From positions 2,232,001 through 2,296,000 of the forward strand of contig NC_009445.1 in NCBI RefSeq assembly GCF_000026145.1: a DNA stretch of 64,000 nt. Reading direction: 5' to 3'. Under the pieces are notes generated by a model that was given only the letters and a program-made list of their open reading frames with translations, had not been told where the DNA came from and ran no database searches. The position numbers were made by a program, and so were the translations under genes. Shown here one piece after another: positions 1-64,000 of this stretch (position 1 is the stretch's first letter; the number at the start of each line of letters is the position of its first letter). This DNA comes from Bradyrhizobium sp. ORS 278 (GTDB taxonomy: Bacteria > Pseudomonadota > Alphaproteobacteria > Rhizobiales > Xanthobacteraceae).

Positions 1-230
1 CCGACCACCTCGAGCGCCCGCAGGTGCTCGCGACCGGAGAGGCCGGCGACGTCTATCTCTGCCACCCCTTCCTGGCGCATGCGGCGCAGATGCACCGGGG
101 CACGGAGCCGCGCTTTCTCGCCCAGCCGCCGCTGCATCCAAAGGAGCCGGTCTGTCTCGATCGAGCGGATGCGGCCTATTCGCCGGTCGAGATCGCGATC
201 CGGCGAGCGTTGAGCGAAAGCTCGATTTGA
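1..230 (+). CDS. Phytanoyl-CoA dioxygenase family protein, C-terminal fragment
   Basis: Only the last ~75 codons are present; the reading frame is open back to the window edge. The visible segment (GDVYLCHPFLAHAAQ followed by HRGTEPRFLAQPPL) is the C-terminal part of PhyH-type Fe(II)/2-oxoglutarate dioxygenases. It holds the distal iron-binding His (CHPFLAH) and the Arg that binds 2-oxoglutarate (PRF). The substrate cannot be told from this fragment. It is convergent with the next gene, and no hairpin terminator is obvious between them. Confidence 0.7.
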   Translation, partial: DHLERPQVLATGEAGDVYLCHPFLAHAAQMHRGTEPRFLAQPPLHPKEPVCLDRADAAYSPVEIAIRRALSESSI

Positions 231-307
231 GCTGCGGGCAGCACCAACCGCTGCCGCGTTGCTTTGAAGGAGATCTCCTCCATGCGTCGCGCCCACCAAG
301 CGGCTCG

Positions 308-1882
308 CTAACGCGCGAACGGCTGCGCATCGAACTCTTTCACGAGTTTAATGAAGTCGTCCGCTCCGTCCGACGCGAGAACCCGCCCATCCTCAAAGCG
401 CATGATCAGAAATTCGCGGCCGTACGCGGTCTCGCCCGCCGTTGCCAGCCAGAGCGCATGTTTCGACGCGACGTCGCAGAGTTTGAGGGAGAGAAACGCC
501 GCCGCGCGGAGATCCGGACAGGGATCGAACGTGCGAAGAGAACGGACGTAGACCTGGGCCCGCGCGGGATCGTCCGCGCGAGCCTCCCTGACGGAATCCT
601 CAGGCGCAGCGGGGACGCTGAAGGATGACAGCCTCGCGCCGTTTGCGCTGTCCCAGGCCGACCAGCCGTCCTTGGTCCGGGCGAAGACCTTGCTGCCGTC
701 GGCGCCGAGGCGAATCTCGAGGACCTCGGCCTCCGTCACCAGCAGCTGCCGTTTGTTGGCGCGGATGATCTCGACGCCGAACGCGCGCGGCTCGTCGACC
801 GCCCGCTGATAATCGTAGCCGACGGCAAACGTCGTGCGATCGTCGGACCAGGTGAGGAGGTCGCTGCCGAAGATGTCGTCGATATGGATCACGCGGCGCG
901 CCGTTGCGGGGTCCCATAGCGTCGCCTGATCCGGCGTCTCCGATACGACGATCAGCCCGCGCGAGAACTCGATGCCGGACACCTGGTAGTTCCTGCACGG
1001 CGAGGCCCATCGCACCGCCGGAGGCGCCGCGTCGAGATCGACGAGCATCGCATCGATGCTGGCGCTGCTGGCGTCGAGTTCGGTCGGCGCGAGCAGCAGA
1101 TGGTGGCCGTCGAATGCAAACGCTCCGTGCGGACGCCCGCAGAAGGTGCGCAGCGTCTTTCCAGAGACATCGGCCACGATCGTCTTCCGGTTCATGTCGA
1201 TGAAATAGACGTGATAGGAAAAGGCTGGCTCCGCCAGTGGATCCATCGGATCGAACGCGTCCTTGGCTTCGCCCGAGGTCGTGACTTGGATGATGTCCGG
1301 GCGCTCGGTCGCATCGATGCCTTCGACCTTTTCGACATCGACCAGCGTCGCCAGTTTCTGCGCGATCAGATAGGCCTTCTCATCGGTCCGCTCGTACCTT
1401 CCGGTAGGATGCGGCCAGGATGACGGCCATTTGTGAACGACCCAGCTCCAGTCGCCGGGGCCGAGGGAGCCCGCGATATCAGCGGTATCGTCGATCCGCG
1501 CGCCCGTCTGCGCAGACCAGCCGATCGTCGCGACCTCGTTGCCATCGCGCGCGAGCCGTGCAACGACGCTGCGCCCGTCATGCGAGATCGCGATGCGGGT
1601 GAACCAGTCCTCAGCGTCCGCCAGGAATTCGCGCAGAATGGTTCCGGTCTTCAGATCCCGAACGGCGATCGCGGATTGGGTGCCGGCCACGAACCAAGTC
1701 CAGTCGGGGGCAATGGCCAACGCCCAGGTGTGGTCGGCTCCGATCTGCACCACCGCGACACGGTCCGGCGGAGGTCCGGCCGTGAGGCCAGGGCGCATGG
1801 GAATCGTGAGTCCCAGTCCAAGGACGAACGCTGCGGCCAACCAATGTCGCGCCGCATGCCAGTGCTCTCGTTTCGTCTCCAT
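308..1882 (-). CDS. Secreted beta-propeller-like (WD40/quinoprotein-like) protein
   Basis: About 524 residues. The chosen ATG gives a signal peptide: a basic start (METKREHWHAARHW), then a hydrophobic stretch (LAAAFVLGLGLTIP) and a likely cleavage near TAGPPP. The body repeats short blade-like units (IGADHTWALAIAPDWTWFVA, AVRDLKTGTILREF, LAISHDG-type segments) typical of WD40/YVTN propellers. No catalytic residues are recognisable. The frame stays open 81 codons upstream, but that would run into the NUDIX gene and lose the signal peptide. The cellular role is unknown; it is probably a periplasmic or surface protein. Confidence 0.6.
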   Translation of the reverse strand: METKREHWHAARHWLAAAFVLGLGLTIPMRPGLTAGPPPDRVAVVQIGADHTWALAIAPDWTWFVAGTQSAIAVRDLKTGTILREFLADAEDWFTRIAISHDGRSVVARLARDGNEVATIGWSAQTGARIDDTADIAGSLGPGDWSWVVHKWPSSWPHPTGRYERTDEKAYLIAQKLATLVDVEKVEGIDATERPDIIQVTTSGEAKDAFDPMDPLAEPAFSYHVYFIDMNRKTIVADVSGKTLRTFCGRPHGAFAFDGHHLLLAPTELDASSASIDAMLVDLDAAPPAVRWASPCRNYQVSGIEFSRGLIVVSETPDQATLWDPATARRVIHIDDIFGSDLLTWSDDRTTFAVGYDYQRAVDEPRAFGVEIIRANKRQLLVTEAEVLEIRLGADGSKVFARTKDGWSAWDSANGARLSSFSVPAAPEDSVREARADDPARAQVYVRSLRTFDPCPDLRAAAFLSLKLCDVASKHALWLATAGETAYGREFLIMRFEDGRVLASDGADDFIKLVKEFDAQPFAR

Positions 1883-1985
1883 GAGACGCCTCCGAATGGA
1901 TCGGACAGTTGACCCAGTCAAACCGGTCCTCGGCGGGCAAACCGCAAGAGCTCGTTGCTCGGCATCCGCGTTCCGCCTCTCCAGC

Positions 1986-2435
1986 TCAACCCCATCCTTC
2001 CATGTAGAATGAGCCTTGAGGGAGAGCTTGTCCCAGAAGGCAGCGGATCGCAACGCCGACATAACCAGCGAGCTCGCGAGGAAGCGTATCGAGCGGAAAG
2101 AACTCCAAACCGTCGGATTTGTCACGCTCGCGGATTTTCGGCTCGCCGGCGAACACGTCCGTGGCGAAAAACAGATCGATGATGGTGCGATCCGTTTGGC
2201 GGTGCATCGCGCAGACGAAGCGCCAAGCGTCGGGCTTCACGACAAGTCCTGTCTCCTCGCGCAATTCGCGTGAGGCGGCGCTGATCGCGTCTTCTCCGGT
2301 GTTGACGTGTCCTGAAGGTAGCGCCCATAACCCGTCCAGGTAGCCTGTGTTGAAGCGCCTCTGCAGCAGGATGCTGTCGTTTACGCGCAGCATGCAGTAG
2401 GAAGCGAGATAGGGGCGTTGATGTTGATCGATCAT
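1986..2435 (-). CDS. NUDIX hydrolase
   Basis: About 149 residues, normal for a single-domain NUDIX protein. The full NUDIX box (G-x5-E-x7-REUxEExGU) is present at about residues 42-64: GHVNTGEDAIS...RELREETGL. Its glutamates bind Mg2+ for cleaving nucleoside-diphosphate-X substrates. The substrate is not predictable. In-frame TTG (2450) and ATG (2444) codons lie just upstream, so the start could be 3-5 codons earlier. It points away from the SDR gene and toward the propeller gene, with which it may share a transcript. Confidence 0.85.
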   Translation of the reverse strand: MIDQHQRPYLASYCMLRVNDSILLQRRFNTGYLDGLWALPSGHVNTGEDAISAASRELREETGLVVKPDAWRFVCAMHRQTDRTIIDLFFATDVFAGEPKIRERDKSDGLEFFPLDTLPRELAGYVGVAIRCLLGQALPQGSFYMEGWG

Positions 2436-2548
2436 TGCTGCCATCCGCAACCAGGACTCGTTGAGCGTAGCTTCGCTATGTGACTGGTACGTGCATCCAC
2501 TTGCAGTCCCTGCCTACGGCGGCGAATCGAACTCGCAAGCCGTTTGCC

Positions 2549-3319
2549 TTAATGCCCCCGTTCGGCCCCGCCATTCACCTGAACGATCTGCGCGGTGACA
2601 TGCACCGCCTCCGCCGAGGCGAGCCAGCCGATCGTCGCGGCGATGTCGTCGGGCGTCCCCGCGCGGCCGTTCATCGTCTCATCGATCCTCGATTTCAGCT
2701 GTGCTTCACTCATCGCCGCGCCGAAGAATTCCGTGTCCGCGACATAGCCCGGCGCGACGACGTTCACCGTGATGCCGCGTGGTCCGAGCCGTTTGGCGAG
2801 ATCGGCGGAGTAGGGGTGCAGTGCTGCCTTGGCCGCGCCATAAGACCCTTCGCCCGATCCGCGATAGGCCGCGATCGAACTCACGAAGATGATCCGTCCG
2901 CCCGGCGCACGCAGGCGCGGCATGAGCGCTTCGGTGAGCAGCACGGCCGTCAGCGTGTTGATGCGGAAATTGTCGGTCCAGCGCCGCGCCACGCCCGCCA
3001 GACCGTCATCATAGGTGTTGGTCGGCGCACGCCGCGCCACATGGCCGCCGGCAGCATTCACCAGTACGTCGACGGCCGCGAACCGCTGCTCCAGCGTCAT
3101 TCGTGTTGCTTCGACCTGCTCCACCTCCGCAAGGTCCGCCGTGATGGCCAAGGGAGCCGGCGCATGCGGCTGCTCAGCGGCGATCGACGCGGCCGAGGCC
3201 TCGATCACGCTTTTGCGGCGTCCCACCATCACGACCTGTGCTCCACGTCCAGCGAAGGTCCGCGCCGTCGCAAGCCCGATGCCGGTGCCGCCGCCACTGA
3301 TCACGACCACTTGCGCCAC
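2549..3319 (-). CDS. SDR family NAD(P)-dependent oxidoreductase
   Basis: 256 residues, classical short-chain dehydrogenase length. The nucleotide-binding GGGTGIG lies at residues 9-15, a NAAGG structural motif at 88-92, and the catalytic triad candidates are Ser148, Tyr160 and Lys164 (YGAAK). The C-terminal INVVAPGYV and QIVQVNGG segments are typical. It belongs to the FabG-like group, but the substrate is unknown. It stands alone. Confidence 0.85.
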   Translation of the reverse strand: MAQVVVISGGGTGIGLATARTFAGRGAQVVMVGRRKSVIEASAASIAAEQPHAPAPLAITADLAEVEQVEATRMTLEQRFAAVDVLVNAAGGHVARRAPTNTYDDGLAGVARRWTDNFRINTLTAVLLTEALMPRLRAPGGRIIFVSSIAAYRGSGEGSYGAAKAALHPYSADLAKRLGPRGITVNVVAPGYVADTEFFGAAMSEAQLKSRIDETMNGRAGTPDDIAATIGWLASAEAVHVTAQIVQVNGGAERGH

Positions 3320-4273
3320 GCTTCAACTCCAAGATCTCACTCGACGTCGGGATGATCCGGCCTGGGCAGCGCAGCAACAACCGGCCGCGGCGACCGCGTG
3401 CGAGCGGCTGGACGCAGTTTCGATCATGCGACTCCTCGTTTCAAGTCCGTCCCAGTGATCGAGTGTGTTCGGCCGGCCGAATCTGACGAAGCGAAACATC
3501 TGGAGCGGGCCAACACCCCCAAGGATCATGTCGATCGTGGAAAAAGATTCTCCTTTCGCTTTTACAGAAAATATGCTCTACTCCCGCCATCCCGTTTCGC
3601 CACGAGGGGCGTATCGCGATCGTCACGACACGTGAGGCGGGAAGGCGATGGCCGCTGGTTTGCCGGAGCGCGCTTCGGCGCGCGGACGAACGGCAGCTTG
3701 CGGACGTGAAGTCGTGTGGTCCTGGCGCCGCGAGGCTGGCGTCAAGTCCTTGGCGGATGATGATCGCCGGGGACGACGGTGGCTAACGAGCCGTACACCG
3801 GGGAGATCACGAAGTAAGCGTAAAAACCATCGCGCAGGGAATGCCGGAGTTCGGCTGAACCTGTGGTAACTGCCGCCTGCTTTTTTTGCTGCAGGCGGGC
3901 CATGGGTTGCGGCCAGCGCCCGGCATTCCCTGCGCCCTCGTGATTCAGAGGGCTCGTCGAACCCACCAGCCCGGACGCTGCGGCGTCGCGGGGTCTTTCC
4001 CGTGCGTCCGGCGTCGGCGTGCGATGAGGCGCGGCGGAAGCGGCGGTAGGCTCCGGATGGGGCTTCGTGCGACCTCCAGCGGTTTGACCCGCCTGCGTGG
4101 GCGGCTGATGGAAGGGCAGGCCGGCCAACGGCCTGGGACACATTGCCAAGTGGCCGATTGCACAGCGCCGGGCGCTCGCGCGCTCGCGGATTATGATCTA
4201 CACGGGGGCGTCCATGATCGACCACCCACGATGTCCTGCTCGCAACGGCGCGAGAGACGATACGGAGTTGCAG
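3320..4273. other. 954-bp stretch without a convincing gene
   Basis: This gap separates the divergent SDR and aldehyde dehydrogenase genes. Short open frames exist on both strands, but none has a recognisable domain, a good ribosome-binding site or consistent codon use. Roughly 3575-3960 is a dispersed repeat, described separately. The 5' part (about 3440-3580) contains a lower-G+C patch (TTCTCCTTTCGCTTTTACAGAAAATATG) that could hold a promoter. The 3' part, just before the aldehyde dehydrogenase, should hold that gene's promoter. Confidence 0.5.
3575..3960. repeat. Bradyrhizobium-type long interspersed repeat with nested hairpins
   Basis: I recognise this segment as a family found in many copies in Bradyrhizobium genomes. 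It is often mis-annotated because its minus strand translates to a recurring nonsense peptide (DLTPASRRQDHTTS..., GAGNAGRWPQPMARLQQKK). Seen here: an outer 16-bp inverted repeat, GCGCAGGGAATGCCGG at 3832-3847 with its complement at 3920-3935. It encloses an inner hairpin, GCCGCCTGC at 3872-3880 and GCAGGCGGG at 3891-3899, around a T-rich loop. The outer limits are approximate. It encodes nothing I can support. Confidence 0.7.
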
Positions 4274-5821
4274 ATGTCCCTCAGCCACCAGCCCCTCCAT
4301 CTTGCCGCGGAAGCGACTGAGATCCTGACCTCGCTCGGCGTCGCGCCGGAGCGGCTGCGCGGCGGCACGCGCGCAGCCCGCTCGCCGGTCACCGGCGAGG
4401 TGCTGGCGCAGGTGCGGGACGACACCCGGGCGGATGCAACGGCGGTGATCGCGCGCGCCCACGCGGCATTCCTGCAGTGGCGGCTGGTGCCGGCGCCGAA
4501 GCGCGGCGAATTGGTGCGGCTGTTCGGCGAGGAGCTGCGCGCTCACAAGACGGCGCTCGGCCGGCTGGTGTCGATCGAGGCCGGCAAGATCGTCTCCGAG
4601 GGGCTCGGCGAGGTCCAGGAGATGATCGACATCTGCGACTTTGCGGTCGGCCTGTCGCGCCAGCTCTATGGCCTGACGATCGCGACCGAGCGCGCCGAGC
4701 ACCGCATGATGGAGACGTGGCATCCCCTGGGGGTCACCGGCGTGATCTCGGCGTTCAACTTTCCGGTCGCGGTGTGGGCCTGGAACGCGGCCATCGCGCT
4801 GGTGTGCGGCAATAGCGTCGTCTGGAAGCCCTCGGAAAAGACGCCGCTCACGGCGCTCGCCTCCGATGCGCTGCTCGCCCGCGCGCTCGCCCGCTATCGC
4901 AGCGAGGGCGGCGTCGCGCCGGAGGGGCTCGCAGGCCTGATGCTCGGCGGGCGCGAAGTCGGCGAGATGCTGGTCGACGACGCCAGGGTGCCGCTGGTGT
5001 CGGCGACCGGCTCGACCGCGATGGGGCGCGTGGTCGGCGCCTGCCTCGCCGGCCGCTTTGCCCGCGCGATCCTCGAGCTTGGCGGCAACAACGCCGCCAT
5101 CGTCACACCCACGGCGGATCTCGATCTGACCTTGCGCGCGGTCGCGTTCGCGGCGATGGGCACGGCCGGCCAGCGCTGCACCAGCCTGCGCCGCCTGTTC
5201 GTCCATGCCGACGTTTATGAGCAGCTCGTGCCCCGCCTCAAGCAGGCCTATGGGTCGGTGGCGATCGGCAATCCGCTGCAGCCGGGCACCCTGATCGGTC
5301 CGCTGGTCGACCGCGCCGCCTTCGAGGCGATGCAGGATGCGCTGAGCGCCGCACGGGATCATGGCGGGCGCGTGTTCGGCGGAGACCGCGTCGCGGTCGA
5401 TGGCTGCGCGGAGGCCTACTACGTGCGCCCGGCGCTGGTCGAGATCCCCACGCAGAGCGGGCCGGTCGAGCGCGAGACCTTCGCGCCGATCCTCTATGTG
5501 ATGCCGTATCGCGATCTCGCCGCCGCGATCGAGCTGCACAACGCGGTGCCGCAGGGGCTGTCGTCGTCGATCTTCACCAACGATCTGCGCGAGGCCGAGC
5601 TGTTCGTGTCGTCGCGCGGCTCCGACTGCGGCATCGCCAATGTCAATATCGGCCCGTCGGGCGCCGAGATCGGCGGCGCGTTCGGCGGCGAGAAGGAGAC
5701 CGGCGGCGGCCGCGAATCCGGCTCGGATGCCTGGAAGGCCTATATGCGCCGCGCCACCAACACCGTGAACTACGGCCGCAGCCTGCCGCTGGCGCAGGGC
5801 GTCAAGTTCGATCTGGGGTGA
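4274..5821 (+). CDS. amaB: ALDH7-type aldehyde dehydrogenase (2-aminoadipate-semialdehyde dehydrogenase-like)
   Basis: About 515 residues. An NAD-dependent aldehyde dehydrogenase of the ALDH7/antiquitin group, whose bacterial member AmaB oxidises L-2-aminoadipate 6-semialdehyde to 2-aminoadipate in lysine breakdown. Key sites are FNFPVAVWAWN (161-171) and Lys185 for the cofactor, general base Glu268 (LELGGNN) and nucleophile Cys302 (GQRCTS). The ATG at 4274 follows a GGAG-like site (cggagttgcag); the longer upstream in-frame start would add an unrelated tail. The only other lysine-pathway candidate in the window is the aminotransferase at 34.6 kb. A different semialdehyde substrate is possible. 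Confidence 0.8.
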   Translation: MSLSHQPLHLAAEATEILTSLGVAPERLRGGTRAARSPVTGEVLAQVRDDTRADATAVIARAHAAFLQWRLVPAPKRGELVRLFGEELRAHKTALGRLVSIEAGKIVSEGLGEVQEMIDICDFAVGLSRQLYGLTIATERAEHRMMETWHPLGVTGVISAFNFPVAVWAWNAAIALVCGNSVVWKPSEKTPLTALASDALLARALARYRSEGGVAPEGLAGLMLGGREVGEMLVDDARVPLVSATGSTAMGRVVGACLAGRFARAILELGGNNAAIVTPTADLDLTLRAVAFAAMGTAGQRCTSLRRLFVHADVYEQLVPRLKQAYGSVAIGNPLQPGTLIGPLVDRAAFEAMQDALSAARDHGGRVFGGDRVAVDGCAEAYYVRPALVEIPTQSGPVERETFAPILYVMPYRDLAAAIELHNAVPQGLSSSIFTNDLREAELFVSSRGSDCGIANVNIGPSGAEIGGAFGGEKETGGGRESGSDAWKAYMRRATNTVNYGRSLPLAQGVKFDLG

Positions 5822-5897
5822 GCGATGCGGTGTGTCTCCTCTGTTCGCGGAACCGGTTCGCGGATTCGTGCGTTGCGCGCTGACAAGGAGATGCATC

Positions 5898-6098
5898 ATG
5901 GCAGCAGCAAAGAAGAAGACCTCGACGGCGAAGTCGTCCCGCGGACGCAATCAGGATCGCGCCCGCGTCGCCGGCGGCCAGGACTACGAAGTCCGCTACG
6001 AAGCGAGGAAGAGCGGCCGCTCGGCCACGGCCGTGAAGAAGGCGGTCAAGAAGGTCGGCAACAGCCGCAAGACGGTCGAGCGCAAGCTCGCGCGCTAA
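5898..6098 (+). CDS. DUF3606 domain-containing small basic protein
   Basis: 66 residues, very rich in Lys, Arg and Ala. The C-terminal half (DYEVRYEARKSGRS...AVKKAVKKVGNSRKTVERKL) matches the DUF3606 pattern found as small stress-type proteins in Rhizobiales. The N-terminal AAAKKKTSTAKSSRGR tail suggests nucleic-acid binding, as inference. An AAGGAG site 8 nt upstream fixes the start. Its last codons overlap the convergent gene at 6095-6307. Confidence 0.8.
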   Translation: MAAAKKKTSTAKSSRGRNQDRARVAGGQDYEVRYEARKSGRSATAVKKAVKKVGNSRKTVERKLAR

Positions 6099-6307
6099 TG
6101 CTTCTGCGGCCGCTGCGGCGGCCGCAGCGATCCTTTCGTCCAGCCGATCGCCTTGGGCGAATGCAGCGGATCGGGACCGTCGCAGACCCGGCAGGTCAGC
6201 TCGCCGCGCTCGCCCTTGCACGATCGCTGCGCCTCTCGCACCGCGAGAGGGCGTCCGCAGGTCGGACATGGCTTGCGCACCAGCCAATGGGTCGGACGCC
6301 TCAACAT
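6095..6307 (-). CDS. Small putative zinc-ribbon protein
   Basis: 70 residues with two CxxC pairs (CPTC and CRVC) and one intervening Cys, consistent with a zinc-ribbon fold. The C-terminal half (DGPDPLHSPKAIGWTKGSL) looks like a conserved rhizobial small protein, but I cannot name it. It overlaps the end of the DUF3606 gene by 4 bp. An alternative is that the frame is fortuitous; the regular Cys spacing argues against that. Confidence 0.55.
   Translation of the reverse strand: MLRRPTHWLVRKPCPTCGRPLAVREAQRSCKGERGELTCRVCDGPDPLHSPKAIGWTKGSLRPPQRPQKH
6104..6127. terminator. GC-rich hairpin between convergent genes
   Basis: A perfect 10-bp stem, CTGCGGCCGC (6104-6113) and GCGGCCGCAG (6118-6127), around a TGCG loop. 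It lies just past the DUF3606 stop and inside the last codons of the opposite gene. There is no T-tract on either side, so it may act as a transcript barrier or 3' stabiliser rather than a canonical intrinsic terminator. Confidence 0.4.
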
Positions 6308-6366
6308 GGCAACGTCTCCCGAGCGAGGCCACAGGCTAGGCCGGAATGTGGCAGTCGGGGAATCAC

Positions 6367-6657
6367 TTATTTGAATCGTGGCACCTCCTCCGGATCGCCG
6401 GACCGTGAGCAGTCGGGGCAGGTGTCGCCGATGCCGGACAGGGCCTCCTCGATGGCTGCGACCGCGTCCGGACTGCAGACGCCGCCCGGCGGATCGTGGC
6501 GCGCAAGCGCGAGCGCCCGGGCTAGCGCATGCGGATCACCGCGCTCCAGCATCCAGCCGTGGGCCTCGCATTCGACGACCGCGCCGGCCTCGCGCAAGGT
6601 GGCGATCGCCCAGCCATGGAGGCTGCGGATCGCGGGGCGTCTGACGAGCGTGGGCAT
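6367..6657 (-). CDS. Conserved hypothetical protein, 96 aa
   Basis: The start at 6657 is set by a clear AGGAGAG site about 7 nt upstream; the frame is open further back, but without such a site. The sequence has HGWMLERGDPHALARALALAR in the middle, which reads like an amphipathic helix. Near the C-terminus there is a CPDC pair, preceded by an isolated Cys (GVCSPD). No known domain is recognised. It is divergent from pncA. Confidence 0.6.
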   Translation of the reverse strand: MPTLVRRPAIRSLHGWAIATLREAGAVVECEAHGWMLERGDPHALARALALARHDPPGGVCSPDAVAAIEEALSGIGDTCPDCSRSGDPEEVPRFK

Positions 6658-6840
6658 CGGCGAATCTCTCCTGGAGGGAGAATCCACGATCGGCGCGGCG
6701 TTTCCAGGCCGGGCCTGCAGGGCAGGGATTCCGAATTGGAGGGGCTCCTCCCCCAGGCAGAATCTTCGCTGTCCCGGCTTGAGATCGGCCCCGGCTGCGG
6801 TCATCCTCGGGTCAATTCAGGCAAGCGGGTGTGGATAGGA

Positions 6841-7464
6841 ATGCAGATCAAGACCCATGAGGATGTGCTGCTCGTCATCGACGTGCAGAACGATTTTTGT
6901 CCGGGCGGGCAGCTTGCCGTCGCCGAGGGCGACGCCGTCGTGCCCGTCATCAACCGGCTGAGCGGGCTGTTCGATCACGTCGTGCTGACCCAGGACTGGC
7001 ATCCGGCAGGCCACAGCTCGTTCGCCTCCAGCCACCCCGGTAAGGCGCCGTTCGAGAGCGTGACCATGCCCTATGGGCCGCAGACCCTGTGGCCGGATCA
7101 TTGCATCCAGGGCACAAAGGGGGCGGCGTTTCATGACGATCTCGCGACAGACAAGGCGCAGCTGATCATCCGCAAGGGGTTTCGCGCGGCGATCGATTCC
7201 TATTCCGCGTTCTTCGAGAACGACAAGACCACGCCCACAGGCCTCGCCGGCTATTTGCGCGAGCGCGGCCTGAAGCGGGTGTTCCTGGTCGGGCTCGCGA
7301 CCGATTTCTGCGTGCACTACTCGGCGGTCGACGCGCGGCGGCTCGGCTTTTCGGCTGTTGTCATCGACAACGCGTGCCGCGGCATCGATCTCGGCGGCTC
7401 GATGGCAGCGGCCAAGGCGCAAGGCGCGGAGGCCGGCGTGGAGCGGATCGCGGAGCTCGTGTGA
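6841..7464 (+). CDS. pncA: Bifunctional nicotinamidase/pyrazinamidase
   Basis: About 207 residues of the isochorismatase-like fold; hydrolyses nicotinamide to nicotinate in NAD salvage. The catalytic triad candidates are Asp14 (VIDVQNDF), Lys112 and Cys157 (ATDFCVHYSA). Metal ligands are Asp52 and His54 (DWH) and His87 (WPDHC). The ATG is preceded by AGGA; an in-frame GTG four codons earlier is an alternative. Nicotinate, its product, is also the proposed substrate of the catabolic cluster 8 kb away, but no shared control site was seen in front of pncA. Confidence 0.9.
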   Translation: MQIKTHEDVLLVIDVQNDFCPGGQLAVAEGDAVVPVINRLSGLFDHVVLTQDWHPAGHSSFASSHPGKAPFESVTMPYGPQTLWPDHCIQGTKGAAFHDDLATDKAQLIIRKGFRAAIDSYSAFFENDKTTPTGLAGYLRERGLKRVFLVGLATDFCVHYSAVDARRLGFSAVVIDNACRGIDLGGSMAAAKAQGAEAGVERIAELV

Positions 7465-7496
7465 GATGAGATGGTGAGGCTGGCGATGCGGCTGAG

Positions 7497-9050
7497 CTAC
7501 GCCGCCGCATCGATGTCGGGCTCGGCGATGGCGCCGGCGACGCGGACGCGGACACGGAGTGCATTGCCGGGGAGGTAGGCGATCGGCATATCCTCGACGT
7601 CGACCGTCTTGAGCGAGCCGCGTTCGGCGCCCGCCTGCACCGCGCGCTCCTCGGCGATGCGGCGGGCAGCCGCGATGGCCTCGTCGCGGGTCATGTCGCG
7701 GAACACCTGGTCGGCCTCGCCCGACACTTGCGCGATCGCCGCGCCGACCGCATTGGCGCAGTCGCCATGGGGCACGCGGACGATTTCGGAGATGCCGGCG
7801 AGCCGCGCCGGCACGAGGAACGCGCCGCCGCCGACCGCGAGCAGCGGCACGTCGCCGGCCTCGGTCTTCATGCGGTCGATGTCGCCCTCGAGCTGGCGAT
7901 GGGCGTCAGCGAGCGCGGCATCGATCAGGCTCTTCGGCAGATGCGCGACGCGCGCGCGGTCGCCGATGTCGATCAGCCCGGCCGCCACCGCGATGTCGGT
8001 CGCGGTGAGCTGGCCGCCGCCGAACACCATCGCGTCGGTGGTGAGCCGATATCCGACGCTGACCGGGCCGACGCGCACCGGCTCGCGCGCGACGTGGCTG
8101 CCGCCGCCCAGGCCGATCGACAGCAGGTCGGGCATGCGGAACAGGGTGCGGACGCCGCCGACCTCGACCACGGCATTCGCCTCGCGCGGAAAGCCGTGGC
8201 GCAGCTGGCCGATGTCGGAGGTGGTGCCGCCGACGTCCACCACCATGGCGTCGTCGAGGCCGGAGAGATACGCGGCGCCGCGCATCGAATTGGTGGCGCC
8301 GGAGGCGAAGCTCATGACCGGGAAGGCGGTCGCGATCTCCGCCTGCATCACGGTGCCGTCGTTCTGCGTCAGGAACAGCGGCGCATCGATGCCGGAATCC
8401 GCGATCGCCTTGCGGAAAGCGGCGACGGTGGTGACGGCGAGGTCGTGGAGCGCGGCGTTGAGGAGCGCAGCGTTCTCGCGCTCGAGCAGGCCGATGCGGC
8501 CGAGGTGGTGCGACAGCGTGACCGCGACGTCGGGGCAGATCTCGGCGAAGATTTCGTGCGCGGTGATCTCGCAGCTCGGATCGAGCGGCGAGAACGAAGA
8601 GGCGACTGCGACAGCGCGCAGCCCCTTGGCCTTGATCGCGCGCGCGGCGGCTTTCAGGCCGTCGATGTCGAGCGGCATGAAGGGGCGTCCGTCATAGTCA
8701 TGGCCGCCCTCCAGCATGAACGTCTCGCCGCTGACGAGGTCGGCAAGGTCCGCCGGCCAGTCGCAGAACGGCGGCAGCGAGGCGGAGGCGGGCATACCGA
8801 TCCTGACGGCGCCGATCCTTTGCAGATGCCGCCGCTGCACCACCGCGTTGATGAAATGCGTGGTGCCGATCACGACCGCGTCGACAGGCACGGCCGCTGC
8901 GGGATTGTCGCGCAGCGCCTTCAGCGCCGCGAGGATGCCGGAGGTGACGTCGGCGGTGGTGGCGGCCTTGACCGAGTGGACGACCTTGTCGTTGGCAATC
9001 AGGACCGCGTCGGTGTTGGTGCCGCCGACGTCAATGCCAATCCGCTTCAT
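7497..9050 (-). CDS. Hydantoinase/oxoprolinase family protein (HyuA-type)
   Basis: 517 residues of the ATP-grasping hydantoinase A/5-oxoprolinase superfamily, which open lactam or imide rings with ATP. The N-terminal phosphate loop is IGIDVGGTNTDAV (4-16). A second ASKHA-type phosphate motif (VVDVGGTTSDIG) and a glycine-rich GLGGGSH lie in the second half. It is shorter than N-methylhydantoinase A because the C-terminal domain is absent, as in the DUF917-linked subgroup. Last gene of the leftward operon; its ATG directly abuts the DUF917 stop, suggesting the two act together. The substrate is unknown. Confidence 0.85.
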   Translation of the reverse strand: MKRIGIDVGGTNTDAVLIANDKVVHSVKAATTADVTSGILAALKALRDNPAAAVPVDAVVIGTTHFINAVVQRRHLQRIGAVRIGMPASASLPPFCDWPADLADLVSGETFMLEGGHDYDGRPFMPLDIDGLKAAARAIKAKGLRAVAVASSFSPLDPSCEITAHEIFAEICPDVAVTLSHHLGRIGLLERENAALLNAALHDLAVTTVAAFRKAIADSGIDAPLFLTQNDGTVMQAEIATAFPVMSFASGATNSMRGAAYLSGLDDAMVVDVGGTTSDIGQLRHGFPREANAVVEVGGVRTLFRMPDLLSIGLGGGSHVAREPVRVGPVSVGYRLTTDAMVFGGGQLTATDIAVAAGLIDIGDRARVAHLPKSLIDAALADAHRQLEGDIDRMKTEAGDVPLLAVGGGAFLVPARLAGISEIVRVPHGDCANAVGAAIAQVSGEADQVFRDMTRDEAIAAARRIAEERAVQAGAERGSLKTVDVEDMPIAYLPGNALRVRVRVAGAIAEPDIDAAA

Positions 9051-10139
9051 TCACTCTGCTCCGGAGGTCGCAAACAGCGACCGGAAATCGAGGTCGTACC
9101 CGAAGGCGCGGGGGCCCACGAACTCCAGGCCGCGCGGGCTGGTCAGCACGGCGGGCGCGGGCAGGGCGATCACCGTCACGCGCTGGCCATAGCGCACGGT
9201 CTCGGTGCCGATGCCATGGCCGTTGACGCTGTCGAGCACGCAGATCAGGTCCGGCGACATCGCGATCGCCTCGTCGCCTCTCCAGGCCACGATCCACTCG
9301 TTCTGGAACGACAGCTTGAGCTGCGTGCCGCGGTCCTCGTCGCTGCCCTCGATGACGGCGCTGCCGCGGAGGAAGCCCTCGGTGGTGCGGCGTTCGACGT
9401 CGACGACCTTGCCGGTGAACAGCCGCTGGCCGCCCTCACAGGCGAGGATCGCCGCGATCGGGTCCTGGTGGTTCTTGTTGGCGGCGTTCACAGCGCGTCC
9501 GATCGCAATCGCCTTGGTGGTGGTGAAATGAATGCCCCAGTCCTTGACCTCGCGCCCGGTCCGCGGCGCCTTGCTGGTCGAGGCGATCGAGCCCATCTCG
9601 ACGCAGATCTTGCGGCTGGCGCGCTCCATCCACTTCCACGAGGGGACCTTGGTGACGACGGCCTCGATGCCGCGCGGATCATACAGGGTGCAGGGATACG
9701 GCTTGAGATCGCCGATGGCGACCGACGTCATCTGCGCCTCCGGAAAGGCGCGGCCCATGCAGTCGGCATCGACGACGGGAATGTTAAGATGCGCCGCCGC
9801 CATCAGCGCCTGCATGCCATTGCCGCCGCCGATCTCGACCGACATGACCGCGCGGAAGGTGATGCCGTTGATCTCTTCCTGCATCCGCACCGCGCGCGCG
9901 ATGCTGCGGCTATCGGCCAGGCGCTCCTGGCCGACCAGCGGCGCGCCCATGTTCGAGACGACAGCCACCCAGTCGTGGTCTGCGAGATCGAGCGGCGACA
10001 TCATCTGCAGGCGATGGCCCTCGGCATACAGCCGGCGCAGATTGAGCAGGCCGAGATAAGGGCTGCCACCACCGCCGGTGCCGAGGATCCAGGCGCCGAC
10101 CGCGAGCGCCTCGATGTCGTCGAGGCTGATCGTCGTCAT
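9051..10139 (-). CDS. DUF917 domain-containing protein (S-methyl-thiohydantoin desulfurase-like)
   Basis: About 362 residues. The N-terminal DIEALAVGAWILGTGGGGSPYLG and the downstream VEIGGGNG and DADCMGRAFPE segments are the hallmark of DUF917, now linked by one characterised member to S-methyl-thiohydantoin breakdown. Such proteins normally sit beside HyuA-type hydantoinases, as here. The chosen ATG starts MTTISLDDIEAL; a GTG six codons upstream is possible. It is translated before the hydantoinase, with no gap. Function in this organism is inferred only from family and neighbours. Confidence 0.8.
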   Translation of the reverse strand: MTTISLDDIEALAVGAWILGTGGGGSPYLGLLNLRRLYAEGHRLQMMSPLDLADHDWVAVVSNMGAPLVGQERLADSRSIARAVRMQEEINGITFRAVMSVEIGGGNGMQALMAAAHLNIPVVDADCMGRAFPEAQMTSVAIGDLKPYPCTLYDPRGIEAVVTKVPSWKWMERASRKICVEMGSIASTSKAPRTGREVKDWGIHFTTTKAIAIGRAVNAANKNHQDPIAAILACEGGQRLFTGKVVDVERRTTEGFLRGSAVIEGSDEDRGTQLKLSFQNEWIVAWRGDEAIAMSPDLICVLDSVNGHGIGTETVRYGQRVTVIALPAPAVLTSPRGLEFVGPRAFGYDLDFRSLFATSGAE

Positions 10140-10223
10140 GTCGTCTGTGCTCACCGTCGCGCTCCGCCACCGGTGAGTTGCGCGCAAGGTCGCTGCGGGA
10201 AGGAAACAACAAGCTTCAAAACA

Positions 10224-11312
10224 TCAATCCTCGAGTATGACGAGATCGGCCGGACGCCAGCCCAGCGTGACCGCCTGGCCGGGTGCATGGAGCGGTCCGG
10301 CCCCGGAATTCGGCTGCTGCGCCAGTACGCGCTGGCCGCCCTCGAGCACGATGCGATAGAGCACGGCGCCGCCCAGAAAGTTCGTGCTCTCGACCGTGCC
10401 ACTCGCCGACATCCCGATGCTCCGGGCATCGGACGGTGCGGCCGCGGACACCGTGATTTTTTCGGGCCGCAGCGCAACCGAGATCGCCTCGCCGTCGGCG
10501 CTCGCGACCATGCGCGGCAGCGTCAGCACCATGCCATTGCCGACAGCGATGCCACAGCCATGATCCATCGCCACGCGCTGGCCGCGGAAGATGTTGGTGT
10601 CGCCGATGAAGTCCGCGACGAAGCGCGTACGCGGCTGCTCGTAGATTTGCACCGGCGTGCCGATCTGCTCGACGCGGCCGGCATTCATGACCGCGATGCG
10701 GTCGGACATCGCCAGCGCCTCCTCCTGGTCGTGGGTCACGAAGACGAGGGTCACGCCGAGGTTCTTCTGCAGCTGCTTCAGCTCGAACTGCATCTGCTGG
10801 CGCAGCTTCTTGTCGAGCGCGCCGAGCGGCTCGTCGCACAGCAGGACCCGCGGCGAGATGACGATGGCGCGGGCGAGCGCAACGCGCTGTTGCTGGCCGC
10901 CAGAGAGCTGCGCCGGCCGGCGATTATCCATGCCCGACAATTCGACCATCGCCAGCGCCGCCTTCACCTTGGCGGCAATGGTGGCCTTGTCGACTTTGCG
11001 CATGCGCAGGCCGAAGGCGACGTTCTCGGCCACTGTCCGGTGCGGAAACAGCGCGTAGTTCTGGAACACCATCGCCATGTCGCGCCTGTGCGCGGGCACA
11101 TGGGTGATGTCGGCGCCGTCGAGACGGATCTCGCCGGTGCTCGGGCTGTCGAAGCCCGCGATCATGCGCAATGTCGTGGTCTTGCCGCAGCCGGACGGGC
11201 CGAGCAGCGAAAAGAATTCGCCGGGCCTGATGTCCATCGCCACCGCATCGACGGCGCGCACGCCGCCGTCATAGATCTTGCTGACCCCGGCAATCTCGAT
11301 CGCAGCGCTCAT
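10224..11312 (-). CDS. potA: Spermidine/putrescine-type ABC transporter ATP-binding protein
   Basis: About 362 residues. Walker A GPSGCGKTT at 38-46, Q-loop FQNYALFP, signature LSGGQQQR at 136-143, Walker B VLLCDEP at 156-162, H-loop THDQEEA, and a C-terminal TOBE region (VALRPEKI, VESTNFLGG). This is the PotA/FbpC/MOI group that energises uptake of polyamines or other small organic solutes. The start overlaps the substrate-binding gene by 4 bp (ATGA). The ligand is not necessarily a polyamine given the hydantoinase neighbours. Confidence 0.88.
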   Translation of the reverse strand: MSAAIEIAGVSKIYDGGVRAVDAVAMDIRPGEFFSLLGPSGCGKTTTLRMIAGFDSPSTGEIRLDGADITHVPAHRRDMAMVFQNYALFPHRTVAENVAFGLRMRKVDKATIAAKVKAALAMVELSGMDNRRPAQLSGGQQQRVALARAIVISPRVLLCDEPLGALDKKLRQQMQFELKQLQKNLGVTLVFVTHDQEEALAMSDRIAVMNAGRVEQIGTPVQIYEQPRTRFVADFIGDTNIFRGQRVAMDHGCGIAVGNGMVLTLPRMVASADGEAISVALRPEKITVSAAAPSDARSIGMSASGTVESTNFLGGAVLYRIVLEGGQRVLAQQPNSGAGPLHAPGQAVTLGWRPADLVILED

Positions 11313-12373
11313 GCACGGAAGATCCGGTTGACCCTGCTGTCGATCTCGTCCTTCTGCGCGTTGTACCACTTCCAGTCGACCTGGATCAGCTTGCCGACCT
11401 TCTCCGGCGTGGTCAGAAGCTTCGCGTCATACTTGGCGTCGAGCTTCACCTTCTTGTTGGCCGGCGAGTACCACACGGTTTCGGCGAGGCGCTTTTGAAC
11501 ATCCGGGCGCAGCATGTAGTTGATGTAGGCGTTGCCGAGTTCCTTCACCTTGCTGCCCGGCGTGATGCTCAGCACCTGCTCGAGCGACAGCACGCCCTCG
11601 CTCGGCGTGACGAAGTCGATCGGCTGGTTCTGCCCGTCATACCGATAGATGCCGGAATCGTGGAGGATGCCGATGCCGGCCTCGCCCGACAGGATCAGCT
11701 TCTCCATCGCGCCGGTGAAATCGACCAGCTTGATCGGCTTCAGCTTCTCCAACGCCGCATAGGCGGCATCGAGATCGGTCTGGCCCTTGCCGTAGAGCGT
11801 GCCGCACATCATCACGAACGCCTGTCCGAGGCTGTTCGCGGGGATGACGTATCCGCCGCGGGCGCCGTTGAACTTGGCGTCCCAATAGTCCTTCCACGAC
11901 GTGACGCTGCCATAGCCCTTGTCGGTGCGCATGCCCAGGCCGATGGCGCTGGTGAAGATGCAGACGCCGACGATCTTGTCGCTGACCGCGTAGGGATAGA
12001 CGTCGGCGATGTTCGGCACCAGCTTGGGGTCGACCTTCGGCTCGACGAGCCCCATCTCGACGGCGGCCCATTGCTCGTTGGAGTTGGTGTGCAGCACGTC
12101 GTAGACCGGCGCGGAGCGCGAGCTCGCCTGCAGCTTCGGCAGGAAGGGCAGCGCGGTGTCGGTCTTGAGCTTGCACTTGAACTCGCTCTCGAAGGCCAGG
12201 CCGATCTCGGCCTTCATCACCTCGCCCCATTTGCCGCCCCAGCCGGTGACGTTCAGCACCGGCTCCTCGGCGCGCGCGACATAAGGCGCCGCGACGAAGC
12301 CGGCGCCGAGCGAAGCTGCCGCGGTCAGCAGGCGGCGGCGGCTGAGGGGGAAGCGACGCGATGAGGCGGTCAT
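11309..12373 (-). CDS. ABC transporter substrate-binding protein, PotD-like
   Basis: 354 residues. The N-terminus carries SRRRLLTAAASLGAGFVAAPYVARA, a Tat-like export signal with cleavage near ARA-EE. The mature part (LNVTGWGGKWGEVMKAEIGLAFES...) is a type 2 periplasmic binding protein of the spermidine/putrescine group. It follows the permeases and precedes the ATPase, completing one importer. The ligand is unknown; a hydantoin-like or other N-containing compound is suggested by the operon. Confidence 0.85.
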   Translation of the reverse strand: MTASSRRFPLSRRRLLTAAASLGAGFVAAPYVARAEEPVLNVTGWGGKWGEVMKAEIGLAFESEFKCKLKTDTALPFLPKLQASSRSAPVYDVLHTNSNEQWAAVEMGLVEPKVDPKLVPNIADVYPYAVSDKIVGVCIFTSAIGLGMRTDKGYGSVTSWKDYWDAKFNGARGGYVIPANSLGQAFVMMCGTLYGKGQTDLDAAYAALEKLKPIKLVDFTGAMEKLILSGEAGIGILHDSGIYRYDGQNQPIDFVTPSEGVLSLEQVLSITPGSKVKELGNAYINYMLRPDVQKRLAETVWYSPANKKVKLDAKYDAKLLTTPEKVGKLIQVDWKWYNAQKDEIDSRVNRIFRA

Positions 12374-12387
12374 ATCCGGGAGCTCCC

Positions 12388-13278
12388 TTACAGTTTGACG
12401 GTGGACCGCAGGCCAACGGTGCGGTCGAGCGCGATGACGACGATGAAGGCGAGGAGGATCGAAATGACGGAGGCGGCGCCGATGGTGCCGTCGAGATCGA
12501 ATTTGAGATAGTTGAACAGCGTGATCGGCAGGGTCTCGCTGCCCGGAGCGACCAGGAACAGCGACACCGGAAACTGGTCGAACGAGACGATGAAGGCGAA
12601 GATCGCGCCCGCCATCACGCCCGGCTTCACCAGGGGCAGGGTGACTTCGAAGAACGTCCGCGCCGGGCTCGCGCCGAGATTCTGGGCGGCTTCCTCCAGC
12701 CGCACATCGAAGTTATGCAGCACGGCAAGCGTGGTACGAACAACATAGGGGATCGTCACCAGCGTGTGACCCGCCACCAGCCCCCACAACGGCCGGCCGA
12801 TGTCGACCAGGACGTAGGACTGGAACAGCGCCAGGCCGGTGAGGATCGCCGGCAGCATCAAGGGCGAGAGCACGGTCGCCACGATCAGCCGCGAGCCCGG
12901 CAGGTTGCCGCGGGCGATGGCGAGCGCCGCCGACGCGCCGAGCACGGTGGATGCGACTGTCGTCATCGCCGCGATCTCGAGGCTGAACAACAGCGCATGC
13001 ATGAAGTCGCGCGAGGCGAAGAACTTCTCGAACCAGCGCAGCGAGACGCCGACCGGCGGAAACTGGATGAACGGCGTCGGGTTCAGCGCGAACACGATCA
13101 CGATTGCGATTGGCGCGAGCAAGAAGAGAATGATCGCGATGTTTGCTGCGAGATAGAGCTTGCGGCCCCACCGGATCGGCGACTTGCTGCCACGCAACGC
13201 CGGCGAGCCCGTGTGTTCGATCGATGCGGCCAACGGACGCTGCGATCCCTTGGAAAGGCTCGTCATCTGCGCCCTCAT
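12388..13278 (-). CDS. ABC transporter permease, PotC-like
   Basis: About 296 residues with six predicted membrane segments. The first is YLAANIAIILFLLAPIAIVIVFAL. The cytoplasmic EAA loop is EEAAQNLGASPARTFFEVTLPLVKPG. The ATG at 13278 overlaps the upstream permease stop (ATGA); a second ATG lies at 13266. It pairs with the next permease to form the inner-membrane channel. Confidence 0.88.
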   Translation of the reverse strand: MRAQMTSLSKGSQRPLAASIEHTGSPALRGSKSPIRWGRKLYLAANIAIILFLLAPIAIVIVFALNPTPFIQFPPVGVSLRWFEKFFASRDFMHALLFSLEIAAMTTVASTVLGASAALAIARGNLPGSRLIVATVLSPLMLPAILTGLALFQSYVLVDIGRPLWGLVAGHTLVTIPYVVRTTLAVLHNFDVRLEEAAQNLGASPARTFFEVTLPLVKPGVMAGAIFAFIVSFDQFPVSLFLVAPGSETLPITLFNYLKFDLDGTIGAASVISILLAFIVVIALDRTVGLRSTVKL

Positions 13279-14150
13279 CGCAGCTCGCGCTGCCCCGACA
13301 CGAGGCCAAGCACGTGATTGTAGGCGATGACCAGCACGAGCGAAATGACCAGCAGTACCATACCGAGGGCCGCGGCGAAGCCGACGTTGAAATTCGCCGA
13401 GATCTGCTGATAGATCAGAATCGGCAAGGTCATGATCTGGAAGCCGCCGAGCAGGATCGGCGTGACATAGGCGCTGATCGCCAGTGCGAACACCAGGAGC
13501 GAGCCGGCGAGGATGCCGGGCAGGCTCAGCGGCAGCGTCACCTCGACGAACGCGCGCCACGGGCTGGCGCCGAGATTTTCTGCGGCCTGCTCCAGTCGCT
13601 CGTCGATGCGTCCGATCACACCGGTCAAAGTCAGGACCATGAAAGGCACGTAGATGTGGACGAGGCCGACGATGATGCCGGTCTCGTTGTACATCAGCTG
13701 CAGCGGCTTGGTGATGAGTCCGAGCGACGTCAGGATCTGGTTGATGACGCCCTTGTCGGACAAGAGCGTCATCCAGGCGAAGGTACGCACGACGATGCCT
13801 GTCAGCATCGGAGCCAGCACGGCCATCAGCAGCAGCGCATGGCCGGTGCGGCTCTTGATCCGCGCCATCCAATGCGCCAGCGGGTAGCCGACCAACAACG
13901 AAGCCAGCGTGGTCCACAGACCGATCCGGAGCGTAGTCCAGATCACCTCGAGATAATAGCTGTCGGTGCCCATCCGGGCGTAGTGCTTGGTGGTGAACGC
14001 GACGTTCGGCGTGACGACGGGATTTCCCGTCAGCACGCTCATGACAGCCATCAGTCCGATCGGCAGGAAGAAGAACAACGCGAACAGCAGCGCGCTAGGC
14101 AGGATCAACAGCGCAAGTCTGTTGACGCGCGGCGCGCTATTACCTGGCAT
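13275..14150 (-). CDS. ABC transporter permease, PotB-like
   Basis: 291 residues. N-terminal membrane segment LALLILPSALLFALFFFLPIGLMAV and EAA loop LEQAAENLGASPWRAFVEVTLPLSLPG, typical of the PotB/CysW group. It starts one base inside the IclR stop and overlaps the PotC-like gene, so the regulator, both permeases, binding protein and ATPase form one tightly packed transcription unit. Confidence 0.88.
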   Translation of the reverse strand: MPGNSAPRVNRLALLILPSALLFALFFFLPIGLMAVMSVLTGNPVVTPNVAFTTKHYARMGTDSYYLEVIWTTLRIGLWTTLASLLVGYPLAHWMARIKSRTGHALLLMAVLAPMLTGIVVRTFAWMTLLSDKGVINQILTSLGLITKPLQLMYNETGIIVGLVHIYVPFMVLTLTGVIGRIDERLEQAAENLGASPWRAFVEVTLPLSLPGILAGSLLVFALAISAYVTPILLGGFQIMTLPILIYQQISANFNVGFAAALGMVLLVISLVLVIAYNHVLGLVSGQRELR

Positions 14151-14932
14151 CAGGAGGCCAGTCCAGCCAATTGCTCGATGGTCTGTCCCAGCGGATCGCC
14201 GGTCATGCGCCGCAGCTCCGCCGCCATCGCGCCGAGCTCGCGGCGGACATTGGCGCGCTCGATCTCGGTGGTGGCCTGCACTGAATACGACACCGCAATG
14301 CCGATCAGCTCACCGCTCTCGCCGCTGGACAGCGCAAATCCCTGCGAGCCGACGCCCTCGATCGCCTCGTCGGCGGCCTCGGAGATGCCGGTCCGGCGGA
14401 TTTCGTTCAGCCGCGCCATCAGCTCATTGAAGTTCTGCGGCGAGTTGGCGGGCACCTTCGGATAGTTGAGCGGCACGCGGGCGCGGATCTCCTGGTCCGA
14501 CAGGCGGGCCAGCATCGCGCGGCCGTTGGAGGTGACGATCGCCGGCGTGCGCTGGCCCGGCGGGTTGACGACGCGCAGCGGGTTGGAGCCGGGCACGATG
14601 CGCAGCACGACCTGCTGATAGCCGTCGAGCACCGCGATGTAGCCGGTGTGCCCGGTGCGCGCGCAGACGTCGCGCAGCTCGCGCTCGGCAATCGCGAGCA
14701 GGTCGTCATGGGCGCGATGCAGCCGGCCGAGCTCGAAGGTGAGTAGGCCGGGGCGGTAGCGGCGGCTGTGCGGGTCCTGCTCGAGTAGGCCGCAATCGCG
14801 CAGCGAACGGAGCAGGCGGGAGGTCGAGCTCTTCGGCTTGCCGGTCAGGACCTGGACGTCGGCGAAGGAAAGGTCGGGCCGCGTGGTCGAGAAGCAGCGG
14901 AGGATGTCGATAGCGTTGGTCAGAGCGCTCAT
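14150..14932 (-). CDS. IclR family transcriptional regulator
   Basis: 260 residues. The N-terminal winged helix (ALTNAIDILRCFSTTRPDLSFADVQVLTGKPKSSTSRLLRSL) is followed by an IclR effector domain (VLRIVPGSNPLRV, SNGRAMLARLSDQEIRA, GFALSSGESGELIGIAVSYSV). It is the first gene of the leftward transporter/hydantoinase operon, so it probably autoregulates that operon, using the inverted repeat just upstream. The effector is unknown. Confidence 0.85.
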   Translation of the reverse strand: MSALTNAIDILRCFSTTRPDLSFADVQVLTGKPKSSTSRLLRSLRDCGLLEQDPHSRRYRPGLLTFELGRLHRAHDDLLAIAERELRDVCARTGHTGYIAVLDGYQQVVLRIVPGSNPLRVVNPPGQRTPAIVTSNGRAMLARLSDQEIRARVPLNYPKVPANSPQNFNELMARLNEIRRTGISEAADEAIEGVGSQGFALSSGESGELIGIAVSYSVQATTEIERANVRRELGAMAAELRRMTGDPLGQTIEQLAGLAS

Positions 14933-14945
14933 GATGATACCGTTT

Positions 14946-14962
14946 GTTCCATTTTTAGGAAC
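14946..14962. promoter_or_regulatory. Candidate IclR operator
   Basis: Inverted repeat GTTCC-N7-GGAAC inside an AT-rich patch in an otherwise GC-rich sequence, 14 bp upstream of the IclR start codon. IclR-family proteins commonly bind such short palindromes overlapping their own promoter. It lies in the 153-bp gap between the Mo-hydroxylase stop and the regulator. Assignment to this regulator is inference. Confidence 0.45.
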
Positions 14963-15085
14963 CTAGTGCCAAATTCTAGAAGCGACGGGGAGTCTGCCGC
15001 AAGGCGAAATTAGGGGCAGAATGTTGCTCGATTGCGCGTCAGGGTGGTGGTCGTGGCGCCAGCGGAATCCGAAGCATGGTCGCGC

Positions 15086-18000
15086 TCAGTGCGGGATCGT
15101 CGACCGGATGCGACTGACGGCGTCCTCGACGTCGGTCCAGGCCGGCTTGTCCGGCGCGAACTGGCCGCGAAGATAGCTGACGAGCTCGGCGAGCTGCGCG
15201 TCGCTCAGATGATCCTTGAAGGCTGGCATGTAGCCGAGGTCGGACGACGCCGGCTTCATGATGCCATGCAGGATCACCTGGATCAGGTTGTCGGGCGTCG
15301 CGCTGTGCAAATTGCTGTTGAGCGCGAGCGACGGCCGGCTGCCGAACAGCGGCAGACCGCCGACCTCGTGACAGACGGCGCATGCGCCGAGATAGAGTCG
15401 CGCGGCGGGAGACGAGGCTGAGGTGACCTTGGTTCGGGCTTCGAGATCAGAGGCTATCGCCTCCAGCTTCGCCGGCTCGGGCGAGGGCGTCTGGAAGGAG
15501 GCGAGATAGGCCGCCATCGCCCGGATATCGGCGTCGGGAAGCTTGGCGAGATCCTTGACGATCGGCGCCATCGGTCCTGCGGCCACGCCGTGGAAGCGCG
15601 ACTGGCCGGAGCGCAGGTAGGTGAAGAGCTCGTCGTCGGTCCACGGGATCGGCGCTGAAGAGAGCGCGGTGAGCGCGGGCGCTTCCCAGCCATCGGCAAA
15701 GCCGCCGGCGAGATAGGCGTTGCGCTGCTCGGCGCCGAGCGCATTGCGCGGCGAGTGGCAGGCGCTGCAATGGCCGAGACTCTCGATTAGATAAAAGCCG
15801 CGATTCCACTGCTCCGATTGGGTCGGATCGGGCTTGAAGGTTTCAGTGCTATGAAACAGCGCATTCCATCCGGCAACCAGCGGCCGCAAATTGAATGGGA
15901 AGCGCAGCTGATTGTCTGGCGATTGCTGCCGCACGGGCTGCTGCGCCATCAGATAGGCGTACAGCGCCTGCAGATCGGCGTCGCTGGCGCGCGCGAAATG
16001 CGTGTAGGGAAATGCCGGATAGAGCTGCCGGCCGTCACGATGCACGCCCTCGCGCATCGCGCGCTCGAAGGCCGGATAGGACCAGGCGCCGATGCCGGTC
16101 TCGACGTCGGGCGTGATGTTGGTGCTGAAGATCCTCCCGAACGGGGTCTCCAGCGCGCGGCCGCCGGCATTTATCAGGCCGCCATCTGAGGTGTGGCAGA
16201 CGGCACAATTGCCGAGCGCCGCGAGCACCTCGCCGCGTGCGATGGTCGCTGCGGAATAGACCGAGGGATCGGGACGGGTGATCGGTGCGATGGCGCGCCA
16301 CGGCAGCACGGCCATCGCGACGCCGATCGCCGCGGCACAGGCCGCGACCGCGCTGGCCATCACGCCACTGCGTTTGGCGAAAGGCTGCAGCCAAGTGGCC
16401 GCGGGCTTCTCCGGCGCAGGCAGCGGTTGCGGCTTGGCGGGCTCGACCTGTTCGCCGCGCAGGCCTTTCAGGATGCGTTCCGGCGTGAACGGCGGCTCGC
16501 GGAAGCGAACGCCGGTGGCGTCGTAGATCGCGTTGGCGATCGCGGCGGCGCTCGGCACCGACGCGGACTCGCCGACGCCGAGCGGCGGCTGGTCCGGCCG
16601 CGGCAGCATCAGGACGTCGATCTTCGGCACGTCGGGGAAGGTGATGATGGGATAAGCGCCCCATTCCCGTGCCGCCACCTTGCCGCGCGCAAACGGGACC
16701 TCCTCCATCAGCGCCCGGCTGGTCGATTGGATGACGTTGCCTTCGATCTGGTGGCGCACGCCGTCCGGATTGATCATCAGGCCGGAGTCCTGGCCCGCGA
16801 TCACGCGCGTGACGCTGATGTCACCCGTCGTCGTGTTGATGGCGACATCGGCGATCCAAGCCGACCACGCTGCGCCATAGCCGGGGAACTTGCTGTGCAC
16901 GTAGAGCGCGTAGGCAAAGCCGCGGCCGTGCACGACGCCATTTTCCGGCGTCTTCTCCTGCCGCACCGGTCGCGGAGTCCAGCCGGCGCGCTCGGCAACC
17001 GCATTCACGAGGTCACGCGCGCGCTCGTCCTTCAGATAGCGCAGCCGGTACTCGATTGGATCGACCTCAGCCTCGGCGGCGAGTTCGTCGATATAGGATT
17101 CATGCGCAAAGGTGTTGGGCAGCGCCGAGACGCCGCGGATCCAGGAGGCGCGGACGATCGGCGCCATGTCATGCGCCGTCACGCGCATGTGGTCGTAATC
17201 GTAAGGCGGGATCGCGGTGCGGTCGCCCATTTCGAACACGGCGGGCTCCGGCGCGACGCGGCCGGTCAGCAGCAGCGCCAGGGTCGGCGCGCCGTTCGAG
17301 GGATAGCGCGTGGCGAACTCATAGGCCGCGACGGAGCCGTCGGCATCGAGGCCGCCATTGACGTCCATCAGCTGCGCGGTGCCTTTCGGCTCCCACAGAT
17401 GCTCCTGCTCGCGCGTCAACTGCACGCGCACGGGGCGGCCGACCGCGCGCGACAGCAGCAGCGCATCGGCGGTGACGTCGTCGGCGCAATTGCGGCCGTA
17501 GCAACCGGCGGCCTCGAGCCGGATCAGCTCGATCTGGTGCTCGGGGCAGTCGATCAACTTGGCGAGATCGGCACGCAGGATGTGCGGGTTCTGCGTGCCG
17601 GAATAGATCCGGATGTGGCCGTCGCGAACGTCGGCAACGGCACAGGACGGCCCGATCGAGCCGTGCATCTGATAGGGCCAGAGATACGTCCGCCGCATCG
17701 GCTTCGCGGCCCCTGCGATGGCGGCATCGACGTCGCCCTTGTCTAGCAGTCGGCGCGGCTCGGATGGATTGGCACGCAACGCGGTCTCGACATCGTCGAG
17801 ATCGCGCAAGGTCGGCACGGGCTTCCAGCTCACCTGGAGCCGCTCGGCCGCCAGGATCGCCTGCTCCTCGCGCTCGGCGACGACGCCGATAAAGTCGCCG
17901 ATCACGACGACGTCGACCAGGCCGGGCACGTCGCGCACCGACTCCTTGTCGATGCCGATCAGGCTGGTGCCGACGAAGGGACCAGCATCGACGCCGACAT

Positions 18001-18625
18001 AAGGCGGGCGGATGACGCGGCCGTGCAGCATGCCGGGCACGCGCACGTCGTGCACGTAAGTCAGCTCGCCCGTCGCCTTCGCCGGCAGGTCGACGCGCGG
18101 CACCGAGCGGCCGACGATTTGATAGTTATCCGCCGACTTGACGGCGATGTCTTCGGCGAGCTCGAGGCGGATCGTGTCGTTGCCGATCAGCTCGCCGTAG
18201 CTGAGCACGCGATTGTCGGGACCGCGGACGAGCCCGTCCTCGATCGTCAGATCGTGTTCGGAGAGGCCGAGCTGCGCCGCCGCGCGCGCCAGCAGGAAGC
18301 CGCGCGCTTGCGCTGCAGCCTTGCGCAGCGGCACCGCGGTGATCTGGATGGTCTCGCTGGCGATCGTCGCGCCCTGATTGGGCACGACGGCGGTGTCGCC
18401 GAGCACGACCAGGACGCGGGCGAATGAGACGTCGAGCTCTTCTGCGACGATCTGTCCCAGCGCCGTGCGGATGCCGGTGCCGAGATCGACATGGCCATTG
18501 AAGGCCGAGACCTCGCCGGCCGCGGTGATTCTGATGAAGGTCTCGGAGCAGCCATCAGACATGCCGCGCGCGACGGTCAGCACGCCGCGCAGATGATCTG
18601 CCGTCACGGTGGCGCTCTCGGTCAT
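15086..18625 (-). CDS. NicB-like molybdopterin hydroxylase subunit fused to triheme cytochrome c
   Basis: 1179 residues, close to the length of Pseudomonas nicotinate dehydrogenase NicB. Residues 1 to about 740 are a xanthine-dehydrogenase-family molybdopterin domain of the isoquinoline-oxidoreductase type (GHVDLGTGIRTALGQ near the start, catalytic GVGE at about 683). A hydrophobic segment follows at about 754-775 (VMASAVAACAAAIGVAMAVLPW). Then come three heme c sites, CAVCH (~807), CSACH (~952) and CAVCH (~1081). Known NicAB hydroxylates nicotinate at C6 and passes electrons to cytochromes. The layout implies a cytoplasmic Mo domain tethered to a periplasmic cytochrome. The substrate is inferred from the hnr and enamidase neighbours; another N-heterocycle is possible. 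Confidence 0.8.
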   Translation of the reverse strand: MTESATVTADHLRGVLTVARGMSDGCSETFIRITAAGEVSAFNGHVDLGTGIRTALGQIVAEELDVSFARVLVVLGDTAVVPNQGATIASETIQITAVPLRKAAAQARGFLLARAAAQLGLSEHDLTIEDGLVRGPDNRVLSYGELIGNDTIRLELAEDIAVKSADNYQIVGRSVPRVDLPAKATGELTYVHDVRVPGMLHGRVIRPPYVGVDAGPFVGTSLIGIDKESVRDVPGLVDVVVIGDFIGVVAEREEQAILAAERLQVSWKPVPTLRDLDDVETALRANPSEPRRLLDKGDVDAAIAGAAKPMRRTYLWPYQMHGSIGPSCAVADVRDGHIRIYSGTQNPHILRADLAKLIDCPEHQIELIRLEAAGCYGRNCADDVTADALLLSRAVGRPVRVQLTREQEHLWEPKGTAQLMDVNGGLDADGSVAAYEFATRYPSNGAPTLALLLTGRVAPEPAVFEMGDRTAIPPYDYDHMRVTAHDMAPIVRASWIRGVSALPNTFAHESYIDELAAEAEVDPIEYRLRYLKDERARDLVNAVAERAGWTPRPVRQEKTPENGVVHGRGFAYALYVHSKFPGYGAAWSAWIADVAINTTTGDISVTRVIAGQDSGLMINPDGVRHQIEGNVIQSTSRALMEEVPFARGKVAAREWGAYPIITFPDVPKIDVLMLPRPDQPPLGVGESASVPSAAAIANAIYDATGVRFREPPFTPERILKGLRGEQVEPAKPQPLPAPEKPAATWLQPFAKRSGVMASAVAACAAAIGVAMAVLPWRAIAPITRPDPSVYSAATIARGEVLAALGNCAVCHTSDGGLINAGGRALETPFGRIFSTNITPDVETGIGAWSYPAFERAMREGVHRDGRQLYPAFPYTHFARASDADLQALYAYLMAQQPVRQQSPDNQLRFPFNLRPLVAGWNALFHSTETFKPDPTQSEQWNRGFYLIESLGHCSACHSPRNALGAEQRNAYLAGGFADGWEAPALTALSSAPIPWTDDELFTYLRSGQSRFHGVAAGPMAPIVKDLAKLPDADIRAMAAYLASFQTPSPEPAKLEAIASDLEARTKVTSASSPAARLYLGACAVCHEVGGLPLFGSRPSLALNSNLHSATPDNLIQVILHGIMKPASSDLGYMPAFKDHLSDAQLAELVSYLRGQFAPDKPAWTDVEDAVSRIRSTIPH

Positions 18626-19107
18626 CAGTCCAGCGCCTCGAGCGTGTAGCCGGCCGCGCGCATCGCGGCGCGCAGGATCTCGACGTGAGCACCGCAGCGG
18701 CAGAGATTGTAACGCAGCGCCTGCTTGATCTCCTCGAGCGACGGATCTGGCCGCATCGTAAGCAGCGCCTTGGTCGTCATGATCATGCCGTTAAGACAAT
18801 AGCCGCATTGCGCGGCCTGCTCGGTGATGAACGCTTGCTGCACCGGATCAGGTGCGTCGCGCGAGCCGAGTCCCTCCAGCGTGACCACGCTGCGGCCAAT
18901 GCAGCCTTCGATCGGAATGACGCAGGAGCGGGCGGCGCGGCCGTCGATCAGCACGGTGCATGCGCCGCACTCGCCGAGGCCGCAACCGTATTTCGGGCCG
19001 TTCAGGGCGAAGTCGTTGCGCAGAACATGGAGCAGGGTCGTGTCGGACGCGGCGGCGACGTCATGCGTCCGCCCGTTCACCGTCAGCCGAATCGTTGCTG
19101 GCGTCAT
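18625..19107 (-). CDS. NicA-like (2Fe-2S) subunit of the molybdenum hydroxylase
   Basis: 160 residues, the size of NicA. It holds two [2Fe-2S] sets: Cys42, 47, 50 and 62 (GCGLGECGACTVL) and Cys101, 104, 136 and 138 (CGYCLNGM, CRC). It would relay electrons from the Mo centre of the partner to the cytochrome domain; there is no FAD subunit, as in NicAB. It overlaps the large subunit by one base (TGATGA-type junction). An AGAAGGG site precedes the ATG. Transcribed divergently from the reductase operon across a 271-bp regulatory gap. Confidence 0.85.
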   Translation of the reverse strand: MTPATIRLTVNGRTHDVAAASDTTLLHVLRNDFALNGPKYGCGLGECGACTVLIDGRAARSCVIPIEGCIGRSVVTLEGLGSRDAPDPVQQAFITEQAAQCGYCLNGMIMTTKALLTMRPDPSLEEIKQALRYNLCRCGAHVEILRAAMRAAGYTLEALD

Positions 19108-19131
19108 GCCCTTCTGCCGTCTGCTATGCTA

Positions 19132-19141
19132 TCGTTAACGA
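19132..19141. promoter_or_regulatory. 10-bp perfect palindrome upstream of the nicA-like gene
   Basis: TCGTTAACGA, a perfect palindrome 25 bp upstream of the NicA-like start. It is not the same motif as the shared 16-bp site. It may be part of the promoter/operator of the Mo-hydroxylase genes; with such a short site chance is possible. Confidence 0.25.
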
Positions 19142-19168
19142 AACGGATCGCGATCGCCCGGAGCGTAT

Positions 19169-19184
19169 CGTTTGTGTACTAACA
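19169..19184. promoter_or_regulatory. Site A of a shared 16-bp operator (nicAB-like side)
   Basis: CGTTTGTGTACTAACA fits CRTTYGTNNACKAAYR, the pattern shared with two other sites in front of the reductase operon and the enamidase gene. It is 62 bp upstream of the NicA-like ATG. Probable binding site of the MarR regulator at 27126-27641 (inference). Confidence 0.55.
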
Positions 19185-19289
19185 TGCAAGTGCCACGTTT
19201 TGCGCTGCAGCGCGTGCTCGATTTCTCGTCATTGTGCAGGGCAAACTGATCGTTTATCCGGCAAAGGTGGTTTTCAGGTGCAGCGGCGC

Positions 19290-19319
19290 TTGACAGCCGG
19301 ATGAGGGGCGCGACATCAT
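19290..19319 (+). promoter_or_regulatory. Candidate sigma-70 promoter of the reductase operon
   Basis: A perfect TTGACA (19290-19295) is followed after 18 bp by CATCAT (19314-19319) as a weak -10. The operator at 19317-19332 would overlap the -10 and start point, a layout expected for repression. The downstream gene starts at 19379. Confidence 0.4.
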
Positions 19320-19332
19320 TCGTATACGAACG
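19317..19332. promoter_or_regulatory. Site B of the shared operator (reductase operon)
   Basis: CATTCGTATACGAACG contains the perfect 12-bp palindrome TTCGTATACGAA (19319-19330). It lies 47 bp before the reductase ATG. Same pattern as sites A and C. Its position inside the longest open frame is one reason for choosing the downstream start for the reductase. Confidence 0.65.
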
Positions 19333-19378
19333 AATTGCCGCGGCGGCCACGGTCCCGGCCCCAAGATGGACTCTCTGC

Positions 19379-20830
19379 ATGGTGACTGAGACGGCGAGCG
19401 ACGCTGCAGGGGACAAGATCCGCTGCGATGCCTGTCCGGTGATGTGCTACATCAAGCCGGGTGCGGCCGGGGCGTGTGACCGCTACGCCAATCAGGACGG
19501 CGTGCTGGTGCGCGTCGATCCGCACATCCTGCTGGAGCGGACGGTGTCGCATGGCGGCAAGCTGGTGCCGTTCCAGGCCAGCGGCGACTGGGACGGCAAG
19601 ATCGTGCACCAGCCGGAGCTGTTCGTCACCGCCATCGGCGCAGGCACAACCTATCCGGACTATAAGCCGGCGCCGTTCATCGTGTCGTCGCAGGTGGAAG
19701 GCGTCGACATGGTCACCGTCGTGACCGAGGGCATCTTCAGCTATTGCGGCGTCAAGGTGAAGATCGACACCGACCGCTATCTGGGGCCGGAAGCGGCGAC
19801 CGTGCGCGTCGATGGCGAAGCGGTCGGCCATGTGACGACCAGCGAATATGGCTCGCAGATGCTCTCGCTCGGCGGCGTGCATCATCTCACCGGCGGCTCG
19901 AAGAAGGAGGGGCGCGTCACTTGCGACGCGCTGATGGACCTCAGCAACCGCAAGGCGGTCGAGCTTGTCATTGATAGCGGCGCCAGCGTGATCGTGCAGG
20001 CGGGGCAGCCGCCGGTCGTCAACGGCGTCAAGGAAGAGCGCATGCGCGTCGGGTGCGGCTCGGCGACGATCGGCATGTTCGCCAAGCAGTGGAAGGGCAA
20101 GGTCGACGAGGTCGTCGTCGTCGACGATCACATCACCGGCGTGCTGTCGGAGCACCAAGCCGGCAAGCTGCTCGACATCCCCGCGACCGGCATCAAGATG
20201 AAGGGGCGGCGCTCGACGCCTGGCCGTTATTTCCAGGTCGCACAGCCGGGCACCGGCTGGGGCGGCACCGACATCTCTGATCCGCTGGCCATTCTCGGGC
20301 CGTTCGATCCGAAGACGGCGAGGCCGGGCACGACGCTGCTGATGGTGTCGACCACCGGCGAGCATGCCGGCTACTACGTGCTCGATCAAGCGCTGAAGCC
20401 GGTTCAGCGCGAGATGCCGCCGGAGCTGCAGTTCTCGGTCGAGCGCATCCAGGAGAATTGCGAGCCGGCACTGTGCACTGTGCTGTTCATGGCCGGTGCC
20501 GGCGGCTCGCTGCGCGCCGGGGTCACCGACAATCCGGTGCGGCTGACGCGCTCGGTCAAGGACGCGCTGACGCGGGTGACCTCGGGCGGCGCGCCGGTCT
20601 ATGTCTGGCCGGGCGGCGGCATCACCTACATGGTCGACGTGACGCAGATGCCCGCAGGAGCGTTCGGATACGTGCCGACACCGGCGCTGGTGGCACCGAT
20701 CGAGTTCACCATGAAACTGTCCGACTACGAGGCGCTCGGCGGCCACATGGACTATGTGCAGCCGCTCGCCTTGCTCAAGGACGTCAGCAAGGATATCCGC
20801 CAGCTGCCCTGGCCGGGGCAGGGCGCATGA
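19379..20830 (+). CDS. hnr: 6-hydroxynicotinate reductase
   Basis: 483 residues. I recognise the family named after the Eubacterium barkeri enzyme that reduces 6-hydroxynicotinate to 1,4,5,6-tetrahydro-6-oxonicotinate in nicotinate fermentation. An N-terminal Cys cluster (Cys16, 19, 23, 33: CDACPVMC...CDRY) suggests an iron-sulfur centre. The long C-terminal region (GVHHLTGGSKKEGRV, MRVGCGSATIGMF, PGGGITYMVDV) has no other domain I can name. The ATG at 19379 is preferred because the operator lies upstream of it; the frame is open 26 codons further back. First gene of an eight-gene operon; its stop overlaps the UPF0280 start (ATGA). The substrate is family-based and untested here. Confidence 0.78.
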   Translation: MVTETASDAAGDKIRCDACPVMCYIKPGAAGACDRYANQDGVLVRVDPHILLERTVSHGGKLVPFQASGDWDGKIVHQPELFVTAIGAGTTYPDYKPAPFIVSSQVEGVDMVTVVTEGIFSYCGVKVKIDTDRYLGPEAATVRVDGEAVGHVTTSEYGSQMLSLGGVHHLTGGSKKEGRVTCDALMDLSNRKAVELVIDSGASVIVQAGQPPVVNGVKEERMRVGCGSATIGMFAKQWKGKVDEVVVVDDHITGVLSEHQAGKLLDIPATGIKMKGRRSTPGRYFQVAQPGTGWGGTDISDPLAILGPFDPKTARPGTTLLMVSTTGEHAGYYVLDQALKPVQREMPPELQFSVERIQENCEPALCTVLFMAGAGGSLRAGVTDNPVRLTRSVKDALTRVTSGGAPVYVWPGGGITYMVDVTQMPAGAFGYVPTPALVAPIEFTMKLSDYEALGGHMDYVQPLALLKDVSKDIRQLPWPGQGA

Positions 20831-21714
20831 ACCGTCAGCCGCAGAGCGCGCTGTTGCCGGACCGGCGGTTGCATCTTCAGGATGGGCCGATCGATCTGAT
20901 CATCGGCGCTGATGGCGCAGAGGCCGAGATCTGCGCCGCCTATCGCGCTGCAACGGAGCGCTTCACGGGTCTGCTCGATGAGCTCTGTTCGGAGCTCTCT
21001 TATCTGCGCAGCGGCGCCGATCCGGAACTTTGTTCTCTGAAAGGTGTCGTCGCCCGTCGCATGCATGCGGCGGTGGCGCCGTTCGCAGCCGGGTTGTTCA
21101 TCACGCCGATGGCGGCTGTCGCCGGAGCCGTGGCGGACGAAATCCTCGGCGCGATGCTGAGCGCGGCGAAGCTGACGCGCGCCTATGTCAATAATGGCGG
21201 CGACATTGCGCTGCATCTGCGGGATGCCGCAACCTTTAGCGTCGGACTGATGGATCGGCCGGACAGCGCTGGAACCCTGCGCCGGATGACGCTACGCGCG
21301 AACGATGGAGTCGGTGGCGTGGCCACCTCTGGCCGGCATGGCCGCAGCTTTTCGCTCGGCATCGCCGATGCGGTGACCGTGCTCGCGCGCAACGCTGCGC
21401 AGGCCGACGCCGCCGCGACCGTCATCGGCAATGCGGTCGATCTGCCCGGACATCCAGCCGTTGTCCGCCGCCCGGCCTGCGAGCTGCAGCCGGACAGCGA
21501 TCTGGGTCATCGGCTCGTCACACGCGAGGTCGGCGATCTGACCGACGATGATATCGCAACCGCGCTGACGTCGGGCGAGCGGTCCGCGCAGAACCTGCTG
21601 GCGGCGGGCGTGATCGAAGGCGCCGTACTCCAGCTCGGCGGCGCCGTCCGCGTCGTCGGGCCGCGCTCGATCGAGATCATCAATGTGTCGCGGTTGCGGG
21701 CGGCGGCCGCGTGA
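20827..21714 (+). CDS. UPF0280 family protein (ApbE superfamily)
   Basis: 295 residues. UPF0280 (COG2122) proteins share the fold of ApbE flavin transferases, which attach FMN to Thr/Ser of target proteins. Visible features are MAAVAGAVADEILGAM, the AYVNNGGDIALHL motif (ApbE proteins have a similar N-x-GG-D loop) and VATSGRHGRSFSLGIADAVTVLA. It overlaps the reductase stop by 4 bp, implying translational coupling. A cofactor-loading role for the reductase is inference; the biochemical activity of UPF0280 is not known to me. Confidence 0.8.
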   Translation: MNRQPQSALLPDRRLHLQDGPIDLIIGADGAEAEICAAYRAATERFTGLLDELCSELSYLRSGADPELCSLKGVVARRMHAAVAPFAAGLFITPMAAVAGAVADEILGAMLSAAKLTRAYVNNGGDIALHLRDAATFSVGLMDRPDSAGTLRRMTLRANDGVGGVATSGRHGRSFSLGIADAVTVLARNAAQADAAATVIGNAVDLPGHPAVVRRPACELQPDSDLGHRLVTREVGDLTDDDIATALTSGERSAQNLLAAGVIEGAVLQLGGAVRVVGPRSIEIINVSRLRAAAA

Positions 21715-21756
21715 GCTTTGATCCATGCCGGGTTGGAACATGAGGAACTGCCGACA

Positions 21757-22341
21757 ATGAGCGCCGTCATCCGCAAGATCGTGACCGTGGTCGAGGAAGT
21801 TCGCCAGGAGATGGGCAAGACCATCTCGCCGCCGACGCGGCGCGCCGCGGCGGTGGCCGTCATCGAGAATCCCTTCGCCGGCCGCTATGTCGAGGATCTC
21901 TCGCCGTTGATCGCGATCGGCGAGGAACTCGGCGACATGCTGGCCAAGCGCGCAGTCGCGGCCCTCGGCATCGAAGGACCGGCCGCGCACAGCTATGGGA
22001 AGGCGGCGGCCGTCGGCAGCGACGGCGAGCTTGAGCATGCCGCTGCCATCCTGCATCCGAAGATGGGCGCGCCGGTGCGCAAGGTGCTCGGCAAGGGCGC
22101 AGCACTGATCCCGTCGTCGAAGAAGCGCGGCGGCGTCGGCTGCACGCTCGACATTCCCTTGGGGCATAAGGACGCCGCCTTCGTGCGCAGCCATTTCGAC
22201 GGCATGGAGGTGCAGATCAACGATGCGCCGCGTGCGGGCGAGATCATGGTCGCGCTCGCCGTCACCGACAGCGGGCGTCCCTTGCCGAGGGTCGGAGGGC
22301 TCACGGTCGCCGAGATCAAGGGCGACGACGGTCTACGATAA
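21757..22341 (+). CDS. Amino acid synthesis (AA_synth, PF06684) family protein
   Basis: 194 residues. The body (IRKIVTVVEEVRQEMG, AAAVAVIENPFAGRYVEDLSPLI, LGDMLAKRAVAAL, SYGKAAAVGSDGELEHAAAILHP) matches the poorly characterised AA_synth family. Members often occur beside heterocycle or hydantoin degradation genes. A GAGGAA site lies 9 nt upstream of the ATG. It lies 42 bp after the UPF0280 gene. The role is unknown; a hydrolytic or isomerising step on a ring intermediate is conceivable but not shown. Confidence 0.7.
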   Translation: MSAVIRKIVTVVEEVRQEMGKTISPPTRRAAAVAVIENPFAGRYVEDLSPLIAIGEELGDMLAKRAVAALGIEGPAAHSYGKAAAVGSDGELEHAAAILHPKMGAPVRKVLGKGAALIPSSKKRGGVGCTLDIPLGHKDAAFVRSHFDGMEVQINDAPRAGEIMVALAVTDSGRPLPRVGGLTVAEIKGDDGLR

Positions 22342-22367
22342 TTCAAATCAAGTTGGAGGCTAAGGGA

Positions 22368-23570
22368 ATGCAACGGAGAACGATGCTTGCGGCAGGCCTG
22401 GGCCTTGCCGTCGCGGGACTGATGGGCACGGCGCGCGCCGAGGATGTCATCAAGATCGGCGAGATCAACAGCTACTCGCTGCTGCCAGCGTTCACCGAGC
22501 CCTATCGCAAGGGCTGGCAGCTCGCGGTCGAGGAGATCAATGCGGCCGGCGGCATCAACGGCAAGAAGCTCGTCGTCGTCTCCAAGGACGACAGCGGCAA
22601 GCCGGCCGATGCGCAGACCGCGGCCAACGAGCTGGTGTCGAGCGAGAACGTCGCGATGCTCGCCGGCACGTTCCTGTCGAACATCGGCTTGGCCGTCAGC
22701 GACTTCGCCAACCAGAAGAAGGTGTTCTTCCTGGCGGCCGAGCCGCTGACCGACGCCATCACCTGGTCGAAGGGTAACAAATACACTTTCCGCCTGCGCC
22801 CTTCGAACTACATGCAGGCCGCGATGCTGGTCGAGGAAGCCGCCAAGCTGCCGGCCAAGCGCTGGGCCACGATCGCGCCGAACTACGAATACGGCCAGTC
22901 GGCCGTTGCCGTGTTCAAGAAGCTGCTGTCCGAGAAGCGGCCTGACATCCAGTGGGTCGACGAGCAGTGGCCGCCGCAGGGCAAGATCGATGCGGGCCCG
23001 GTCGTGCAGGCCGTCGCCGCCGCCAATCCGGAGGCGATCCTCAACGTCACCTTCGGCGCCGATCTCGTGAAGCTGGTCCGCGAAGGCAACACCCGCGGCC
23101 TGTTCAAGGACCGCAAGGTCGTCAGCTTCCTGACTGGCGAGCCGGAATATCTCGATCCGCTCAAAGAGGAGACGCCGGAGGGCTGGATCGTCACCGGCTA
23201 TCCCTGGTATTCGATCAAGACGCCGGAGCATGACGCGTTCCTGAAGGCGTATCAGGCCAAGTACAACGACTATCCGCGTCTCGGCTCGATCGTCGGCTAC
23301 CAGACCATCAAGTCGGCCGCCGCCATCCTCGCCAAGGCCGGCTCGACCGATGCCGAAAAGCTGATCGCGGCCGCTGAGGACCTCTCGGTGCCGTCGCCGT
23401 TCGGCGAGATCACTTTCCGCAAGATCGATCACCAGTCGACGCTCGGCGCTTTCGTCGGCAAGACTGCGCTGAAGGATGGCAAGGGCATCATGGTCGACAC
23501 CGTCTACCGCAAGGGTTCGGACTACCTGCCGAGCGATGCTGAAGTCGCCAAGCTGCGTCCGAAGGACTGA
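22368..23570 (+). CDS. Branched-chain-type ABC transporter substrate-binding protein
   Basis: About 400 residues. The signal peptide is MQRRTMLAAGLGLAVAGLMGTARA. The mature protein (DVIKIGEINSYS, VEEINAAGGINGKKLVVVSKDDSGKPADAQTAANELV) is a type 1 periplasmic binding protein of the LivJ/LivK group. The ATG follows GGAGG by 8 nt; a TTG five codons upstream is rejected because it would use up that site. Within the nicotinate-type operon it probably binds the catabolised substrate (inference). Confidence 0.85.
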   Translation: MQRRTMLAAGLGLAVAGLMGTARAEDVIKIGEINSYSLLPAFTEPYRKGWQLAVEEINAAGGINGKKLVVVSKDDSGKPADAQTAANELVSSENVAMLAGTFLSNIGLAVSDFANQKKVFFLAAEPLTDAITWSKGNKYTFRLRPSNYMQAAMLVEEAAKLPAKRWATIAPNYEYGQSAVAVFKKLLSEKRPDIQWVDEQWPPQGKIDAGPVVQAVAAANPEAILNVTFGADLVKLVREGNTRGLFKDRKVVSFLTGEPEYLDPLKEETPEGWIVTGYPWYSIKTPEHDAFLKAYQAKYNDYPRLGSIVGYQTIKSAAAILAKAGSTDAEKLIAAAEDLSVPSPFGEITFRKIDHQSTLGAFVGKTALKDGKGIMVDTVYRKGSDYLPSDAEVAKLRPKD

Positions 23571-23582
23571 TCTACTTCCTGC

Positions 23583-23664
23583 CTCCCCCGCCCGCGGGGG
23601 AGAGCGGGCGGGGTGAGGGATCTTGACGCCTGATCTACAGGTTCAGGCCGAGGACCCTCACCCC
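23583..23664. repeat. Paired hairpins between binding-protein and permease genes
   Basis: Two inverted repeats fill the 166-bp gap: CTCCCCCG (23583-23590)/CGGGGGAG (23595-23602) around CCCG, and GGGGTGAGGG (23610-23619)/CCCTCACCCC (23655-23664). There is no T-tract. Such elements after binding-protein genes can stabilise the upstream message and lower downstream expression; here the element also resembles a dispersed repeat. Confidence 0.5.
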
Positions 23665-23736
23665 ACGCTTGCGGCTCTTCACACGATCCGCGCCCCGCTC
23701 GTTCAAAATCGACGATCTCCCTCACGCGGACCGCCC

Positions 23737-25623
23737 ATGGCCTTCTATTTCGTCCAGTTCCTGACCGGCCTTGCCAGCGCGGCCTCGCTGTTCCTGGTGG
23801 CATCGGGACTGTCGATCATCTTCGGCGTCACCCGCATTGTTAATTTCGCGCATGGCGCGTTCTACATGCTCGGCGCCTACGTGGCGTTCTCGCTCACCGA
23901 GCGGCTGTCGGGCCCGCTGGGCTTCTGGGGCGGCATCGTCGTCGCAGCGCTCGCAGTGGCCGTCATCGGCGTGCTGGTCGAGATCGTGCTGCTGCGCCGG
24001 ATCTATCATGCGCCGGAGCTGTTCCAACTCCTCGGCACGTTCGGTCTGACCCTGATGGTCGAGGATTTGGTCGTCCTGATTTGGGGGCCGGACGATCTGG
24101 TCGGCCGCCGCGCGCCGGGCTTCAAGGGCGCCGTCGATTTCTTCGGCCAGAACATTCCGAGCTACGACCTGTTCCTGATCGTGCTCGGCCCCGTCGTGCT
24201 CGGGGCGCTGTGGCTGCTGTTCCAGCGCACGCGCTGGGGCATCCTGGTGCGCGCGGCGACGCAGGACCGCGATATGGTCGCGGCGCTCGGCGTCAATCAG
24301 AAATGGCTGTTCACCTCGGTGTTCGCTGTCGGCGTCTTCCTCGCCGCGCTCGGCGGCGCGCTGCAGATCCCGCGCGATGCCGTGCATCACGCGATGGACC
24401 TGCGCATCATCGTCGAGGTGTTCGTTGTCGTCGTGATCGGCGGCCTCGGCAGCATTTTGGGCGCCTTCGTCGCCGCGGTGCTGGTGTCCGAACTCAACGC
24501 CTTCGGCATCCTGATCTTCCCGACCATCTCGCTCATCCTGGTGTTCCTGGTGATGGCCGTCGTGCTGGTGGTACGGCCCTGGGGCCTGTTCGGCAGGAAA
24601 GAGGCGCCGGCGCGCCGCACGCCGGGTCTCACCGTCATTCCCTGGCGTCCCCTGAGCTCGGTCGAGCGGCTCGCCTCCCTCGTCGCGCTGGCGTTTGCCG
24701 CGATGCTACCCTTTATCGCCGGCAACTACGCGCTGACCGTCGGCTCTGAGATCGCGATCTTCGTGATCTTCGCGGCCTCCTTGCATTTCCTGATGGCGGT
24801 CGGCGGCCTCGCCTCGTTCGGCCACGCTGCCTATTTCGGCCTCGGCGCCTATGGTGTGGCGTTCCTCGCCAAGATGGCGGGACTGCCGATGATCGCCTGT
24901 CTGCTGCTTGGACCTCTGTTGGGTGCGGCGGGCGCGGCCGTGTTCGGCGCCTTTGCCGTGCAGCTCTCCGGCGTGTACTTCGCGATGCTGACGCTCGCCT
25001 TTGCCCAGATCGTCTGGTCGATCGCCTTCCAATGGGTCGCCGTGACCGGCGGCGACAATGGCATTCTCGGGCTTTGGCCGGAAAAATGGGCGGCCTCGCC
25101 GTCGCATTTCTACTGGCTGGCGCTCGGTGTTTCCGCATTCGTCGTCAGCGTGCTGCGCCTCATCACGTTCTCGCCGTTCGGCTATGCCCTGCGCGGCATG
25201 CGCGATTCGCCGCTGCGCAGCGAATCGATCGGCATCAACGGCAAGCGCATCCAGTGGACGGCCTTCATCATCGCAGGCACGACCGCCGGCATCGGCGGCG
25301 CGCTGTTCGCGTACCTGAAGGGGAGCGTCTTCCCCGACAACATGGGGATCTCGCTGTCGGTCGACGCGCTGGTCATGGTGCTGCTCGGTGGCGTCGAAAC
25401 CGTGCCCGGCGCGATCTTCGGCGCCATCGTCTACAAGGCGCTCAACATCTGGCTGGTCAGCCAGACCGACTGGTCGAAGCTCGTGCTCGGCATCTTCATC
25501 GTGCTCATCGTGGTGGTATTCCCGAAGGGCATCGTCGGCGTGGTCGAGAGCGTCATGCACCGGCGGCGCGCGACGGCGCCCAAGCCTGCCACGCTGTCGG
25601 GCAAGATGGAGGGCGCGCAATGA
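23737..25623 (+). CDS. Fused LivH-LivM ABC transporter permease
   Basis: 628 residues, about the sum of LivH and LivM. The first half starts FYFVQFLTGLASAASLFLVASGLSIIFGVTRIVNFAHGAFYMLGAY and ends near VLVVRPWGLFGRKE. The second half starts near LASLVALAFAAMLPFIAGNYAL and carries the LivM hallmark SFGHAAYFGLGAYGVAFLA. Two complete permease units in one chain would replace the usual heterodimer. The ATG at 23737 follows a weak site; the frame is open to 23623, but the extra sequence is repeat-derived. Confidence 0.85.
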   Translation: MAFYFVQFLTGLASAASLFLVASGLSIIFGVTRIVNFAHGAFYMLGAYVAFSLTERLSGPLGFWGGIVVAALAVAVIGVLVEIVLLRRIYHAPELFQLLGTFGLTLMVEDLVVLIWGPDDLVGRRAPGFKGAVDFFGQNIPSYDLFLIVLGPVVLGALWLLFQRTRWGILVRAATQDRDMVAALGVNQKWLFTSVFAVGVFLAALGGALQIPRDAVHHAMDLRIIVEVFVVVVIGGLGSILGAFVAAVLVSELNAFGILIFPTISLILVFLVMAVVLVVRPWGLFGRKEAPARRTPGLTVIPWRPLSSVERLASLVALAFAAMLPFIAGNYALTVGSEIAIFVIFAASLHFLMAVGGLASFGHAAYFGLGAYGVAFLAKMAGLPMIACLLLGPLLGAAGAAVFGAFAVQLSGVYFAMLTLAFAQIVWSIAFQWVAVTGGDNGILGLWPEKWAASPSHFYWLALGVSAFVVSVLRLITFSPFGYALRGMRDSPLRSESIGINGKRIQWTAFIIAGTTAGIGGALFAYLKGSVFPDNMGISLSVDALVMVLLGGVETVPGAIFGAIVYKALNIWLVSQTDWSKLVLGIFIVLIVVVFPKGIVGVVESVMHRRRATAPKPATLSGKMEGAQ

Positions 25624-26411
25624 GTCTCGGCGTATCGCTGCTCTCGGTCGAGGGCCTGTCGAAATCCTACGGCGGCATCCACGCCGTCCGCAACGTGTCG
25701 TTCATGCTGCAGGCCGGCGAGATCCTCGCGTTGATCGGCCCGAACGGCGCGGGCAAGAGCACCTGCTTCGACATGCTCAACGGCCAGAACGTGCCGGACA
25801 GCGGCCGCATCACCGTGATGGGGCAGGAGACCACCGGCCGCAAGCCGCGCGAGGTCTGGCGGCTCGGCGTCGGCCGTACGTTCCAGATCACCGCGACTTA
25901 TCCGACCATGACGGTGCGCGAGAACATCCAGGTCGCGCTGGTCTCGCATCATCACCGCCTGTTCGACTTCTGGAGTCCGATGATCGGAATCGACCGCGGC
26001 GAGGCCGATCGTCTGCTCGACCTCGTCGGCATGGCCGGCTATGCCGAGCGTCCTTGCGGCGAGTTAGCCTATGGCGATCTCAAGCGGCTGGAGCTCGCGA
26101 TCGCGCTCGCCAATCAGCCCAAGCTGTTGCTGATGGACGAGCCGACCGCCGGCATGGCGCCGCGCGAGCGCGTCGAGCTGATGCGGCTGACGGCCAAGAT
26201 CGCGCGCGAGCAGTCGATCGGCGTGCTGTTCACCGAGCACGACATGGATGTCGTGTTCGAGCATGCCGACCGCATCCTCGTGCTCAATCGCGGCAGCCTG
26301 ATCGCGCAGGGCACGCCGGCCGAGGTGCGCGCCAACCGTGAGGTGCAGGCGATCTATCTCGGCGAAGGCCTGCTGTACGATGCCCGGCATCGGGAGGGAG
26401 CCTCGGCATGA
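25620..26411 (+). CDS. livG: Branched-chain-type ABC transporter ATP-binding protein LivG
   Basis: 263 residues. Walker A GPNGAGKST (near residues 42-50), RTFQITATYPTMTVRENI, a divergent signature ELAYGDLKRLELAIALA in place of LSGGQ, as is usual in LivG, and Walker B LLLMDEPTAG. Starts inside the permease stop (ATGA). One of two ATPases of this importer. Confidence 0.88.
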   Translation: MSLGVSLLSVEGLSKSYGGIHAVRNVSFMLQAGEILALIGPNGAGKSTCFDMLNGQNVPDSGRITVMGQETTGRKPREVWRLGVGRTFQITATYPTMTVRENIQVALVSHHHRLFDFWSPMIGIDRGEADRLLDLVGMAGYAERPCGELAYGDLKRLELAIALANQPKLLLMDEPTAGMAPRERVELMRLTAKIAREQSIGVLFTEHDMDVVFEHADRILVLNRGSLIAQGTPAEVRANREVQAIYLGEGLLYDARHREGASA

Positions 26412-27112
26412 AGCTGTCCGTTGCCAATCTCAACAGCCACTACGGCCCCGCGCACATCCTGTTCGACATCGGGCTCGAGGTCGGCGAGGGCGAGGTGGTA
26501 GCGCTGCTCGGCCGCAACGGCGCCGGCAAGTCGACGACCTTCCGCTCGATCGTCGGCCTGGTGGCGCTGCGCGACGGCCAGATCATGTTCGAGGGCAAGG
26601 ACATTTCGAGCGTGCCGACGCATGAGATCGTCCGTGCCGGTCTCGGCTACGTGCCCGAGGAGCGGCGCATTTTTACCGACCTGACGGTCGAGGAGAATCT
26701 CGAGGTCGGCCGGCAGAAGCCGCGGCCGGGCGCGCCGCAATGGACGCGCGAGAAGCTGTACAAGCTGTTTCCCAATCTCGGCGAGATGAAGAACCGTCCG
26801 GGTGGACGCATGAGCGGCGGCGAGCAGCAGATGCTGACGATCGCCCGCACCTTGATGGGCAATCCGTCATTGGTGCTACTGGATGAGCCGTCCGAGGGCC
26901 TGTCGCCGAAGATCGTCGAGCAGATGGTCGATGCCATCCTGACGATGAAGAAGGAGGGCGTGTCGCTGGTTGTGTCGGAGCAGAACCTGCATTTCGCGAA
27001 GCTGATCTCGGATCGCGCCTACATCATCGAACGCGGCCGCATCTGCTTTGCCGGCACCATGGCCGAACTCGACGCGCGGCCCGACATCCGCGACGCCCAC
27101 CTGTCGATCTGA
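26408..27112 (+). CDS. livF: Branched-chain-type ABC transporter ATP-binding protein LivF
   Basis: 234 residues. Walker A GRNGAGKST, VPEERRIFTDLTVEENL, signature MSGGEQQML, Walker B LVLLDEPSEGLSP. Overlaps LivG by 4 bp. Partner ATPase of the importer in the reductase operon. Confidence 0.88.
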   Translation: MKLSVANLNSHYGPAHILFDIGLEVGEGEVVALLGRNGAGKSTTFRSIVGLVALRDGQIMFEGKDISSVPTHEIVRAGLGYVPEERRIFTDLTVEENLEVGRQKPRPGAPQWTREKLYKLFPNLGEMKNRPGGRMSGGEQQMLTIARTLMGNPSLVLLDEPSEGLSPKIVEQMVDAILTMKKEGVSLVVSEQNLHFAKLISDRAYIIERGRICFAGTMAELDARPDIRDAHLSI

Positions 27113-27125
27113 GGCGAGGAACCAG

Positions 27126-27641
27126 ATGGCCAAGACCGCCACGCTGAAACGGCCGGCAAAGACCGCGCCGAAGCCGGCTCCGAAGCCGGCTCCCAAGTCG
27201 GCCGTGAAGGCCGCCGCCAAGTCTGCGAAGACAAACTACGTATTGGACGACCAGATCGGCTTCATCCTCCGCCAGGTCTGGCAGCGCCACACCATGATCT
27301 TCGCCCGCGACATCGGCAGCAACCTGACGCCGACGCAATGGGCCGCGATGTCGAAGCTGGTCGAGACCGGCCCGTGCTCGCAGAATCAGCTCGGCCGCTT
27401 CACGGCAATGGACGTTGCGACGATCAAGGGCGTGATCGACCGGCTGACGGCGCGGGGGCTGACGGAGACCAGCGCGGATCCGCAGGACGGCCGGCGGCTG
27501 CTGGTCAGCTTGACCCGCGCGGGCCAGCAGCTCGCGGAAAAGACCGCGCCATTGGCGCTCGCGATTTCCAAGGAAACGCTTGCGCCGCTCGATGCGAAAG
27601 AGCGCGAGACGCTGTTGTCGCTGTTGAGCCGACTGCGGTAG
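27126..27641 (+). CDS. MarR family regulator, NicR-like candidate
   Basis: 171 residues. A Lys/Ala/Pro-rich tail (residues 1-36, with repeated KPAPKPAPK) precedes a MarR domain from YVLDDQIGFILRQVWQRH. Its winged helix has LTPTQWAAMSKL, CSQNQLGRFTAMDVATIKGVIDRLTARGL and the wing DPQDGRRLLVSLT. Last gene of the operon, 13 bp after LivF. The nicotinate regulator NicR of pseudomonads and bordetellae is a MarR protein of this general kind. With three matching palindromes in front of the three pathway units, it is the obvious regulator (inference). 6-Hydroxynicotinate would be the expected inducer by analogy. Confidence 0.8.
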   Translation: MAKTATLKRPAKTAPKPAPKPAPKSAVKAAAKSAKTNYVLDDQIGFILRQVWQRHTMIFARDIGSNLTPTQWAAMSKLVETGPCSQNQLGRFTAMDVATIKGVIDRLTARGLTETSADPQDGRRLLVSLTRAGQQLAEKTAPLALAISKETLAPLDAKERETLLSLLSRLR

Positions 27642-27661
27642 TCCAACGCGCAGAGCTCGTG

Positions 27662-27755
27662 GGGTGGGCAAAGCGAAGCGTGCCCACCATTCTCACCAGG
27701 ACCGCATCTGCCAACGGTGGGCACGCGCCGCCTGACGGCGCCGCTTTGCCCACCC
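27662..27755. repeat. Dispersed inverted repeat, GGGTGGGCAAAGCG type
   Basis: Arms GGGTGGGCAAAGCG (27662-27675) and CGCTTTGCCCACCC (27742-27755) flank an internal GTGCCCACC/GGTGGGCAC pair. A second copy is near 63352-63490. First of three different repeat elements packed in the 482-bp gap between the MarR and enamidase genes. Confidence 0.65.
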
Positions 27756-27791
27756 TACGGTTTTGGTTCGCGGTAGCAACCAGACTCACCG

Positions 27792-27867
27792 CGTCATTGC
27801 GAGCGCAGCGAAGCAATCCAGCGCGTCACACACGACTCTGGATTGCTTCGCTGCGCTCGCAATGACG
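27792..27867. repeat. 30-bp perfect inverted repeat (GAGCGCAGCGAAGCAATCC type)
   Basis: A perfect 30-bp arm at 27792-27821 (starting CGTCATTGCGAGCGCAGCG) is mirrored at 27838-27867 with a 16-nt spacer. A 26-bp copy is at 61056-61128. This family is frequent in Bradyrhizobium genomes. It lies between convergent genes and could fold as a strong bidirectional terminator, although no T-tract is present. Confidence 0.75.
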
Positions 27868-27933
27868 GTGAGGCGATGGTTTCGCGCACTCACATCATGC
27901 GAGATTGCGTATGCAGGAGCGGCAAACTCTGCT

Positions 27934-28054
27934 GTCGTCCCGGCCTTGAGCCGGGATCAGAGCCACAGGGTGTCGTTTGGGGCAGGCGCGTCATTGACGT
28001 CGCGCCCACCACGACCGCCGGGGAGTATGGGTCCCGGCTCGAGGCCGGGACGAC
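27934..28054. repeat. Dispersed inverted repeat, GTCGTCCCGGC type
   Basis: Arms at about 27934-27956 (GTCGTCCCGGCCTTGAGCC...) and 28032-28054 (...GAGGCCGGGACGAC). Related copies lie at 49312-49440 and 63160-63311. No coding content is seen. It ends 70 bp before the enamidase stop codon. Confidence 0.65.
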
Positions 28055-28123
28055 ACCGTTGGTGTTGAGCGAGCTAGGAACGCTCACCGCCGCGCCCACA
28101 AAGACGGCGCAGCGATCGGCGAC

Positions 28124-29320
28124 CTACTTTGCCACGATCTCCGGGATCTTCGTCGCGGGCGGCGTATTGCGGCTGCGCTGGGTGCGGACGACGCCGTCGA
28201 TGATGGTCATGCCGATGCCGGGGAGGTCGCCGAGCTGGACGCTGTCGAGCAGCGTCTTGGCCGGCGAGTGCTGCGCCTTGTCCATGATCACGAAATCGGC
28301 GGAGCGGCCGATCTCGATCAGGCCGCAATCGAGCTCGCGCATCCGCGCGGTGTTGCCGGTGGCGAAGCAGAAGGCGATCTCGGCGGGCACGTCGCCGAGC
28401 GAGGACAGCAGCGACACCATGCGCAGGATGCCGAGCGGCTGCACGCCGGAGCCGGCGGGCGCGTCGGTGCCAAGGATGACGCGGTTGAGCTCGTTCATTT
28501 CGCGCGCGGTGCGCAGGGTGAACAGCGCCGAGCGCTCATTGCCGTTATGGACGAGTTCGAGTCCGGCCTTGCAGCCCTCGCAGATGCAGCGGATCTGGTC
28601 GTCGGGCAGGGCGGTGTGGCCACCATTGATGTGCCCGACGACGTCGGTGCCGGCCTCCAGCACGACGTCCTTGTCGATCAGGCCGGAGCCGGGGATCGAC
28701 GGGCCGCCGGTGTGGATCGTGCTCTGGATGCCGTATTTGCGCGCCCAGCCGACCATCTTGCGCGCGGTCGGGCCGTCCTTCACCCCGCCGAGGCCGACCT
28801 CGCCGAGCAGCTTGACGCCGGCGGCGGCCAGCTCCTTGAAATCGTCCTCGACCATCTCGCATTCGATGACCGGTGCGCCAGCGTGAACCTTCACCCCGCC
28901 GGGGCGCAGCGTCCAGAACGCGCGCTGCGCGAAGATCGCCATTGCCTTCAAGCCGACGACGTCGCGCGGACGGCCGGGCATGTGCACCTCGCCGGCCGAG
29001 ATCATGGTGGTGACGCCGCCATGCAGGTAGGAGTCGATCCAGTTGATCTGGTTCTGCCGAGGCGTCCAGTCGCCGGCGACGGGGTGGACGTGGCTGTCGA
29101 TCAAGCCCGGTGCGACGGTCGTGCCATGCGCGTCGACAATAGTCGTCGCGCCCGAGGTGTCGACGTCCTTGAGGCGGCCGATGGCGGTGATCTTGCCATT
29201 CTCGGCGACGATCGTGTCGGCATCCAGGATCGGCCGCTCCAGCGCTCCGGACAGCATCAGGCCGATGTTGCGGATGACCAGCTTGCTGGGACCGGTCGCT
29301 TGCGGCGCGTCATGAGCCAT
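28124..29320 (-). CDS. Enamidase (1,4,5,6-tetrahydro-6-oxonicotinate hydrolase)
   Basis: 398 residues of the amidohydrolase superfamily. It closely follows the Eubacterium barkeri enamidase along its length: THVHP-like SHVHP (His77, His79), GGVTTMISAGEVHMPGRPRD (101-120), GVKVHAGA, GEVGLG (Glu174), HTGGPSIPGS (His203), VGHINGG (His230), GTDAPAGSG (Asp286), and the near-terminal DLPGIGMTIIDG and RSRNTPPA. That enzyme opens tetrahydro-oxonicotinate to 2-formylglutarate and ammonia, using a binuclear metal site formed by these His/Glu/Asp residues. An AGAAGGA site fixes the start. Operator site C lies 73 bp upstream. Convergent with the reductase operon. Confidence 0.82.
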   Translation of the reverse strand: MAHDAPQATGPSKLVIRNIGLMLSGALERPILDADTIVAENGKITAIGRLKDVDTSGATTIVDAHGTTVAPGLIDSHVHPVAGDWTPRQNQINWIDSYLHGGVTTMISAGEVHMPGRPRDVVGLKAMAIFAQRAFWTLRPGGVKVHAGAPVIECEMVEDDFKELAAAGVKLLGEVGLGGVKDGPTARKMVGWARKYGIQSTIHTGGPSIPGSGLIDKDVVLEAGTDVVGHINGGHTALPDDQIRCICEGCKAGLELVHNGNERSALFTLRTAREMNELNRVILGTDAPAGSGVQPLGILRMVSLLSSLGDVPAEIAFCFATGNTARMRELDCGLIEIGRSADFVIMDKAQHSPAKTLLDSVQLGDLPGIGMTIIDGVVRTQRSRNTPPATKIPEIVAK

Positions 29321-29392
29321 CGGATGTCCTTCTTCTGAGCGTTCTGCGGCAGTTTGCGCCTCCACGCGGCGCAGCATCAAGCCGGTTGTGGT

Positions 29393-29408
29393 CATTCGTA
29401 CACGAATG
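29393..29408. promoter_or_regulatory. Site C of the shared operator (enamidase)
   Basis: CATTCGTACACGAATG has 7-bp arms (CATTCGT/ACGAATG) around AC and fits the same 16-bp pattern as sites A and B. On the minus strand it overlaps a possible promoter, TTGCCC-N16-TACGAA. It is also 172 bp upstream of the divergent aldose epimerase gene, which could be affected too. Confidence 0.65.
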
Positions 29409-29580
29409 AATCGTTCGGGCAAGCGGACGGCCTGCCCGAAGTTTCGGCTCGGCCTGCCTCATTCGACTGCGCCGCCAACCCAGCAGGTCTTCGTGGACCG
29501 GTCCGGCGGGGAGGGCCCTGGACGCCGCCCGCGCAATCCGGCATCACCCGGTCATTCCCTGGCAAGGCGGGTGACGCGGC

Positions 29581-30462
29581 ATGAGCAACGACCTCCATAC
29601 GATCAGCGCCGGCGGCATCGCCGCCACGATCAAGGCTAATGGCGCTGAACTGTGCTCGTTGAAGACGGCCGATGGCCTTGAGCTGCTCTGGCAGGCGGGA
29701 GCGGCCTGGCCGCGCCATGCGCCCTGGCTGTTTCCGATCGTGGGCCGCCTCAAGGGCGACCAGCTGCATCATCGCGGCCGCCTTTATCCGATGACCCAGC
29801 ATGGCTTCGCGCGGGATCTGCGTTTCTCCTGGCTGGAGCGCAGCGCCGACGCCTGCGTGCTGCAGCTGACCGACGACGAGACGACGCGGGCGCGCTATCC
29901 TTTCGCCTTCCGGCTCACGCTGAGCTATCGGATCACCGCGGATGCCCTGGACACCACCATCGAGGTGGCCAACACGGGAACGGAGGAGCTGCCGGCCTCG
30001 TTTGGCGGCCATCCCGCTTTCAACTGGCCGCTGCTCCCCGGTCAGCCGAAGGAGAGCTATCGGCTCATCTTCGCCGAGCCGGAGCCTGCGCCGATCCGTC
30101 GCCTGCTTGGTGGCTTGCTGCGTCCGCAGCCGGAGCCGACGCCGATCGACGGACGTGTGCTTCAATTGAACGAACGTCTGTTCGACGAGGATGCCTTGAT
30201 CCTCGATCAGCCGGTCAGCCGGTCGGTTCGGTTTGCCGGAACTCAGGGATCTGCACTGGAGTTATCCTGGGAGAATTTCCGCCAGCTCGGAATCTGGTCG
30301 AAGCCGGGAGGCGCGCCGTTTCTGTGTATCGAGCCATGGCGTGGCTTCGCCAGCCCGCTCGATGTCGACGCCGACTTTATCGCGAAGCCGGGGCTCATGC
30401 ATATCGCGCCGGGTGCCGCTGAGACGCTGCGCTGCCGCATCCGAATCGAGCCATCCAATTAG
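29581..30462 (+). CDS. Aldose 1-epimerase family protein
   Basis: 293 residues of the galactose mutarotase superfamily (YeaD/LacX-like group). Conserved blocks are WLFPIVGRLKGD, TQHGFARD, FGGHPAFNWPL, LGIWSKPGGAPFLCIEPWRG. The His of FGGHPAFNWP and the Glu of CIEPW are the expected catalytic residues for anomer interconversion. The sugar is unknown. Divergent from enamidase across a 260-bp gap; no functional link to nicotinate is apparent. Confidence 0.8.
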   Translation: MSNDLHTISAGGIAATIKANGAELCSLKTADGLELLWQAGAAWPRHAPWLFPIVGRLKGDQLHHRGRLYPMTQHGFARDLRFSWLERSADACVLQLTDDETTRARYPFAFRLTLSYRITADALDTTIEVANTGTEELPASFGGHPAFNWPLLPGQPKESYRLIFAEPEPAPIRRLLGGLLRPQPEPTPIDGRVLQLNERLFDEDALILDQPVSRSVRFAGTQGSALELSWENFRQLGIWSKPGGAPFLCIEPWRGFASPLDVDADFIAKPGLMHIAPGAAETLRCRIRIEPSN

Positions 30463-30798
30463 TATGACTTGTTTGATGAGTATGACTTGAATTGTCTTCG
30501 CAGCGCCCGCTTGCGTGCACAGCGGTAACCGTGACTCTCAGTTCTCGGCCTGGAAAAGGTGCCATTGTGTCCTACATGAGAGACGGGCGCGGAACTTTGG
30601 ATATCATGGAACCAGCGACCGGCGGTTCCACGGCTTTTTATCCCGACTGACAACGGTCGATCAACGAACATCGTGGGCGTGCTGAGTTGCGTGCGTGAGC
30701 GGCATCGTCCCGCTCGCCGATGCCGCAATCATGCGTCGCAAAGGGATCTTGCAGAGGGGCGCGTCATTGGCATGACGCGGGAAGACGGGAGGACGAAA
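30463..30798. other. 336-bp gap with direct repeat and hairpin
   Basis: No gene recognised. An 11-bp direct repeat, AGTATGACTTG, occurs at 30461-30471 and 30479-30489, overlapping the epimerase stop. A terminator-like hairpin is at 30607-30638. The last 40 bp hold the ribosome-binding site of the next gene (GGGAGGA). Confidence 0.5.
30607..30638 (+). terminator. Candidate rho-independent terminator
   Basis: Stem TGGAACC (30607-30613)/GGTTCCA (30624-30630), 10-nt loop, then CGGCTTTTTA. The stem is short and the T-run starts 4 nt after it, so strength is uncertain. It would end transcription from the epimerase gene about 145 bp upstream. Confidence 0.4.
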
Positions 30799-31242
30799 AT
30801 GGTGTTGAGAGCGTTCGTCGGCACGATTGTTTGCGCCGCGTTGCTCGTGGGCACTGAGGCGACTGCAGGTGCCTATGAGCCGGGTGACTTTTTCAGGCTC
30901 GACTTGTCGAAGGCTGTCTTGTCGCCTGAGCCACTCGGCCCGGAAGCTCACTTCGAGGCGGTGCCGATCGAGGCCAAGACGGATGTCAGGACGGACCGCC
31001 GGGCGGCTGTCTCCCGGTCGACGATCGTGTCCGACGGAAGCTCCATCGTTCCGCACGCTGTCGCGCCGCGGCGTGACCGTTCCGAGATGGCGGCCGAGCG
31101 GCCGCGGGGAGCGGCTCGTGCCAAGCTCGCGCACCGGCGGGGCAACCCGATGGATGCGCAGGCGATGGATACGCGGAGTGGGACCTTCATCCAGACCTGG
31201 CCGTGCAAGCCGGGCAGCGGCGGCATCTGCAACTGGCGTTGA
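30799..31242 (+). CDS. Conserved hypothetical exported protein
   Basis: 147 residues. The signal peptide MVLRAFVGTIVCAALLVGTEATAGA is followed by YEPGDFFRLDLSKAVLSPEPLGP, a segment I have seen in Bradyrhizobium hypothetical proteins, and a basic low-complexity middle. It ends TWPCKPGSGGICNWR with two Cys that could form a disulfide. A GGGAGGA site 5 nt upstream supports this ATG over an earlier in-frame one. Function unknown. Confidence 0.65.
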   Translation: MVLRAFVGTIVCAALLVGTEATAGAYEPGDFFRLDLSKAVLSPEPLGPEAHFEAVPIEAKTDVRTDRRAAVSRSTIVSDGSSIVPHAVAPRRDRSEMAAERPRGAARAKLAHRRGNPMDAQAMDTRSGTFIQTWPCKPGSGGICNWR

Positions 31243-31424
31243 AGGCGCCGGCCCCGTCTGAGCGGGAACCAATCTCCCGACATGTTGATTGTGGTCGGTT
31301 GAGTGCTCGCTTGAACTCCCAAGCGGGCCTCAGGCAGTCTGAGCGTATCCCGTCAAGGTCTTGATATACCAAGGCTGCGCCAGTGCGAATCTGGCCACAG
31401 GTTTGCGTCGTCCCAGGAGAGATC

Positions 31425-32246
31425 ATGAACGTCATCGAAACGCAGGGCGTCCGGCTGCCCAAGCTCGGGCTCGGCACCTTCCGCATGCAGGGCACAGTAT
31501 GCCGCGACGCGGTCGAGAGCGCGCTCGCGCTCGGCTACCGCCACATCGACACCGCCGAGATGTACGCCAATGAGGATGCGATCGGCGCGGCGCTTGCGGC
31601 AGCTCAGATCGCCCGCGAGGATTTGCACGTCACGACAAAGGTCTGGCCGGAGAACCTCGCGCCGGACGCCATCCGCCGCGCGTTCGACACCAGCTTGAAG
31701 AAGCTCAGGCTCGACTTCGTCGATCTCTATCTCATTCACTGGCCGGCGACGGGCATGAACCTGCCGGCCGCGATGGAGACGTTGATGGCGCTGAAGCAGG
31801 AGGGACGCACGCGCGCGATCGGCGTCGCCAACTTCACCGTCGCGCTGCTCAAGCAGGCCGTCGAGGACATCCAGGCGCCGGTTGCCTGCAATCAGGTCGA
31901 GTATCACGTGATGCTCGATCAGTCGAAGCTGATGGCCTACATGAAGAGCCGCTCGATTCCCCTGGTGGCCTACTGCCCCCTCGCACAGGGCCGGGCGGCC
32001 GGCGACGAGACGCTGGCCGGGATCGGCCGCAAGCACGGCGCTGGCGCCGCCCAGGTCGCGCTGAAATGGCTGCTCGACCAGGATGGCGTCGCCGCCATCC
32101 CGAAGGCCGCGCGCCCGGAGAGTCAGCAGGCGAACTGGGATGCGATGAAGGTTCAACTGGATGATGAGGACCGCGCGACCATCGCCGCGTTGCCGAAGGA
32201 CAAGCGGTTCGTCAATCCGGGCTTCGCGCCGGATTGGGATCGCTGA
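31425..32246 (+). CDS. Aldo/keto reductase (DkgB-like)
   Basis: 273 residues, typical AKR length. The N-terminal LPKLGLGTFRM and GYRHIDTAEMYANE carry the catalytic Asp and Tyr; TKVW has the Lys and YLIHWP the His of the tetrad. The NADPH-binding part includes IPKAARPES. Closest in pattern to 2,5-diketo-D-gluconate reductases, which also act on many aldehydes. The ATG follows an AGGAGAG site. Followed by a strong terminator. Confidence 0.88.
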   Translation: MNVIETQGVRLPKLGLGTFRMQGTVCRDAVESALALGYRHIDTAEMYANEDAIGAALAAAQIAREDLHVTTKVWPENLAPDAIRRAFDTSLKKLRLDFVDLYLIHWPATGMNLPAAMETLMALKQEGRTRAIGVANFTVALLKQAVEDIQAPVACNQVEYHVMLDQSKLMAYMKSRSIPLVAYCPLAQGRAAGDETLAGIGRKHGAGAAQVALKWLLDQDGVAAIPKAARPESQQANWDAMKVQLDDEDRATIAALPKDKRFVNPGFAPDWDR

Positions 32247-32276
32247 ACGTTCGTCGGCGACAAACTCTGCGCAGAA

Positions 32277-32300
32277 AAATGGCCCCTCGCGGGGCCATTT
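32277..32300. terminator. Bidirectional hairpin terminator
   Basis: Perfect 10-bp stem AAATGGCCCC (32277-32286)/GGGGCCATTT (32291-32300) with loop TCGC. The A and T flanks make it work on both strands, between the convergent aldo/keto reductase and the small exported protein gene. Confidence 0.75.
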
Positions 32301-32318
32301 CCATCTCTGCGGCGCGGA

Positions 32319-32531
32319 TCAGTCGCGGCGCTTGATGATCACGGTGCGGTCGTGGTGGCGGTGATAGGGACGCCAGTCGCGATGCATGCGATATTCGGCG
32401 CGGGAGCGATCCCAGCCGTGATGATAGTGGTGGCCGCCGCGCTTGATCACCACGGTCTCCGCGTTGGCGATCGACGGCGCCGCAAGCGCGATGGCAGTCA
32501 GCGAAGCAACGGCAAAAGCAATCTTCTTCAT
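32319..32531 (-). CDS. Small His/Arg-rich exported protein
   Basis: 70 residues. The signal peptide MKKIAFAVASLTAIALAAPSIANA is cleaved before ETVVIKRGG. The mature ~46 residues are rich in His, Arg and Tyr (GHHYHHGWDR, YHRHHDRTVIIKRRD), with VVIKR/VIIKR repeated at both ends. A GGAGG site sets the start. Possibly metal-binding in the periplasm; function unknown. Confidence 0.7.
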   Translation of the reverse strand: MKKIAFAVASLTAIALAAPSIANAETVVIKRGGHHYHHGWDRSRAEYRMHRDWRPYHRHHDRTVIIKRRD

Positions 32532-32677
32532 GTTGTCCTCCAGGATGAATTGCGCGAGGTCAACTTGAAGTGTGACAGAACGTTCCGCAGGAACTTCTGC
32601 GAAGTTGCTGAATGCACGTTCAGATTTGGCGTTTGCCGCGCGCCGCGAGCGGCGGGTGAAGCGACACAGGCGCGTCG

Positions 32678-33127
32678 TCAGTCGCACTTCCGAAGCGAAG
32701 GCGTCGGCTTGCCGTTCGCGACGAAGCGTCCATCGCGGATGGTGTAGCTGTCATCCTCGCCGCGATTGAACACGGAGCGGATGTTGCCGTCGGCCGACTT
32801 GGCAATTCCGTTCTCGCGCGTCTGGCGCGCCTTCGGCAAGACGATCGAGAGTACCAGCGTCTGGTCCGGCTCCAGGCGTGCGCTCGTGACTGAATTGACG
32901 TCGGACGGATCGTGGTCCCGGCGATAGATCAGGTTTCCGTCGACCGTGACCTCGTAGGAGATGATGGCGCCTCGGCCTTTCACGGGCGGTGCGCTGCAGT
33001 CGGCCGCCCAGGTCCCGATCAGCCCCCAGGCTCGGGCGACCTCGACCGCCTCGTCCGCGGAAGCGGCCGAGACGAATGATGACACGCCGACGAGGATCGC
33101 GATGAGAGGGCGGACGACGGACAACAT
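32678..33127 (-). CDS. Hypothetical exported protein
   Basis: 149 residues with signal peptide MLSVVRPLIAILVGVSSFVSAASA. The mature part (WGLIGTWAADCSAPP...) resembles rhizobial hypothetical proteins with a lipocalin-like beta pattern, ISYEVTVDGNLIYRRDHDP and SYTIRDGRFVANGK. Two Cys (DCSAPP and terminal RKCD) could pair. No enzymatic motif. Confidence 0.65.
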   Translation of the reverse strand: MLSVVRPLIAILVGVSSFVSAASADEAVEVARAWGLIGTWAADCSAPPVKGRGAIISYEVTVDGNLIYRRDHDPSDVNSVTSARLEPDQTLVLSIVLPKARQTRENGIAKSADGNIRSVFNRGEDDSYTIRDGRFVANGKPTPSLRKCD

Positions 33128-33302
33128 GCGGTCTCGCAGAAATCAATGCGCCAAGATCTTAATGCACTGCATCAGAGTCGCAACGACGGTGCTGCGTGGG
33201 CGCCGTTGGCACAAAGTCTCATTCTTCGAGAGCCAGCCTTGCCGGTTTTGGGGACAAGGCGCATGCTGACGGCAACTACAAACAGATTTGGGGAGGCAGA
33301 CC

Positions 33303-34580
33303 ATGTCTGCGCTGTCGCGTCGCGAATTCCTGTTGTCGGGAGCGGCCAGCATGGCCGCCATGTCGGGGCCCGCTCTGGCGGCGATGGGGCCCGCCGACAA
33401 GTTCGACCTGGTGATCAAGGGGGGTGCCGTCATCGATCCCGGCCAATCGCTGCGCGGCAAGCGCGACATCGGCATTCGCTGGGGCGTCATCGAAGCGATC
33501 GAGTCCGAGATCCCCGCCGAGCGGACGCAGCGTTCGATCGACGCAGCAGGCCGGCTGGTCATGCCGGGTCTCATTGACCTGCACAGCCACGTCTATCCCT
33601 ATGGCTCGGCGATCGGCATCCCGCCGGATGAGCTGGTGCAATTCCAGGGCACGACGACAGTTGTCTCGGCCGGGGACGCAGGCGTAAACAATCTTGCCGC
33701 GTTGCGGCGCTTCATCGTCGCTCAGTCGCGTGCACGCATCTACGCATTTGTGCATATCGCCAACAACGGCTTGTCGGCGTTCCCGGTCGCCGAACTCTAC
33801 AACATCGACAACGCACAGGTCGAGGCCTGCGCCATGGCGCTGGCCGAGAACCCGGACTTCCTGCTCGGCGTGAAGGTGCGCATGTCGGAGAACGTAATCT
33901 TCAAGCACGGGATCGAGCCGTTGAAACGCGGCATCAAGGCGTGCGAGCTCTGCGGCTGGCCGGCGCGGATGATGGTCCATATCGGCGGCGTCGAGACCGG
34001 AGAGCTGATGTCGCGGATCCTCGATCTGCTGCGGCCCGGCGATATCCTGACTCACGCCTATTCCGGTGCCCCGAACATCGCCGGCGCCTTCACCAACATC
34101 GTGCAGGATGGCAAGCTGCTGCCGGCCGCGCTCGCCGCCAAGCAGCGCGGTGTGATCTTCGATGTCGGCCATGGCGGCGGCAGCTTCGATTTCACCGTCG
34201 CGGACGTGGCCATCCCCGGCGGCTGCGGCCCGGACACGATCTCCTCGGACATTCACGTGTTCTCCGGCAACACACCCGGCATGCCATTCCTGCCCAACGT
34301 CATGGGCAAGTTCCTGGCGATGGGCTTCTCGCTGGAGCAGGTGGTGAGCATGACGACCTCGGCGCCGGCCAAGATCATCGGCCGGACGCCCAAGCTCGGC
34401 GCGCTGCAGGTCGGCGCCCCGGCCGACCTTGCGATCGTCGAACTGGTCGAGGGTCCCGTCACCTTCGTCGACACGCGTGGCAACAAGCGGGACGGCAAGC
34501 TGCAAATCAAGCCGGTGCAGACCGTGATCAACGGCGTGCCGTTCGGGCGGCCGTATCAATCGCCGTTCTCGGTGCGGTGA
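33303..34580 (+). CDS. Tat-exported amidohydrolase/deacetylase family metallohydrolase
   Basis: 425 residues. The twin-Arg signal LSRREFLLSGAASMAAMSGPALA is rare for this family. The amidohydrolase pattern includes LVIKGGAVIDPGQ, MPGLIDLHSHVYP (metal His pair), MVHIGG, DVGHGGGSFDF and SDIHVF. It is of the dihydroorotase-like amidohydrolase/deacetylase group whose substrates are mostly unknown. A GGGGAGG site lies 6 nt before the ATG. Single-gene unit. Confidence 0.8.
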   Translation: MSALSRREFLLSGAASMAAMSGPALAAMGPADKFDLVIKGGAVIDPGQSLRGKRDIGIRWGVIEAIESEIPAERTQRSIDAAGRLVMPGLIDLHSHVYPYGSAIGIPPDELVQFQGTTTVVSAGDAGVNNLAALRRFIVAQSRARIYAFVHIANNGLSAFPVAELYNIDNAQVEACAMALAENPDFLLGVKVRMSENVIFKHGIEPLKRGIKACELCGWPARMMVHIGGVETGELMSRILDLLRPGDILTHAYSGAPNIAGAFTNIVQDGKLLPAALAAKQRGVIFDVGHGGGSFDFTVADVAIPGGCGPDTISSDIHVFSGNTPGMPFLPNVMGKFLAMGFSLEQVVSMTTSAPAKIIGRTPKLGALQVGAPADLAIVELVEGPVTFVDTRGNKRDGKLQIKPVQTVINGVPFGRPYQSPFSVR

Positions 34581-34592
34581 GCGGCGGCGCGA

Positions 34593-35831
34593 TCAATCGC
34601 GCGCGCCGCCGCGCTCGATATTGGCCGACCGCGTGGGCACGCCGAACTCCTGATGGCACACCTCGGCCAGCACGGCGATGCCCTCGCGGATCTCCTGATG
34701 CGAGGGGCTGGCGAAGCACAGCCGCAGCCGGCTCCGCGCATGCGCGGCGTCGGTCGACCATTCCGGTCCCGGATTGATCGACACGCCGCGCTTCAGCGCC
34801 GCCTGCGAGAGCTTCATCGCGTCGACCTGGTCCGGCAGCTTGACCCACAGGAAGATGCCGCCCTTGGGCGCCTCGAACTCGGCTGATGTGCCGAACTCGG
34901 CGTTGAGCGCCTCCATCAGCGTATCGAGCTTGGCGCGCAGCCCGCGCACGAGCTGCGGCACGTGGGTCGTGAAATGCGGCCTGCAATATTCCGCCAGCAC
35001 CATCTGCTCCAGGGCGCCCGAGCCGGCATCGGTCTTCAGCGCCAGCAGCACCGACATGATCTCCCAGGGCGCGACCAGGAAGCCGACCCGCAGCGCCGGC
35101 GCGACCGATTTCGAGAACGAGCCGAGATGGATCACGCCGCCATGGTCGGACATGCCGTGAATGGCGCGCGGCCGCCTGCCGTCCCAGATCAGATCGGCAT
35201 AGCAGTCGTCCTCGAACACCGGCACGCCATAGGCGCGCGACAGCCACAGCAGCTCGGCGCGGCGGTTCTCCGGCATGATGGTGCCGGTCGGGTTCTGCAC
35301 CGTCGGGATGGTATAGATGTATTTCGGCCGGATGCCGCGATCCTTGAGATCGGCCAGCACCGCCGCCAGCACGTCGGTCCGCATGCCGTCCCGGTCGAGC
35401 GGAATGCCGATCGGCTTGGCGCCGATCCGCGCCAGCCGCGTCAGCGTGCCCTGATAATTGTCCTGCTCGACGATCACGGTGTCGCCCGGCGACAGCAGCG
35501 CCTGGTTGACCAGATCGAGGCCCTGCAGCGAGCCCGAGAGGATCATGATGTCGTCGGCCCGAGCCGACATGCCGGCGTCGCGCGACAGCTTGGCGGCGAG
35601 GAAATCCCGCAGCGGCCGGTAGCCTTGCGGTCCGTGCGCAAGGCCATAGGTGGCGAGCGCACGGCCTTCGCGGGCGAGGACCGCATCGGCGGCTGCGCGC
35701 AAGCCCTCGACAGGCACGGCGTCGGCATCATTGTTGCCGCCGACGAAGCTGTACTTGGCCAGGCCTGTCCAGCGCGCCGCCGGCGCGGGCAGCCCAGCCG
35801 CCAGGAGCGGTGCAAAATCGAATGCGGCCAT
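34593..35831 (-). CDS. PLP-dependent aminotransferase, LysN/MocR-catalytic type
   Basis: 412 residues of fold-type I aminotransferases. The sequence has ALATYGLAHGPQGYRPLRDFLA, ILSGSLQGLDLVNQALLSPGD, PTVQNPTG, FEDDCYADL and the PLP lysine region HLGSFSKSVAPALRVGF. There is no N-terminal wHTH domain, so it is an enzyme rather than a MocR regulator. Relatives include 2-aminoadipate transaminase, which fits the AmaB-like gene at 4.3 kb, but other amino acids are possible. Divergent from ribB. Confidence 0.8.
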   Translation of the reverse strand: MAAFDFAPLLAAGLPAPAARWTGLAKYSFVGGNNDADAVPVEGLRAAADAVLAREGRALATYGLAHGPQGYRPLRDFLAAKLSRDAGMSARADDIMILSGSLQGLDLVNQALLSPGDTVIVEQDNYQGTLTRLARIGAKPIGIPLDRDGMRTDVLAAVLADLKDRGIRPKYIYTIPTVQNPTGTIMPENRRAELLWLSRAYGVPVFEDDCYADLIWDGRRPRAIHGMSDHGGVIHLGSFSKSVAPALRVGFLVAPWEIMSVLLALKTDAGSGALEQMVLAEYCRPHFTTHVPQLVRGLRAKLDTLMEALNAEFGTSAEFEAPKGGIFLWVKLPDQVDAMKLSQAALKRGVSINPGPEWSTDAAHARSRLRLCFASPSHQEIREGIAVLAEVCHQEFGVPTRSANIERGGARD

Positions 35832-36009
35832 GAGGCGCGGCTCCCTTGTTCTCGAATTGGCGCGACTTTAAACAGATACCAGGGTGCTTGTCCCGGCTGG
35901 ACAAGTTCTTTTCCCGGGGAAGGCGACCTTCGAGCGGCGGTTCCGCTGCTCTGGCGTGCGCCTGCGATCCCGGCTAAAGCAGCCCCGGAAAAAGCAGCGA
36001 GACTTTGCA

Positions 36010-37086
36010 ATGGCCGACTCGATCCAGGAAGTTCTGCACGCCTTCGCCAAGGGCGAGATGGTCGTCGTGACCGACGATGACGATCGCGAGGGCGAGGGCG
36101 ATCTGATCGTTGCGGCCTCGCTGTGCACGCCCGATAAGATGGCGTTCATCATCCGCCACACCTCCGGCATCGTCTGCGCGCCGATCACGGCCGACGACGC
36201 GCGGCGGCTGCGGCTCGATCCGATGGTCGCGCACAACGACTCCAACCACACCACGGCGTTCACGGTCTCGATCGACTACAAGCCGGACGGCGGCACCGGC
36301 ATCTCGGCCGAGGAGCGCGCGTCCTGCTGCCGTGCGCTCGCCAATCCCAACGCCGGCGCCAATGATTTCGCGCGCCCCGGCCATATCTTCCCGCTCATCG
36401 CGCGTGACGGCGGCGTGCTGCTGCGTTCGGGTCATACCGAGGCGGCCGTGGATCTTTGCAAGCTTTCGGGGTTGCCGCCGGTCGGCGTCATCTCCGAGTT
36501 GATGAACGACGACGGCACCGTCATGAAGGGCGAGCAGGTCGTCCGCTTCGCCGCGGCGCATAACCTCAAGCACGTGACGATCGCCGACCTGATCTCCTAC
36601 CGGCAGGCGCGCGAGAAGCTGATCGAGCGCGTGTCGACCTTCACGACCGAGAGCCCGATCGGCCCGCTGCAGGGCTATGCTTACCGCTCGCCGTTCGATC
36701 CGATCACCCACGCCGCTTTTGTCTACAACGGCATCGGCGACGGCAAGAACGTGCTGACGCGGCTGCACAAGCCCAACATCGTGAAGGATCTGATCGCGGG
36801 TCCGCAGCGTATTCAAGCCGTGCTGCAGCACTTCAAGAAGAACGGTCGCGGCGTTCTGATCTATCTGCGCGACGGCGCCGCCGGTGTTCCGGTCGAGCCC
36901 GTCGCGGAGCCGCATACGGCGGAGGCCGACCGCCATCGCCAATGGCGCGAGGTCGGCGTCGGCGCGCAGATTCTGCGTGATCTCGGCGTGACGTCGATCC
37001 GGAACCTGACCTCGTCGGTCCATGACTACAAGGGCCTGTCTGGCTTCGGCATCGAGATCGTCGCCAATGAGCGGCTTGAAGGCTGA
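36010..37086 (+). CDS. ribB: 3,4-dihydroxy-2-butanone 4-phosphate synthase with degenerate RibA-like domain
   Basis: 358 residues. Residues 1 to about 205 are RibB, converting ribulose 5-phosphate to the riboflavin precursor and formate: [57 protein letters not shown]. The C-terminal part resembles GTP cyclohydrolase II but lacks its zinc-binding Cys cluster, so RibA activity is unlikely. No FMN riboswitch pattern was seen in the 180 bp upstream. The start is chosen at MADSIQEV; the frame runs 42 codons further back without family similarity. Confidence 0.88.
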
Positions 37087-37150
37087 ACTGCCAGGATTTA
37101 ACCTCCAGACGGCTGCGACCCGTGCGCAGCGAGACGCGAAAGGACCATTC

Positions 37151-38365
<1,215 letters not shown>

Positions 38366-38404
38366 TTCGCCTGGTCGTTCGCGGGGGCGGGTCTTGAGTC
38401 CTCA

Positions 38405-38503
38405 ACTGTCATCGTCCGCGAAAGCGGACGATCCACTACGCCGAGATGACAGTGATCAGCTGAGACGTCTCGGCGTACTGGATGCCCCGCCTGCGCGGGG
38501 CAT
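38405..38503. repeat. Dispersed double-hairpin repeat
   Basis: Hairpin ATCGTCCGC-GAAA-GCGGACGAT (38411-38432) nested in ACTGTCATC (38405-38413)/GATGACAGT (38445-38453), then ATGCCCCGC-CTGC-GCGGGGCAT (38482-38503). This pattern is typical of Bradyrhizobium intergenic repeats. It could terminate gcdH transcription. Confidence 0.6.
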
Positions 38504-38555
38504 GACGGCGCAGATAGCGGGCCGTTCACGTGCTCGTGGAAAGTAAGGGCAGCAC

Positions 38556-39470
38556 ATGGCCGAGGACGACGTTCCCTTCAACCGCAACTTCCCGCTGGCT
38601 GCCGGCGTCGTCGACGAGGTGCGTCCGGGCATTCGCCGCGTGCTCTGTAACAATCCGAGCCCGTTCACCTTCACCGGAACCGTCAGCTACATCGTGGGCC
38701 GCGGCAACGTTGCGATCATCGATCCCGGCCCGGACAACGAGGCCCATGCGCAGGCGCTGCTGGATGCGGTCAGGGGCGAGACGGTGTCGCATATCATCGT
38801 CACGCATACCCATCGCGACCACTCGCCGAACACCGGACGTCTCAAGGCTGCGACCGGCGCGACGGTCTATGCCGAAGGCCCGCACCGCGCGTCGCGGCCG
38901 CGCTACGAGAGCGAGAAGCACAGCCCCGAGTCCGGCGTCGATCGAGATTTCGCCCCTGATGTCACCGTTGCCGATGGCGACGTGATCGAAGGGCAGGACT
39001 GGCAGCTCGAGGCGGTGGCAACGCCAGGCCATACCGCCAATCATCTCGCCTTCGCCTGGAGTGAGCGCAGCACGACCTTCGTCGGCGATCACGTGATGGG
39101 CTGGTCCACGTCGATCGTCGCGCCGCCCGATGGTTCGATGGTCGACTACATGGCCTCGCTGGAGCGGCTCGCGGGACGCCCCGAGGACTTGTATTTCTCA
39201 GGCCATGGCCCCGAGATTCCCGAAGGCCCGCGCTACACCCGCTTCCTGATGCGCCATCGCCAGGCCCGCGAAGCCTCGATCCTGCATCGCCTCGCCAAGG
39301 GCGAGGCCGACATCCCGACCATGGTGCGCGCGATCTATATCGGCATCGACCCGCGGCTCACCACCGCTGCCGGCTATTCGGTGCTGGCGCATCTGGAGGA
39401 TCTCGTCGCGCGCGGCATCGTCGCAACGGAGGGCGATCCGGTGATCGGCGGGACGTATCGGCTGGCCTGA
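38556..39470 (+). CDS. MBL fold metallo-hydrolase (LACTB2-like)
   Basis: 304 residues. The metal-binding signature THTHRDH is at 83-89; further ligands are in TPGHTANHLAF (His), FVGDHVMGW (Asp) and SGHGPEI (His). The C-terminal ~70 residues (RHRQAREASILHRLAKGEADIPTMVRAIY...AHLEDLVARGIV) form the winged-helix-like tail of LACTB2-type nucleases/hydrolases. The substrate is unknown. Confidence 0.85.
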   Translation: MAEDDVPFNRNFPLAAGVVDEVRPGIRRVLCNNPSPFTFTGTVSYIVGRGNVAIIDPGPDNEAHAQALLDAVRGETVSHIIVTHTHRDHSPNTGRLKAATGATVYAEGPHRASRPRYESEKHSPESGVDRDFAPDVTVADGDVIEGQDWQLEAVATPGHTANHLAFAWSERSTTFVGDHVMGWSTSIVAPPDGSMVDYMASLERLAGRPEDLYFSGHGPEIPEGPRYTRFLMRHRQAREASILHRLAKGEADIPTMVRAIYIGIDPRLTTAAGYSVLAHLEDLVARGIVATEGDPVIGGTYRLA

Positions 39471-39747
39471 CGCGGCGTTCGAGCGGCATCGTCGCTTCCA
39501 CCGACGCGCTGCAGATCGCGGCGCAGCAACATGACATGTCACGATGCAGTCTCATTGAGGTTGTAAACTGCGACAATAAAGCGCAGAGTGCGAGCAATCG
39601 TCATGTTTGAATTTTCGATCTGGTCGAAGCTTTTTTCGCCCAACGCGATCATCGTCGCCTGATCACCTGCGTGCTCGGCTTGCCCGGGCCGGCATCTGCG
39701 ACTTAGTTGAACCATAATGAATGTCGTTTGAAACGGGGGGATATTGC

Positions 39748-40935
39748 ATGTCGAATCGTCCTGTCACCAGGCATCATCGGTCTAGTCCTGCTTGGCATCT
39801 TGGGGCTACGCGCTCGCGACCGCAGAGCGGTCAATCTCAGGCCCATGGCGGCGTCGCGGCCCTGCACCCCGTCAGCCATCGCAACACGAGTTTTCAACCG
39901 CTGCCGCGCCCGCTTGGACTTCCGCCCTATCACTACGACTTGGCGGAACATTTCCCGGAGATCGGGGCATCGATCAGCAGCGCCGGGAAAATGGTATTCC
40001 ACGTCGTCGGTGATACGGGCGGCGTCCAGGACGGCGAATTCCAGAACAACGTCGCCGAACAGATGATCGCGCAGTTGCACGGCGACGCCGACAAGGTGCC
40101 GCAATTCTGCTATCACGTCGGAGACGTGGTCTATTTCACCGGGATGCACGACGAGTACTACTCGCAGTTCTACGAGCCCTATTCGCATTACACGCCGCCA
40201 ATCTTCTCGATTCCCGGCAACCACGACGGCGAAGTCGACGATCCACGGCTCCAGACGTCGCTGGACGGCTGGGTCGCCTACTTCATGCAGGCGGAGCCCG
40301 ATGTCGATCCAATCTCGAAGGATGCTCCGCGGGTACAGCTCAATCTTCCGAATGTCTATTGGACGTTGTTGACGCCCTTCGCGACGATCATCGGGATGTA
40401 CACCAACGTGCCCGAGCACGGGTCGATCGATTCGACCCAGCAGCAATGGATCACCAACGAGTTCGCGACCGCGCCGAAGGATCGGGCGCTGATCCTCGCA
40501 TTGCACCACCCCATCTATTCATTCGACGTCTATCACAGCGGCAGCTCAAAGATGGCGGACGCGCTTGAGAACGCCATTCGCGACACCGGGCGCGTTCCGA
40601 ATCTCGTGCTGTCGGGTCACGTCCACGACTATCAGCGGATCGAGCAGACCATCACGCCTGAAACGCCGACGCCGTTCATCGTGTGCGGGAATGGCGGCTA
40701 CCACAACCTCCACTCGGTTCATTCCAATGTCGGCGATGTGGCCGACGATACCGGCGCCGTGCTGAAATATGCCCAGAAGATCTGGGGCTTTACGACGCTG
40801 ACCATCGACAAGGACACGATCTCGGGCGTGTCCACCGAGGTCGATCGGGACGGCAATGCCAAGCTGGGCGACAGCTTCAGCTATCCCGCTGGGCCGATCG
40901 AATTGGCCGATCGGAAAGCTGTTCCAACGCTATAG
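39748..40935 (+). CDS. Calcineurin-like metallophosphoesterase
   Basis: About 395 residues. Metallophosphoesterase motifs occur in order: VVGDTGG, YHVGDVVYF, IPGNHDGE, LALHHPIYS, LSGHVHDYQ. The N-terminal ~70 residues are polar and uncharacterised; there is no clear signal peptide. A GGGGGG run 9 nt upstream supports this ATG; another in-frame ATG is at 39721. Possibly a phosphatase or nucleotidase. Confidence 0.78.
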   Translation: MSNRPVTRHHRSSPAWHLGATRSRPQSGQSQAHGGVAALHPVSHRNTSFQPLPRPLGLPPYHYDLAEHFPEIGASISSAGKMVFHVVGDTGGVQDGEFQNNVAEQMIAQLHGDADKVPQFCYHVGDVVYFTGMHDEYYSQFYEPYSHYTPPIFSIPGNHDGEVDDPRLQTSLDGWVAYFMQAEPDVDPISKDAPRVQLNLPNVYWTLLTPFATIIGMYTNVPEHGSIDSTQQQWITNEFATAPKDRALILALHHPIYSFDVYHSGSSKMADALENAIRDTGRVPNLVLSGHVHDYQRIEQTITPETPTPFIVCGNGGYHNLHSVHSNVGDVADDTGAVLKYAQKIWGFTTLTIDKDTISGVSTEVDRDGNAKLGDSFSYPAGPIELADRKAVPTL

Positions 40936-41056
40936 GACAACCGAACGGCGAACGCCGGCTGCCGAGATCAAGCTCGATGACGCGAAGCCGCTGGACGCGT
41001 ATCCCGGCCGCATGGAGGCCGAGAGACCGGTGACTGCTGTCGTGGCGTCGACGACG

Positions 41057-41995
41057 CTACTTCTTCACCGTCTTCGCGTTGGCATTGCCCTTCGCCACCG
41101 GCGGCGGCGTGACCTTCTTCACCGGCTTCTGCGCCTCGGCTTCGGCGGCGGTCGACAGGTCCTCGATCAGCTTGGTGACGCGCGCGGCGTTGCTGCCGAG
41201 GTCGGAATCCAGGTAGGGCGAGGTCGAATAGCGCGAGGCGGAGCGCACGTCGATGCGCGACTCCTCGCCATCGGGCTTGACGCGGATCGAGATGTCCTCG
41301 CGCAGACCCATGATGGGCGTCCGCGCCACCGCCTCGATGCGGCCTTCCCGGCGCGGCGGCTGCGGGGCGCGTTCATCAACCACGAACCATTTGCGCCGGT
41401 TGACGAGCTTCAGCGCGACCGCGAAGGCGCGATCCGGCGGCAGTTCGACCTGCACCGGTTCGATGTCCGGATAGAATGTCCGCTGCTGCTCCCAGGAATA
41501 CAGGCCGGCATAGGCGGCTGTGTTGGTGCCGTCGCCATTGCGCAGGGGGGCCAGCGCCTCGAAGCTCGGCGGCTCCACCAGATCGGTGGTGATGTCGTAG
41601 ATCTTCGGCAGCTTGCGATCCTTGAGCGCGAGATAGCCCGGATAGGCCAGCACCGCGGCGTCGATCATCAAGGCAAGCAGCACCCGGCTCATGCCGCGGC
41701 TGCCATTGTGCCAGATCGCGACGAAGGCGGCGAGCCCGAGCAGGATCGACAGCACGGCCAGGCCCAACGCGCCAAAGAACGTCGCCAGCGCCGGCTTCAT
41801 CTCCAGGAAGTCGAAGCGCAGAATCAGGATCGAGACCAGCACGGCGACGACCGAGAAGACCGCCAGATTGCGAGCCCAGGTCGCGAGGCTGGAGGTCGGC
41901 TCCGACAGATAGGGGGCGTGAAACCTGCGGGCCATCTTGTCAGGAACTGCCGGGTTGGGCCCCGGAGCGGGGCGGGTGATCTCGCTTGAGACCAT
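41057..41995 (-). CDS. DUF1499 domain-containing membrane protein
   Basis: 312 residues. Three hydrophobic segments lie near the N-terminus (LAVFSVVAVLVSILIL, LATFFGALGLAVLSILLGLAAFVAIW, RVLLALMIDAAVLAYPGYLAL). A C-terminal DUF1499 region follows (YDITTDLVEPPSF, RIEAVARTPIMGLREDISIRV, RSASRYSTSPYLDSDLGSNAARV). The tail is Lys/Pro/Ala-rich. An ATG at 41935 is an alternative start. Function unknown; widespread in alphaproteobacteria. Confidence 0.78.
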   Translation of the reverse strand: MVSSEITRPAPGPNPAVPDKMARRFHAPYLSEPTSSLATWARNLAVFSVVAVLVSILILRFDFLEMKPALATFFGALGLAVLSILLGLAAFVAIWHNGSRGMSRVLLALMIDAAVLAYPGYLALKDRKLPKIYDITTDLVEPPSFEALAPLRNGDGTNTAAYAGLYSWEQQRTFYPDIEPVQVELPPDRAFAVALKLVNRRKWFVVDERAPQPPRREGRIEAVARTPIMGLREDISIRVKPDGEESRIDVRSASRYSTSPYLDSDLGSNAARVTKLIEDLSTAAEAEAQKPVKKVTPPPVAKGNANAKTVKK

Positions 41996-42167
41996 GAGCC
42001 CCGGGCAAATTCAAGGGGAGTCTACAGCCCTCAGCCTCGCCCCGCACCAGCCGTTGCGGCCGGCTTTCGCGGGTCTCGTCCGTCGACGACGGTGAAATTG
42101 AGATCGTTCCGGAGCAGCGGCGGCTGCGGGCAGGTGGCGACCTGATCCGCAGCCGCGCCTGCCGGCC

Positions 42168-43373
42168 TCAGTGCCCGTGCGCCAAGGGGCAGGCCGAATC
42201 GGCAAGCTTGCCGAACGCCTCCTCGCCCGACATCGTCTGCACCAGCTTGTAATAGTCCCAGGGGTATTTCGACTCCTCCGGCTTCTTGACCTGCATGATG
42301 TACATCTCATGCTCCATCAGTCCGTCGGCGCGGATCTTGCCGTCGGACGTGAACATGTCGTCGATCTTCGTCTTGCGCAGCTGCTCCATGACCTTGTCGG
42401 AGTCGGTGGTGCCCGCCGCCTTCACCGCATTCAGATAGGTCAGTGTTGCCGAGTAGTACGCCGCCTGGTTCATGGTGGGCTCGCGCTTGGTCTTCTCGAA
42501 ATAGCGCTTCGCGAAGGCGCGGGTCTTGTTGTTGAGATCCCAGTACCAGCCGGTGGTCAGATACAGCCCCTGCGCGGTCTTCAGGCCGAGACTGTGGATG
42601 TCGCTGATGAAGGCGAGCAGCGCCGCCGGTTTCATCGTCTTGGCGATGCCGAACTCATCGGCCGCCTTGATCGAGTTGGTGAAGTCGTTGCCGGCATTGG
42701 CGAGGCCGAGCACCTGGGCGCCCGAGCTCTGCGCCTGCAGCAAATAGCTGGAGAAGTCCGAAGTCGAGAGCGGTACGCGCACGGCGCCCACCACCTTGCC
42801 GCCATTGGCCTCCACGACCTTGGAGGCGGCCTCCTGCAGCTGAGTGCCGAAGGCGTAGTCGGCGGTCAGGAAGAACCAGCTCTTGCCGCCCTGGCTGACC
42901 ATGGTCTTGGCGGTGCCGTTGGCCAGCGAGGTCGTGTCGTAGGCGTAGTGGACGGTATAGGGCGTGCAGTCCTTGCCAGTCAGCGAGGCGCCGGCGGCAC
43001 CGATCGCGATGAACGGCACCTTCTTCTCCTTGGCGGCATTGGCCATCGCAAGGCTGACGCCGGTGTTGGAGCCGCCGAGGATCATGGTGACGCCGTCGCG
43101 ATCGGCCCATTCACGCAGCTTCTGCGCGCCGACGTCGGGCTTGTTCTGGTGATCCGTCTCCATGAACTCGATCTTGTTACCGAGCACGCTGCCGCCGAAA
43201 TCCTCGATCGCCATCTTGGCGGCTTCGACACCGCCCGGGCCGATCACGTCGGCATAGAGTCCTGACATGTCATCGATGTCGCCGATCACGACCTTGTTGG
43301 CGGCCGCGTGCGCGGCGGTAGCGGCGAGTGAGGCCCCGAGCAGCCAGGGGAGCAGGCGTGTCTGATATCGCAT
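42168..43373 (-). CDS. Branched-chain-type ABC substrate-binding protein (orphan)
   Basis: 401 residues. The signal peptide is MRYQTRLLPWLLGASLAATAAHA. The mature protein (NKVVIGDIDDMSGLYADVIGPGGVEAAKMAIEDFGG) is LivK-like. No permease or ATPase genes adjoin it. It is followed leftward by DUF1499 and preceded by an acyl-CoA ligase, so it may bind an aromatic or carboxylic substrate activated by that ligase (inference). Confidence 0.82.
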   Translation of the reverse strand: MRYQTRLLPWLLGASLAATAAHAAANKVVIGDIDDMSGLYADVIGPGGVEAAKMAIEDFGGSVLGNKIEFMETDHQNKPDVGAQKLREWADRDGVTMILGGSNTGVSLAMANAAKEKKVPFIAIGAAGASLTGKDCTPYTVHYAYDTTSLANGTAKTMVSQGGKSWFFLTADYAFGTQLQEAASKVVEANGGKVVGAVRVPLSTSDFSSYLLQAQSSGAQVLGLANAGNDFTNSIKAADEFGIAKTMKPAALLAFISDIHSLGLKTAQGLYLTTGWYWDLNNKTRAFAKRYFEKTKREPTMNQAAYYSATLTYLNAVKAAGTTDSDKVMEQLRKTKIDDMFTSDGKIRADGLMEHEMYIMQVKKPEESKYPWDYYKLVQTMSGEEAFGKLADSACPLAHGH

Positions 43374-43486
43374 GATGGCGTTCCCTCGTTTCTTTTTTGG
43401 TGCCGGACCTTAGGAACCCACAACCGGGCTTTCCAATTCGCCTTTGGTTCAAACCAGGACAGAGGAACTTTTTCACCGGAACGCAA

Positions 43487-43514
43487 ACGGCCCCCGCGTG
43501 GTCGCAGGGGCCGT
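43487..43514 (-). terminator. Hairpin downstream of acyl-CoA ligase
   Basis: Stem ACGGCCCC (43487-43494)/GGGGCCGT (43507-43514), 27 nt past the ligase stop. Reading leftward it is followed by TTTGCG rather than a clean T-tract, so termination may be weak. It separates the ligase from the binding-protein gene. Confidence 0.45.
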
Positions 43515-43541
43515 GAGTCACGCGCGGAGCGGGAGCGGCTG

Positions 43542-45170
43542 CTACGCCGCCGCGTTCGGGAATCGATACGCCTTGAACTGCTCGCGCAGCGCCGTCTTGA
43601 GGATCTTGCCGGTCGCGGTGTGCGGGATGCCGTCGACGAAGGCGACGTCGTCGGGCATCCACCACTTCGCGATCTTGCCTTCCATGAACTTCAGGATGTC
43701 CTCGCGCGTCGCCGTCTGGCCCTGCTTGAGCTGCACGATCAGAAGCGGCCGCTCGTCCCATTTCGGATGATAGACGCCGATGACGGCGGCTTCCGCGACG
43801 GCGGGATGGCCGACGGCAAGGTTTTCCAGATCGATCGACGAGATCCACTCGCCGCCCGACTTGATGACGTCCTTGGAGCGGTCGGTGATGCGCATGAAGC
43901 CATCGGCATCGACGGTGGCGACGTCGCCGGTGTCGAAGAAGCCTTCGTCGTCGAGGATCTTGGTGTCGACCTTGTAGTACGCCTTCGACACTGCGGGACC
44001 GGACACTTTGAGGCGGCCGAAGGTCTTGCCGTCCCACGGCAGCTCGGCTCCGGCATCGTCGGTGATCTTCATCTCGACGCCGAACGGCGGGAAGCCCTGG
44101 GTCTGCAGGATGTCGAGCTTGGCGTCGCCCTCAGCTTCGAGGAACGGCGGCTTCAGGGTCGCGAGTGTGCCGATCGGGCTCATCTCGGTCATGCCCCAGG
44201 CGTGGCGCACACCGATGCCCATGTCGAGGAAGGCCTGGATCATCGAGCGCGGCATCGCCGAGCCGCCGCACACCACCATCTTCAGATGCGGCAGAGTCAG
44301 CCTATGCGCCTGCATGTGCTGAAGCAGCATCAGCCACACCGTCGGCACGCCGGCGGTGTAGGTCACCTTCTCGGTGTCGAGCAGCTCGTAGACCGAGGCG
44401 CCGTCGAGCTTCGGGCCGGGCATGACCAGCTTGGTGCCCATCGACGGTGCGGAGAACGCGATGCCCCAGCTGTTGGCATGGAACAGCGGGACCACCGGAA
44501 GCATTGTGTCTGCCGCGGATGTTCCGAGTGAGTCGCGGTTGTTGGCCATCAACGCATGCAGCACGTTGGAGCGATGCGAATACAGCACACCCTTGGGATC
44601 GCCGGTGGTGCCGGACGTGTAGCACATCGCTGCCGCGGTATTTTCGTCGAACGTGCCCCAGGCGAAATCGCCATCGGCCTCCCCGATCCACGATTCGTAG
44701 GCAACGGCGTTCTTCAGCGTGGTCTGCGGCATGTGTGCCGCGTCGGTCAGCACCACATACCGCTCGACGCTCGGCAGCTTGTCGGCGAGCTTCTCGAGCA
44801 GCGGCACGAAGGTCAGATCGGTAATGACGATGCGGTCCTGGGCGTGGTTGATGATCCAGCCGATCTGCTCCGGGAAGAGACGCGGATTGACCGTGTGACA
44901 GATCGCGCCGATTCCCATAATGCCGTACCAGACCTCGAGATGGCGTCCGGTATTCCAGGCGATGGTGGCGACGCGGTCGCCGAGCTTGATGCCGTCGCGC
45001 GTCAGCTTCTGGGACACTTTCAGCGCGCGGTCGTGGATTTGCCGGTAGGTGGTGCGAACGATGGGACCTTCGACCGAGCGGGTCACGACCTCCTGGGAGC
45101 CGTGAATTGTCGCTGCATGCTCGATGATCCGGTGGCAAAGCAGGGGCCAGTCTTGCATCAATCCAAGCAT
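43542..45170 (-). CDS. Fatty-acid/medium-chain acyl-CoA ligase
   Basis: 542 residues of the AMP-forming acyl-CoA synthetase family. Motifs: [17 protein letters not shown] (P-loop), [63 protein letters not shown] and [14 protein letters not shown] (catalytic Lys). It adenylates a carboxylic acid and transfers it to CoA. Chain-length preference cannot be read. Divergent from the extensin-like gene. Confidence 0.88.
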
Positions 45171-45298
45171 CAGGTCGTTCCTCCGGGTGGTATTCGCTTT
45201 TCGACAGCGAGGGTCTTTTGATCGGTTTCGTCGGTTTTAGCGCGCGCCGCAGCGAGCGCAAATGGCCTTGTCGCGGCCATGACGTCGCGCGGGGCCCG

Positions 45299-46417
45299 AT
45301 GGTTAGCGCGGCCGTTGCGGCGCTCGCCTTGAGCTGGGTCATGACCCCCGCGGCCGCGCGGTCGCGGGACGCCGGGCACGCGCATGAGCACGGCGGGCCT
45401 GTGCCGGCGCTGCAGTCCGGACCTCCGCTGGCGGCCGTGCCGTTGCCGCGGCCGCGCCCGGGGGAGGCGCCACGGTCCGGCTCTCGCGAGCCGGCGAAAG
45501 ACTCTGCCAAGGCGGGCACAAACGACGAGGGTGCCGAGCAGCCCAAGGAGACCGGCGCCAAGACGCCGCCTCCGCCGCAGCTCTCGGCCTGCCGCGTGGC
45601 GCTGACAGAGGACATCGCAATCGCTCCCTCGATCCCGCCGATCAAGGGGCCGGGCGCGTGCGGCGGCGACGATCTGGTGCGGCTGGAGGCGGTGGTGCTG
45701 CCGGACAAGCGGCGGGTGGCGCTGACGCCGGCCGCGACGATGCGCTGCACGATGGCCGCCGCCGTGGCCAATTGGGTGCGGGGCGATCTGGCTCCGCTCG
45801 CGGCCCGTCTCGGCAGCCCGATCGCCGCGCTCGACAACTATGATTCGTACCAGTGTCGCGGCCGCAACAACATCGCCGGTGCGCAGATGTCGGAGCATGG
45901 CCGCGCCAATGCGCTCGACGTCCGCGGCTTCAAGCTGTCCGATGGCCGCATGATCGAGCTGACCGATCGCACCCAGCCGCGCGAGTTGCGCGAGGCGGTG
46001 CTGCATTCGGTATGTGCGCAGTTCGCGACCGTGCTGGGTCCGGACAGCGACTGGTATCACGAGGATCATATCCACCTCGATCTCGCCGAGCGCCGCAGCA
46101 ACTACCGCATCTGCCAATGGGACGTGCTCGATCCGCTGCCGAAGGTGGCGCCGCTGATGCCGGCGATGCGGCCGGACGACGCGCCGCCCCGCGAGACGGC
46201 GGAAGCCGATGACGACGGTCAGGCGGGCAAGGGAAGCAAGGGCGCGAGCCGTGCGGGATCGGACCGGTCAGCCGACACGTCCACGTCGCATGCCGCTCCG
46301 GCTGCGCCTGCCTCCGGCGGTTCGGCTGCCGCCGAGGGCGACGAAGCCGAACCGGCGCCGCCGCCCGCGCCCCCACTGGCCAAGGGCAGCAAGAAGAAGC
46401 ACAAGACGAGGTCATAG
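45299..46417 (+). CDS. Extensin-like protein (PF06904 domain), exported
   Basis: About 372 residues. Signal peptide MVSAAVAALALSWVMTPAAARS, then a Pro/Ala-rich linker. The conserved extensin-like C-terminal domain spans about residues 95-280: LSACRVALTEDIAIAPS..., GPGACGGDDLVRLEAV, TPAATMRCTMAAAVANWV, DSYQCRGRNNIAG, SEHGRANALDVRGF, DWYHEDHIHLDLAER. The HGxANALD and HxDHIHLDL blocks resemble a peptidase M15-like zinc site. The last ~90 residues are low-complexity. A TTG start 27 codons earlier is possible. Probable cell-wall role. Confidence 0.75.
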   Translation: MVSAAVAALALSWVMTPAAARSRDAGHAHEHGGPVPALQSGPPLAAVPLPRPRPGEAPRSGSREPAKDSAKAGTNDEGAEQPKETGAKTPPPPQLSACRVALTEDIAIAPSIPPIKGPGACGGDDLVRLEAVVLPDKRRVALTPAATMRCTMAAAVANWVRGDLAPLAARLGSPIAALDNYDSYQCRGRNNIAGAQMSEHGRANALDVRGFKLSDGRMIELTDRTQPRELREAVLHSVCAQFATVLGPDSDWYHEDHIHLDLAERRSNYRICQWDVLDPLPKVAPLMPAMRPDDAPPRETAEADDDGQAGKGSKGASRAGSDRSADTSTSHAAPAAPASGGSAAAEGDEAEPAPPPAPPLAKGSKKKHKTRS

Positions 46418-46507
46418 CCAGACCGCGGAGCGCAGTCCGGGCAGCTCCGGCGCGGCCGCGCGGGAGTTACAATGGCTTGTACTGCCTGGTCCCTTGCGCC
46501 CAAACAA

Positions 46508-46534
46508 AAAGGCGCCGGGGTGACCGGCGCCTTT
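46508..46534 (-). terminator. Rho-independent terminator
   Basis: 11-bp stem AAAGGCGCCGG (46508-46518)/CCGGCGCCTTT (46524-46534) with loop GGTGA. On the minus strand it is followed by TTTTTGTTTG, a proper T-tract, so it terminates the L,D-transpeptidase gene. It may also stop the convergent extensin-like transcript. Confidence 0.8.
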
Positions 46535-46587
46535 GGAAAGGGTGATAAACGCGTTTCTCGGCTTTTGATTCCGTTGAGCGCAGATGC

Positions 46588-47268
46588 TTATTGCATCGCG
46601 GCGTAGGTGCCGCCGCCCTGCAGGGCCATTTGCGGCTTGTAGGGCGAATCGCCCTTCTTCGGATCCAGGACCACGACGATGGTGCCGACCTTGACCCGGT
46701 TGTAGAGGTCGATCGCGTCCTCGTTGGTCAGGCGGATGCAGCCCGACGAGATCGAGGCGCCGATATATTCCGGCTGGTTGGTACCGTGGATGCGGAACAG
46801 CGTGTCCTTGCCGTTGGCATAGAGGTACATCGCGCGCGAGCCCATCGGATTGTCGGGACCCGGGGCGACGAAGGTCGGCACACCCAGGCGCTCGATCTCG
46901 CCCTTGGTCGGATGCCAGGCCGGCCATTCCGTCATGGCGCCCACCTTGGCAATGCCCGACCACGCCATGGCCTCTTCACCGACGGTGATGCCGTAACGGA
47001 TCGCCTTGCCGCCATCGAGTACGTAATAGAGGTAGTGGCTGTCGGAATCGACGACGATCGAGCCCGGTGCTTCCTTGCGATGATAGTCGACGATGGCCCG
47101 GCGATAGGGTTCCGCGACCGGCGTGTTGGTGTAGCGGATCTTCGCCAGAAGCTCTTTGTCTTTCGGCTTGAACGCCTGGGTGTTGGTGGCCTCATACGTC
47201 GTGGCCTGCATACAGCCCGACAGCATCAGGCCCGCGGCCAGGAGTCCGAGTTTCACCTTCAGCGACAT
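46588..47268 (-). CDS. L,D-transpeptidase (YkuD) lipoprotein
   Basis: 226 residues. The lipoprotein signal LLAAGLMLSGCMQ has a lipobox LSGC. The YkuD domain has IVVDSDSHYLYYVLDGGKAIRYGITVG and the catalytic HGTNQPEYIG...SSGCIRLTNEDAIDLY with nucleophile Cys. It cross-links peptidoglycan (3-3) or anchors outer-membrane proteins in Rhizobiales. The start is chosen so that the lipoprotein signal is N-terminal. Confidence 0.9.
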   Translation of the reverse strand: MSLKVKLGLLAAGLMLSGCMQATTYEATNTQAFKPKDKELLAKIRYTNTPVAEPYRRAIVDYHRKEAPGSIVVDSDSHYLYYVLDGGKAIRYGITVGEEAMAWSGIAKVGAMTEWPAWHPTKGEIERLGVPTFVAPGPDNPMGSRAMYLYANGKDTLFRIHGTNQPEYIGASISSGCIRLTNEDAIDLYNRVKVGTIVVVLDPKKGDSPYKPQMALQGGGTYAAMQ

Positions 47269-47612
47269 GTCACCAATTTCCAATTGACAGCTGACGTTGC
47301 AATGACACGGCCGCGCCACTGCAGCGCGATTCCACATGTCCCATTATCGTCAAAATCGACTCTGATGCCAGCCGATACACGCACAGGTCTGGTTGCAGCG
47401 CCCTCATTGTTGCTTTTTTGCCGCAAAGACACCGGCCGCCATCCACAGCTGTGCTCCGGACAGCACGGTCGGAAGCCCCTTCGCCCTGAACCCGTCGCCG
47501 AAGGCCCCCCACGCGAAAAGCCGATGGACCGTTTTGGCAAGCTGCGTCACAAGGCGGCAGCATCCTGCCGGTAATCCGCCGAAAACCCCATCGCGATTCG
47601 GAGTCTCCCTTC

Positions 47613-48590
47613 ATGTTCTCGGTGTTCGTCCCGTCCGATCAGGCGTTGAAGAAGGCGGAGATCACCGACCCGGCGGCTCTGCCCGACAATGCGGTCTGGG
47701 TCGACCTCTTCAATCCGAGCGGTGCAGAAGACCGGGCCGTCGAGAAGCTCTCGGGAATCGCGGTCCCGACGCGGGAGGACATGCAGGAGATCGAGATCTC
47801 CAGCCGCCTCTACATCGAGAACGGCGCCCGCTACATGACGGCAACCTTGATGTGTCACTCGGATACCGACATGCCCCGGACGACGGCGGTGACCTTCATC
47901 CTGGCAGGGCACCGCCTGGTGACGGTGCGCTACGATCAGCCGCGGCCGTTCGCCGTGGTCGAGGCCAAGCTCGCCCGCAGCTGCGCACCCGGCATTACCG
48001 GAGAGATGGTGCTGATGGAATTGCTCGACGCGGTGATCGATCGCTGCGCCGACATCCTCGAGCGGGTCGGTGCCGACATCGACCAGGTCAGCCACGAGAT
48101 CTTCGAGCCGAACAACGAGCGGCACGGCCACGCCAAGCAGTATTCCCAGATCCTGATCGCGATCGGCCGCAAGGGCGACCTCACCTCGAAAGTACGTGAA
48201 AGCCTGGTCTCGATCGGTCGCCTCGTGACCTTTCTTTCCGCCGTCGTCGAAGGCGTGAAATGGTCAAAGGACATGCGCGAGCAGCTCAAGACCATGCAGC
48301 GCGACGTCGCCTCGCTGACCGACCACGCCTCCTATCTCGCCGGCAAGATCACCTTCGTGCTCGATGCGATGCTCGGTGTCGTCAATCTCGAGCAGAACAA
48401 CATCATCAAGCTGTTCTCGGTCATGGCGGTCGTGCTGATGCCGCCGACCTTGATCGCGTCGATCTACGGTATGAACTTCAAGAACATGCCGGAGCTCGAA
48501 TGGGCGCACGGCTATCCGATGGCGCTCGTGCTGATGCTGATCTGCGCGATCGTGCCGTACTACATCTTCAAGCTGAAGAAGTGGCTGTAG
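47613..48590 (+). CDS. CorA family magnesium transporter
   Basis: 325 residues. N-terminal cytoplasmic domain (WVDLFNPSGAEDRAVEKLSGIAVPTREDMQEIE), a long helical region, then two C-terminal membrane helices: LFSVMAVVLMPPTLIASIYGMNF with the GMN selectivity motif, and MALVLMLICAIVPYYIF, ending KLKKWL. The CorA pentamer conducts Mg2+ (some members Co2+ or Zn2+). Confidence 0.9.
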   Translation: MFSVFVPSDQALKKAEITDPAALPDNAVWVDLFNPSGAEDRAVEKLSGIAVPTREDMQEIEISSRLYIENGARYMTATLMCHSDTDMPRTTAVTFILAGHRLVTVRYDQPRPFAVVEAKLARSCAPGITGEMVLMELLDAVIDRCADILERVGADIDQVSHEIFEPNNERHGHAKQYSQILIAIGRKGDLTSKVRESLVSIGRLVTFLSAVVEGVKWSKDMREQLKTMQRDVASLTDHASYLAGKITFVLDAMLGVVNLEQNNIIKLFSVMAVVLMPPTLIASIYGMNFKNMPELEWAHGYPMALVLMLICAIVPYYIFKLKKWL

Positions 48591-48983
48591 CCGCGCTGAT
48601 TGAAGGGAAGTCAGAGCCCGGGCTTGTCGCGGGTGCGAGCACGCCGGTCTCGTGCTGATGCGGCAGAGCAAGCCTCGCCCGCGCCGCGATCTTAGCTACT
48701 AACGAAGCGTTCGTTCATTGAAAAATTGGTCGCTGGTATGGCGTTATGCACCTCAGCAAACACACTAGATGCATACCAGGAATACTTATTAGGTCCGCCG
48801 CAACGCCGCTGCAAAGGCGCCTCAATTCCTCAGGTAAAATTTGACGGGAACGCTGAACGTTTGATCGAAACTTCTCTGCGATAAGTCGGCTCGTGAGCAT
48901 GGCCAAAAACGAGCGCTCCGGCGCGTGGCGTGCAAGGCGAAGCTGGAGGGCGCGGTCATCGCGCTCGTGGCCAAGAGGCGGCA
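48591..48983. other. 393-bp gap with AT-rich patch and inverted repeats
   Basis: No gene is supported. Around 48690-48800 the sequence is unusually AT-rich for the window. It holds AACGAA-GCG-TTCGTT (48699-48713) and an 8-bp inverted repeat, CTGGTATG (48733-48740)/CATACCAG (48772-48779). These could be operator or promoter elements for the small gene at 48984 or remnants of inserted DNA. Confidence 0.4.
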
Positions 48984-49220
48984 ATGGTTGAGAAACGCAT
49001 AACGGCATCTGACAACGTGGTCGATCTCGCCAGCTATCAGCGCGGCCGGGCCGACATCGTCGTGGCCCATGCGCTGTCGCCGCGAACCTGCAGCTATTGC
49101 GGCGCCGAGCTCGACGACGACGAGCGCGAGGACGATTGTTCCAGCGCCCTCAACGTCGAATCCGCCCGCCTGCGCTGGCGCGCCGCGCAGATCCTGCGCG
49201 GCCTGGTGTGCGAAGGCTGA
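48984..49220 (+). CDS. Small conserved hypothetical protein with CxxC motif
   Basis: 78 residues, beginning MVEKRITASDNVVDLASYQRG, with CSYCGAELDDDEREDDC in the middle (a possible zinc knuckle of four Cys counting the terminal VCEG). I have seen similar short proteins in Bradyrhizobium. The AGAGG site upstream is modest. Function unknown. Confidence 0.6.
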   Translation: MVEKRITASDNVVDLASYQRGRADIVVAHALSPRTCSYCGAELDDDEREDDCSSALNVESARLRWRAAQILRGLVCEG

Positions 49221-49657
49221 ACCAACGTCCGTAAAATCTGCGGACGACCCAGCTGCGTCTTGCGTCTCGCGAACCTCGATCAGAGCCCCGCTGCCCGCGC
49301 CGCTCCCAGCCGTCGTCCCGGCGAAAGCCGGGACCCATATCCACCGGCCGCCGTAACGGCCCGGGCCGGCTGTGACTAAGCTCCCGCGTTCCTTGCCCCT
49401 GCTGCAGAGTATGGCTCCCGGCGTACGCCGGGATGACGGCGGAGTGCGGGGATGAAGCCTTGGACCTGTCGTTCAGCAGGTCCGGCAGCGCCCGATCGCG
49501 ACGCTGTTAGTTCATGCGCGTGGCTCGTCGGCCTCATTCTGTAGATGGCGTTAATCGCATCTTGGTGTGGCGAGCCGTGGTTCGTTGAGCGGCGCAAGCT
49601 GGTGTGAACCAAGCCGCAGACACCGCATCGTGTCCTCGTGGCCGCGACCGATCGTCC
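49221..49657. other. 437-bp gap dominated by repeats
   Basis: Contains copies of the GTCGTCCCGGC-type repeat (49312-49440). The remainder shows no coding signal that I trust and no promoter I can define. It lies between the small CxxC protein gene and the convergent SDR gene. Confidence 0.5.
49312..49440. repeat. Dispersed repeat, GTCGTCCCGGC type
   Basis: GTCGTCCCGGCGAAAGCC (49312-49329) forms a local hairpin and is complemented by GGCGTACGCCGGGATGAC (49420-49437). Same family as at 27934 and 63160. Confidence 0.6.
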
Positions 49658-50410
49658 TCACACGTGCTGGCCGCCGTTGATGTGGATCTCGGCGCCGTTC
49701 ACGTAGGAGCTCGTCTCGGTGCACAGCACGTAGATGATCTTGGCGACCTCGTCGGGCGTGCCGAGCCGCTGCATCGGGATCTGCTCCTGCACGATCTTCT
49801 CGGTGCCCGGCGACAGGATCGAGGTGTCGATCTCGCCCGGCGCGATCGAGTTGACGCGCACACCGACACGGCCGAAGTCCGACGCCATCTCGCGCGTGAG
49901 CGCGGCGAGCGCCGCCTTGGAGGTGGCATAGGCCGCGCCGGCGAACGGATGGACGCGCGAGCCGGCGATCGAGGTGACGTTCACCACCGAGCCCTTGGCC
50001 GCCTTCAACTCCTTGATCAGGCCGCGCGCCATCATGATCGGCGCGAAGAAGTTGACGCGGAAGACCTGATTCCAGGTGTCGAGATCGGTATCCACGGTCC
50101 CGAGCCGCGCGCCGCCCTGGCCCTTCGGCGAGATCGCGGCGTTGTTGACGAGCGCATGCAGCTCGCCGCTGTCCATGCGCTGCTTGATCTCCTCGATCGC
50201 GCGCAACGTATCCTGGGGGTCGGCGAGGTCGACCTGGATGTGGTCCTCGGGTCCGGCGCCCCACGGGCACTCCTCCGGGAAGGGATGCCGCGAGCAGGTG
50301 ATGACGCGCCAGCCGGCGGAGGAGAATCGGATCACGGTGGCATGACCGATGCCGCGACTGGCGCCGGTCAGCAGCATCGTCCGCCGCGGCTGGTTGGAGG
50401 AGGTCGGCAT
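49658..50410 (-). CDS. SDR family oxidoreductase
   Basis: 250 residues. Cofactor motif TGASRGIG near residue 16, NNAAISPKG, catalytic SIAGSRVHPFAGAAYATSKAAL (Ser, Tyr, Lys), PGEIDTSILSPGTE and C-terminal NGAEIHINGGQHV. FabG-like subgroup, substrate unknown. The start is placed at MPTSSNQPRR; an in-frame start 8 codons earlier exists. Confidence 0.85.
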   Translation of the reverse strand: MPTSSNQPRRTMLLTGASRGIGHATVIRFSSAGWRVITCSRHPFPEECPWGAGPEDHIQVDLADPQDTLRAIEEIKQRMDSGELHALVNNAAISPKGQGGARLGTVDTDLDTWNQVFRVNFFAPIMMARGLIKELKAAKGSVVNVTSIAGSRVHPFAGAAYATSKAALAALTREMASDFGRVGVRVNSIAPGEIDTSILSPGTEKIVQEQIPMQRLGTPDEVAKIIYVLCTETSSYVNGAEIHINGGQHV

Positions 50411-50548
50411 GATGAGATATCTCTCCCGATCCACGAGGGATCAGCTTACCACAAGGGTTGCATGTTCGGTGCGCGTTTCATGCGCACCGACGTCGAAGGC
50501 TGTCGAGCGACAAGTTGACGATGAGACTCAACGGAGCCTCGCCGGTCG

Positions 50549-51199
50549 CTACGGATACATCCGCACCTTGGTCCACGGCTGACCGGCAGCCTCGCGCCGG
50601 AATTCGATGCGGTCGTGCAGGCGGAACGGCCGGTCGTGCCAGAACTCCATGCGAACGGGGGTGATGCGCCAGCCGCTCCATCCCGGCGGACGCGGCACCT
50701 CGCCGATGATGTATTGCGTGGCGACCTTGGCGATCGCCTGTTCGAAGGCGAACCGGCTCTCCAGCGGCTGCGACTGCTTGCTGGCCCAGGCGCCGAGCTG
50801 CGCCTGCTTCGGCCGGGTCGCGAAATAGGCGTCGGCCTCCGCGTCCGTCACCGGCGTCACGAGCCCGCGGATGCGCACCTGCCGGCGCAGCGACTTCCAA
50901 TGAAACAGCAACGCGGCCTTTGGATTGGCGGCGAGCTCCTGGCCCTTCTGGCTGGCCTTGTGGCTGTAGAAGACGAAGCCGTCGGCGTCGTAGCCCTTCA
51001 TCAGCACCATGCGCACATCCGGAAGGCCGTCCGCGTCCACGGTCGACAGCGCCATCGCGTTCGGATCGTTCGGCTCGCTCTTGCTGGCTTCGGCGAACCA
51101 CTCGGCAAACAGCGCAAACGGCTCCCCGGCCTGGGTAAAATCAGCCGATGTACCGGATGTTAAGGTTGTCTGGTGTTTGATGCTCGTGGGGTCGGTCAT
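50549..51199 (-). CDS. pdxH: Pyridoxamine 5'-phosphate oxidase
   Basis: 216 residues, family length. Oxidises PNP/PMP to pyridoxal phosphate with FMN. Signatures: [78 protein letters not shown] and the C-terminal [25 protein letters not shown]...W. The upstream Shine-Dalgarno is poor. Divergent from the lipoprotein gene, with only 20 bp between starts. Confidence 0.92.
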
Positions 51200-51219
51200 G
51201 TCTTTGGGGAGTCCGAGTT

Positions 51220-51729
51220 TTGCGTTCACCCGCGGCCAGGCGCGTGCAAGTCCATTCTGGTCCGGCCCTATATAGGGTATCGGTCCGGCTTGGCCTATCC
51301 GCGATCGGTCATGCCGGCACCGCTTTGACACTCATTCTAATCGGCCTGTCGGGCGGTGGCTGCAGCATGTCGCGTCCGGAGACGGCGTTCGCCAAGATGG
51401 AGGACGCGGAAGTCACCGGCAGCGTCACTTCACCGCCGGAGCGCGAGCCGACCGAGGCCGATCTCGCCTTCGCCCGCAACGCGGCGTCCGACGTGCTGAC
51501 CAAGGGCACCAAGGATTCCAGCCAGCCCTGGCAGAACCCGCAGACCGGCGCGCGTGGCTCGGTGACGCCGATTGCCAAGGCCTACACGGCTGAAAACGGC
51601 CGCACGTGCCGGGATTTCCTGGCAAGCTACGTCAATGGGAAGACCGAGCGCTGGCTGCAGGGCTCGGCCTGCCGGATCGAGCGGGGGCGTTGGGACATCC
51701 AGACGCTCAAACCCTGGCAGCAAAGCTGA
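51220..51729 (+). CDS. RT0821/Lpp0805-type surface lipoprotein
   Basis: About 169 residues from a TTG; the start is uncertain. A hydrophobic segment [15 protein letters not shown] carries a possible lipobox. The C-terminal half ([64 protein letters not shown]) matches the alphaproteobacterial surface-antigen family with its conserved Cys pair. Probably outer-membrane associated. Confidence 0.7.
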
Positions 51730-51841
51730 CGGGATGCCTCCGGAACCCGTTGCAAAAATACAACGGACTCTCCAGATGAAATGCAAAGCGGGCGGGGAGC
51801 CCTTAGGTTAATATCTGACTTTCTGTAAGGAGACGTGACGG

Positions 51842-52804
51842 ATGCGCGACCCCTATGAGGTCTTGGGGGTGCCGCGAAGCGCCAGCGCTGCGGCCATCAA
51901 GAGCGCCTATCGCAAGCTCGCCAAGAAGCATCATCCCGACAGCAACAAGGATGACCCGAAGGCATCGGCCAGGTTTGCCGAGATCAACTCGGCCAACGAG
52001 ATCCTGGGCGACGAGGAGAAGCGGAAGCAGTTCGATCGCGGGGAGATCGATGCCGACGGCAAGCCCCGCTTCCAGGGCTTTCCTGGCGGCGGCGCCGGCC
52101 GTGGCGGTCCCGGCGGGTTCGAGAATTACACCTTCCGCAGCGGCGGCGGACCGGGCGGCGGCTTCGGCGGCGGTGGCGGCGGCTTCGAGGATATTCTCAA
52201 CAGCATGTTCGGCGGCGCGGGGCGTGGCGGACGCGGCGGCGGCAGCCCGTTCGAGTTCGACACCGGCGGTGTCGGCATCGATCTCGACCTCAAGGTCGCG
52301 ATGTCGGTGACGCTCGAGGAGTCGGTCAAGGGTGGCGAAAAGCGCGTGCGCCTGCCCTCGGGCAAGGAGCTCAACGTCAAGGTCCCGCCCGGCGTCACCG
52401 CCGGCCAGCAGATCCGGCTGAAAGGGCAGGGCGAGAGCGCGCCCGGTCATCGGCCCGGCGACCTCCTGATCACCATCCAGATCGCGCCGCATCCGTTCTT
52501 CAAGGTCGAGGGCAGCGACGTCAGGCTCGATCTGCCCATCACGCTGTACGAGGCGGTGCTGGGCGCCAAGGTGCGCGCCCCGACCCTCGGCAGCGCGGTC
52601 GAATTGTCGATCCCGAAGAACACCTCCAGCGGGCGGACTTTCCGGCTGAAGGGCAAGGGCCTGCCCAAAAGCGACGGCTCGGCGGGCGATCTGTTCATCA
52701 CCACGAAGATCGTGCTGCCCGACGGCAACGATGCCGAGCTCGAGGCGCTGATGACCAAGTGGCGCGACAAGCACCCCTACAATCCGCGCAGCAATCTGTC
52801 GTAA
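51842..52804 (+). CDS. DnaJ/CbpA-type co-chaperone
   Basis: 320 residues. J domain at 1-66 with the HPD motif (KKHHPDSN), Gly-rich linker (about 78-140), then two C-terminal substrate-binding domains ([30 protein letters not shown]..., [20 protein letters not shown]). No zinc-finger, so it is class B (CbpA-like) rather than DnaJ. It would stimulate DnaK. It lies 112 bp after the lipoprotein gene. Confidence 0.88.
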
Positions 52805-52830
52805 CGAAAGATCACGCTGGCTGTTAGCTC

Positions 52831-52916
52831 CGTCTTGCCCGGGCTTGTCCCGGGCATTCACGCCTATCCCAGGGTGCGGGCCAACGTGGATGGCCGGGAC
52901 AAGCCCGGCCATGACG
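52831..52916. repeat. Dispersed inverted repeat (GGGCTTGTCCCGG type)
   Basis: Arms around GGGCTTGTCCCGG (52841-52853) and its complement CCGGGACAAGCCC (52893-52905), extended by CGTC.../...GACG ends at 52831 and 52916. Located just after the DnaJ-type gene, where it may also terminate transcription. Confidence 0.6.
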
Positions 52917-53003
52917 AAAATCGGCGAGCCGGGTTTCGATGGTGAATGCGGTCATCGCTGCCACAAGGAAAAACTTGGCGAGACTTCGTGGCGGGAAAAA
53001 AGT

Positions 53004-53053
53004 GCGGCCTCGAAAGGGGGACCAGCGCGGTACAAAACCCCAGTCGAGGCCGC
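53004..53053. other. Putative structured RNA/DNA element
   Basis: GCGGCCTCGA (53004-53013) pairs perfectly with TCGAGGCCGC (53044-53053). The 30-nt loop itself holds GGGG/CCCC that could pair (about 53016-53020 with 53037-53041). No T-tract follows. It could be a small-RNA hairpin or an unrelated repeat. Confidence 0.25.
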
Positions 53054-53307
53054 TTCCGTGTCGATCGGCGGATCGAACACTCCTCATTTTTTCGTGAGTA
53101 TTTGGTACGATATTGAGACGCGCCCGCGCCATGATTCCAGAATTTCGGTGACCGAATTGCGGCATCCACCTTAGCGTGTGTTCGGGGAACCGCGAGCGTG
53201 CGGCGCGACAGGCTGGTGGCGGGTTGCGGATGCCTTGCAACCGCTTCTGACGATGATGAGAATTGCGCAGCCGCGAATCGCCGCTGCGACCGAAGCGCAA
53301 CCGGCCG

Positions 53308-54081
53308 CTAGCCGCCCACGCGTTCGGCTTGGTCATAAACAAGGCGTGCAACCTGTGTGAGACGTGTCCTATCGCTGCCGCCGCTGACGACGTAGCTGAC
53401 CCCACGCTCTGCCCAGGAGAGCGCGGACGTCGTGCCCTGGGTTGTATAGCGCATCTGAGCCGCCTCGATCCCTACCTTGGTCGCGTACACCGTGAAGCGC
53501 TCTCCCGAGGTGCTTTCATACATCAGGAAAGAGGCTGGCCCGCTCGGGCCCGGCAGCAGCCGGCCGCCGACGAGTTTCAGGCCGGTGGTCTCAAGCTCCG
53601 GTGCCTGCACGGTGCGGCCGCAGCGCCGCGTCAGCCATTGCTGCAGATGGGCCTTCTCCTCGCCGGGAACCTCGACCGGATGACGCACGTCGACGACATA
53701 GAGCCGGTGCGCATCCAGCGCCTCGCCGGTGAGGTTCTGCAGCAGCGCGGGCGATGTGGCCGCGCCATGCGCGATCCAGCCGATCGCGCCCCCCACCGCG
53801 AAGGCGGCCACGCTCGCCGCGATCGCGCCGAGCATCCAGCGGCGCGGCCGACGATCGAGACCGTCGAGATCCAGCCGCGGCGGCACCGGCTCGTTGACGA
53901 CGGAATCGTAGCGCGCGTGCAGGGCCTCAGCCATGCTGCGCCAGGATTCGACCCGCTCGGCGTCGGCCGGATGCGCCGCGAGCCAGCGCTCGACATCGCT
54001 GCGGCGCTCCGCCGGCAGCTCGTTGTCGACATAGGCGTGCAGTTCGTCCTCGGTGACTGGAATGGTCGGATCGGTCATCAT
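53308..54081 (-). CDS. Anti-sigma factor, membrane-bound
   Basis: 257 residues. The N-terminal ~70 residues (TEDELHAYVDNELPAERRSDVERWLAAHPADAERVESW) are the typical anti-sigma domain; the HxxxCxxC zinc motif is absent. One membrane helix lies near 83-105 (MLGAIAASVAAFAVGGAIGWIAHGA), and the periplasmic C-terminal domain includes VVDVRHPVEVPGEEKAHLQQWL. Downstream of the ECF sigma gene, with a 100-bp gap; it would hold that sigma factor at the membrane. Confidence 0.82.
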   Translation of the reverse strand: MMTDPTIPVTEDELHAYVDNELPAERRSDVERWLAAHPADAERVESWRSMAEALHARYDSVVNEPVPPRLDLDGLDRRPRRWMLGAIAASVAAFAVGGAIGWIAHGAATSPALLQNLTGEALDAHRLYVVDVRHPVEVPGEEKAHLQQWLTRRCGRTVQAPELETTGLKLVGGRLLPGPSGPASFLMYESTSGERFTVYATKVGIEAAQMRYTTQGTTSALSWAERGVSYVVSGGSDRTRLTQVARLVYDQAERVGG

Positions 54082-54181
54082 CTGGATCTCGTTGCAGTCT
54101 GGCGGCCGCGACGATCGGCGGCCACAGGCGCCTTGGGCAGGCGAACGCGGCAGAGCGGCTTTTGTACGGTGAACGGCGGCC

Positions 54182-54670
54182 TCATTTCACCCTCCGCAGC
54201 GCCGGGCGCTCGCCCTCGAGGACGGCGCGGACATGAGCGCGGGCACGGGCCAGGCGCGACATCACGGTGCCGATCGGGACACCCTGGATGTCGGCCACCT
54301 CGCGGTAGCTCAGCCCCTCGAGCACGACGAGCAGCAGCACGGCGCGTTGCTCCTCTACCAGGGTCGCCAGCGCGCGCTCGATGTCGCGGCCCTCGGCCTC
54401 GGTGCCGCTGGCATCGGGATTGTCGTCCTGCAGCGGCATGAAGTGTGGCCGCCGCGCCAGCGAGCGGCGCCGGTTCTTGTTGAGGTTGGTGAGGATCGTA
54501 TAGAGCCAGCTGCGCAGGTCGCCGCCGAGGAAGAGCCGCTCGGACCGCAGCGCCCGCACCAGGGTGTCCTGGACCAGGTCGTCAGCGGCGTCCATGTCGC
54601 GCGCCAAGGCGCGAGCATAGCGGCGCAGTGCCGGAATCATGGCCTCGACGCTCTGGCGAAACGCGCTCAT
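54182..54670 (-). CDS. ECF-type RNA polymerase sigma factor
   Basis: 162 residues. Sigma2 region (IPALRRYARALARDMDAADDLVQDTLVRALRSERLF...LRSWLYTILTNLNKNRRR) and sigma4 HTH (LVEEQRAVLLLVVLEGLSYREVADIQGVPIGTVMSRLARARAHVR). Partner of the anti-sigma gene immediately downstream. Start chosen at MSAFRQSVEAMIPAL; an earlier in-frame ATG lacks sigma similarity. Confidence 0.88.
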   Translation of the reverse strand: MSAFRQSVEAMIPALRRYARALARDMDAADDLVQDTLVRALRSERLFLGGDLRSWLYTILTNLNKNRRRSLARRPHFMPLQDDNPDASGTEAEGRDIERALATLVEEQRAVLLLVVLEGLSYREVADIQGVPIGTVMSRLARARAHVRAVLEGERPALRRVK

Positions 54671-54871
54671 GGACTGTCCTGCGGCCGTGCCTTTCTGTGC
54701 CCAGGGCGCGGGCCGCAACCGCGCCTTGCAATGGTCATAACCCCGCGATGGCAGACCTATTCCGCCCCGGTTCTTGCCGGGAGTTTGCCACAGAGCGGGC
54801 GGAATGGGGCTGTACCGGGCCAGACCGGTGGTGTACGTCCAATCGTTAATAATCGCTCTATGGGAAGCCGC

Positions 54872-55705
54872 ATGGCGCAGATTTCAGGTTTGATGCAGGG
54901 CAAGCGCGGGGTCATTCTCGGCGTCGCCAACAACCGCTCGATCGCCTGGGGCATCGCCAAGGCCGCCCGCGCCGCCGGCGCCGAGATCGCGCTGACCTAT
55001 CAGGGCGACGCGCTGAAGAAGCGGGTCGAGCCGCTGGCCGCCGAGCTCGGCGGCCTCGTGCTCGGGCATTGCGACGTGACCGATCCCGCAACCATCGACG
55101 CCATCTTCGACGTGCTCAAGGAGAAATGGGGCAAGATCGACTTCGTCGTTCACGCCATCGCCTTCTCTGACAAGGACCAGCTCGACGGCCGCTATATCGA
55201 GACCACGCAGGACAATTTCTCCAAGAGCATGCTGATCAGCTGCTACTCGCTGACCGCGGTCGCGCAGCGCGCGGAGAAGCTGATGACCGATGGTGGCTCG
55301 ATCATCACGCTGACCTATTACGGCGCCGAGAAGTGGATGCCCCATTATAACGTCATGGGTGTCGCGAAAGCCGCGCTGGAGGCCAGCGTGCGCTACCTCG
55401 CTGCCGACCTCGGCGAGAAGAACATCCGCGTCAACGCCATCTCGGCCGGTCCGATCAAGACGCTGGCCGCCTCAGGCATCGGCGATTTCCGCTATATCCT
55501 GAAGTGGAACGAGTACAACGCGCCGCTGCGCCGGACCGTGACGATCGAGGAGGTCGGTGACAGCGCCCTTTACCTGCTCTCCGACCTGTCGCGCGGCGTG
55601 ACCGGCGAGGTGCACCACGTCGATTCCGGCTATCATGTCGTCGGCATGAAGCGGCCGGAGGCACCGGACATCTCGCTGAGCAACTCGGCCGGCGCCAAGG
55701 ACTAG
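54872..55705 (+). CDS. fabI: Enoyl-ACP reductase (NADH) FabI
   Basis: 277 residues. Catalyses the last reduction of fatty-acid elongation. The divergent SDR cofactor site GVANNRSIAWGIA, the active-site YYGAEKWMPHYNVMGVAKAAL (catalytic Tyr and Lys) and the segment SAGPIKTLAASGI are FabI signatures. The start may be 4 codons earlier (ATG at 54860); GGGAAG 5 nt before 54872 favours the later one. Confidence 0.92.
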   Translation: MAQISGLMQGKRGVILGVANNRSIAWGIAKAARAAGAEIALTYQGDALKKRVEPLAAELGGLVLGHCDVTDPATIDAIFDVLKEKWGKIDFVVHAIAFSDKDQLDGRYIETTQDNFSKSMLISCYSLTAVAQRAEKLMTDGGSIITLTYYGAEKWMPHYNVMGVAKAALEASVRYLAADLGEKNIRVNAISAGPIKTLAASGIGDFRYILKWNEYNAPLRRTVTIEEVGDSALYLLSDLSRGVTGEVHHVDSGYHVVGMKRPEAPDISLSNSAGAKD

Positions 55706-55717
55706 TTCATCGCGCGC

Positions 55718-56317
55718 ATGCCCCGGCCCACGATCTACTACATCCGCCACGGCGAGACGGAATGGAATGCTCTCGGCCGGCTGCAGGGCACGCAGGACAT
55801 TCCGCTCAACGCGCTCGGCCGCCTTCAGGCGGTTCAGGCCGGCAACATCCTGAGCGACCTCGTTGCGCGCAACGGTCATGACGCGGAGCGACTGCCTTTT
55901 GTCGCAAGCCCGCTGACCCGCGCCCGCACGACGATGGAGCTGGTGCGCGAGACCCTGAAGCTGCCGGTGGCCGATTACGGGCTCGACGCGCGGCTGCGCG
56001 AGATCGGCTACGGCAAATGGGAAGGCGCGACCCTGCCGGAGATGCAGGCTGCCGATCCCGTGTTCTACGCCAAGCGCCTGACCGAGAAATGGACGCTGGC
56101 GCCGGAGGGCGGCGAGACCTATGCCGATGTCGAGGTCCGGGTGCGCGACTGGTATGATGGGCTGACCGGCGATATCGTGGCGGTGGCGCATGGCGGGACT
56201 GCACGGGCGCTGATGGTCGCGCTCGGCTTCGCCACGCCAAACCACGCCGTCGACCTGCCGATCCAGCAGGGCGCGGTGTATGTGTTCGGCGAGAACGGGT
56301 TCGAGAAGTTCAGTTAG
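55718..56317 (+). CDS. Histidine phosphatase family protein
   Basis: 199 residues. N-terminal phospho-His motif IYYIRHGETEWN, the partner His in VAVAHGGTARALM, and YGKWEGATLPEM. Phosphoglycerate-mutase-like fold, phosphatase substrate unknown. Only 12 bp after fabI, so likely co-transcribed. Confidence 0.88.
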   Translation: MPRPTIYYIRHGETEWNALGRLQGTQDIPLNALGRLQAVQAGNILSDLVARNGHDAERLPFVASPLTRARTTMELVRETLKLPVADYGLDARLREIGYGKWEGATLPEMQAADPVFYAKRLTEKWTLAPEGGETYADVEVRVRDWYDGLTGDIVAVAHGGTARALMVALGFATPNHAVDLPIQQGAVYVFGENGFEKFS

Positions 56318-56325
56318 TTTATTCC

Positions 56326-56409
56326 CGTCGTTCCGGAGCGCCTCGTGAGCGGCGAACCCGGAATCTCGAGAGTCCGGGTCTGGTCCTTCAGACCATTCCG
56401 GGAATGACG
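56326..56409. repeat. Dispersed inverted repeat between phosphatase and aroC
   Basis: CGTCGTTCCGG (56326-56336) is complemented by CCGGGAATGACG near 56398-56409, with nested complementary segments between (GAACCCGGA/TCCGGGT-type). Typical of the intergenic repeats elsewhere in this window. Confidence 0.5.
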
Positions 56410-56433
56410 GTTTTCTGATTGGGTGATCAGTCG

Positions 56434-57519
56434 ATGTCCTTCAACACCTTCGGCCACATGTTCCGCGTCACCACCTTCGGCGAGAGCCATGGCGTGGCCA
56501 TCGGCTGCGTGGTCGACGGCTGCCCGCCGCGGATTCCGCTGGAGGCGGCGGAGATCCAGACCGATCTCGACCGCCGCCGGCCGGGCCAGTCCCGCTTCAC
56601 CACCCAGCGCCAGGAGCCGGACCAGGTGAAGATCCTGTCCGGCGTGATGGCCGATCCCGACACGGGCGCGCAGGTCACCACGGGCACGCCGATCGCGCTG
56701 CTCATCGAGAACACCGACCAGCGCTCCAAGGACTATTCCGAGATCAAGGACAAGTTTCGCCCGGGCCATGCCGACTTCACCTATGAGGCGAAGTACGGCC
56801 TGCGCGACTATCGCGGCGGTGGCCGCTCCTCGGCGCGCGAGACCGCCACGCGGGTCGCGGCCGGCGCGATCGCGCGCAAGATCATCGCCGGCGTAAAGGT
56901 GCGTGGCGCGCTGGTGCAGATGGGGCCGCACAAGATCGACCGTGACAAGTGGGACTGGGACGAGATCGCGCGCAACCCGTTCTTCTGTCCCGACAAGGAC
57001 AAGGCGGCGTTCTTCGAGGACTATCTCGATGGCATCAGGAAGTCAGGCTCCTCGATCGGCGCGGTGCTGGAGATCACGGCCGAAGGCGTGCCTGCCGGGC
57101 TCGGCGCGCCGCTCTACGGCAAGCTGGACGCCGACCTCGCCGCGGCGATGATGAGCATCAACGCCGTGAAGGGCGTCGAGATCGGCGCCGGCTTCGGCGC
57201 GGCGGAATTGACCGGCGAGGCGAATGCCGACGAGATGCGCTCGGCCAACGACGGCACGCGCTTCCTGTCCAACCATGCCGGCGGCATCCTCGGCGGCATC
57301 GCCACGGGGCAGCCGATCGTGGTGCGCTTCGCGGTCAAGCCGACCTCGTCGATCCTCACCCCGCGCCAGACCGTCGACCGCGCCGGCCATGAGACGGAGA
57401 TCCTGACCAAGGGCCGCCACGACCCCTGCGTCGGCATCCGCGCGGTGCCGGTCGGCGAGGCGATGATGGCCTGCGTGCTCGCCGACCACCTGCTGCGCCA
57501 TCGCGGCCAGGTGGGGTAG
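56434..57519 (+). CDS. aroC: Chorismate synthase
   Basis: 361 residues. Converts EPSP to chorismate with reduced FMN. Signatures: [81 protein letters not shown] and GGRHDPC-type [18 protein letters not shown]. The start at MSFNTFGH matches the family. Confidence 0.95.
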
Positions 57520-57561
57520 GGAAGGACGGCGTTTGCGTCACCGTCGCAAAAGCGAGGCCCG

Positions 57562-58749
57562 ATGTCCGATATCAATTCCGCCCGTCTGCAGGCCCTGATC
57601 GACTGGATGATGGACGGCGCGCGCTCCGCCGCGACGCCGCCGCAGATGATGGCTGAGGCGTGCGAGCGCATGACGCAGGCCGGTGTTCCGCTCTGGCGCG
57701 TCGGCGTCTTCCTGCAGACCTTGCATCCCGAGATCTTCGGGCGCGGCTTCCTGTGGCGGCCCGGCGCGGAGGTCGTGGTCAACTCGGTTGACTTCGGCTT
57801 TTCGGAATCTGAGGAGTTCAGGCGCAGCCCGCTCTCCGTGGTGTTCGAGCAGGGGCGTGAGGTCCGCGCCGATCCGTTCGCCGCATCATCCGAGGCCTTT
57901 CCGATCCTGATGGATCTGCGCGAGGAGGGCGTGACGGACTATCTGGCGCTGCCGCTCGTCTTCCTGGATGGCGACGTGCATGCGTCGAGCTGGACAACCC
58001 GACAGCCCGGCGGCTTCACCGAGGCCCAGGTCGACGCGATCCGGTCGCTGATCCCAGCCCTGTCGCGCTACATCGAGATCATCGGACTGCGCCGCATCGC
58101 GTCGATGCTGCTCGACACCTATGTCGGCAACCGTGCCGGCGAGCGCATCCTGGCAGGGCAGATCCGCCGCGGCCATACCGACACGATGAACGCCGTGATC
58201 TGGCTGTCGGACCTGCGCGGCTTCACGGCGCTGTCGGACCGTCTGCCGCCGGAGACCGTGGTCGACATCCTCAACCAGTATTTCGATTGCCAGGTCGCCG
58301 AGATCCGCGAGCATGGCGGCGAGGTGCTGAAGTTCATGGGGGACGGTCTGCTGGCGGTGTTTCCCATTCCTAAGCAGGACGGCGACACGGCCGCGGTCTG
58401 CGCCCGCGCGCGCGATGCGGCGCGCGCCGCCCGCGTCCGGGTCGCGGCTCTGGAATATCCGATCGGCGAGACGGTCGAGCGATTCCGGTTCGGCGTCGCG
58501 CTGCATGTCGGCCGGCTGCTGTACGGCAATATCGGCGGCGGCCAGCGGCTCGACTTCACCTGCATCGGCCCCGCCGTCAATCTCGCGGCCAGGCTGGAGA
58601 AGATCGCCGCGCGGCTCAAGCGCACGGTGGTCGCCTCGGAGGCCTTCGCAGGCGCCTGTCCGGAGTCGTGGCAGGATCTCGGCGCCTTTCCGATCGCCGG
58701 CCTCGCGACCGAGCAGCGCGTGTTCGGGCTGCGCGAGGAGGGCGATTAG
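57562..58749 (+). CDS. Class III adenylate/guanylate cyclase
   Basis: 395 residues. The N-terminal ~190 residues form an uncharacterised sensor-like domain (DWMMDGARSAATPPQMMAEACERM, GVTDYLALPLVFLDGDVH). The C-terminal cyclase domain has metal-binding Asp in WLSDLRGFTALSDRLPPE and KFMGDGLLAVFP, and the nucleotide/transition-state segment DFTCIGPAVNLAARLE (Asp, Asn and Arg retained). Likely makes cAMP. It lies 42 bp after aroC. Confidence 0.85.
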   Translation: MSDINSARLQALIDWMMDGARSAATPPQMMAEACERMTQAGVPLWRVGVFLQTLHPEIFGRGFLWRPGAEVVVNSVDFGFSESEEFRRSPLSVVFEQGREVRADPFAASSEAFPILMDLREEGVTDYLALPLVFLDGDVHASSWTTRQPGGFTEAQVDAIRSLIPALSRYIEIIGLRRIASMLLDTYVGNRAGERILAGQIRRGHTDTMNAVIWLSDLRGFTALSDRLPPETVVDILNQYFDCQVAEIREHGGEVLKFMGDGLLAVFPIPKQDGDTAAVCARARDAARAARVRVAALEYPIGETVERFRFGVALHVGRLLYGNIGGGQRLDFTCIGPAVNLAARLEKIAARLKRTVVASEAFAGACPESWQDLGAFPIAGLATEQRVFGLREEGD

Positions 58750-58758
58750 TTCGCCGCC

Positions 58759-59064
58759 TCACTCCTCCGGCTCGATGGTGAACAGCAGCGGATAGCCCTT
58801 GGCACGGCCGGCATCGGTGGCCCGCGTCGCCTTGGTCTCGGCCACGTCCTTGGTGAACACGGCGACCACGCAGACGCCGAGCTTATGCGCCGTGATCATG
58901 ACCTTGTAGGCCTGGTCCTCGGTCATGCGGAATTCCGCCTTCAGGATCATCACGACGAAGTCGCGCGGCGTGAAGTCGTCATTGACGAGGATGACCTTGT
59001 AGAGCCGCGGGCGCTCGACCTTGGTGCGGACCTTCGTCTTCGGCTTGGTGACGGCGTCGTTCAT
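58759..59064 (-). CDS. clpS: ClpS-type adaptor (ClpS2-like)
   Basis: 101 residues. ClpS delivers N-degron substrates to ClpAP. Conserved core LYKVILVNDDFTPRDFVVMILKAEF, MITAHKLGVCVVAVFTKDVAETKATRATDAGR. The sequence differs from the usual ClpS1 beside clpA (KLGVC instead of HHGVG), and no clpA adjoins, so it looks like the second rhizobial paralogue. Its start codon is within a run of open frame; the downstream ATG at MNDAVTKP is family-like. Confidence 0.88.
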   Translation of the reverse strand: MNDAVTKPKTKVRTKVERPRLYKVILVNDDFTPRDFVVMILKAEFRMTEDQAYKVMITAHKLGVCVVAVFTKDVAETKATRATDAGRAKGYPLLFTIEPEE

Positions 59065-59296
59065 GGAGGGCGCGCCCGTGTGTTCCTGCTGCGGCGGAGC
59101 CGCCACAATACAGCGTCTCGGCTCTCCGGGAAACCACGGGCTGCGCGACATTGGTCGAAGGGCGCACGCGGCAGCCGCCTGCTCGATCTCCGGGCAACAC
59201 CGGGGACTAACTGGAATGTGAATGAAGGATTGCGTTCGCGCTTTGCGGGACGCGGATTGCATGTCACCATCTCGTCACGCGATTGGAGGGCAGCTG

Positions 59297-60148
59297 ATGC
59301 GCTGGTGGATCTCGATCGGGGTGGCGTGCGTGGCGGGCGCTTTGGCGGGCGGCGATGTCGCCAGCGTCGTGGCGGCGCCCAGGGCTCAGCCGGCGCAGCT
59401 GAGTGAAAAGGAGGCGTCCGTCGATGTCGAGCTCATCCTTGCCGTCGACGTCTCCTACTCGATGGACCTGGACGAGCTCGCCATCCAGCGCGAGGGCTAT
59501 GCCCAGGCGCTCAGCTCGCGGGAGTTCCTGCAGGCGCTGAAGAATGGCGTACACGGCCGCATCGCGGTGACCTATTTCGAATGGGCCGCGGCGAGCGATC
59601 AGAAGATCATCATTCCCTGGCGCGTCATCGATGGACCGGAGAGCGCCGACGCGGTCGCCGCCGAGATTATGAAGACGCCGATCCGCCGCGCCTCGCGCAC
59701 CTCGATCTCCGGCGCGATCTATTTCGCGATGCCGCTGTTCGACGAGAATCCCTATCGCGGGCTGCGCAAGGTGATCGACATCTCCGGCGACGGTCCCAAC
59801 AACAACGGTCCCTCTCCGGTGACGATGGCCCGCGACGAAGCCGTCAACAAGGGGATCACGATCAACGGCCTGCCGATCATGGTCAAGGAGCCGTCCTACT
59901 CGACCATGGATATTGAGAACCTCGACCTCTACTACAAGGATTGCGTCACCGGCGGCCGCGGTTCGTTCGTGGTCACGATCAAGAGCCGCGAAGAGTTCAA
60001 GGAGGCGATCCGCACCAAGCTCCTGATGGAGGTCGCCGGACGCCAGCCGCCGCCCAGCATCGTTCCGGTGGCCGATGACGGCAACAAGGAGCCGCGGGTG
60101 TCCTGCCTGATCGGCGAGAAGATCTGGCAGGATCGGTGGGGACGGTAA
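59297..60148 (+). CDS. DUF1194 (VWA-like) exported protein
   Basis: 283 residues. Signal peptide MRWWISIGVACVAGALAGGDVASVVAA; DUF1194 body with the MIDAS-type DVSYSM in ILAVDVSYSMDLDE, then YFEWAAASDQ, RTSISGAIYFAM, DISGDGPNNNG. Found in many alphaproteobacteria, function unknown. GGAGGG 5 nt before the ATG. Confidence 0.82.
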   Translation: MRWWISIGVACVAGALAGGDVASVVAAPRAQPAQLSEKEASVDVELILAVDVSYSMDLDELAIQREGYAQALSSREFLQALKNGVHGRIAVTYFEWAAASDQKIIIPWRVIDGPESADAVAAEIMKTPIRRASRTSISGAIYFAMPLFDENPYRGLRKVIDISGDGPNNNGPSPVTMARDEAVNKGITINGLPIMVKEPSYSTMDIENLDLYYKDCVTGGRGSFVVTIKSREEFKEAIRTKLLMEVAGRQPPPSIVPVADDGNKEPRVSCLIGEKIWQDRWGR

Positions 60149-60466
60149 CGTTCTGCCGTGCTGTCCGCTGCCGCAACTCGGGCGGTAAAGGTCGTTAGCG
60201 TTTCGCTCGTCGGTTCGAGCCGCTCCATGACGGCCTCAGCGGAGGCAGTCGTTCCGCACACCCTGCGAACACGAGCTCCACACAAGCGCAGGTATCATCC
60301 GCTCGTGTGGATAACCTGTGTTAGCCAGTGATCCTCCGGATCTGTGACCCCTTGGACACACATCCTCCAAAAACCAGGAGTTGCGGCGCGTCGAAATGCT
60401 CTTTGCCACCGTGCCGCCGCGATTGGGCCGCGACCATGAAGCGGTTGAGGCGGAGGCGCACAGAAC
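60149..60466. other. 318-bp gap between DUF1194 and rlpA-like genes
   Basis: No gene supported. It holds one perfect DnaA-box 9-mer (TTATCCACA on the minus strand, 60306-60314) and a nearby CCACAC/GTGTGG pair (60278-60283, 60305-60310). A single box is expected by chance at this scale. The downstream promoter must lie here, but no clear -35/-10 pair is seen. Confidence 0.4.
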
Positions 60467-61039
60467 ATGCGTATCATCGACCGGACAGAACGTCCCGGGC
60501 AGCGCGAAGCTCTGATGGTGGTGGGGCAGGGCGGCACCCGAGAGCTCGCCAGCCGGATCCTGAGGCTCACGCTGGTGGGCGCGGCAGCCGCGACGGTCGC
60601 CGCCTGCGCGCAATCATCGGCGGTCCGGCAGGCCCGTCTGACAACGCCCACGAGGCAGGCCGCCGTTGAATTCCGGTCCCAGCCGCAGCGTGTGGAGACG
60701 GCGTCGGACTCTGTGGTCCGCGTCCGCCATGCCGAGCCCAGCCAGTCGCCGCTGCAGACGGCATCATCCGGTCTCGCCAGCTATTATTCCGAAGGACACA
60801 AGACCGCGAGCGGCGAGCGCTTCGATCCCTCCGAGCTGACGGCCGCGCATCGCAGCCTGCCGTTCGGCACGCGCCTCCAGGTTACCAACGTCAGGACCGG
60901 CCGCTCCGTGGTGGTCCGCGTCAACGACCGCGGCCCATTCGTGCAGGGCCGCGTGGTCGACGTCTCCTACTCCGCCGCCCAGGCGCTCGGCATGGTCAAC
61001 ACCGGCGTCGCGCCTGTGAAGGTCAGCGTAGTACGGTAA
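60467..61039 (+). CDS. rlpA: RlpA-type septal ring lytic transglycosylase lipoprotein
   Basis: About 190 residues. A hydrophobic signal with a lipobox-like end (LTLVGAAAATVAACAQ) is followed by a polar linker and a double-psi beta-barrel RlpA domain: GLASYYSEGHKTASGERFDPSELTAAHRSLPFGTRLQVTNVRTGRSVVVRVNDRGPF, VVDVSYSAAQALGM. Catalytic Asp in VNDRGPF. No SPOR domain. A later ATG at 60515 would place the lipoprotein signal nearer the N-terminus and may be the true start. Confidence 0.82.
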   Translation: MRIIDRTERPGQREALMVVGQGGTRELASRILRLTLVGAAAATVAACAQSSAVRQARLTTPTRQAAVEFRSQPQRVETASDSVVRVRHAEPSQSPLQTASSGLASYYSEGHKTASGERFDPSELTAAHRSLPFGTRLQVTNVRTGRSVVVRVNDRGPFVQGRVVDVSYSAAQALGMVNTGVAPVKVSVVR

Positions 61040-61055
61040 CGCATCCGGCCTCCTC

Positions 61056-61128
61056 GTCCTTGCGAGCGCAGCGAAGCAATCCAGGGCCCAGCAACGACTC
61101 TCGATTGCTTCGCTGCGCTCGCAAGGAC
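61056..61128. repeat. 26-bp perfect inverted repeat (GAGCGCAGCGAAGCAATC type)
   Basis: Arm starting GTCCTTGCGAGCGCAGCG (61056-61081) is mirrored at 61103-61128. Same family as 27792-27867. Lies between convergent rlpA and RNA methyltransferase genes. Confidence 0.75.
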
Positions 61129-61144
61129 TTGAATGGGCGTCAGC

Positions 61145-62380
61145 TCACCGTACCAATCTCGCGACCAGTTCCACATGCGGCGTGTGGCGGAACTGGTCGA
61201 CGGGCACCACGGTCTCGAGCTTGTAGCCGCCGTCGATCAGCATGCGCACATCGCGGGCGAAAGTCGTGACGTTGCACGACACCGCGACGATCACCGGCAC
61301 CTTGCTCGCGGCGAGCTGCTTCGCTTGTGCCTGGGCGCCCTGGCGCGGCGGGTCGAACACGACGGCGTCGATGTCGCGCAGCTCCGGCGGCATTAGGGGG
61401 CGGCGGAACAGGTCGCGGGCCTCGGCTTTGATCGGCTTCAGGCTAGGCGTCCCCGCCGCCTTCTGCAGCGCTGCGATCGAGCCGGCGTCAGTGTCCATCG
61501 CGATGACGCGCCCGCGCGACGCCAGCCGCAGCGCGAACGGGCCGACGCCGCAGAACAGGTCGGCGACCTGCTTCGCCTTGCCGACGCGATCCAGCACCAG
61601 CTGCGCCAGTGTCTCCTCGCCCTGCGCGGTCGCCTGCAGGAACGAGCCGGGCGGCAGCGTCACCTGCGCCGTGCCCATCGTCATGACGGGCGGATTACGC
61701 ATCAGCACCAACTCGCCATGCCGCGTCAGCCGTGCCAGCCGGTGCTTCTCGGCGACCAGCGAGAGCGCCGCGATGCGCGGCGGCGGCAGCGGGCCCGAGC
61801 CGCGGATGTCGACGTCGATACCGTTGCTGGTCGCGGTGGCCTGGATGTCGAGCGGCTTGCCGGTCGGCTTCAACGCCTCCGCCAGCGCCCACGCAGCTTC
61901 CAGCGCGCCATCGAGCGCGGGATCGAGGATCGGGCAGCGGTCGATCGGGACGATCTCGTGGCTGTTCGCGGCCGAGAAGCCGACCCTGAGAATATCGTGC
62001 GTGCCCATCCGCGCGTGGAACGTCGCGCGGCGGCGGCCGGCGCCGTGGGCGTCGATCAGCGGCGCCACCTCGCAATCGACCTTTGCGGCGCGCAGCGTCT
62101 CGACGACGATGTTGCGCTTCCACTGCCGATAAGGCTCCGGCGACCAGTGCTGGATGGCGCAGCCGCCGCACACGCCGAAATGCGGGCAGAACGGCGTGAT
62201 GCGCTCCGGGCTCGGTGCCTCTACCGCGAGCAGCTTGCGGCGGTCGGGATGGCCGGGAATGGCCGCGGCCTCGACGGTCTCGCCAGCCAGCGTATACGGC
62301 ACGTACAGTGCCTCGCCCGAGGACAGCGATACGCCGTCGCCGCGATGGCCGACATGGTCGATGACGAGACGCTCAACCAT
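61145..62380 (-). CDS. Class I RNA m5U methyltransferase (TrmA/RlmD family)
   Basis: 411 residues. TRAM-like N-terminus ([37 protein letters not shown]); an Fe-S type Cys set [15 protein letters not shown]; the SAM domain [15 protein letters not shown]; and the catalytic DPPRQG...[17 protein letters not shown] with the Cys nucleophile. It methylates U in rRNA or tRNA. Overlaps the TlyA gene by 8 bp, suggesting one operon of RNA-modifying enzymes. Confidence 0.88.
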
Positions 62381-63110
62381 GGCGGCGGGCTCCCAGAAAG
62401 AATTCGGCGTTGCCGTCGCCGCCCTTGATGGATGACGGGAAGATCTCGATGTCACTACAGCCGAGCGAGGCTGCAAATGCGGCGATGTCGTCGCACACCG
62501 CCCGGTGGACGGCCGCATCCTTGATGATGCCGCCCTTGCCGTGCGCGCCCTTGGCTTCGAATTGCGGCTTGATCAGCGCCAGCAGGCTCATGGGCGACGC
62601 CGCCAAGGTCAGCGCCACCGGCAGCACGGCCTTCAGCGAAATGAAGCTGCAATCGATGACGACGATATCAGGCCGCTGCGGCAGCCGCTTGCCCTCATAG
62701 CTGCGGATGTCGGTCTGCTCCATCGAGACGATCTTCGGGTGATCGCGCAGCGACGGATGCAGCTGATCGCGGCCGACATCGACCGCGAACACCAGCGCCG
62801 CGCCGTTCGCCAGCAGCGCCTCGGTGAAGCCGCCGGTGGAGGCGCCGACGTCGAGACAGACATGGTCCTCGACCTCGATGCCGTAACGCTCCAGCGCCGC
62901 CGCCAGCTTGACCCCGCCGCGCGACACCCAGGGATGCGCCGGCTCGGCCTGGACGACGGCATCGATGGGAATGGTCTCGGAGGCCTTCGCCACCTGCTTG
63001 TCATTGGCGAACACCAGCCCCGCCTCGATCGCCGCCTGCGCCCGCGCCCGGCTCTCGAACAGGCCACGTTCGACCAGGAGGATATCAGCGCGTTTGCGGG
63101 GAGGGGACAT
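62373..63110 (-). CDS. tlyA: TlyA family RNA 2'-O-methyltransferase/hemolysin-like
   Basis: 245 residues. N-terminal S4 RNA-binding domain ([35 protein letters not shown]), then an FtsJ-like domain: [37 protein letters not shown], catalytic Lys/Asp region, and [20 protein letters not shown]. TlyA methylates ribosomal RNA riboses. Start MSPPRKRAD; an ATG four codons upstream is an alternative. Confidence 0.9.
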
Positions 63111-63489
63111 TTGTCTCATCAATGGTCATGAGTTGTGGAGCTCGCGCCCTAATTCCGGTGTCGTCCCGGCGAAAGCTCCAACGCGCATCGCGCGTTGGAG
63201 CGCCGACCCGGGATCCATAACCCCAGGACGTAGTTTGTAGGAAGCTGGCAACTCCGCGTTTGCCCAACACGACGTCCTGTGGTTATGGGTCCCGGCTTTC
63301 GCCGGGACGACGGCTGAGGGGGTCGCGAGATCGTGCCTCACAGCGAGAATCGTAGGGTGGGCAAAGGCGCGAGCACGGTGCTGCCGCAAGCTCGTATCGC
63401 AATTGACGCGCCGTGCCCACCATGCCGCGGCTGAGAACGCGGAAGGGCGGTGGGCACGCGTCGCCTTCGGCGCCGCTTTGCCAACCCTA
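63111..63489. other. 379-bp gap filled by two dispersed repeats
   Basis: Holds the repeats at 63160-63311 and 63352-63490. No gene or promoter is supported; tlyA and the deoxyribosyltransferase gene are both on the minus strand and likely use promoters upstream of their starts. Confidence 0.5.
63160..63311. repeat. Dispersed repeat with nested palindrome, GTCGTCCCGGC type
   Basis: Outer 17-bp inverted repeat GTCGTCCCGGCGAAAGC (63160-63176) with complement 63295-63311. Inside, CTCCAACGCGC/GCGCGTTGGAG is a second, nearly adjacent palindrome around 63176-63202. Same family as 27934 and 49312, apparently with the inner hairpin inserted in the arm. Confidence 0.65.
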
Positions 63490-63490
63490 C
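63352..63490. repeat. Dispersed inverted repeat, GGGTGGGCAAAG type
   Basis: GTAGGGTGGGCAAAGGC (63352-63368) pairs imperfectly with GCCGCTTTGCCAACCCTAC (63472-63490); internal GTGCCCACC/GGTGGGCAC arms repeat the layout of the copy at 27662. It abuts the stop codon of the deoxyribosyltransferase gene. Confidence 0.65.
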
Positions 63491-64000
63491 TATCTCGCGC
63501 CCAGCCGCTCCGCCGCGAGCCTTACGCATTCCTCGAATGCCGCCAGATCATGCCACACGTCCGCCGGCCGCTCCCGCGGCAGCACCAGCGATGCGCCATG
63601 CAGCTCGAGTGCGTGGATCATCATCAGATTGTCGGGCAGGCCGAAATCCTCGACCGTTAGCCCCTCGGCATCGACCAGGCGGTCGTCCTGCTCGCTGAGC
63701 GCGGTGAAGCGCCGGGCGCGCTCGGCATAGACCGTGGGATCATTGCAATAGCCGAGGCACAGCTTGCCCGTGCCGGCCATGTAGCCGAGCTCATAGACCG
63801 TGCCCGCATCGGCGCCGGGCCCGCGGAACGGCGTGAGATTGGCGATGATGGCATCTGCGCCATCCATCATCGCCTCGTTGCCATGGAAGATCTGGCGCGA
63901 GGCGTCGGAGGCGGCGAGATCTACGGTATTGTCGAGGGGATAGAGGCCGATCAAGCCGTGGCGATCGCAGATCGCGGCCTTCCGCCGGCCGATCTCAACG
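63490..64000 (-). CDS. Nucleoside 2-deoxyribosyltransferase family protein, 5' end beyond window
   Basis: About 170 codons visible; the frame is open to the window edge (…IGRRKAAICDRHGLIGLYPLDN), so the start is outside. The motif ANLTPFRGPGADAGTVYELGYMAGTGKLCLGY is that of the PF05014 family, which swaps deoxyribose between bases or hydrolyses nucleotides. Catalytic Glu is in VYELG. The C-terminal part (LPRERPADVWHDLAAFEECVRLA) is family-like. Confidence 0.8.
   Translation of the reverse strand, partial: VEIGRRKAAICDRHGLIGLYPLDNTVDLAASDASRQIFHGNEAMMDGADAIIANLTPFRGPGADAGTVYELGYMAGTGKLCLGYCNDPTVYAERARRFTALSEQDDRLVDAEGLTVEDFGLPDNLMMIHALELHGASLVLPRERPADVWHDLAAFEECVRLAAERLGAR

Follow-up and report, generated by a model that had tools for sequence, protein, structure and literature searches.

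A probable nicotinate uptake and catabolism cluster in Bradyrhizobium sp. ORS 278, with two conserved companion proteins

The window analysed here, the whole of a 64,000-nucleotide stretch of the Bradyrhizobium sp. ORS 278 genome, contains a gene cluster (15086..29320) that raises two questions: which compound does it serve to take up and degrade, and is its gene set new? The cluster is made up of the following genes.

15086..18625, minus strand: NicB-type molybdopterin large subunit, 1179 aa (Pfam MoCoBD_1, PF02738; MoCoBD_2, PF20256; Cytochrom_C)
18625..19107, minus strand: NicA-type 2Fe-2S subunit, 160 aa (Fer2, Fer2_2)
19379..20830, plus strand: probable 6-hydroxynicotinate reductase (HNR), 483 aa (NCBI names of several close relatives; invariant cysteines)
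20827..21714, plus strand: UPF0280 protein (PF27030) with a predicted ApbE-like fold, candidate HNR maturation or partner protein (NF003322; structure model)
21757..22341, plus strand: AA_synth protein (PF06684/DUF1185), paralogue type 1 (PF06684, 249.8 bits; PDB 2qtp, 278.7 bits; tree)
22353..23570, plus strand: Liv-type ABC periplasmic binding protein, putative nicotinate uptake (Peripla_BP_6)
23737..25623, plus strand: fused Liv-type permease (open reading frame, place conserved, named by eye)
25620..26411, plus strand: ABC ATPase, LivG-like (open reading frame, place conserved, named by eye)
26408..27112, plus strand: ABC ATPase, LivF-like (open reading frame, place conserved, named by eye)
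27126..27641, plus strand: MarR-family regulator (MarR Pfam match; match in 57 of the best 80 of at least 593 HNR loci)
28124..29320, minus strand: enamidase, 398 aa (2vun, E 3.9e-109, full length)

We conclude with high confidence that this cluster serves the uptake and catabolism of nicotinate, through hydroxylation, reduction and hydrolytic ring opening. The enamidase matched the Eubacterium barkeri enamidase structure (PDB 2vun) over residues 12-395 (E 3.9e-109, 368.5 bits), while the next PDB chain scored 28.7 bits. Its stretches DSHVH, GEVGLG, HTGG, HINGG and DAP, which we take to be metal or active-site stretches of the enzyme, align with 2vun. The preliminary description of this locus had allowed that the protein might turn out closest to imidazolonepropionase; we found that HutI reached 38.8 bits, against 368.5 bits for 2vun, and that the best NCBIfam match of any kind reached only 40.2 bits. 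The Mo-hydroxylase is NicAB-type by anatomy, consisting of a 2Fe-2S subunit and a Mo subunit with three c-haem motifs: CxxCH occurs at residues 807, 953 and 1082 of NicB, giving a three-haem cytochrome c tail, and a membrane helix was seen by eye. NicB is part of a large superfamily. Among 32 matches in its own genome, no other single match extends over the Mo part as well as the tail. The open reading frame at 19379..20830 is assigned as a probable HNR from the names of its relatives, several of the closest of which carry the NCBI name 6-hydroxynicotinate reductase and others 'hypothetical' or 'unknown function'; it had no sequence match in Pfam, NCBIfam or PDB, and no curated family matched. 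The domains, the CxxCH motifs, the 2vun match and these names thus bear out the Mo-hydroxylase, HNR and enamidase named in the preliminary description, from which the plus-strand genes between HNR and enamidase (20827-27641: UPF0280, AA_synth, the Liv-type ABC transporter and MarR) were absent. In other Bradyrhizobium genomes these four accompany the cluster enzymes with their order kept. Because the enamidase matches 2vun over its full length and the gene order repeats in these genomes, the cluster is beyond chance.

From the gene content we infer the substrates, the transporter ligand and the role of the regulator as follows. The Liv-type transporter would import nicotinate, and NicAB would hydroxylate it to 6-hydroxynicotinate, with electrons leaving for the respiratory chain by way of the c-haem tail. 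HNR, using a presumed electron donor, would reduce the ring to 1,4,5,6-tetrahydro-6-oxonicotinate (THON), and enamidase would open THON hydrolytically to 2-formylglutarate and ammonia. Expression of the cluster would be controlled by the MarR protein, and 2-formylglutarate would be expected to lose CO2 and then to be degraded via glutarate, the course reported in Azorhizobium. No gene for a ferredoxin or other electron donor for HNR was seen among the cluster genes. The route from nicotinate through 6-hydroxynicotinate and THON to 2-formylglutarate had been proposed before; it fits the gene content and is very probably right.

The suggestion that the gene set might not be known was, by contrast, wrong. 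Shettigar 2012 described a nicotinate cluster in Azorhizobium caulinodans and Bradyrhizobiaceae, the strains being B. japonicum USDA110, R. palustris HaA2 and SG-6C in addition to A. caulinodans (PMC3511419). In that paper, SG-6C has a cluster of this kind and breaks down both nicotinate and 6-hydroxynicotinate, the latter appearing transiently from nicotinate; no metabolite past 6-hydroxynicotinate was detected in it, which counts against the pathway reading. The paper's figure for the SG-6C HNR against the E. barkeri protein is 42%. The first three steps, a putative nicotinate ABC transporter and two conserved unknown proteins are common to its clusters and that of ORS 278, and at the level of legend and text no difference between them is apparent (PMC3511419). 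The steps to THON and 2-formylglutarate are stated for E. barkeri and Azorhizobium in a second source (PMC9304392). The gene set is therefore already known from related bacteria, and the ORS 278 cluster is an ordinary discovery and a sound annotation. The HNR and enamidase steps are also common to the ORS 278 cluster and the nicotinate fermentation of E. barkeri. Alhapel and colleagues, in 2006, reportedly found that nine Proteobacteria have genes for the first three enzymes; in E. barkeri itself, the nicotinate dehydrogenase reportedly has four subunits and contains selenium, and 2-formylglutarate is processed further without decarboxylation, both unlike the reading given here for ORS 278. 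The nic cluster of Pseudomonas putida shares with ORS 278 a NicAB-type hydroxylase (by anatomy) and a MarR-type regulator, but after 6-hydroxynicotinate it reportedly follows an oxidative route (Jimenez, in 2008), unlike the probable route of ORS 278. Relatives of the MarR regulator are annotated NicR in two plasmid loci (L123, L124).

The residual interest of the cluster lies in UPF0280 and AA_synth, two conserved companion proteins that are worth a bench test. The first adjoins HNR. Across 39 aligned HNRs, C16-x2-C19-x3-C23-x9-C33 was invariant (39/39); altogether seven cysteines were invariant and an eighth was present in 38/39. The motif C-x2-C-x3-C-x9-C would suffice for one 4Fe-4S cluster. 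The E. barkeri enzyme is reported to hold one 2Fe-2S and two 4Fe-4S clusters, a content that would need more than this motif, so the two enzymes may differ. An AlphaFold model of HNR built with 39 close sequences had a pLDDT of only 65.1 and no structural match in PDB at E <0.001, and a 39-row profile run against PDB gave only two weak hits (E 0.087 and 0.61).

We surveyed 299 Pseudomonadota genomes and found HNR in 21, which span eight genera and so represent fewer than 21 independent events. NF003322, which the ORS 278 UPF0280 protein matches at 426.9 bits (cut-off 290), scored above its cut-off in exactly these 21 genomes. One further genome, G293, has a UPF0280 match below the cut-off. The database entry for the ORS 278 protein has 281 aa, so its start may lie later than 20827. 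A separate search for HNR relatives returned at least 595 matching stretches, at least 593 of which encode a relative; the best 80 were kept, a Bradyrhizobium-weighted set in which gene presence was scored by tblastn and contig ends truncate many of the loci. Among these best 80 of at least 593 loci, matches were found for UPF0280 in 78 (all but L084 and L106), AA_synth type 1 in 72, AA_synth type 2 in 34, enamidase in 43, MarR in 57 and HyuA in 5. In 77 of those 78 loci the UPF0280 start lay no more than 400 bp from HNR, and in all 78 the two genes shared a strand. We did not count a fusion of HNR and UPF0280 (P0065) towards a functional link between the two, since it comes from a single sequence and contig and may have arisen in assembly. 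As one half of a joint proposal that we put forward only tentatively, UPF0280 would be a dedicated maturation or partner protein of HNR.

What might such a protein do? The UPF0280 model (pLDDT 90.5) matched 2o34 and then ApbE flavin transferases, with Foldseek E-values of 3.7e-05 to FmnB and 6.5e-05 to P. stutzeri ApbE, and the predicted structure has an ApbE-like fold. One possibility, to which we give rather less than even chances, is that UPF0280 acts as an FMN transferase of the ApbE type, with HNR as the protein it flavinylates. This would fit the modelled fold, the matching distribution of both proteins over the 299 genomes (the same 21) and the 77 of 78 pairs lying within 400 bp on one strand among the best 80 of at least 593 loci, as well as the covalent flavin that Alhapel and colleagues, in 2006, reportedly found in E. 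barkeri HNR. It would also fit the near-motif D-x-x-[ST]-G-[AV]-x-[ST] present in 39/39 HNRs, although this relaxed motif was picked with the data already in view and also arises in 1.1% of shuffled versions of one HNR. The published ApbE target motif, D-x-x-[ST]-G-A-[ST] (PMC12052999), occurred in 0/39 HNRs, and the TM-scores to ApbE were modest (0.35-0.50). Ser168 and Asp194, invariant in 34 UPF0280 sequences, would on motif position alone be the counterparts of ApbE Ser241 and Asp285. The catalytic histidine of Vibrio cholerae ApbE is given as His257 (PMC12052999); judged by sequence position, the 34 UPF0280 sequences have no conserved histidine at residues 160-203, and the histidines found in 30/34 lie at other columns (16, 130 and 209). 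Flavinylation of HNR by UPF0280 is thus weakened by the lack of the conserved ApbE histidine and of the canonical target motif. Instead of working as a classical transferase, UPF0280 may bind or deliver flavin, or may partner HNR. Open-licence PMC articles yielded no literature on UPF0280 and nothing on covalently bound flavin in a hydroxynicotinate context.

The HNR core was found with more than one set of partners. Among the 54 loci longer than 20 kb within the best 80 of at least 593, the hydroxylase was NicB at 50% identity or more in 37, FAD-type in 13 and neither in 4, and the ring opener was an enamidase match in 39, HyuA in 5 and neither in 10; the FAD-type enzyme, in the one example given a Pfam scan, comprises a fused FeS-Mo subunit and a FAD subunit. 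In the 299-genome survey, enamidase at 64% identity or more occurred in 11/21 HNR genomes and 0/278 others, and a 42% relative occurred in two HNR-less genomes. The 20 HNR loci of that survey included 5 with enamidase, 6 with HyuA and/or HyuB and 9 with neither; the enamidase lay elsewhere in five of these nine genomes (G287, G217, G200, G123, G194) and was absent from four (L028, L029, L031, L035). HyuA and/or HyuB were also present in 5 of the best 80 of at least 593 loci and in both plasmid loci examined, and none of these stretches (6/20, 5/80 and the two plasmid loci) also holds enamidase. The best match of the L124 HyuA was the caprolactamase subunit CapA (480 bits, below its 1000-bit cut-off). 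Caprolactamase is an ATP-dependent lactam hydrolase, and THON is a lactam, so it is plausible that a caprolactamase-like HyuAB replaces enamidase as its putative substitute. Hydroxylase and ring opener are swapped between clades around one HNR core, an exchange whose recognition would aid the annotation of many genomes. The label 'hybrid' in the preliminary description accordingly suits the ORS 278 clade but not others, in which the HNR core goes with the FAD-type hydroxylase.

This variety of hydroxylases and ring openers, and that of NicB-like proteins (matches in 1142 plasmid records, of which 1129 fall below 60% identity), would also fit a cluster that degraded another N-heterocycle through enzymes (hydroxylase, reductase and amidohydrolase) whose specificity has shifted. 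We consider this very unlikely: the enamidase is full-length and much nearer 2vun than any other PDB chain, the published strain SG-6C, with such a cluster, uses nicotinate and 6-hydroxynicotinate (PMC3511419), and an isochorismatase-family gene (nicotinamidase-like, named by eye) lies near HNR in 9/20 loci of the 299-genome survey, 8 of the 9 from one genus. Nicotinate remains the far more probable substrate.

The second companion, AA_synth, scored 249.8 bits against PF06684/DUF1185 (cut-off 27). PF06684 occurred in 41/299 genomes, namely 20/21 HNR genomes (not G139) and 21 others. The 21 HNR-less genomes contain 23 AA_synth loci. Eleven have luciferase-like monooxygenase, aldehyde dehydrogenase and alpha/beta hydrolase matches; two lack a monooxygenase match but have hydrolase, aldehyde dehydrogenase and flavin reductase; two directly adjoin an enamidase relative; and the other eight showed no such partner. 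Eight extra copies lie away from HNR in HNR genomes, two of them (L155, L156) of the monooxygenase kind and six not. The loci with monooxygenase, dehydrogenase and hydrolase presumably resemble trigonelline (tgn) clusters, which have a PF06684 protein in common with ORS 278 but, unlike it, open the ring oxidatively with a luciferase-like monooxygenase and a flavin reductase. One paper describes TgnF as a homologue of the DUF1185-type protein HcdD and as stimulating TgnE-dependent succinate semialdehyde oxidation, an effect not seen there for HcdD (PMC7913881).

AA_synth is thus found beside enamidase, in HNR loci with caprolactamase-like HyuAB and in trigonelline-like clusters. In both the nicotinate and the trigonelline settings, enamide hydrolysis should give a 2-formyl-dicarboxylate that must lose CO2 to become a semialdehyde. 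The other half of our tentative joint proposal follows from this: PF06684 may act after opening of a pyridine-derived enamide ring, in enamine hydrolysis and/or decarboxylation of the 2-formyl-dicarboxylate (2-formylglutarate in ORS 278), and not in amino-acid biosynthesis. If so, decarboxylation would yield glutarate semialdehyde from 2-formylglutarate here, and succinate semialdehyde from 2-formylsuccinate in trigonelline clusters. PF06684 would then supply the step that is missing between an E. barkeri-type front end and the Azorhizobium glutarate back end and, with UPF0280 (NF003322), would give two widespread families a testable function. Against such a role, type 1 is missing from 8 of the best 80 of at least 593 loci (some cut short), G139 has HNR without PF06684, and in the same 80 loci an aldehyde dehydrogenase match was found in only one (L120, 36%; one query, E 1e-40).

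A part in amino-acid synthesis, as the Pfam name has it and as Bakolitsa 2010 argued from a BCM-like fold and neighbouring branched-chain amino-acid transport genes (PMC2954203), is highly improbable given PF06684 in 20/21 HNR genomes. Of the 23 loci in HNR-less genomes, moreover, 13 have hydrolase and aldehyde dehydrogenase (11 with luciferase-like monooxygenase) and 2 adjoin an enamidase relative, the other 8 having neither arrangement. Within the window, and leaving the SPO0826 neighbourhood aside, AA_synth adjoins the Liv-type transporter of the nicotinate cluster; neighbours of this kind are therefore no sure sign of amino-acid metabolism, and the name may rest on transporter neighbours that have no necessary tie to amino acids.

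A tree of 114 AA_synth rows resolved two paralogue groups, type 2 with support of 100/100 and type 1 with moderate support of 91/87. The rule that type 1 goes with enamidase and type 2 with HNR was dropped, since Rhizobium HyuAB loci without enamidase hold both types and Bradyrhizobium HNR loci hold type 1 only. In two genomes, G123 and G194, the enamidase gene is separate from HNR and adjoins a tandem AA_synth pair, and each of the two tandem pairs consists of one type 1 and one type 2 copy.

At 13 of the loci fetched around relatives of HNR, the 6-hydroxynicotinate reductase, we found genes for caprolactamase-like HyuA and/or HyuB close to HNR (L032, L033, L036, L038, L039, L040, L110, L116, L118, L121 and L122, and the plasmid loci L123 and L124), and the stretches themselves contain no enamidase. 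It is possible, then, that HyuA/HyuB is a non-orthologous replacement for the ring-opening step at HNR loci without enamidase. The hydroxylase is also exchanged: at L027, L031, L083, L092, L101, L105 and other loci, an FAD-type enzyme, composed of a fused FeS-Mo subunit and an FAD subunit, adjoins HNR instead of NicAB, an arrangement that occurs in Acidobacteriota as well.

L073, L076, L083 and others carry a tandem second AA_synth paralogue between the UPF0280 and AA_synth genes; it was not seen at Bradyrhizobium HNR loci, and the window's own genome has a single PF06684 match. The window AA_synth protein (21757-22341) is a close relative of SPO0826 (PDB 2qtp; 278.7 bits), which, according to PMC2954203, is one of two structures behind the amino-acid-related label of PF06684. 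The transporter genes neighbouring SPO0826 may serve a different substrate.

Two features flank the nicotinate cluster:
10224-14932, IclR regulator and an ABC transporter judged by eye to be of the polyamine type, adjoining NicB
33288-34580, additional EF_0837/PRK09237-type amidohydrolase, roughly 4 kb past the enamidase

The transporter and regulator genes probably lie outside the nicotinate system; among the best 80 named loci of at least 593 HNR relatives, weighted to Bradyrhizobium, only L043 and L044 have them in the same place.

Two HNR sequences are unusual. Protein P0065, from one contig only, has HNR fused to UPF0280 within one reading frame, which may be an artefact. At L021 and L022 (G016:C1:2969817-2971186), the HNR match is broken into two segments that overlap, which points to a frameshift or sequencing error.
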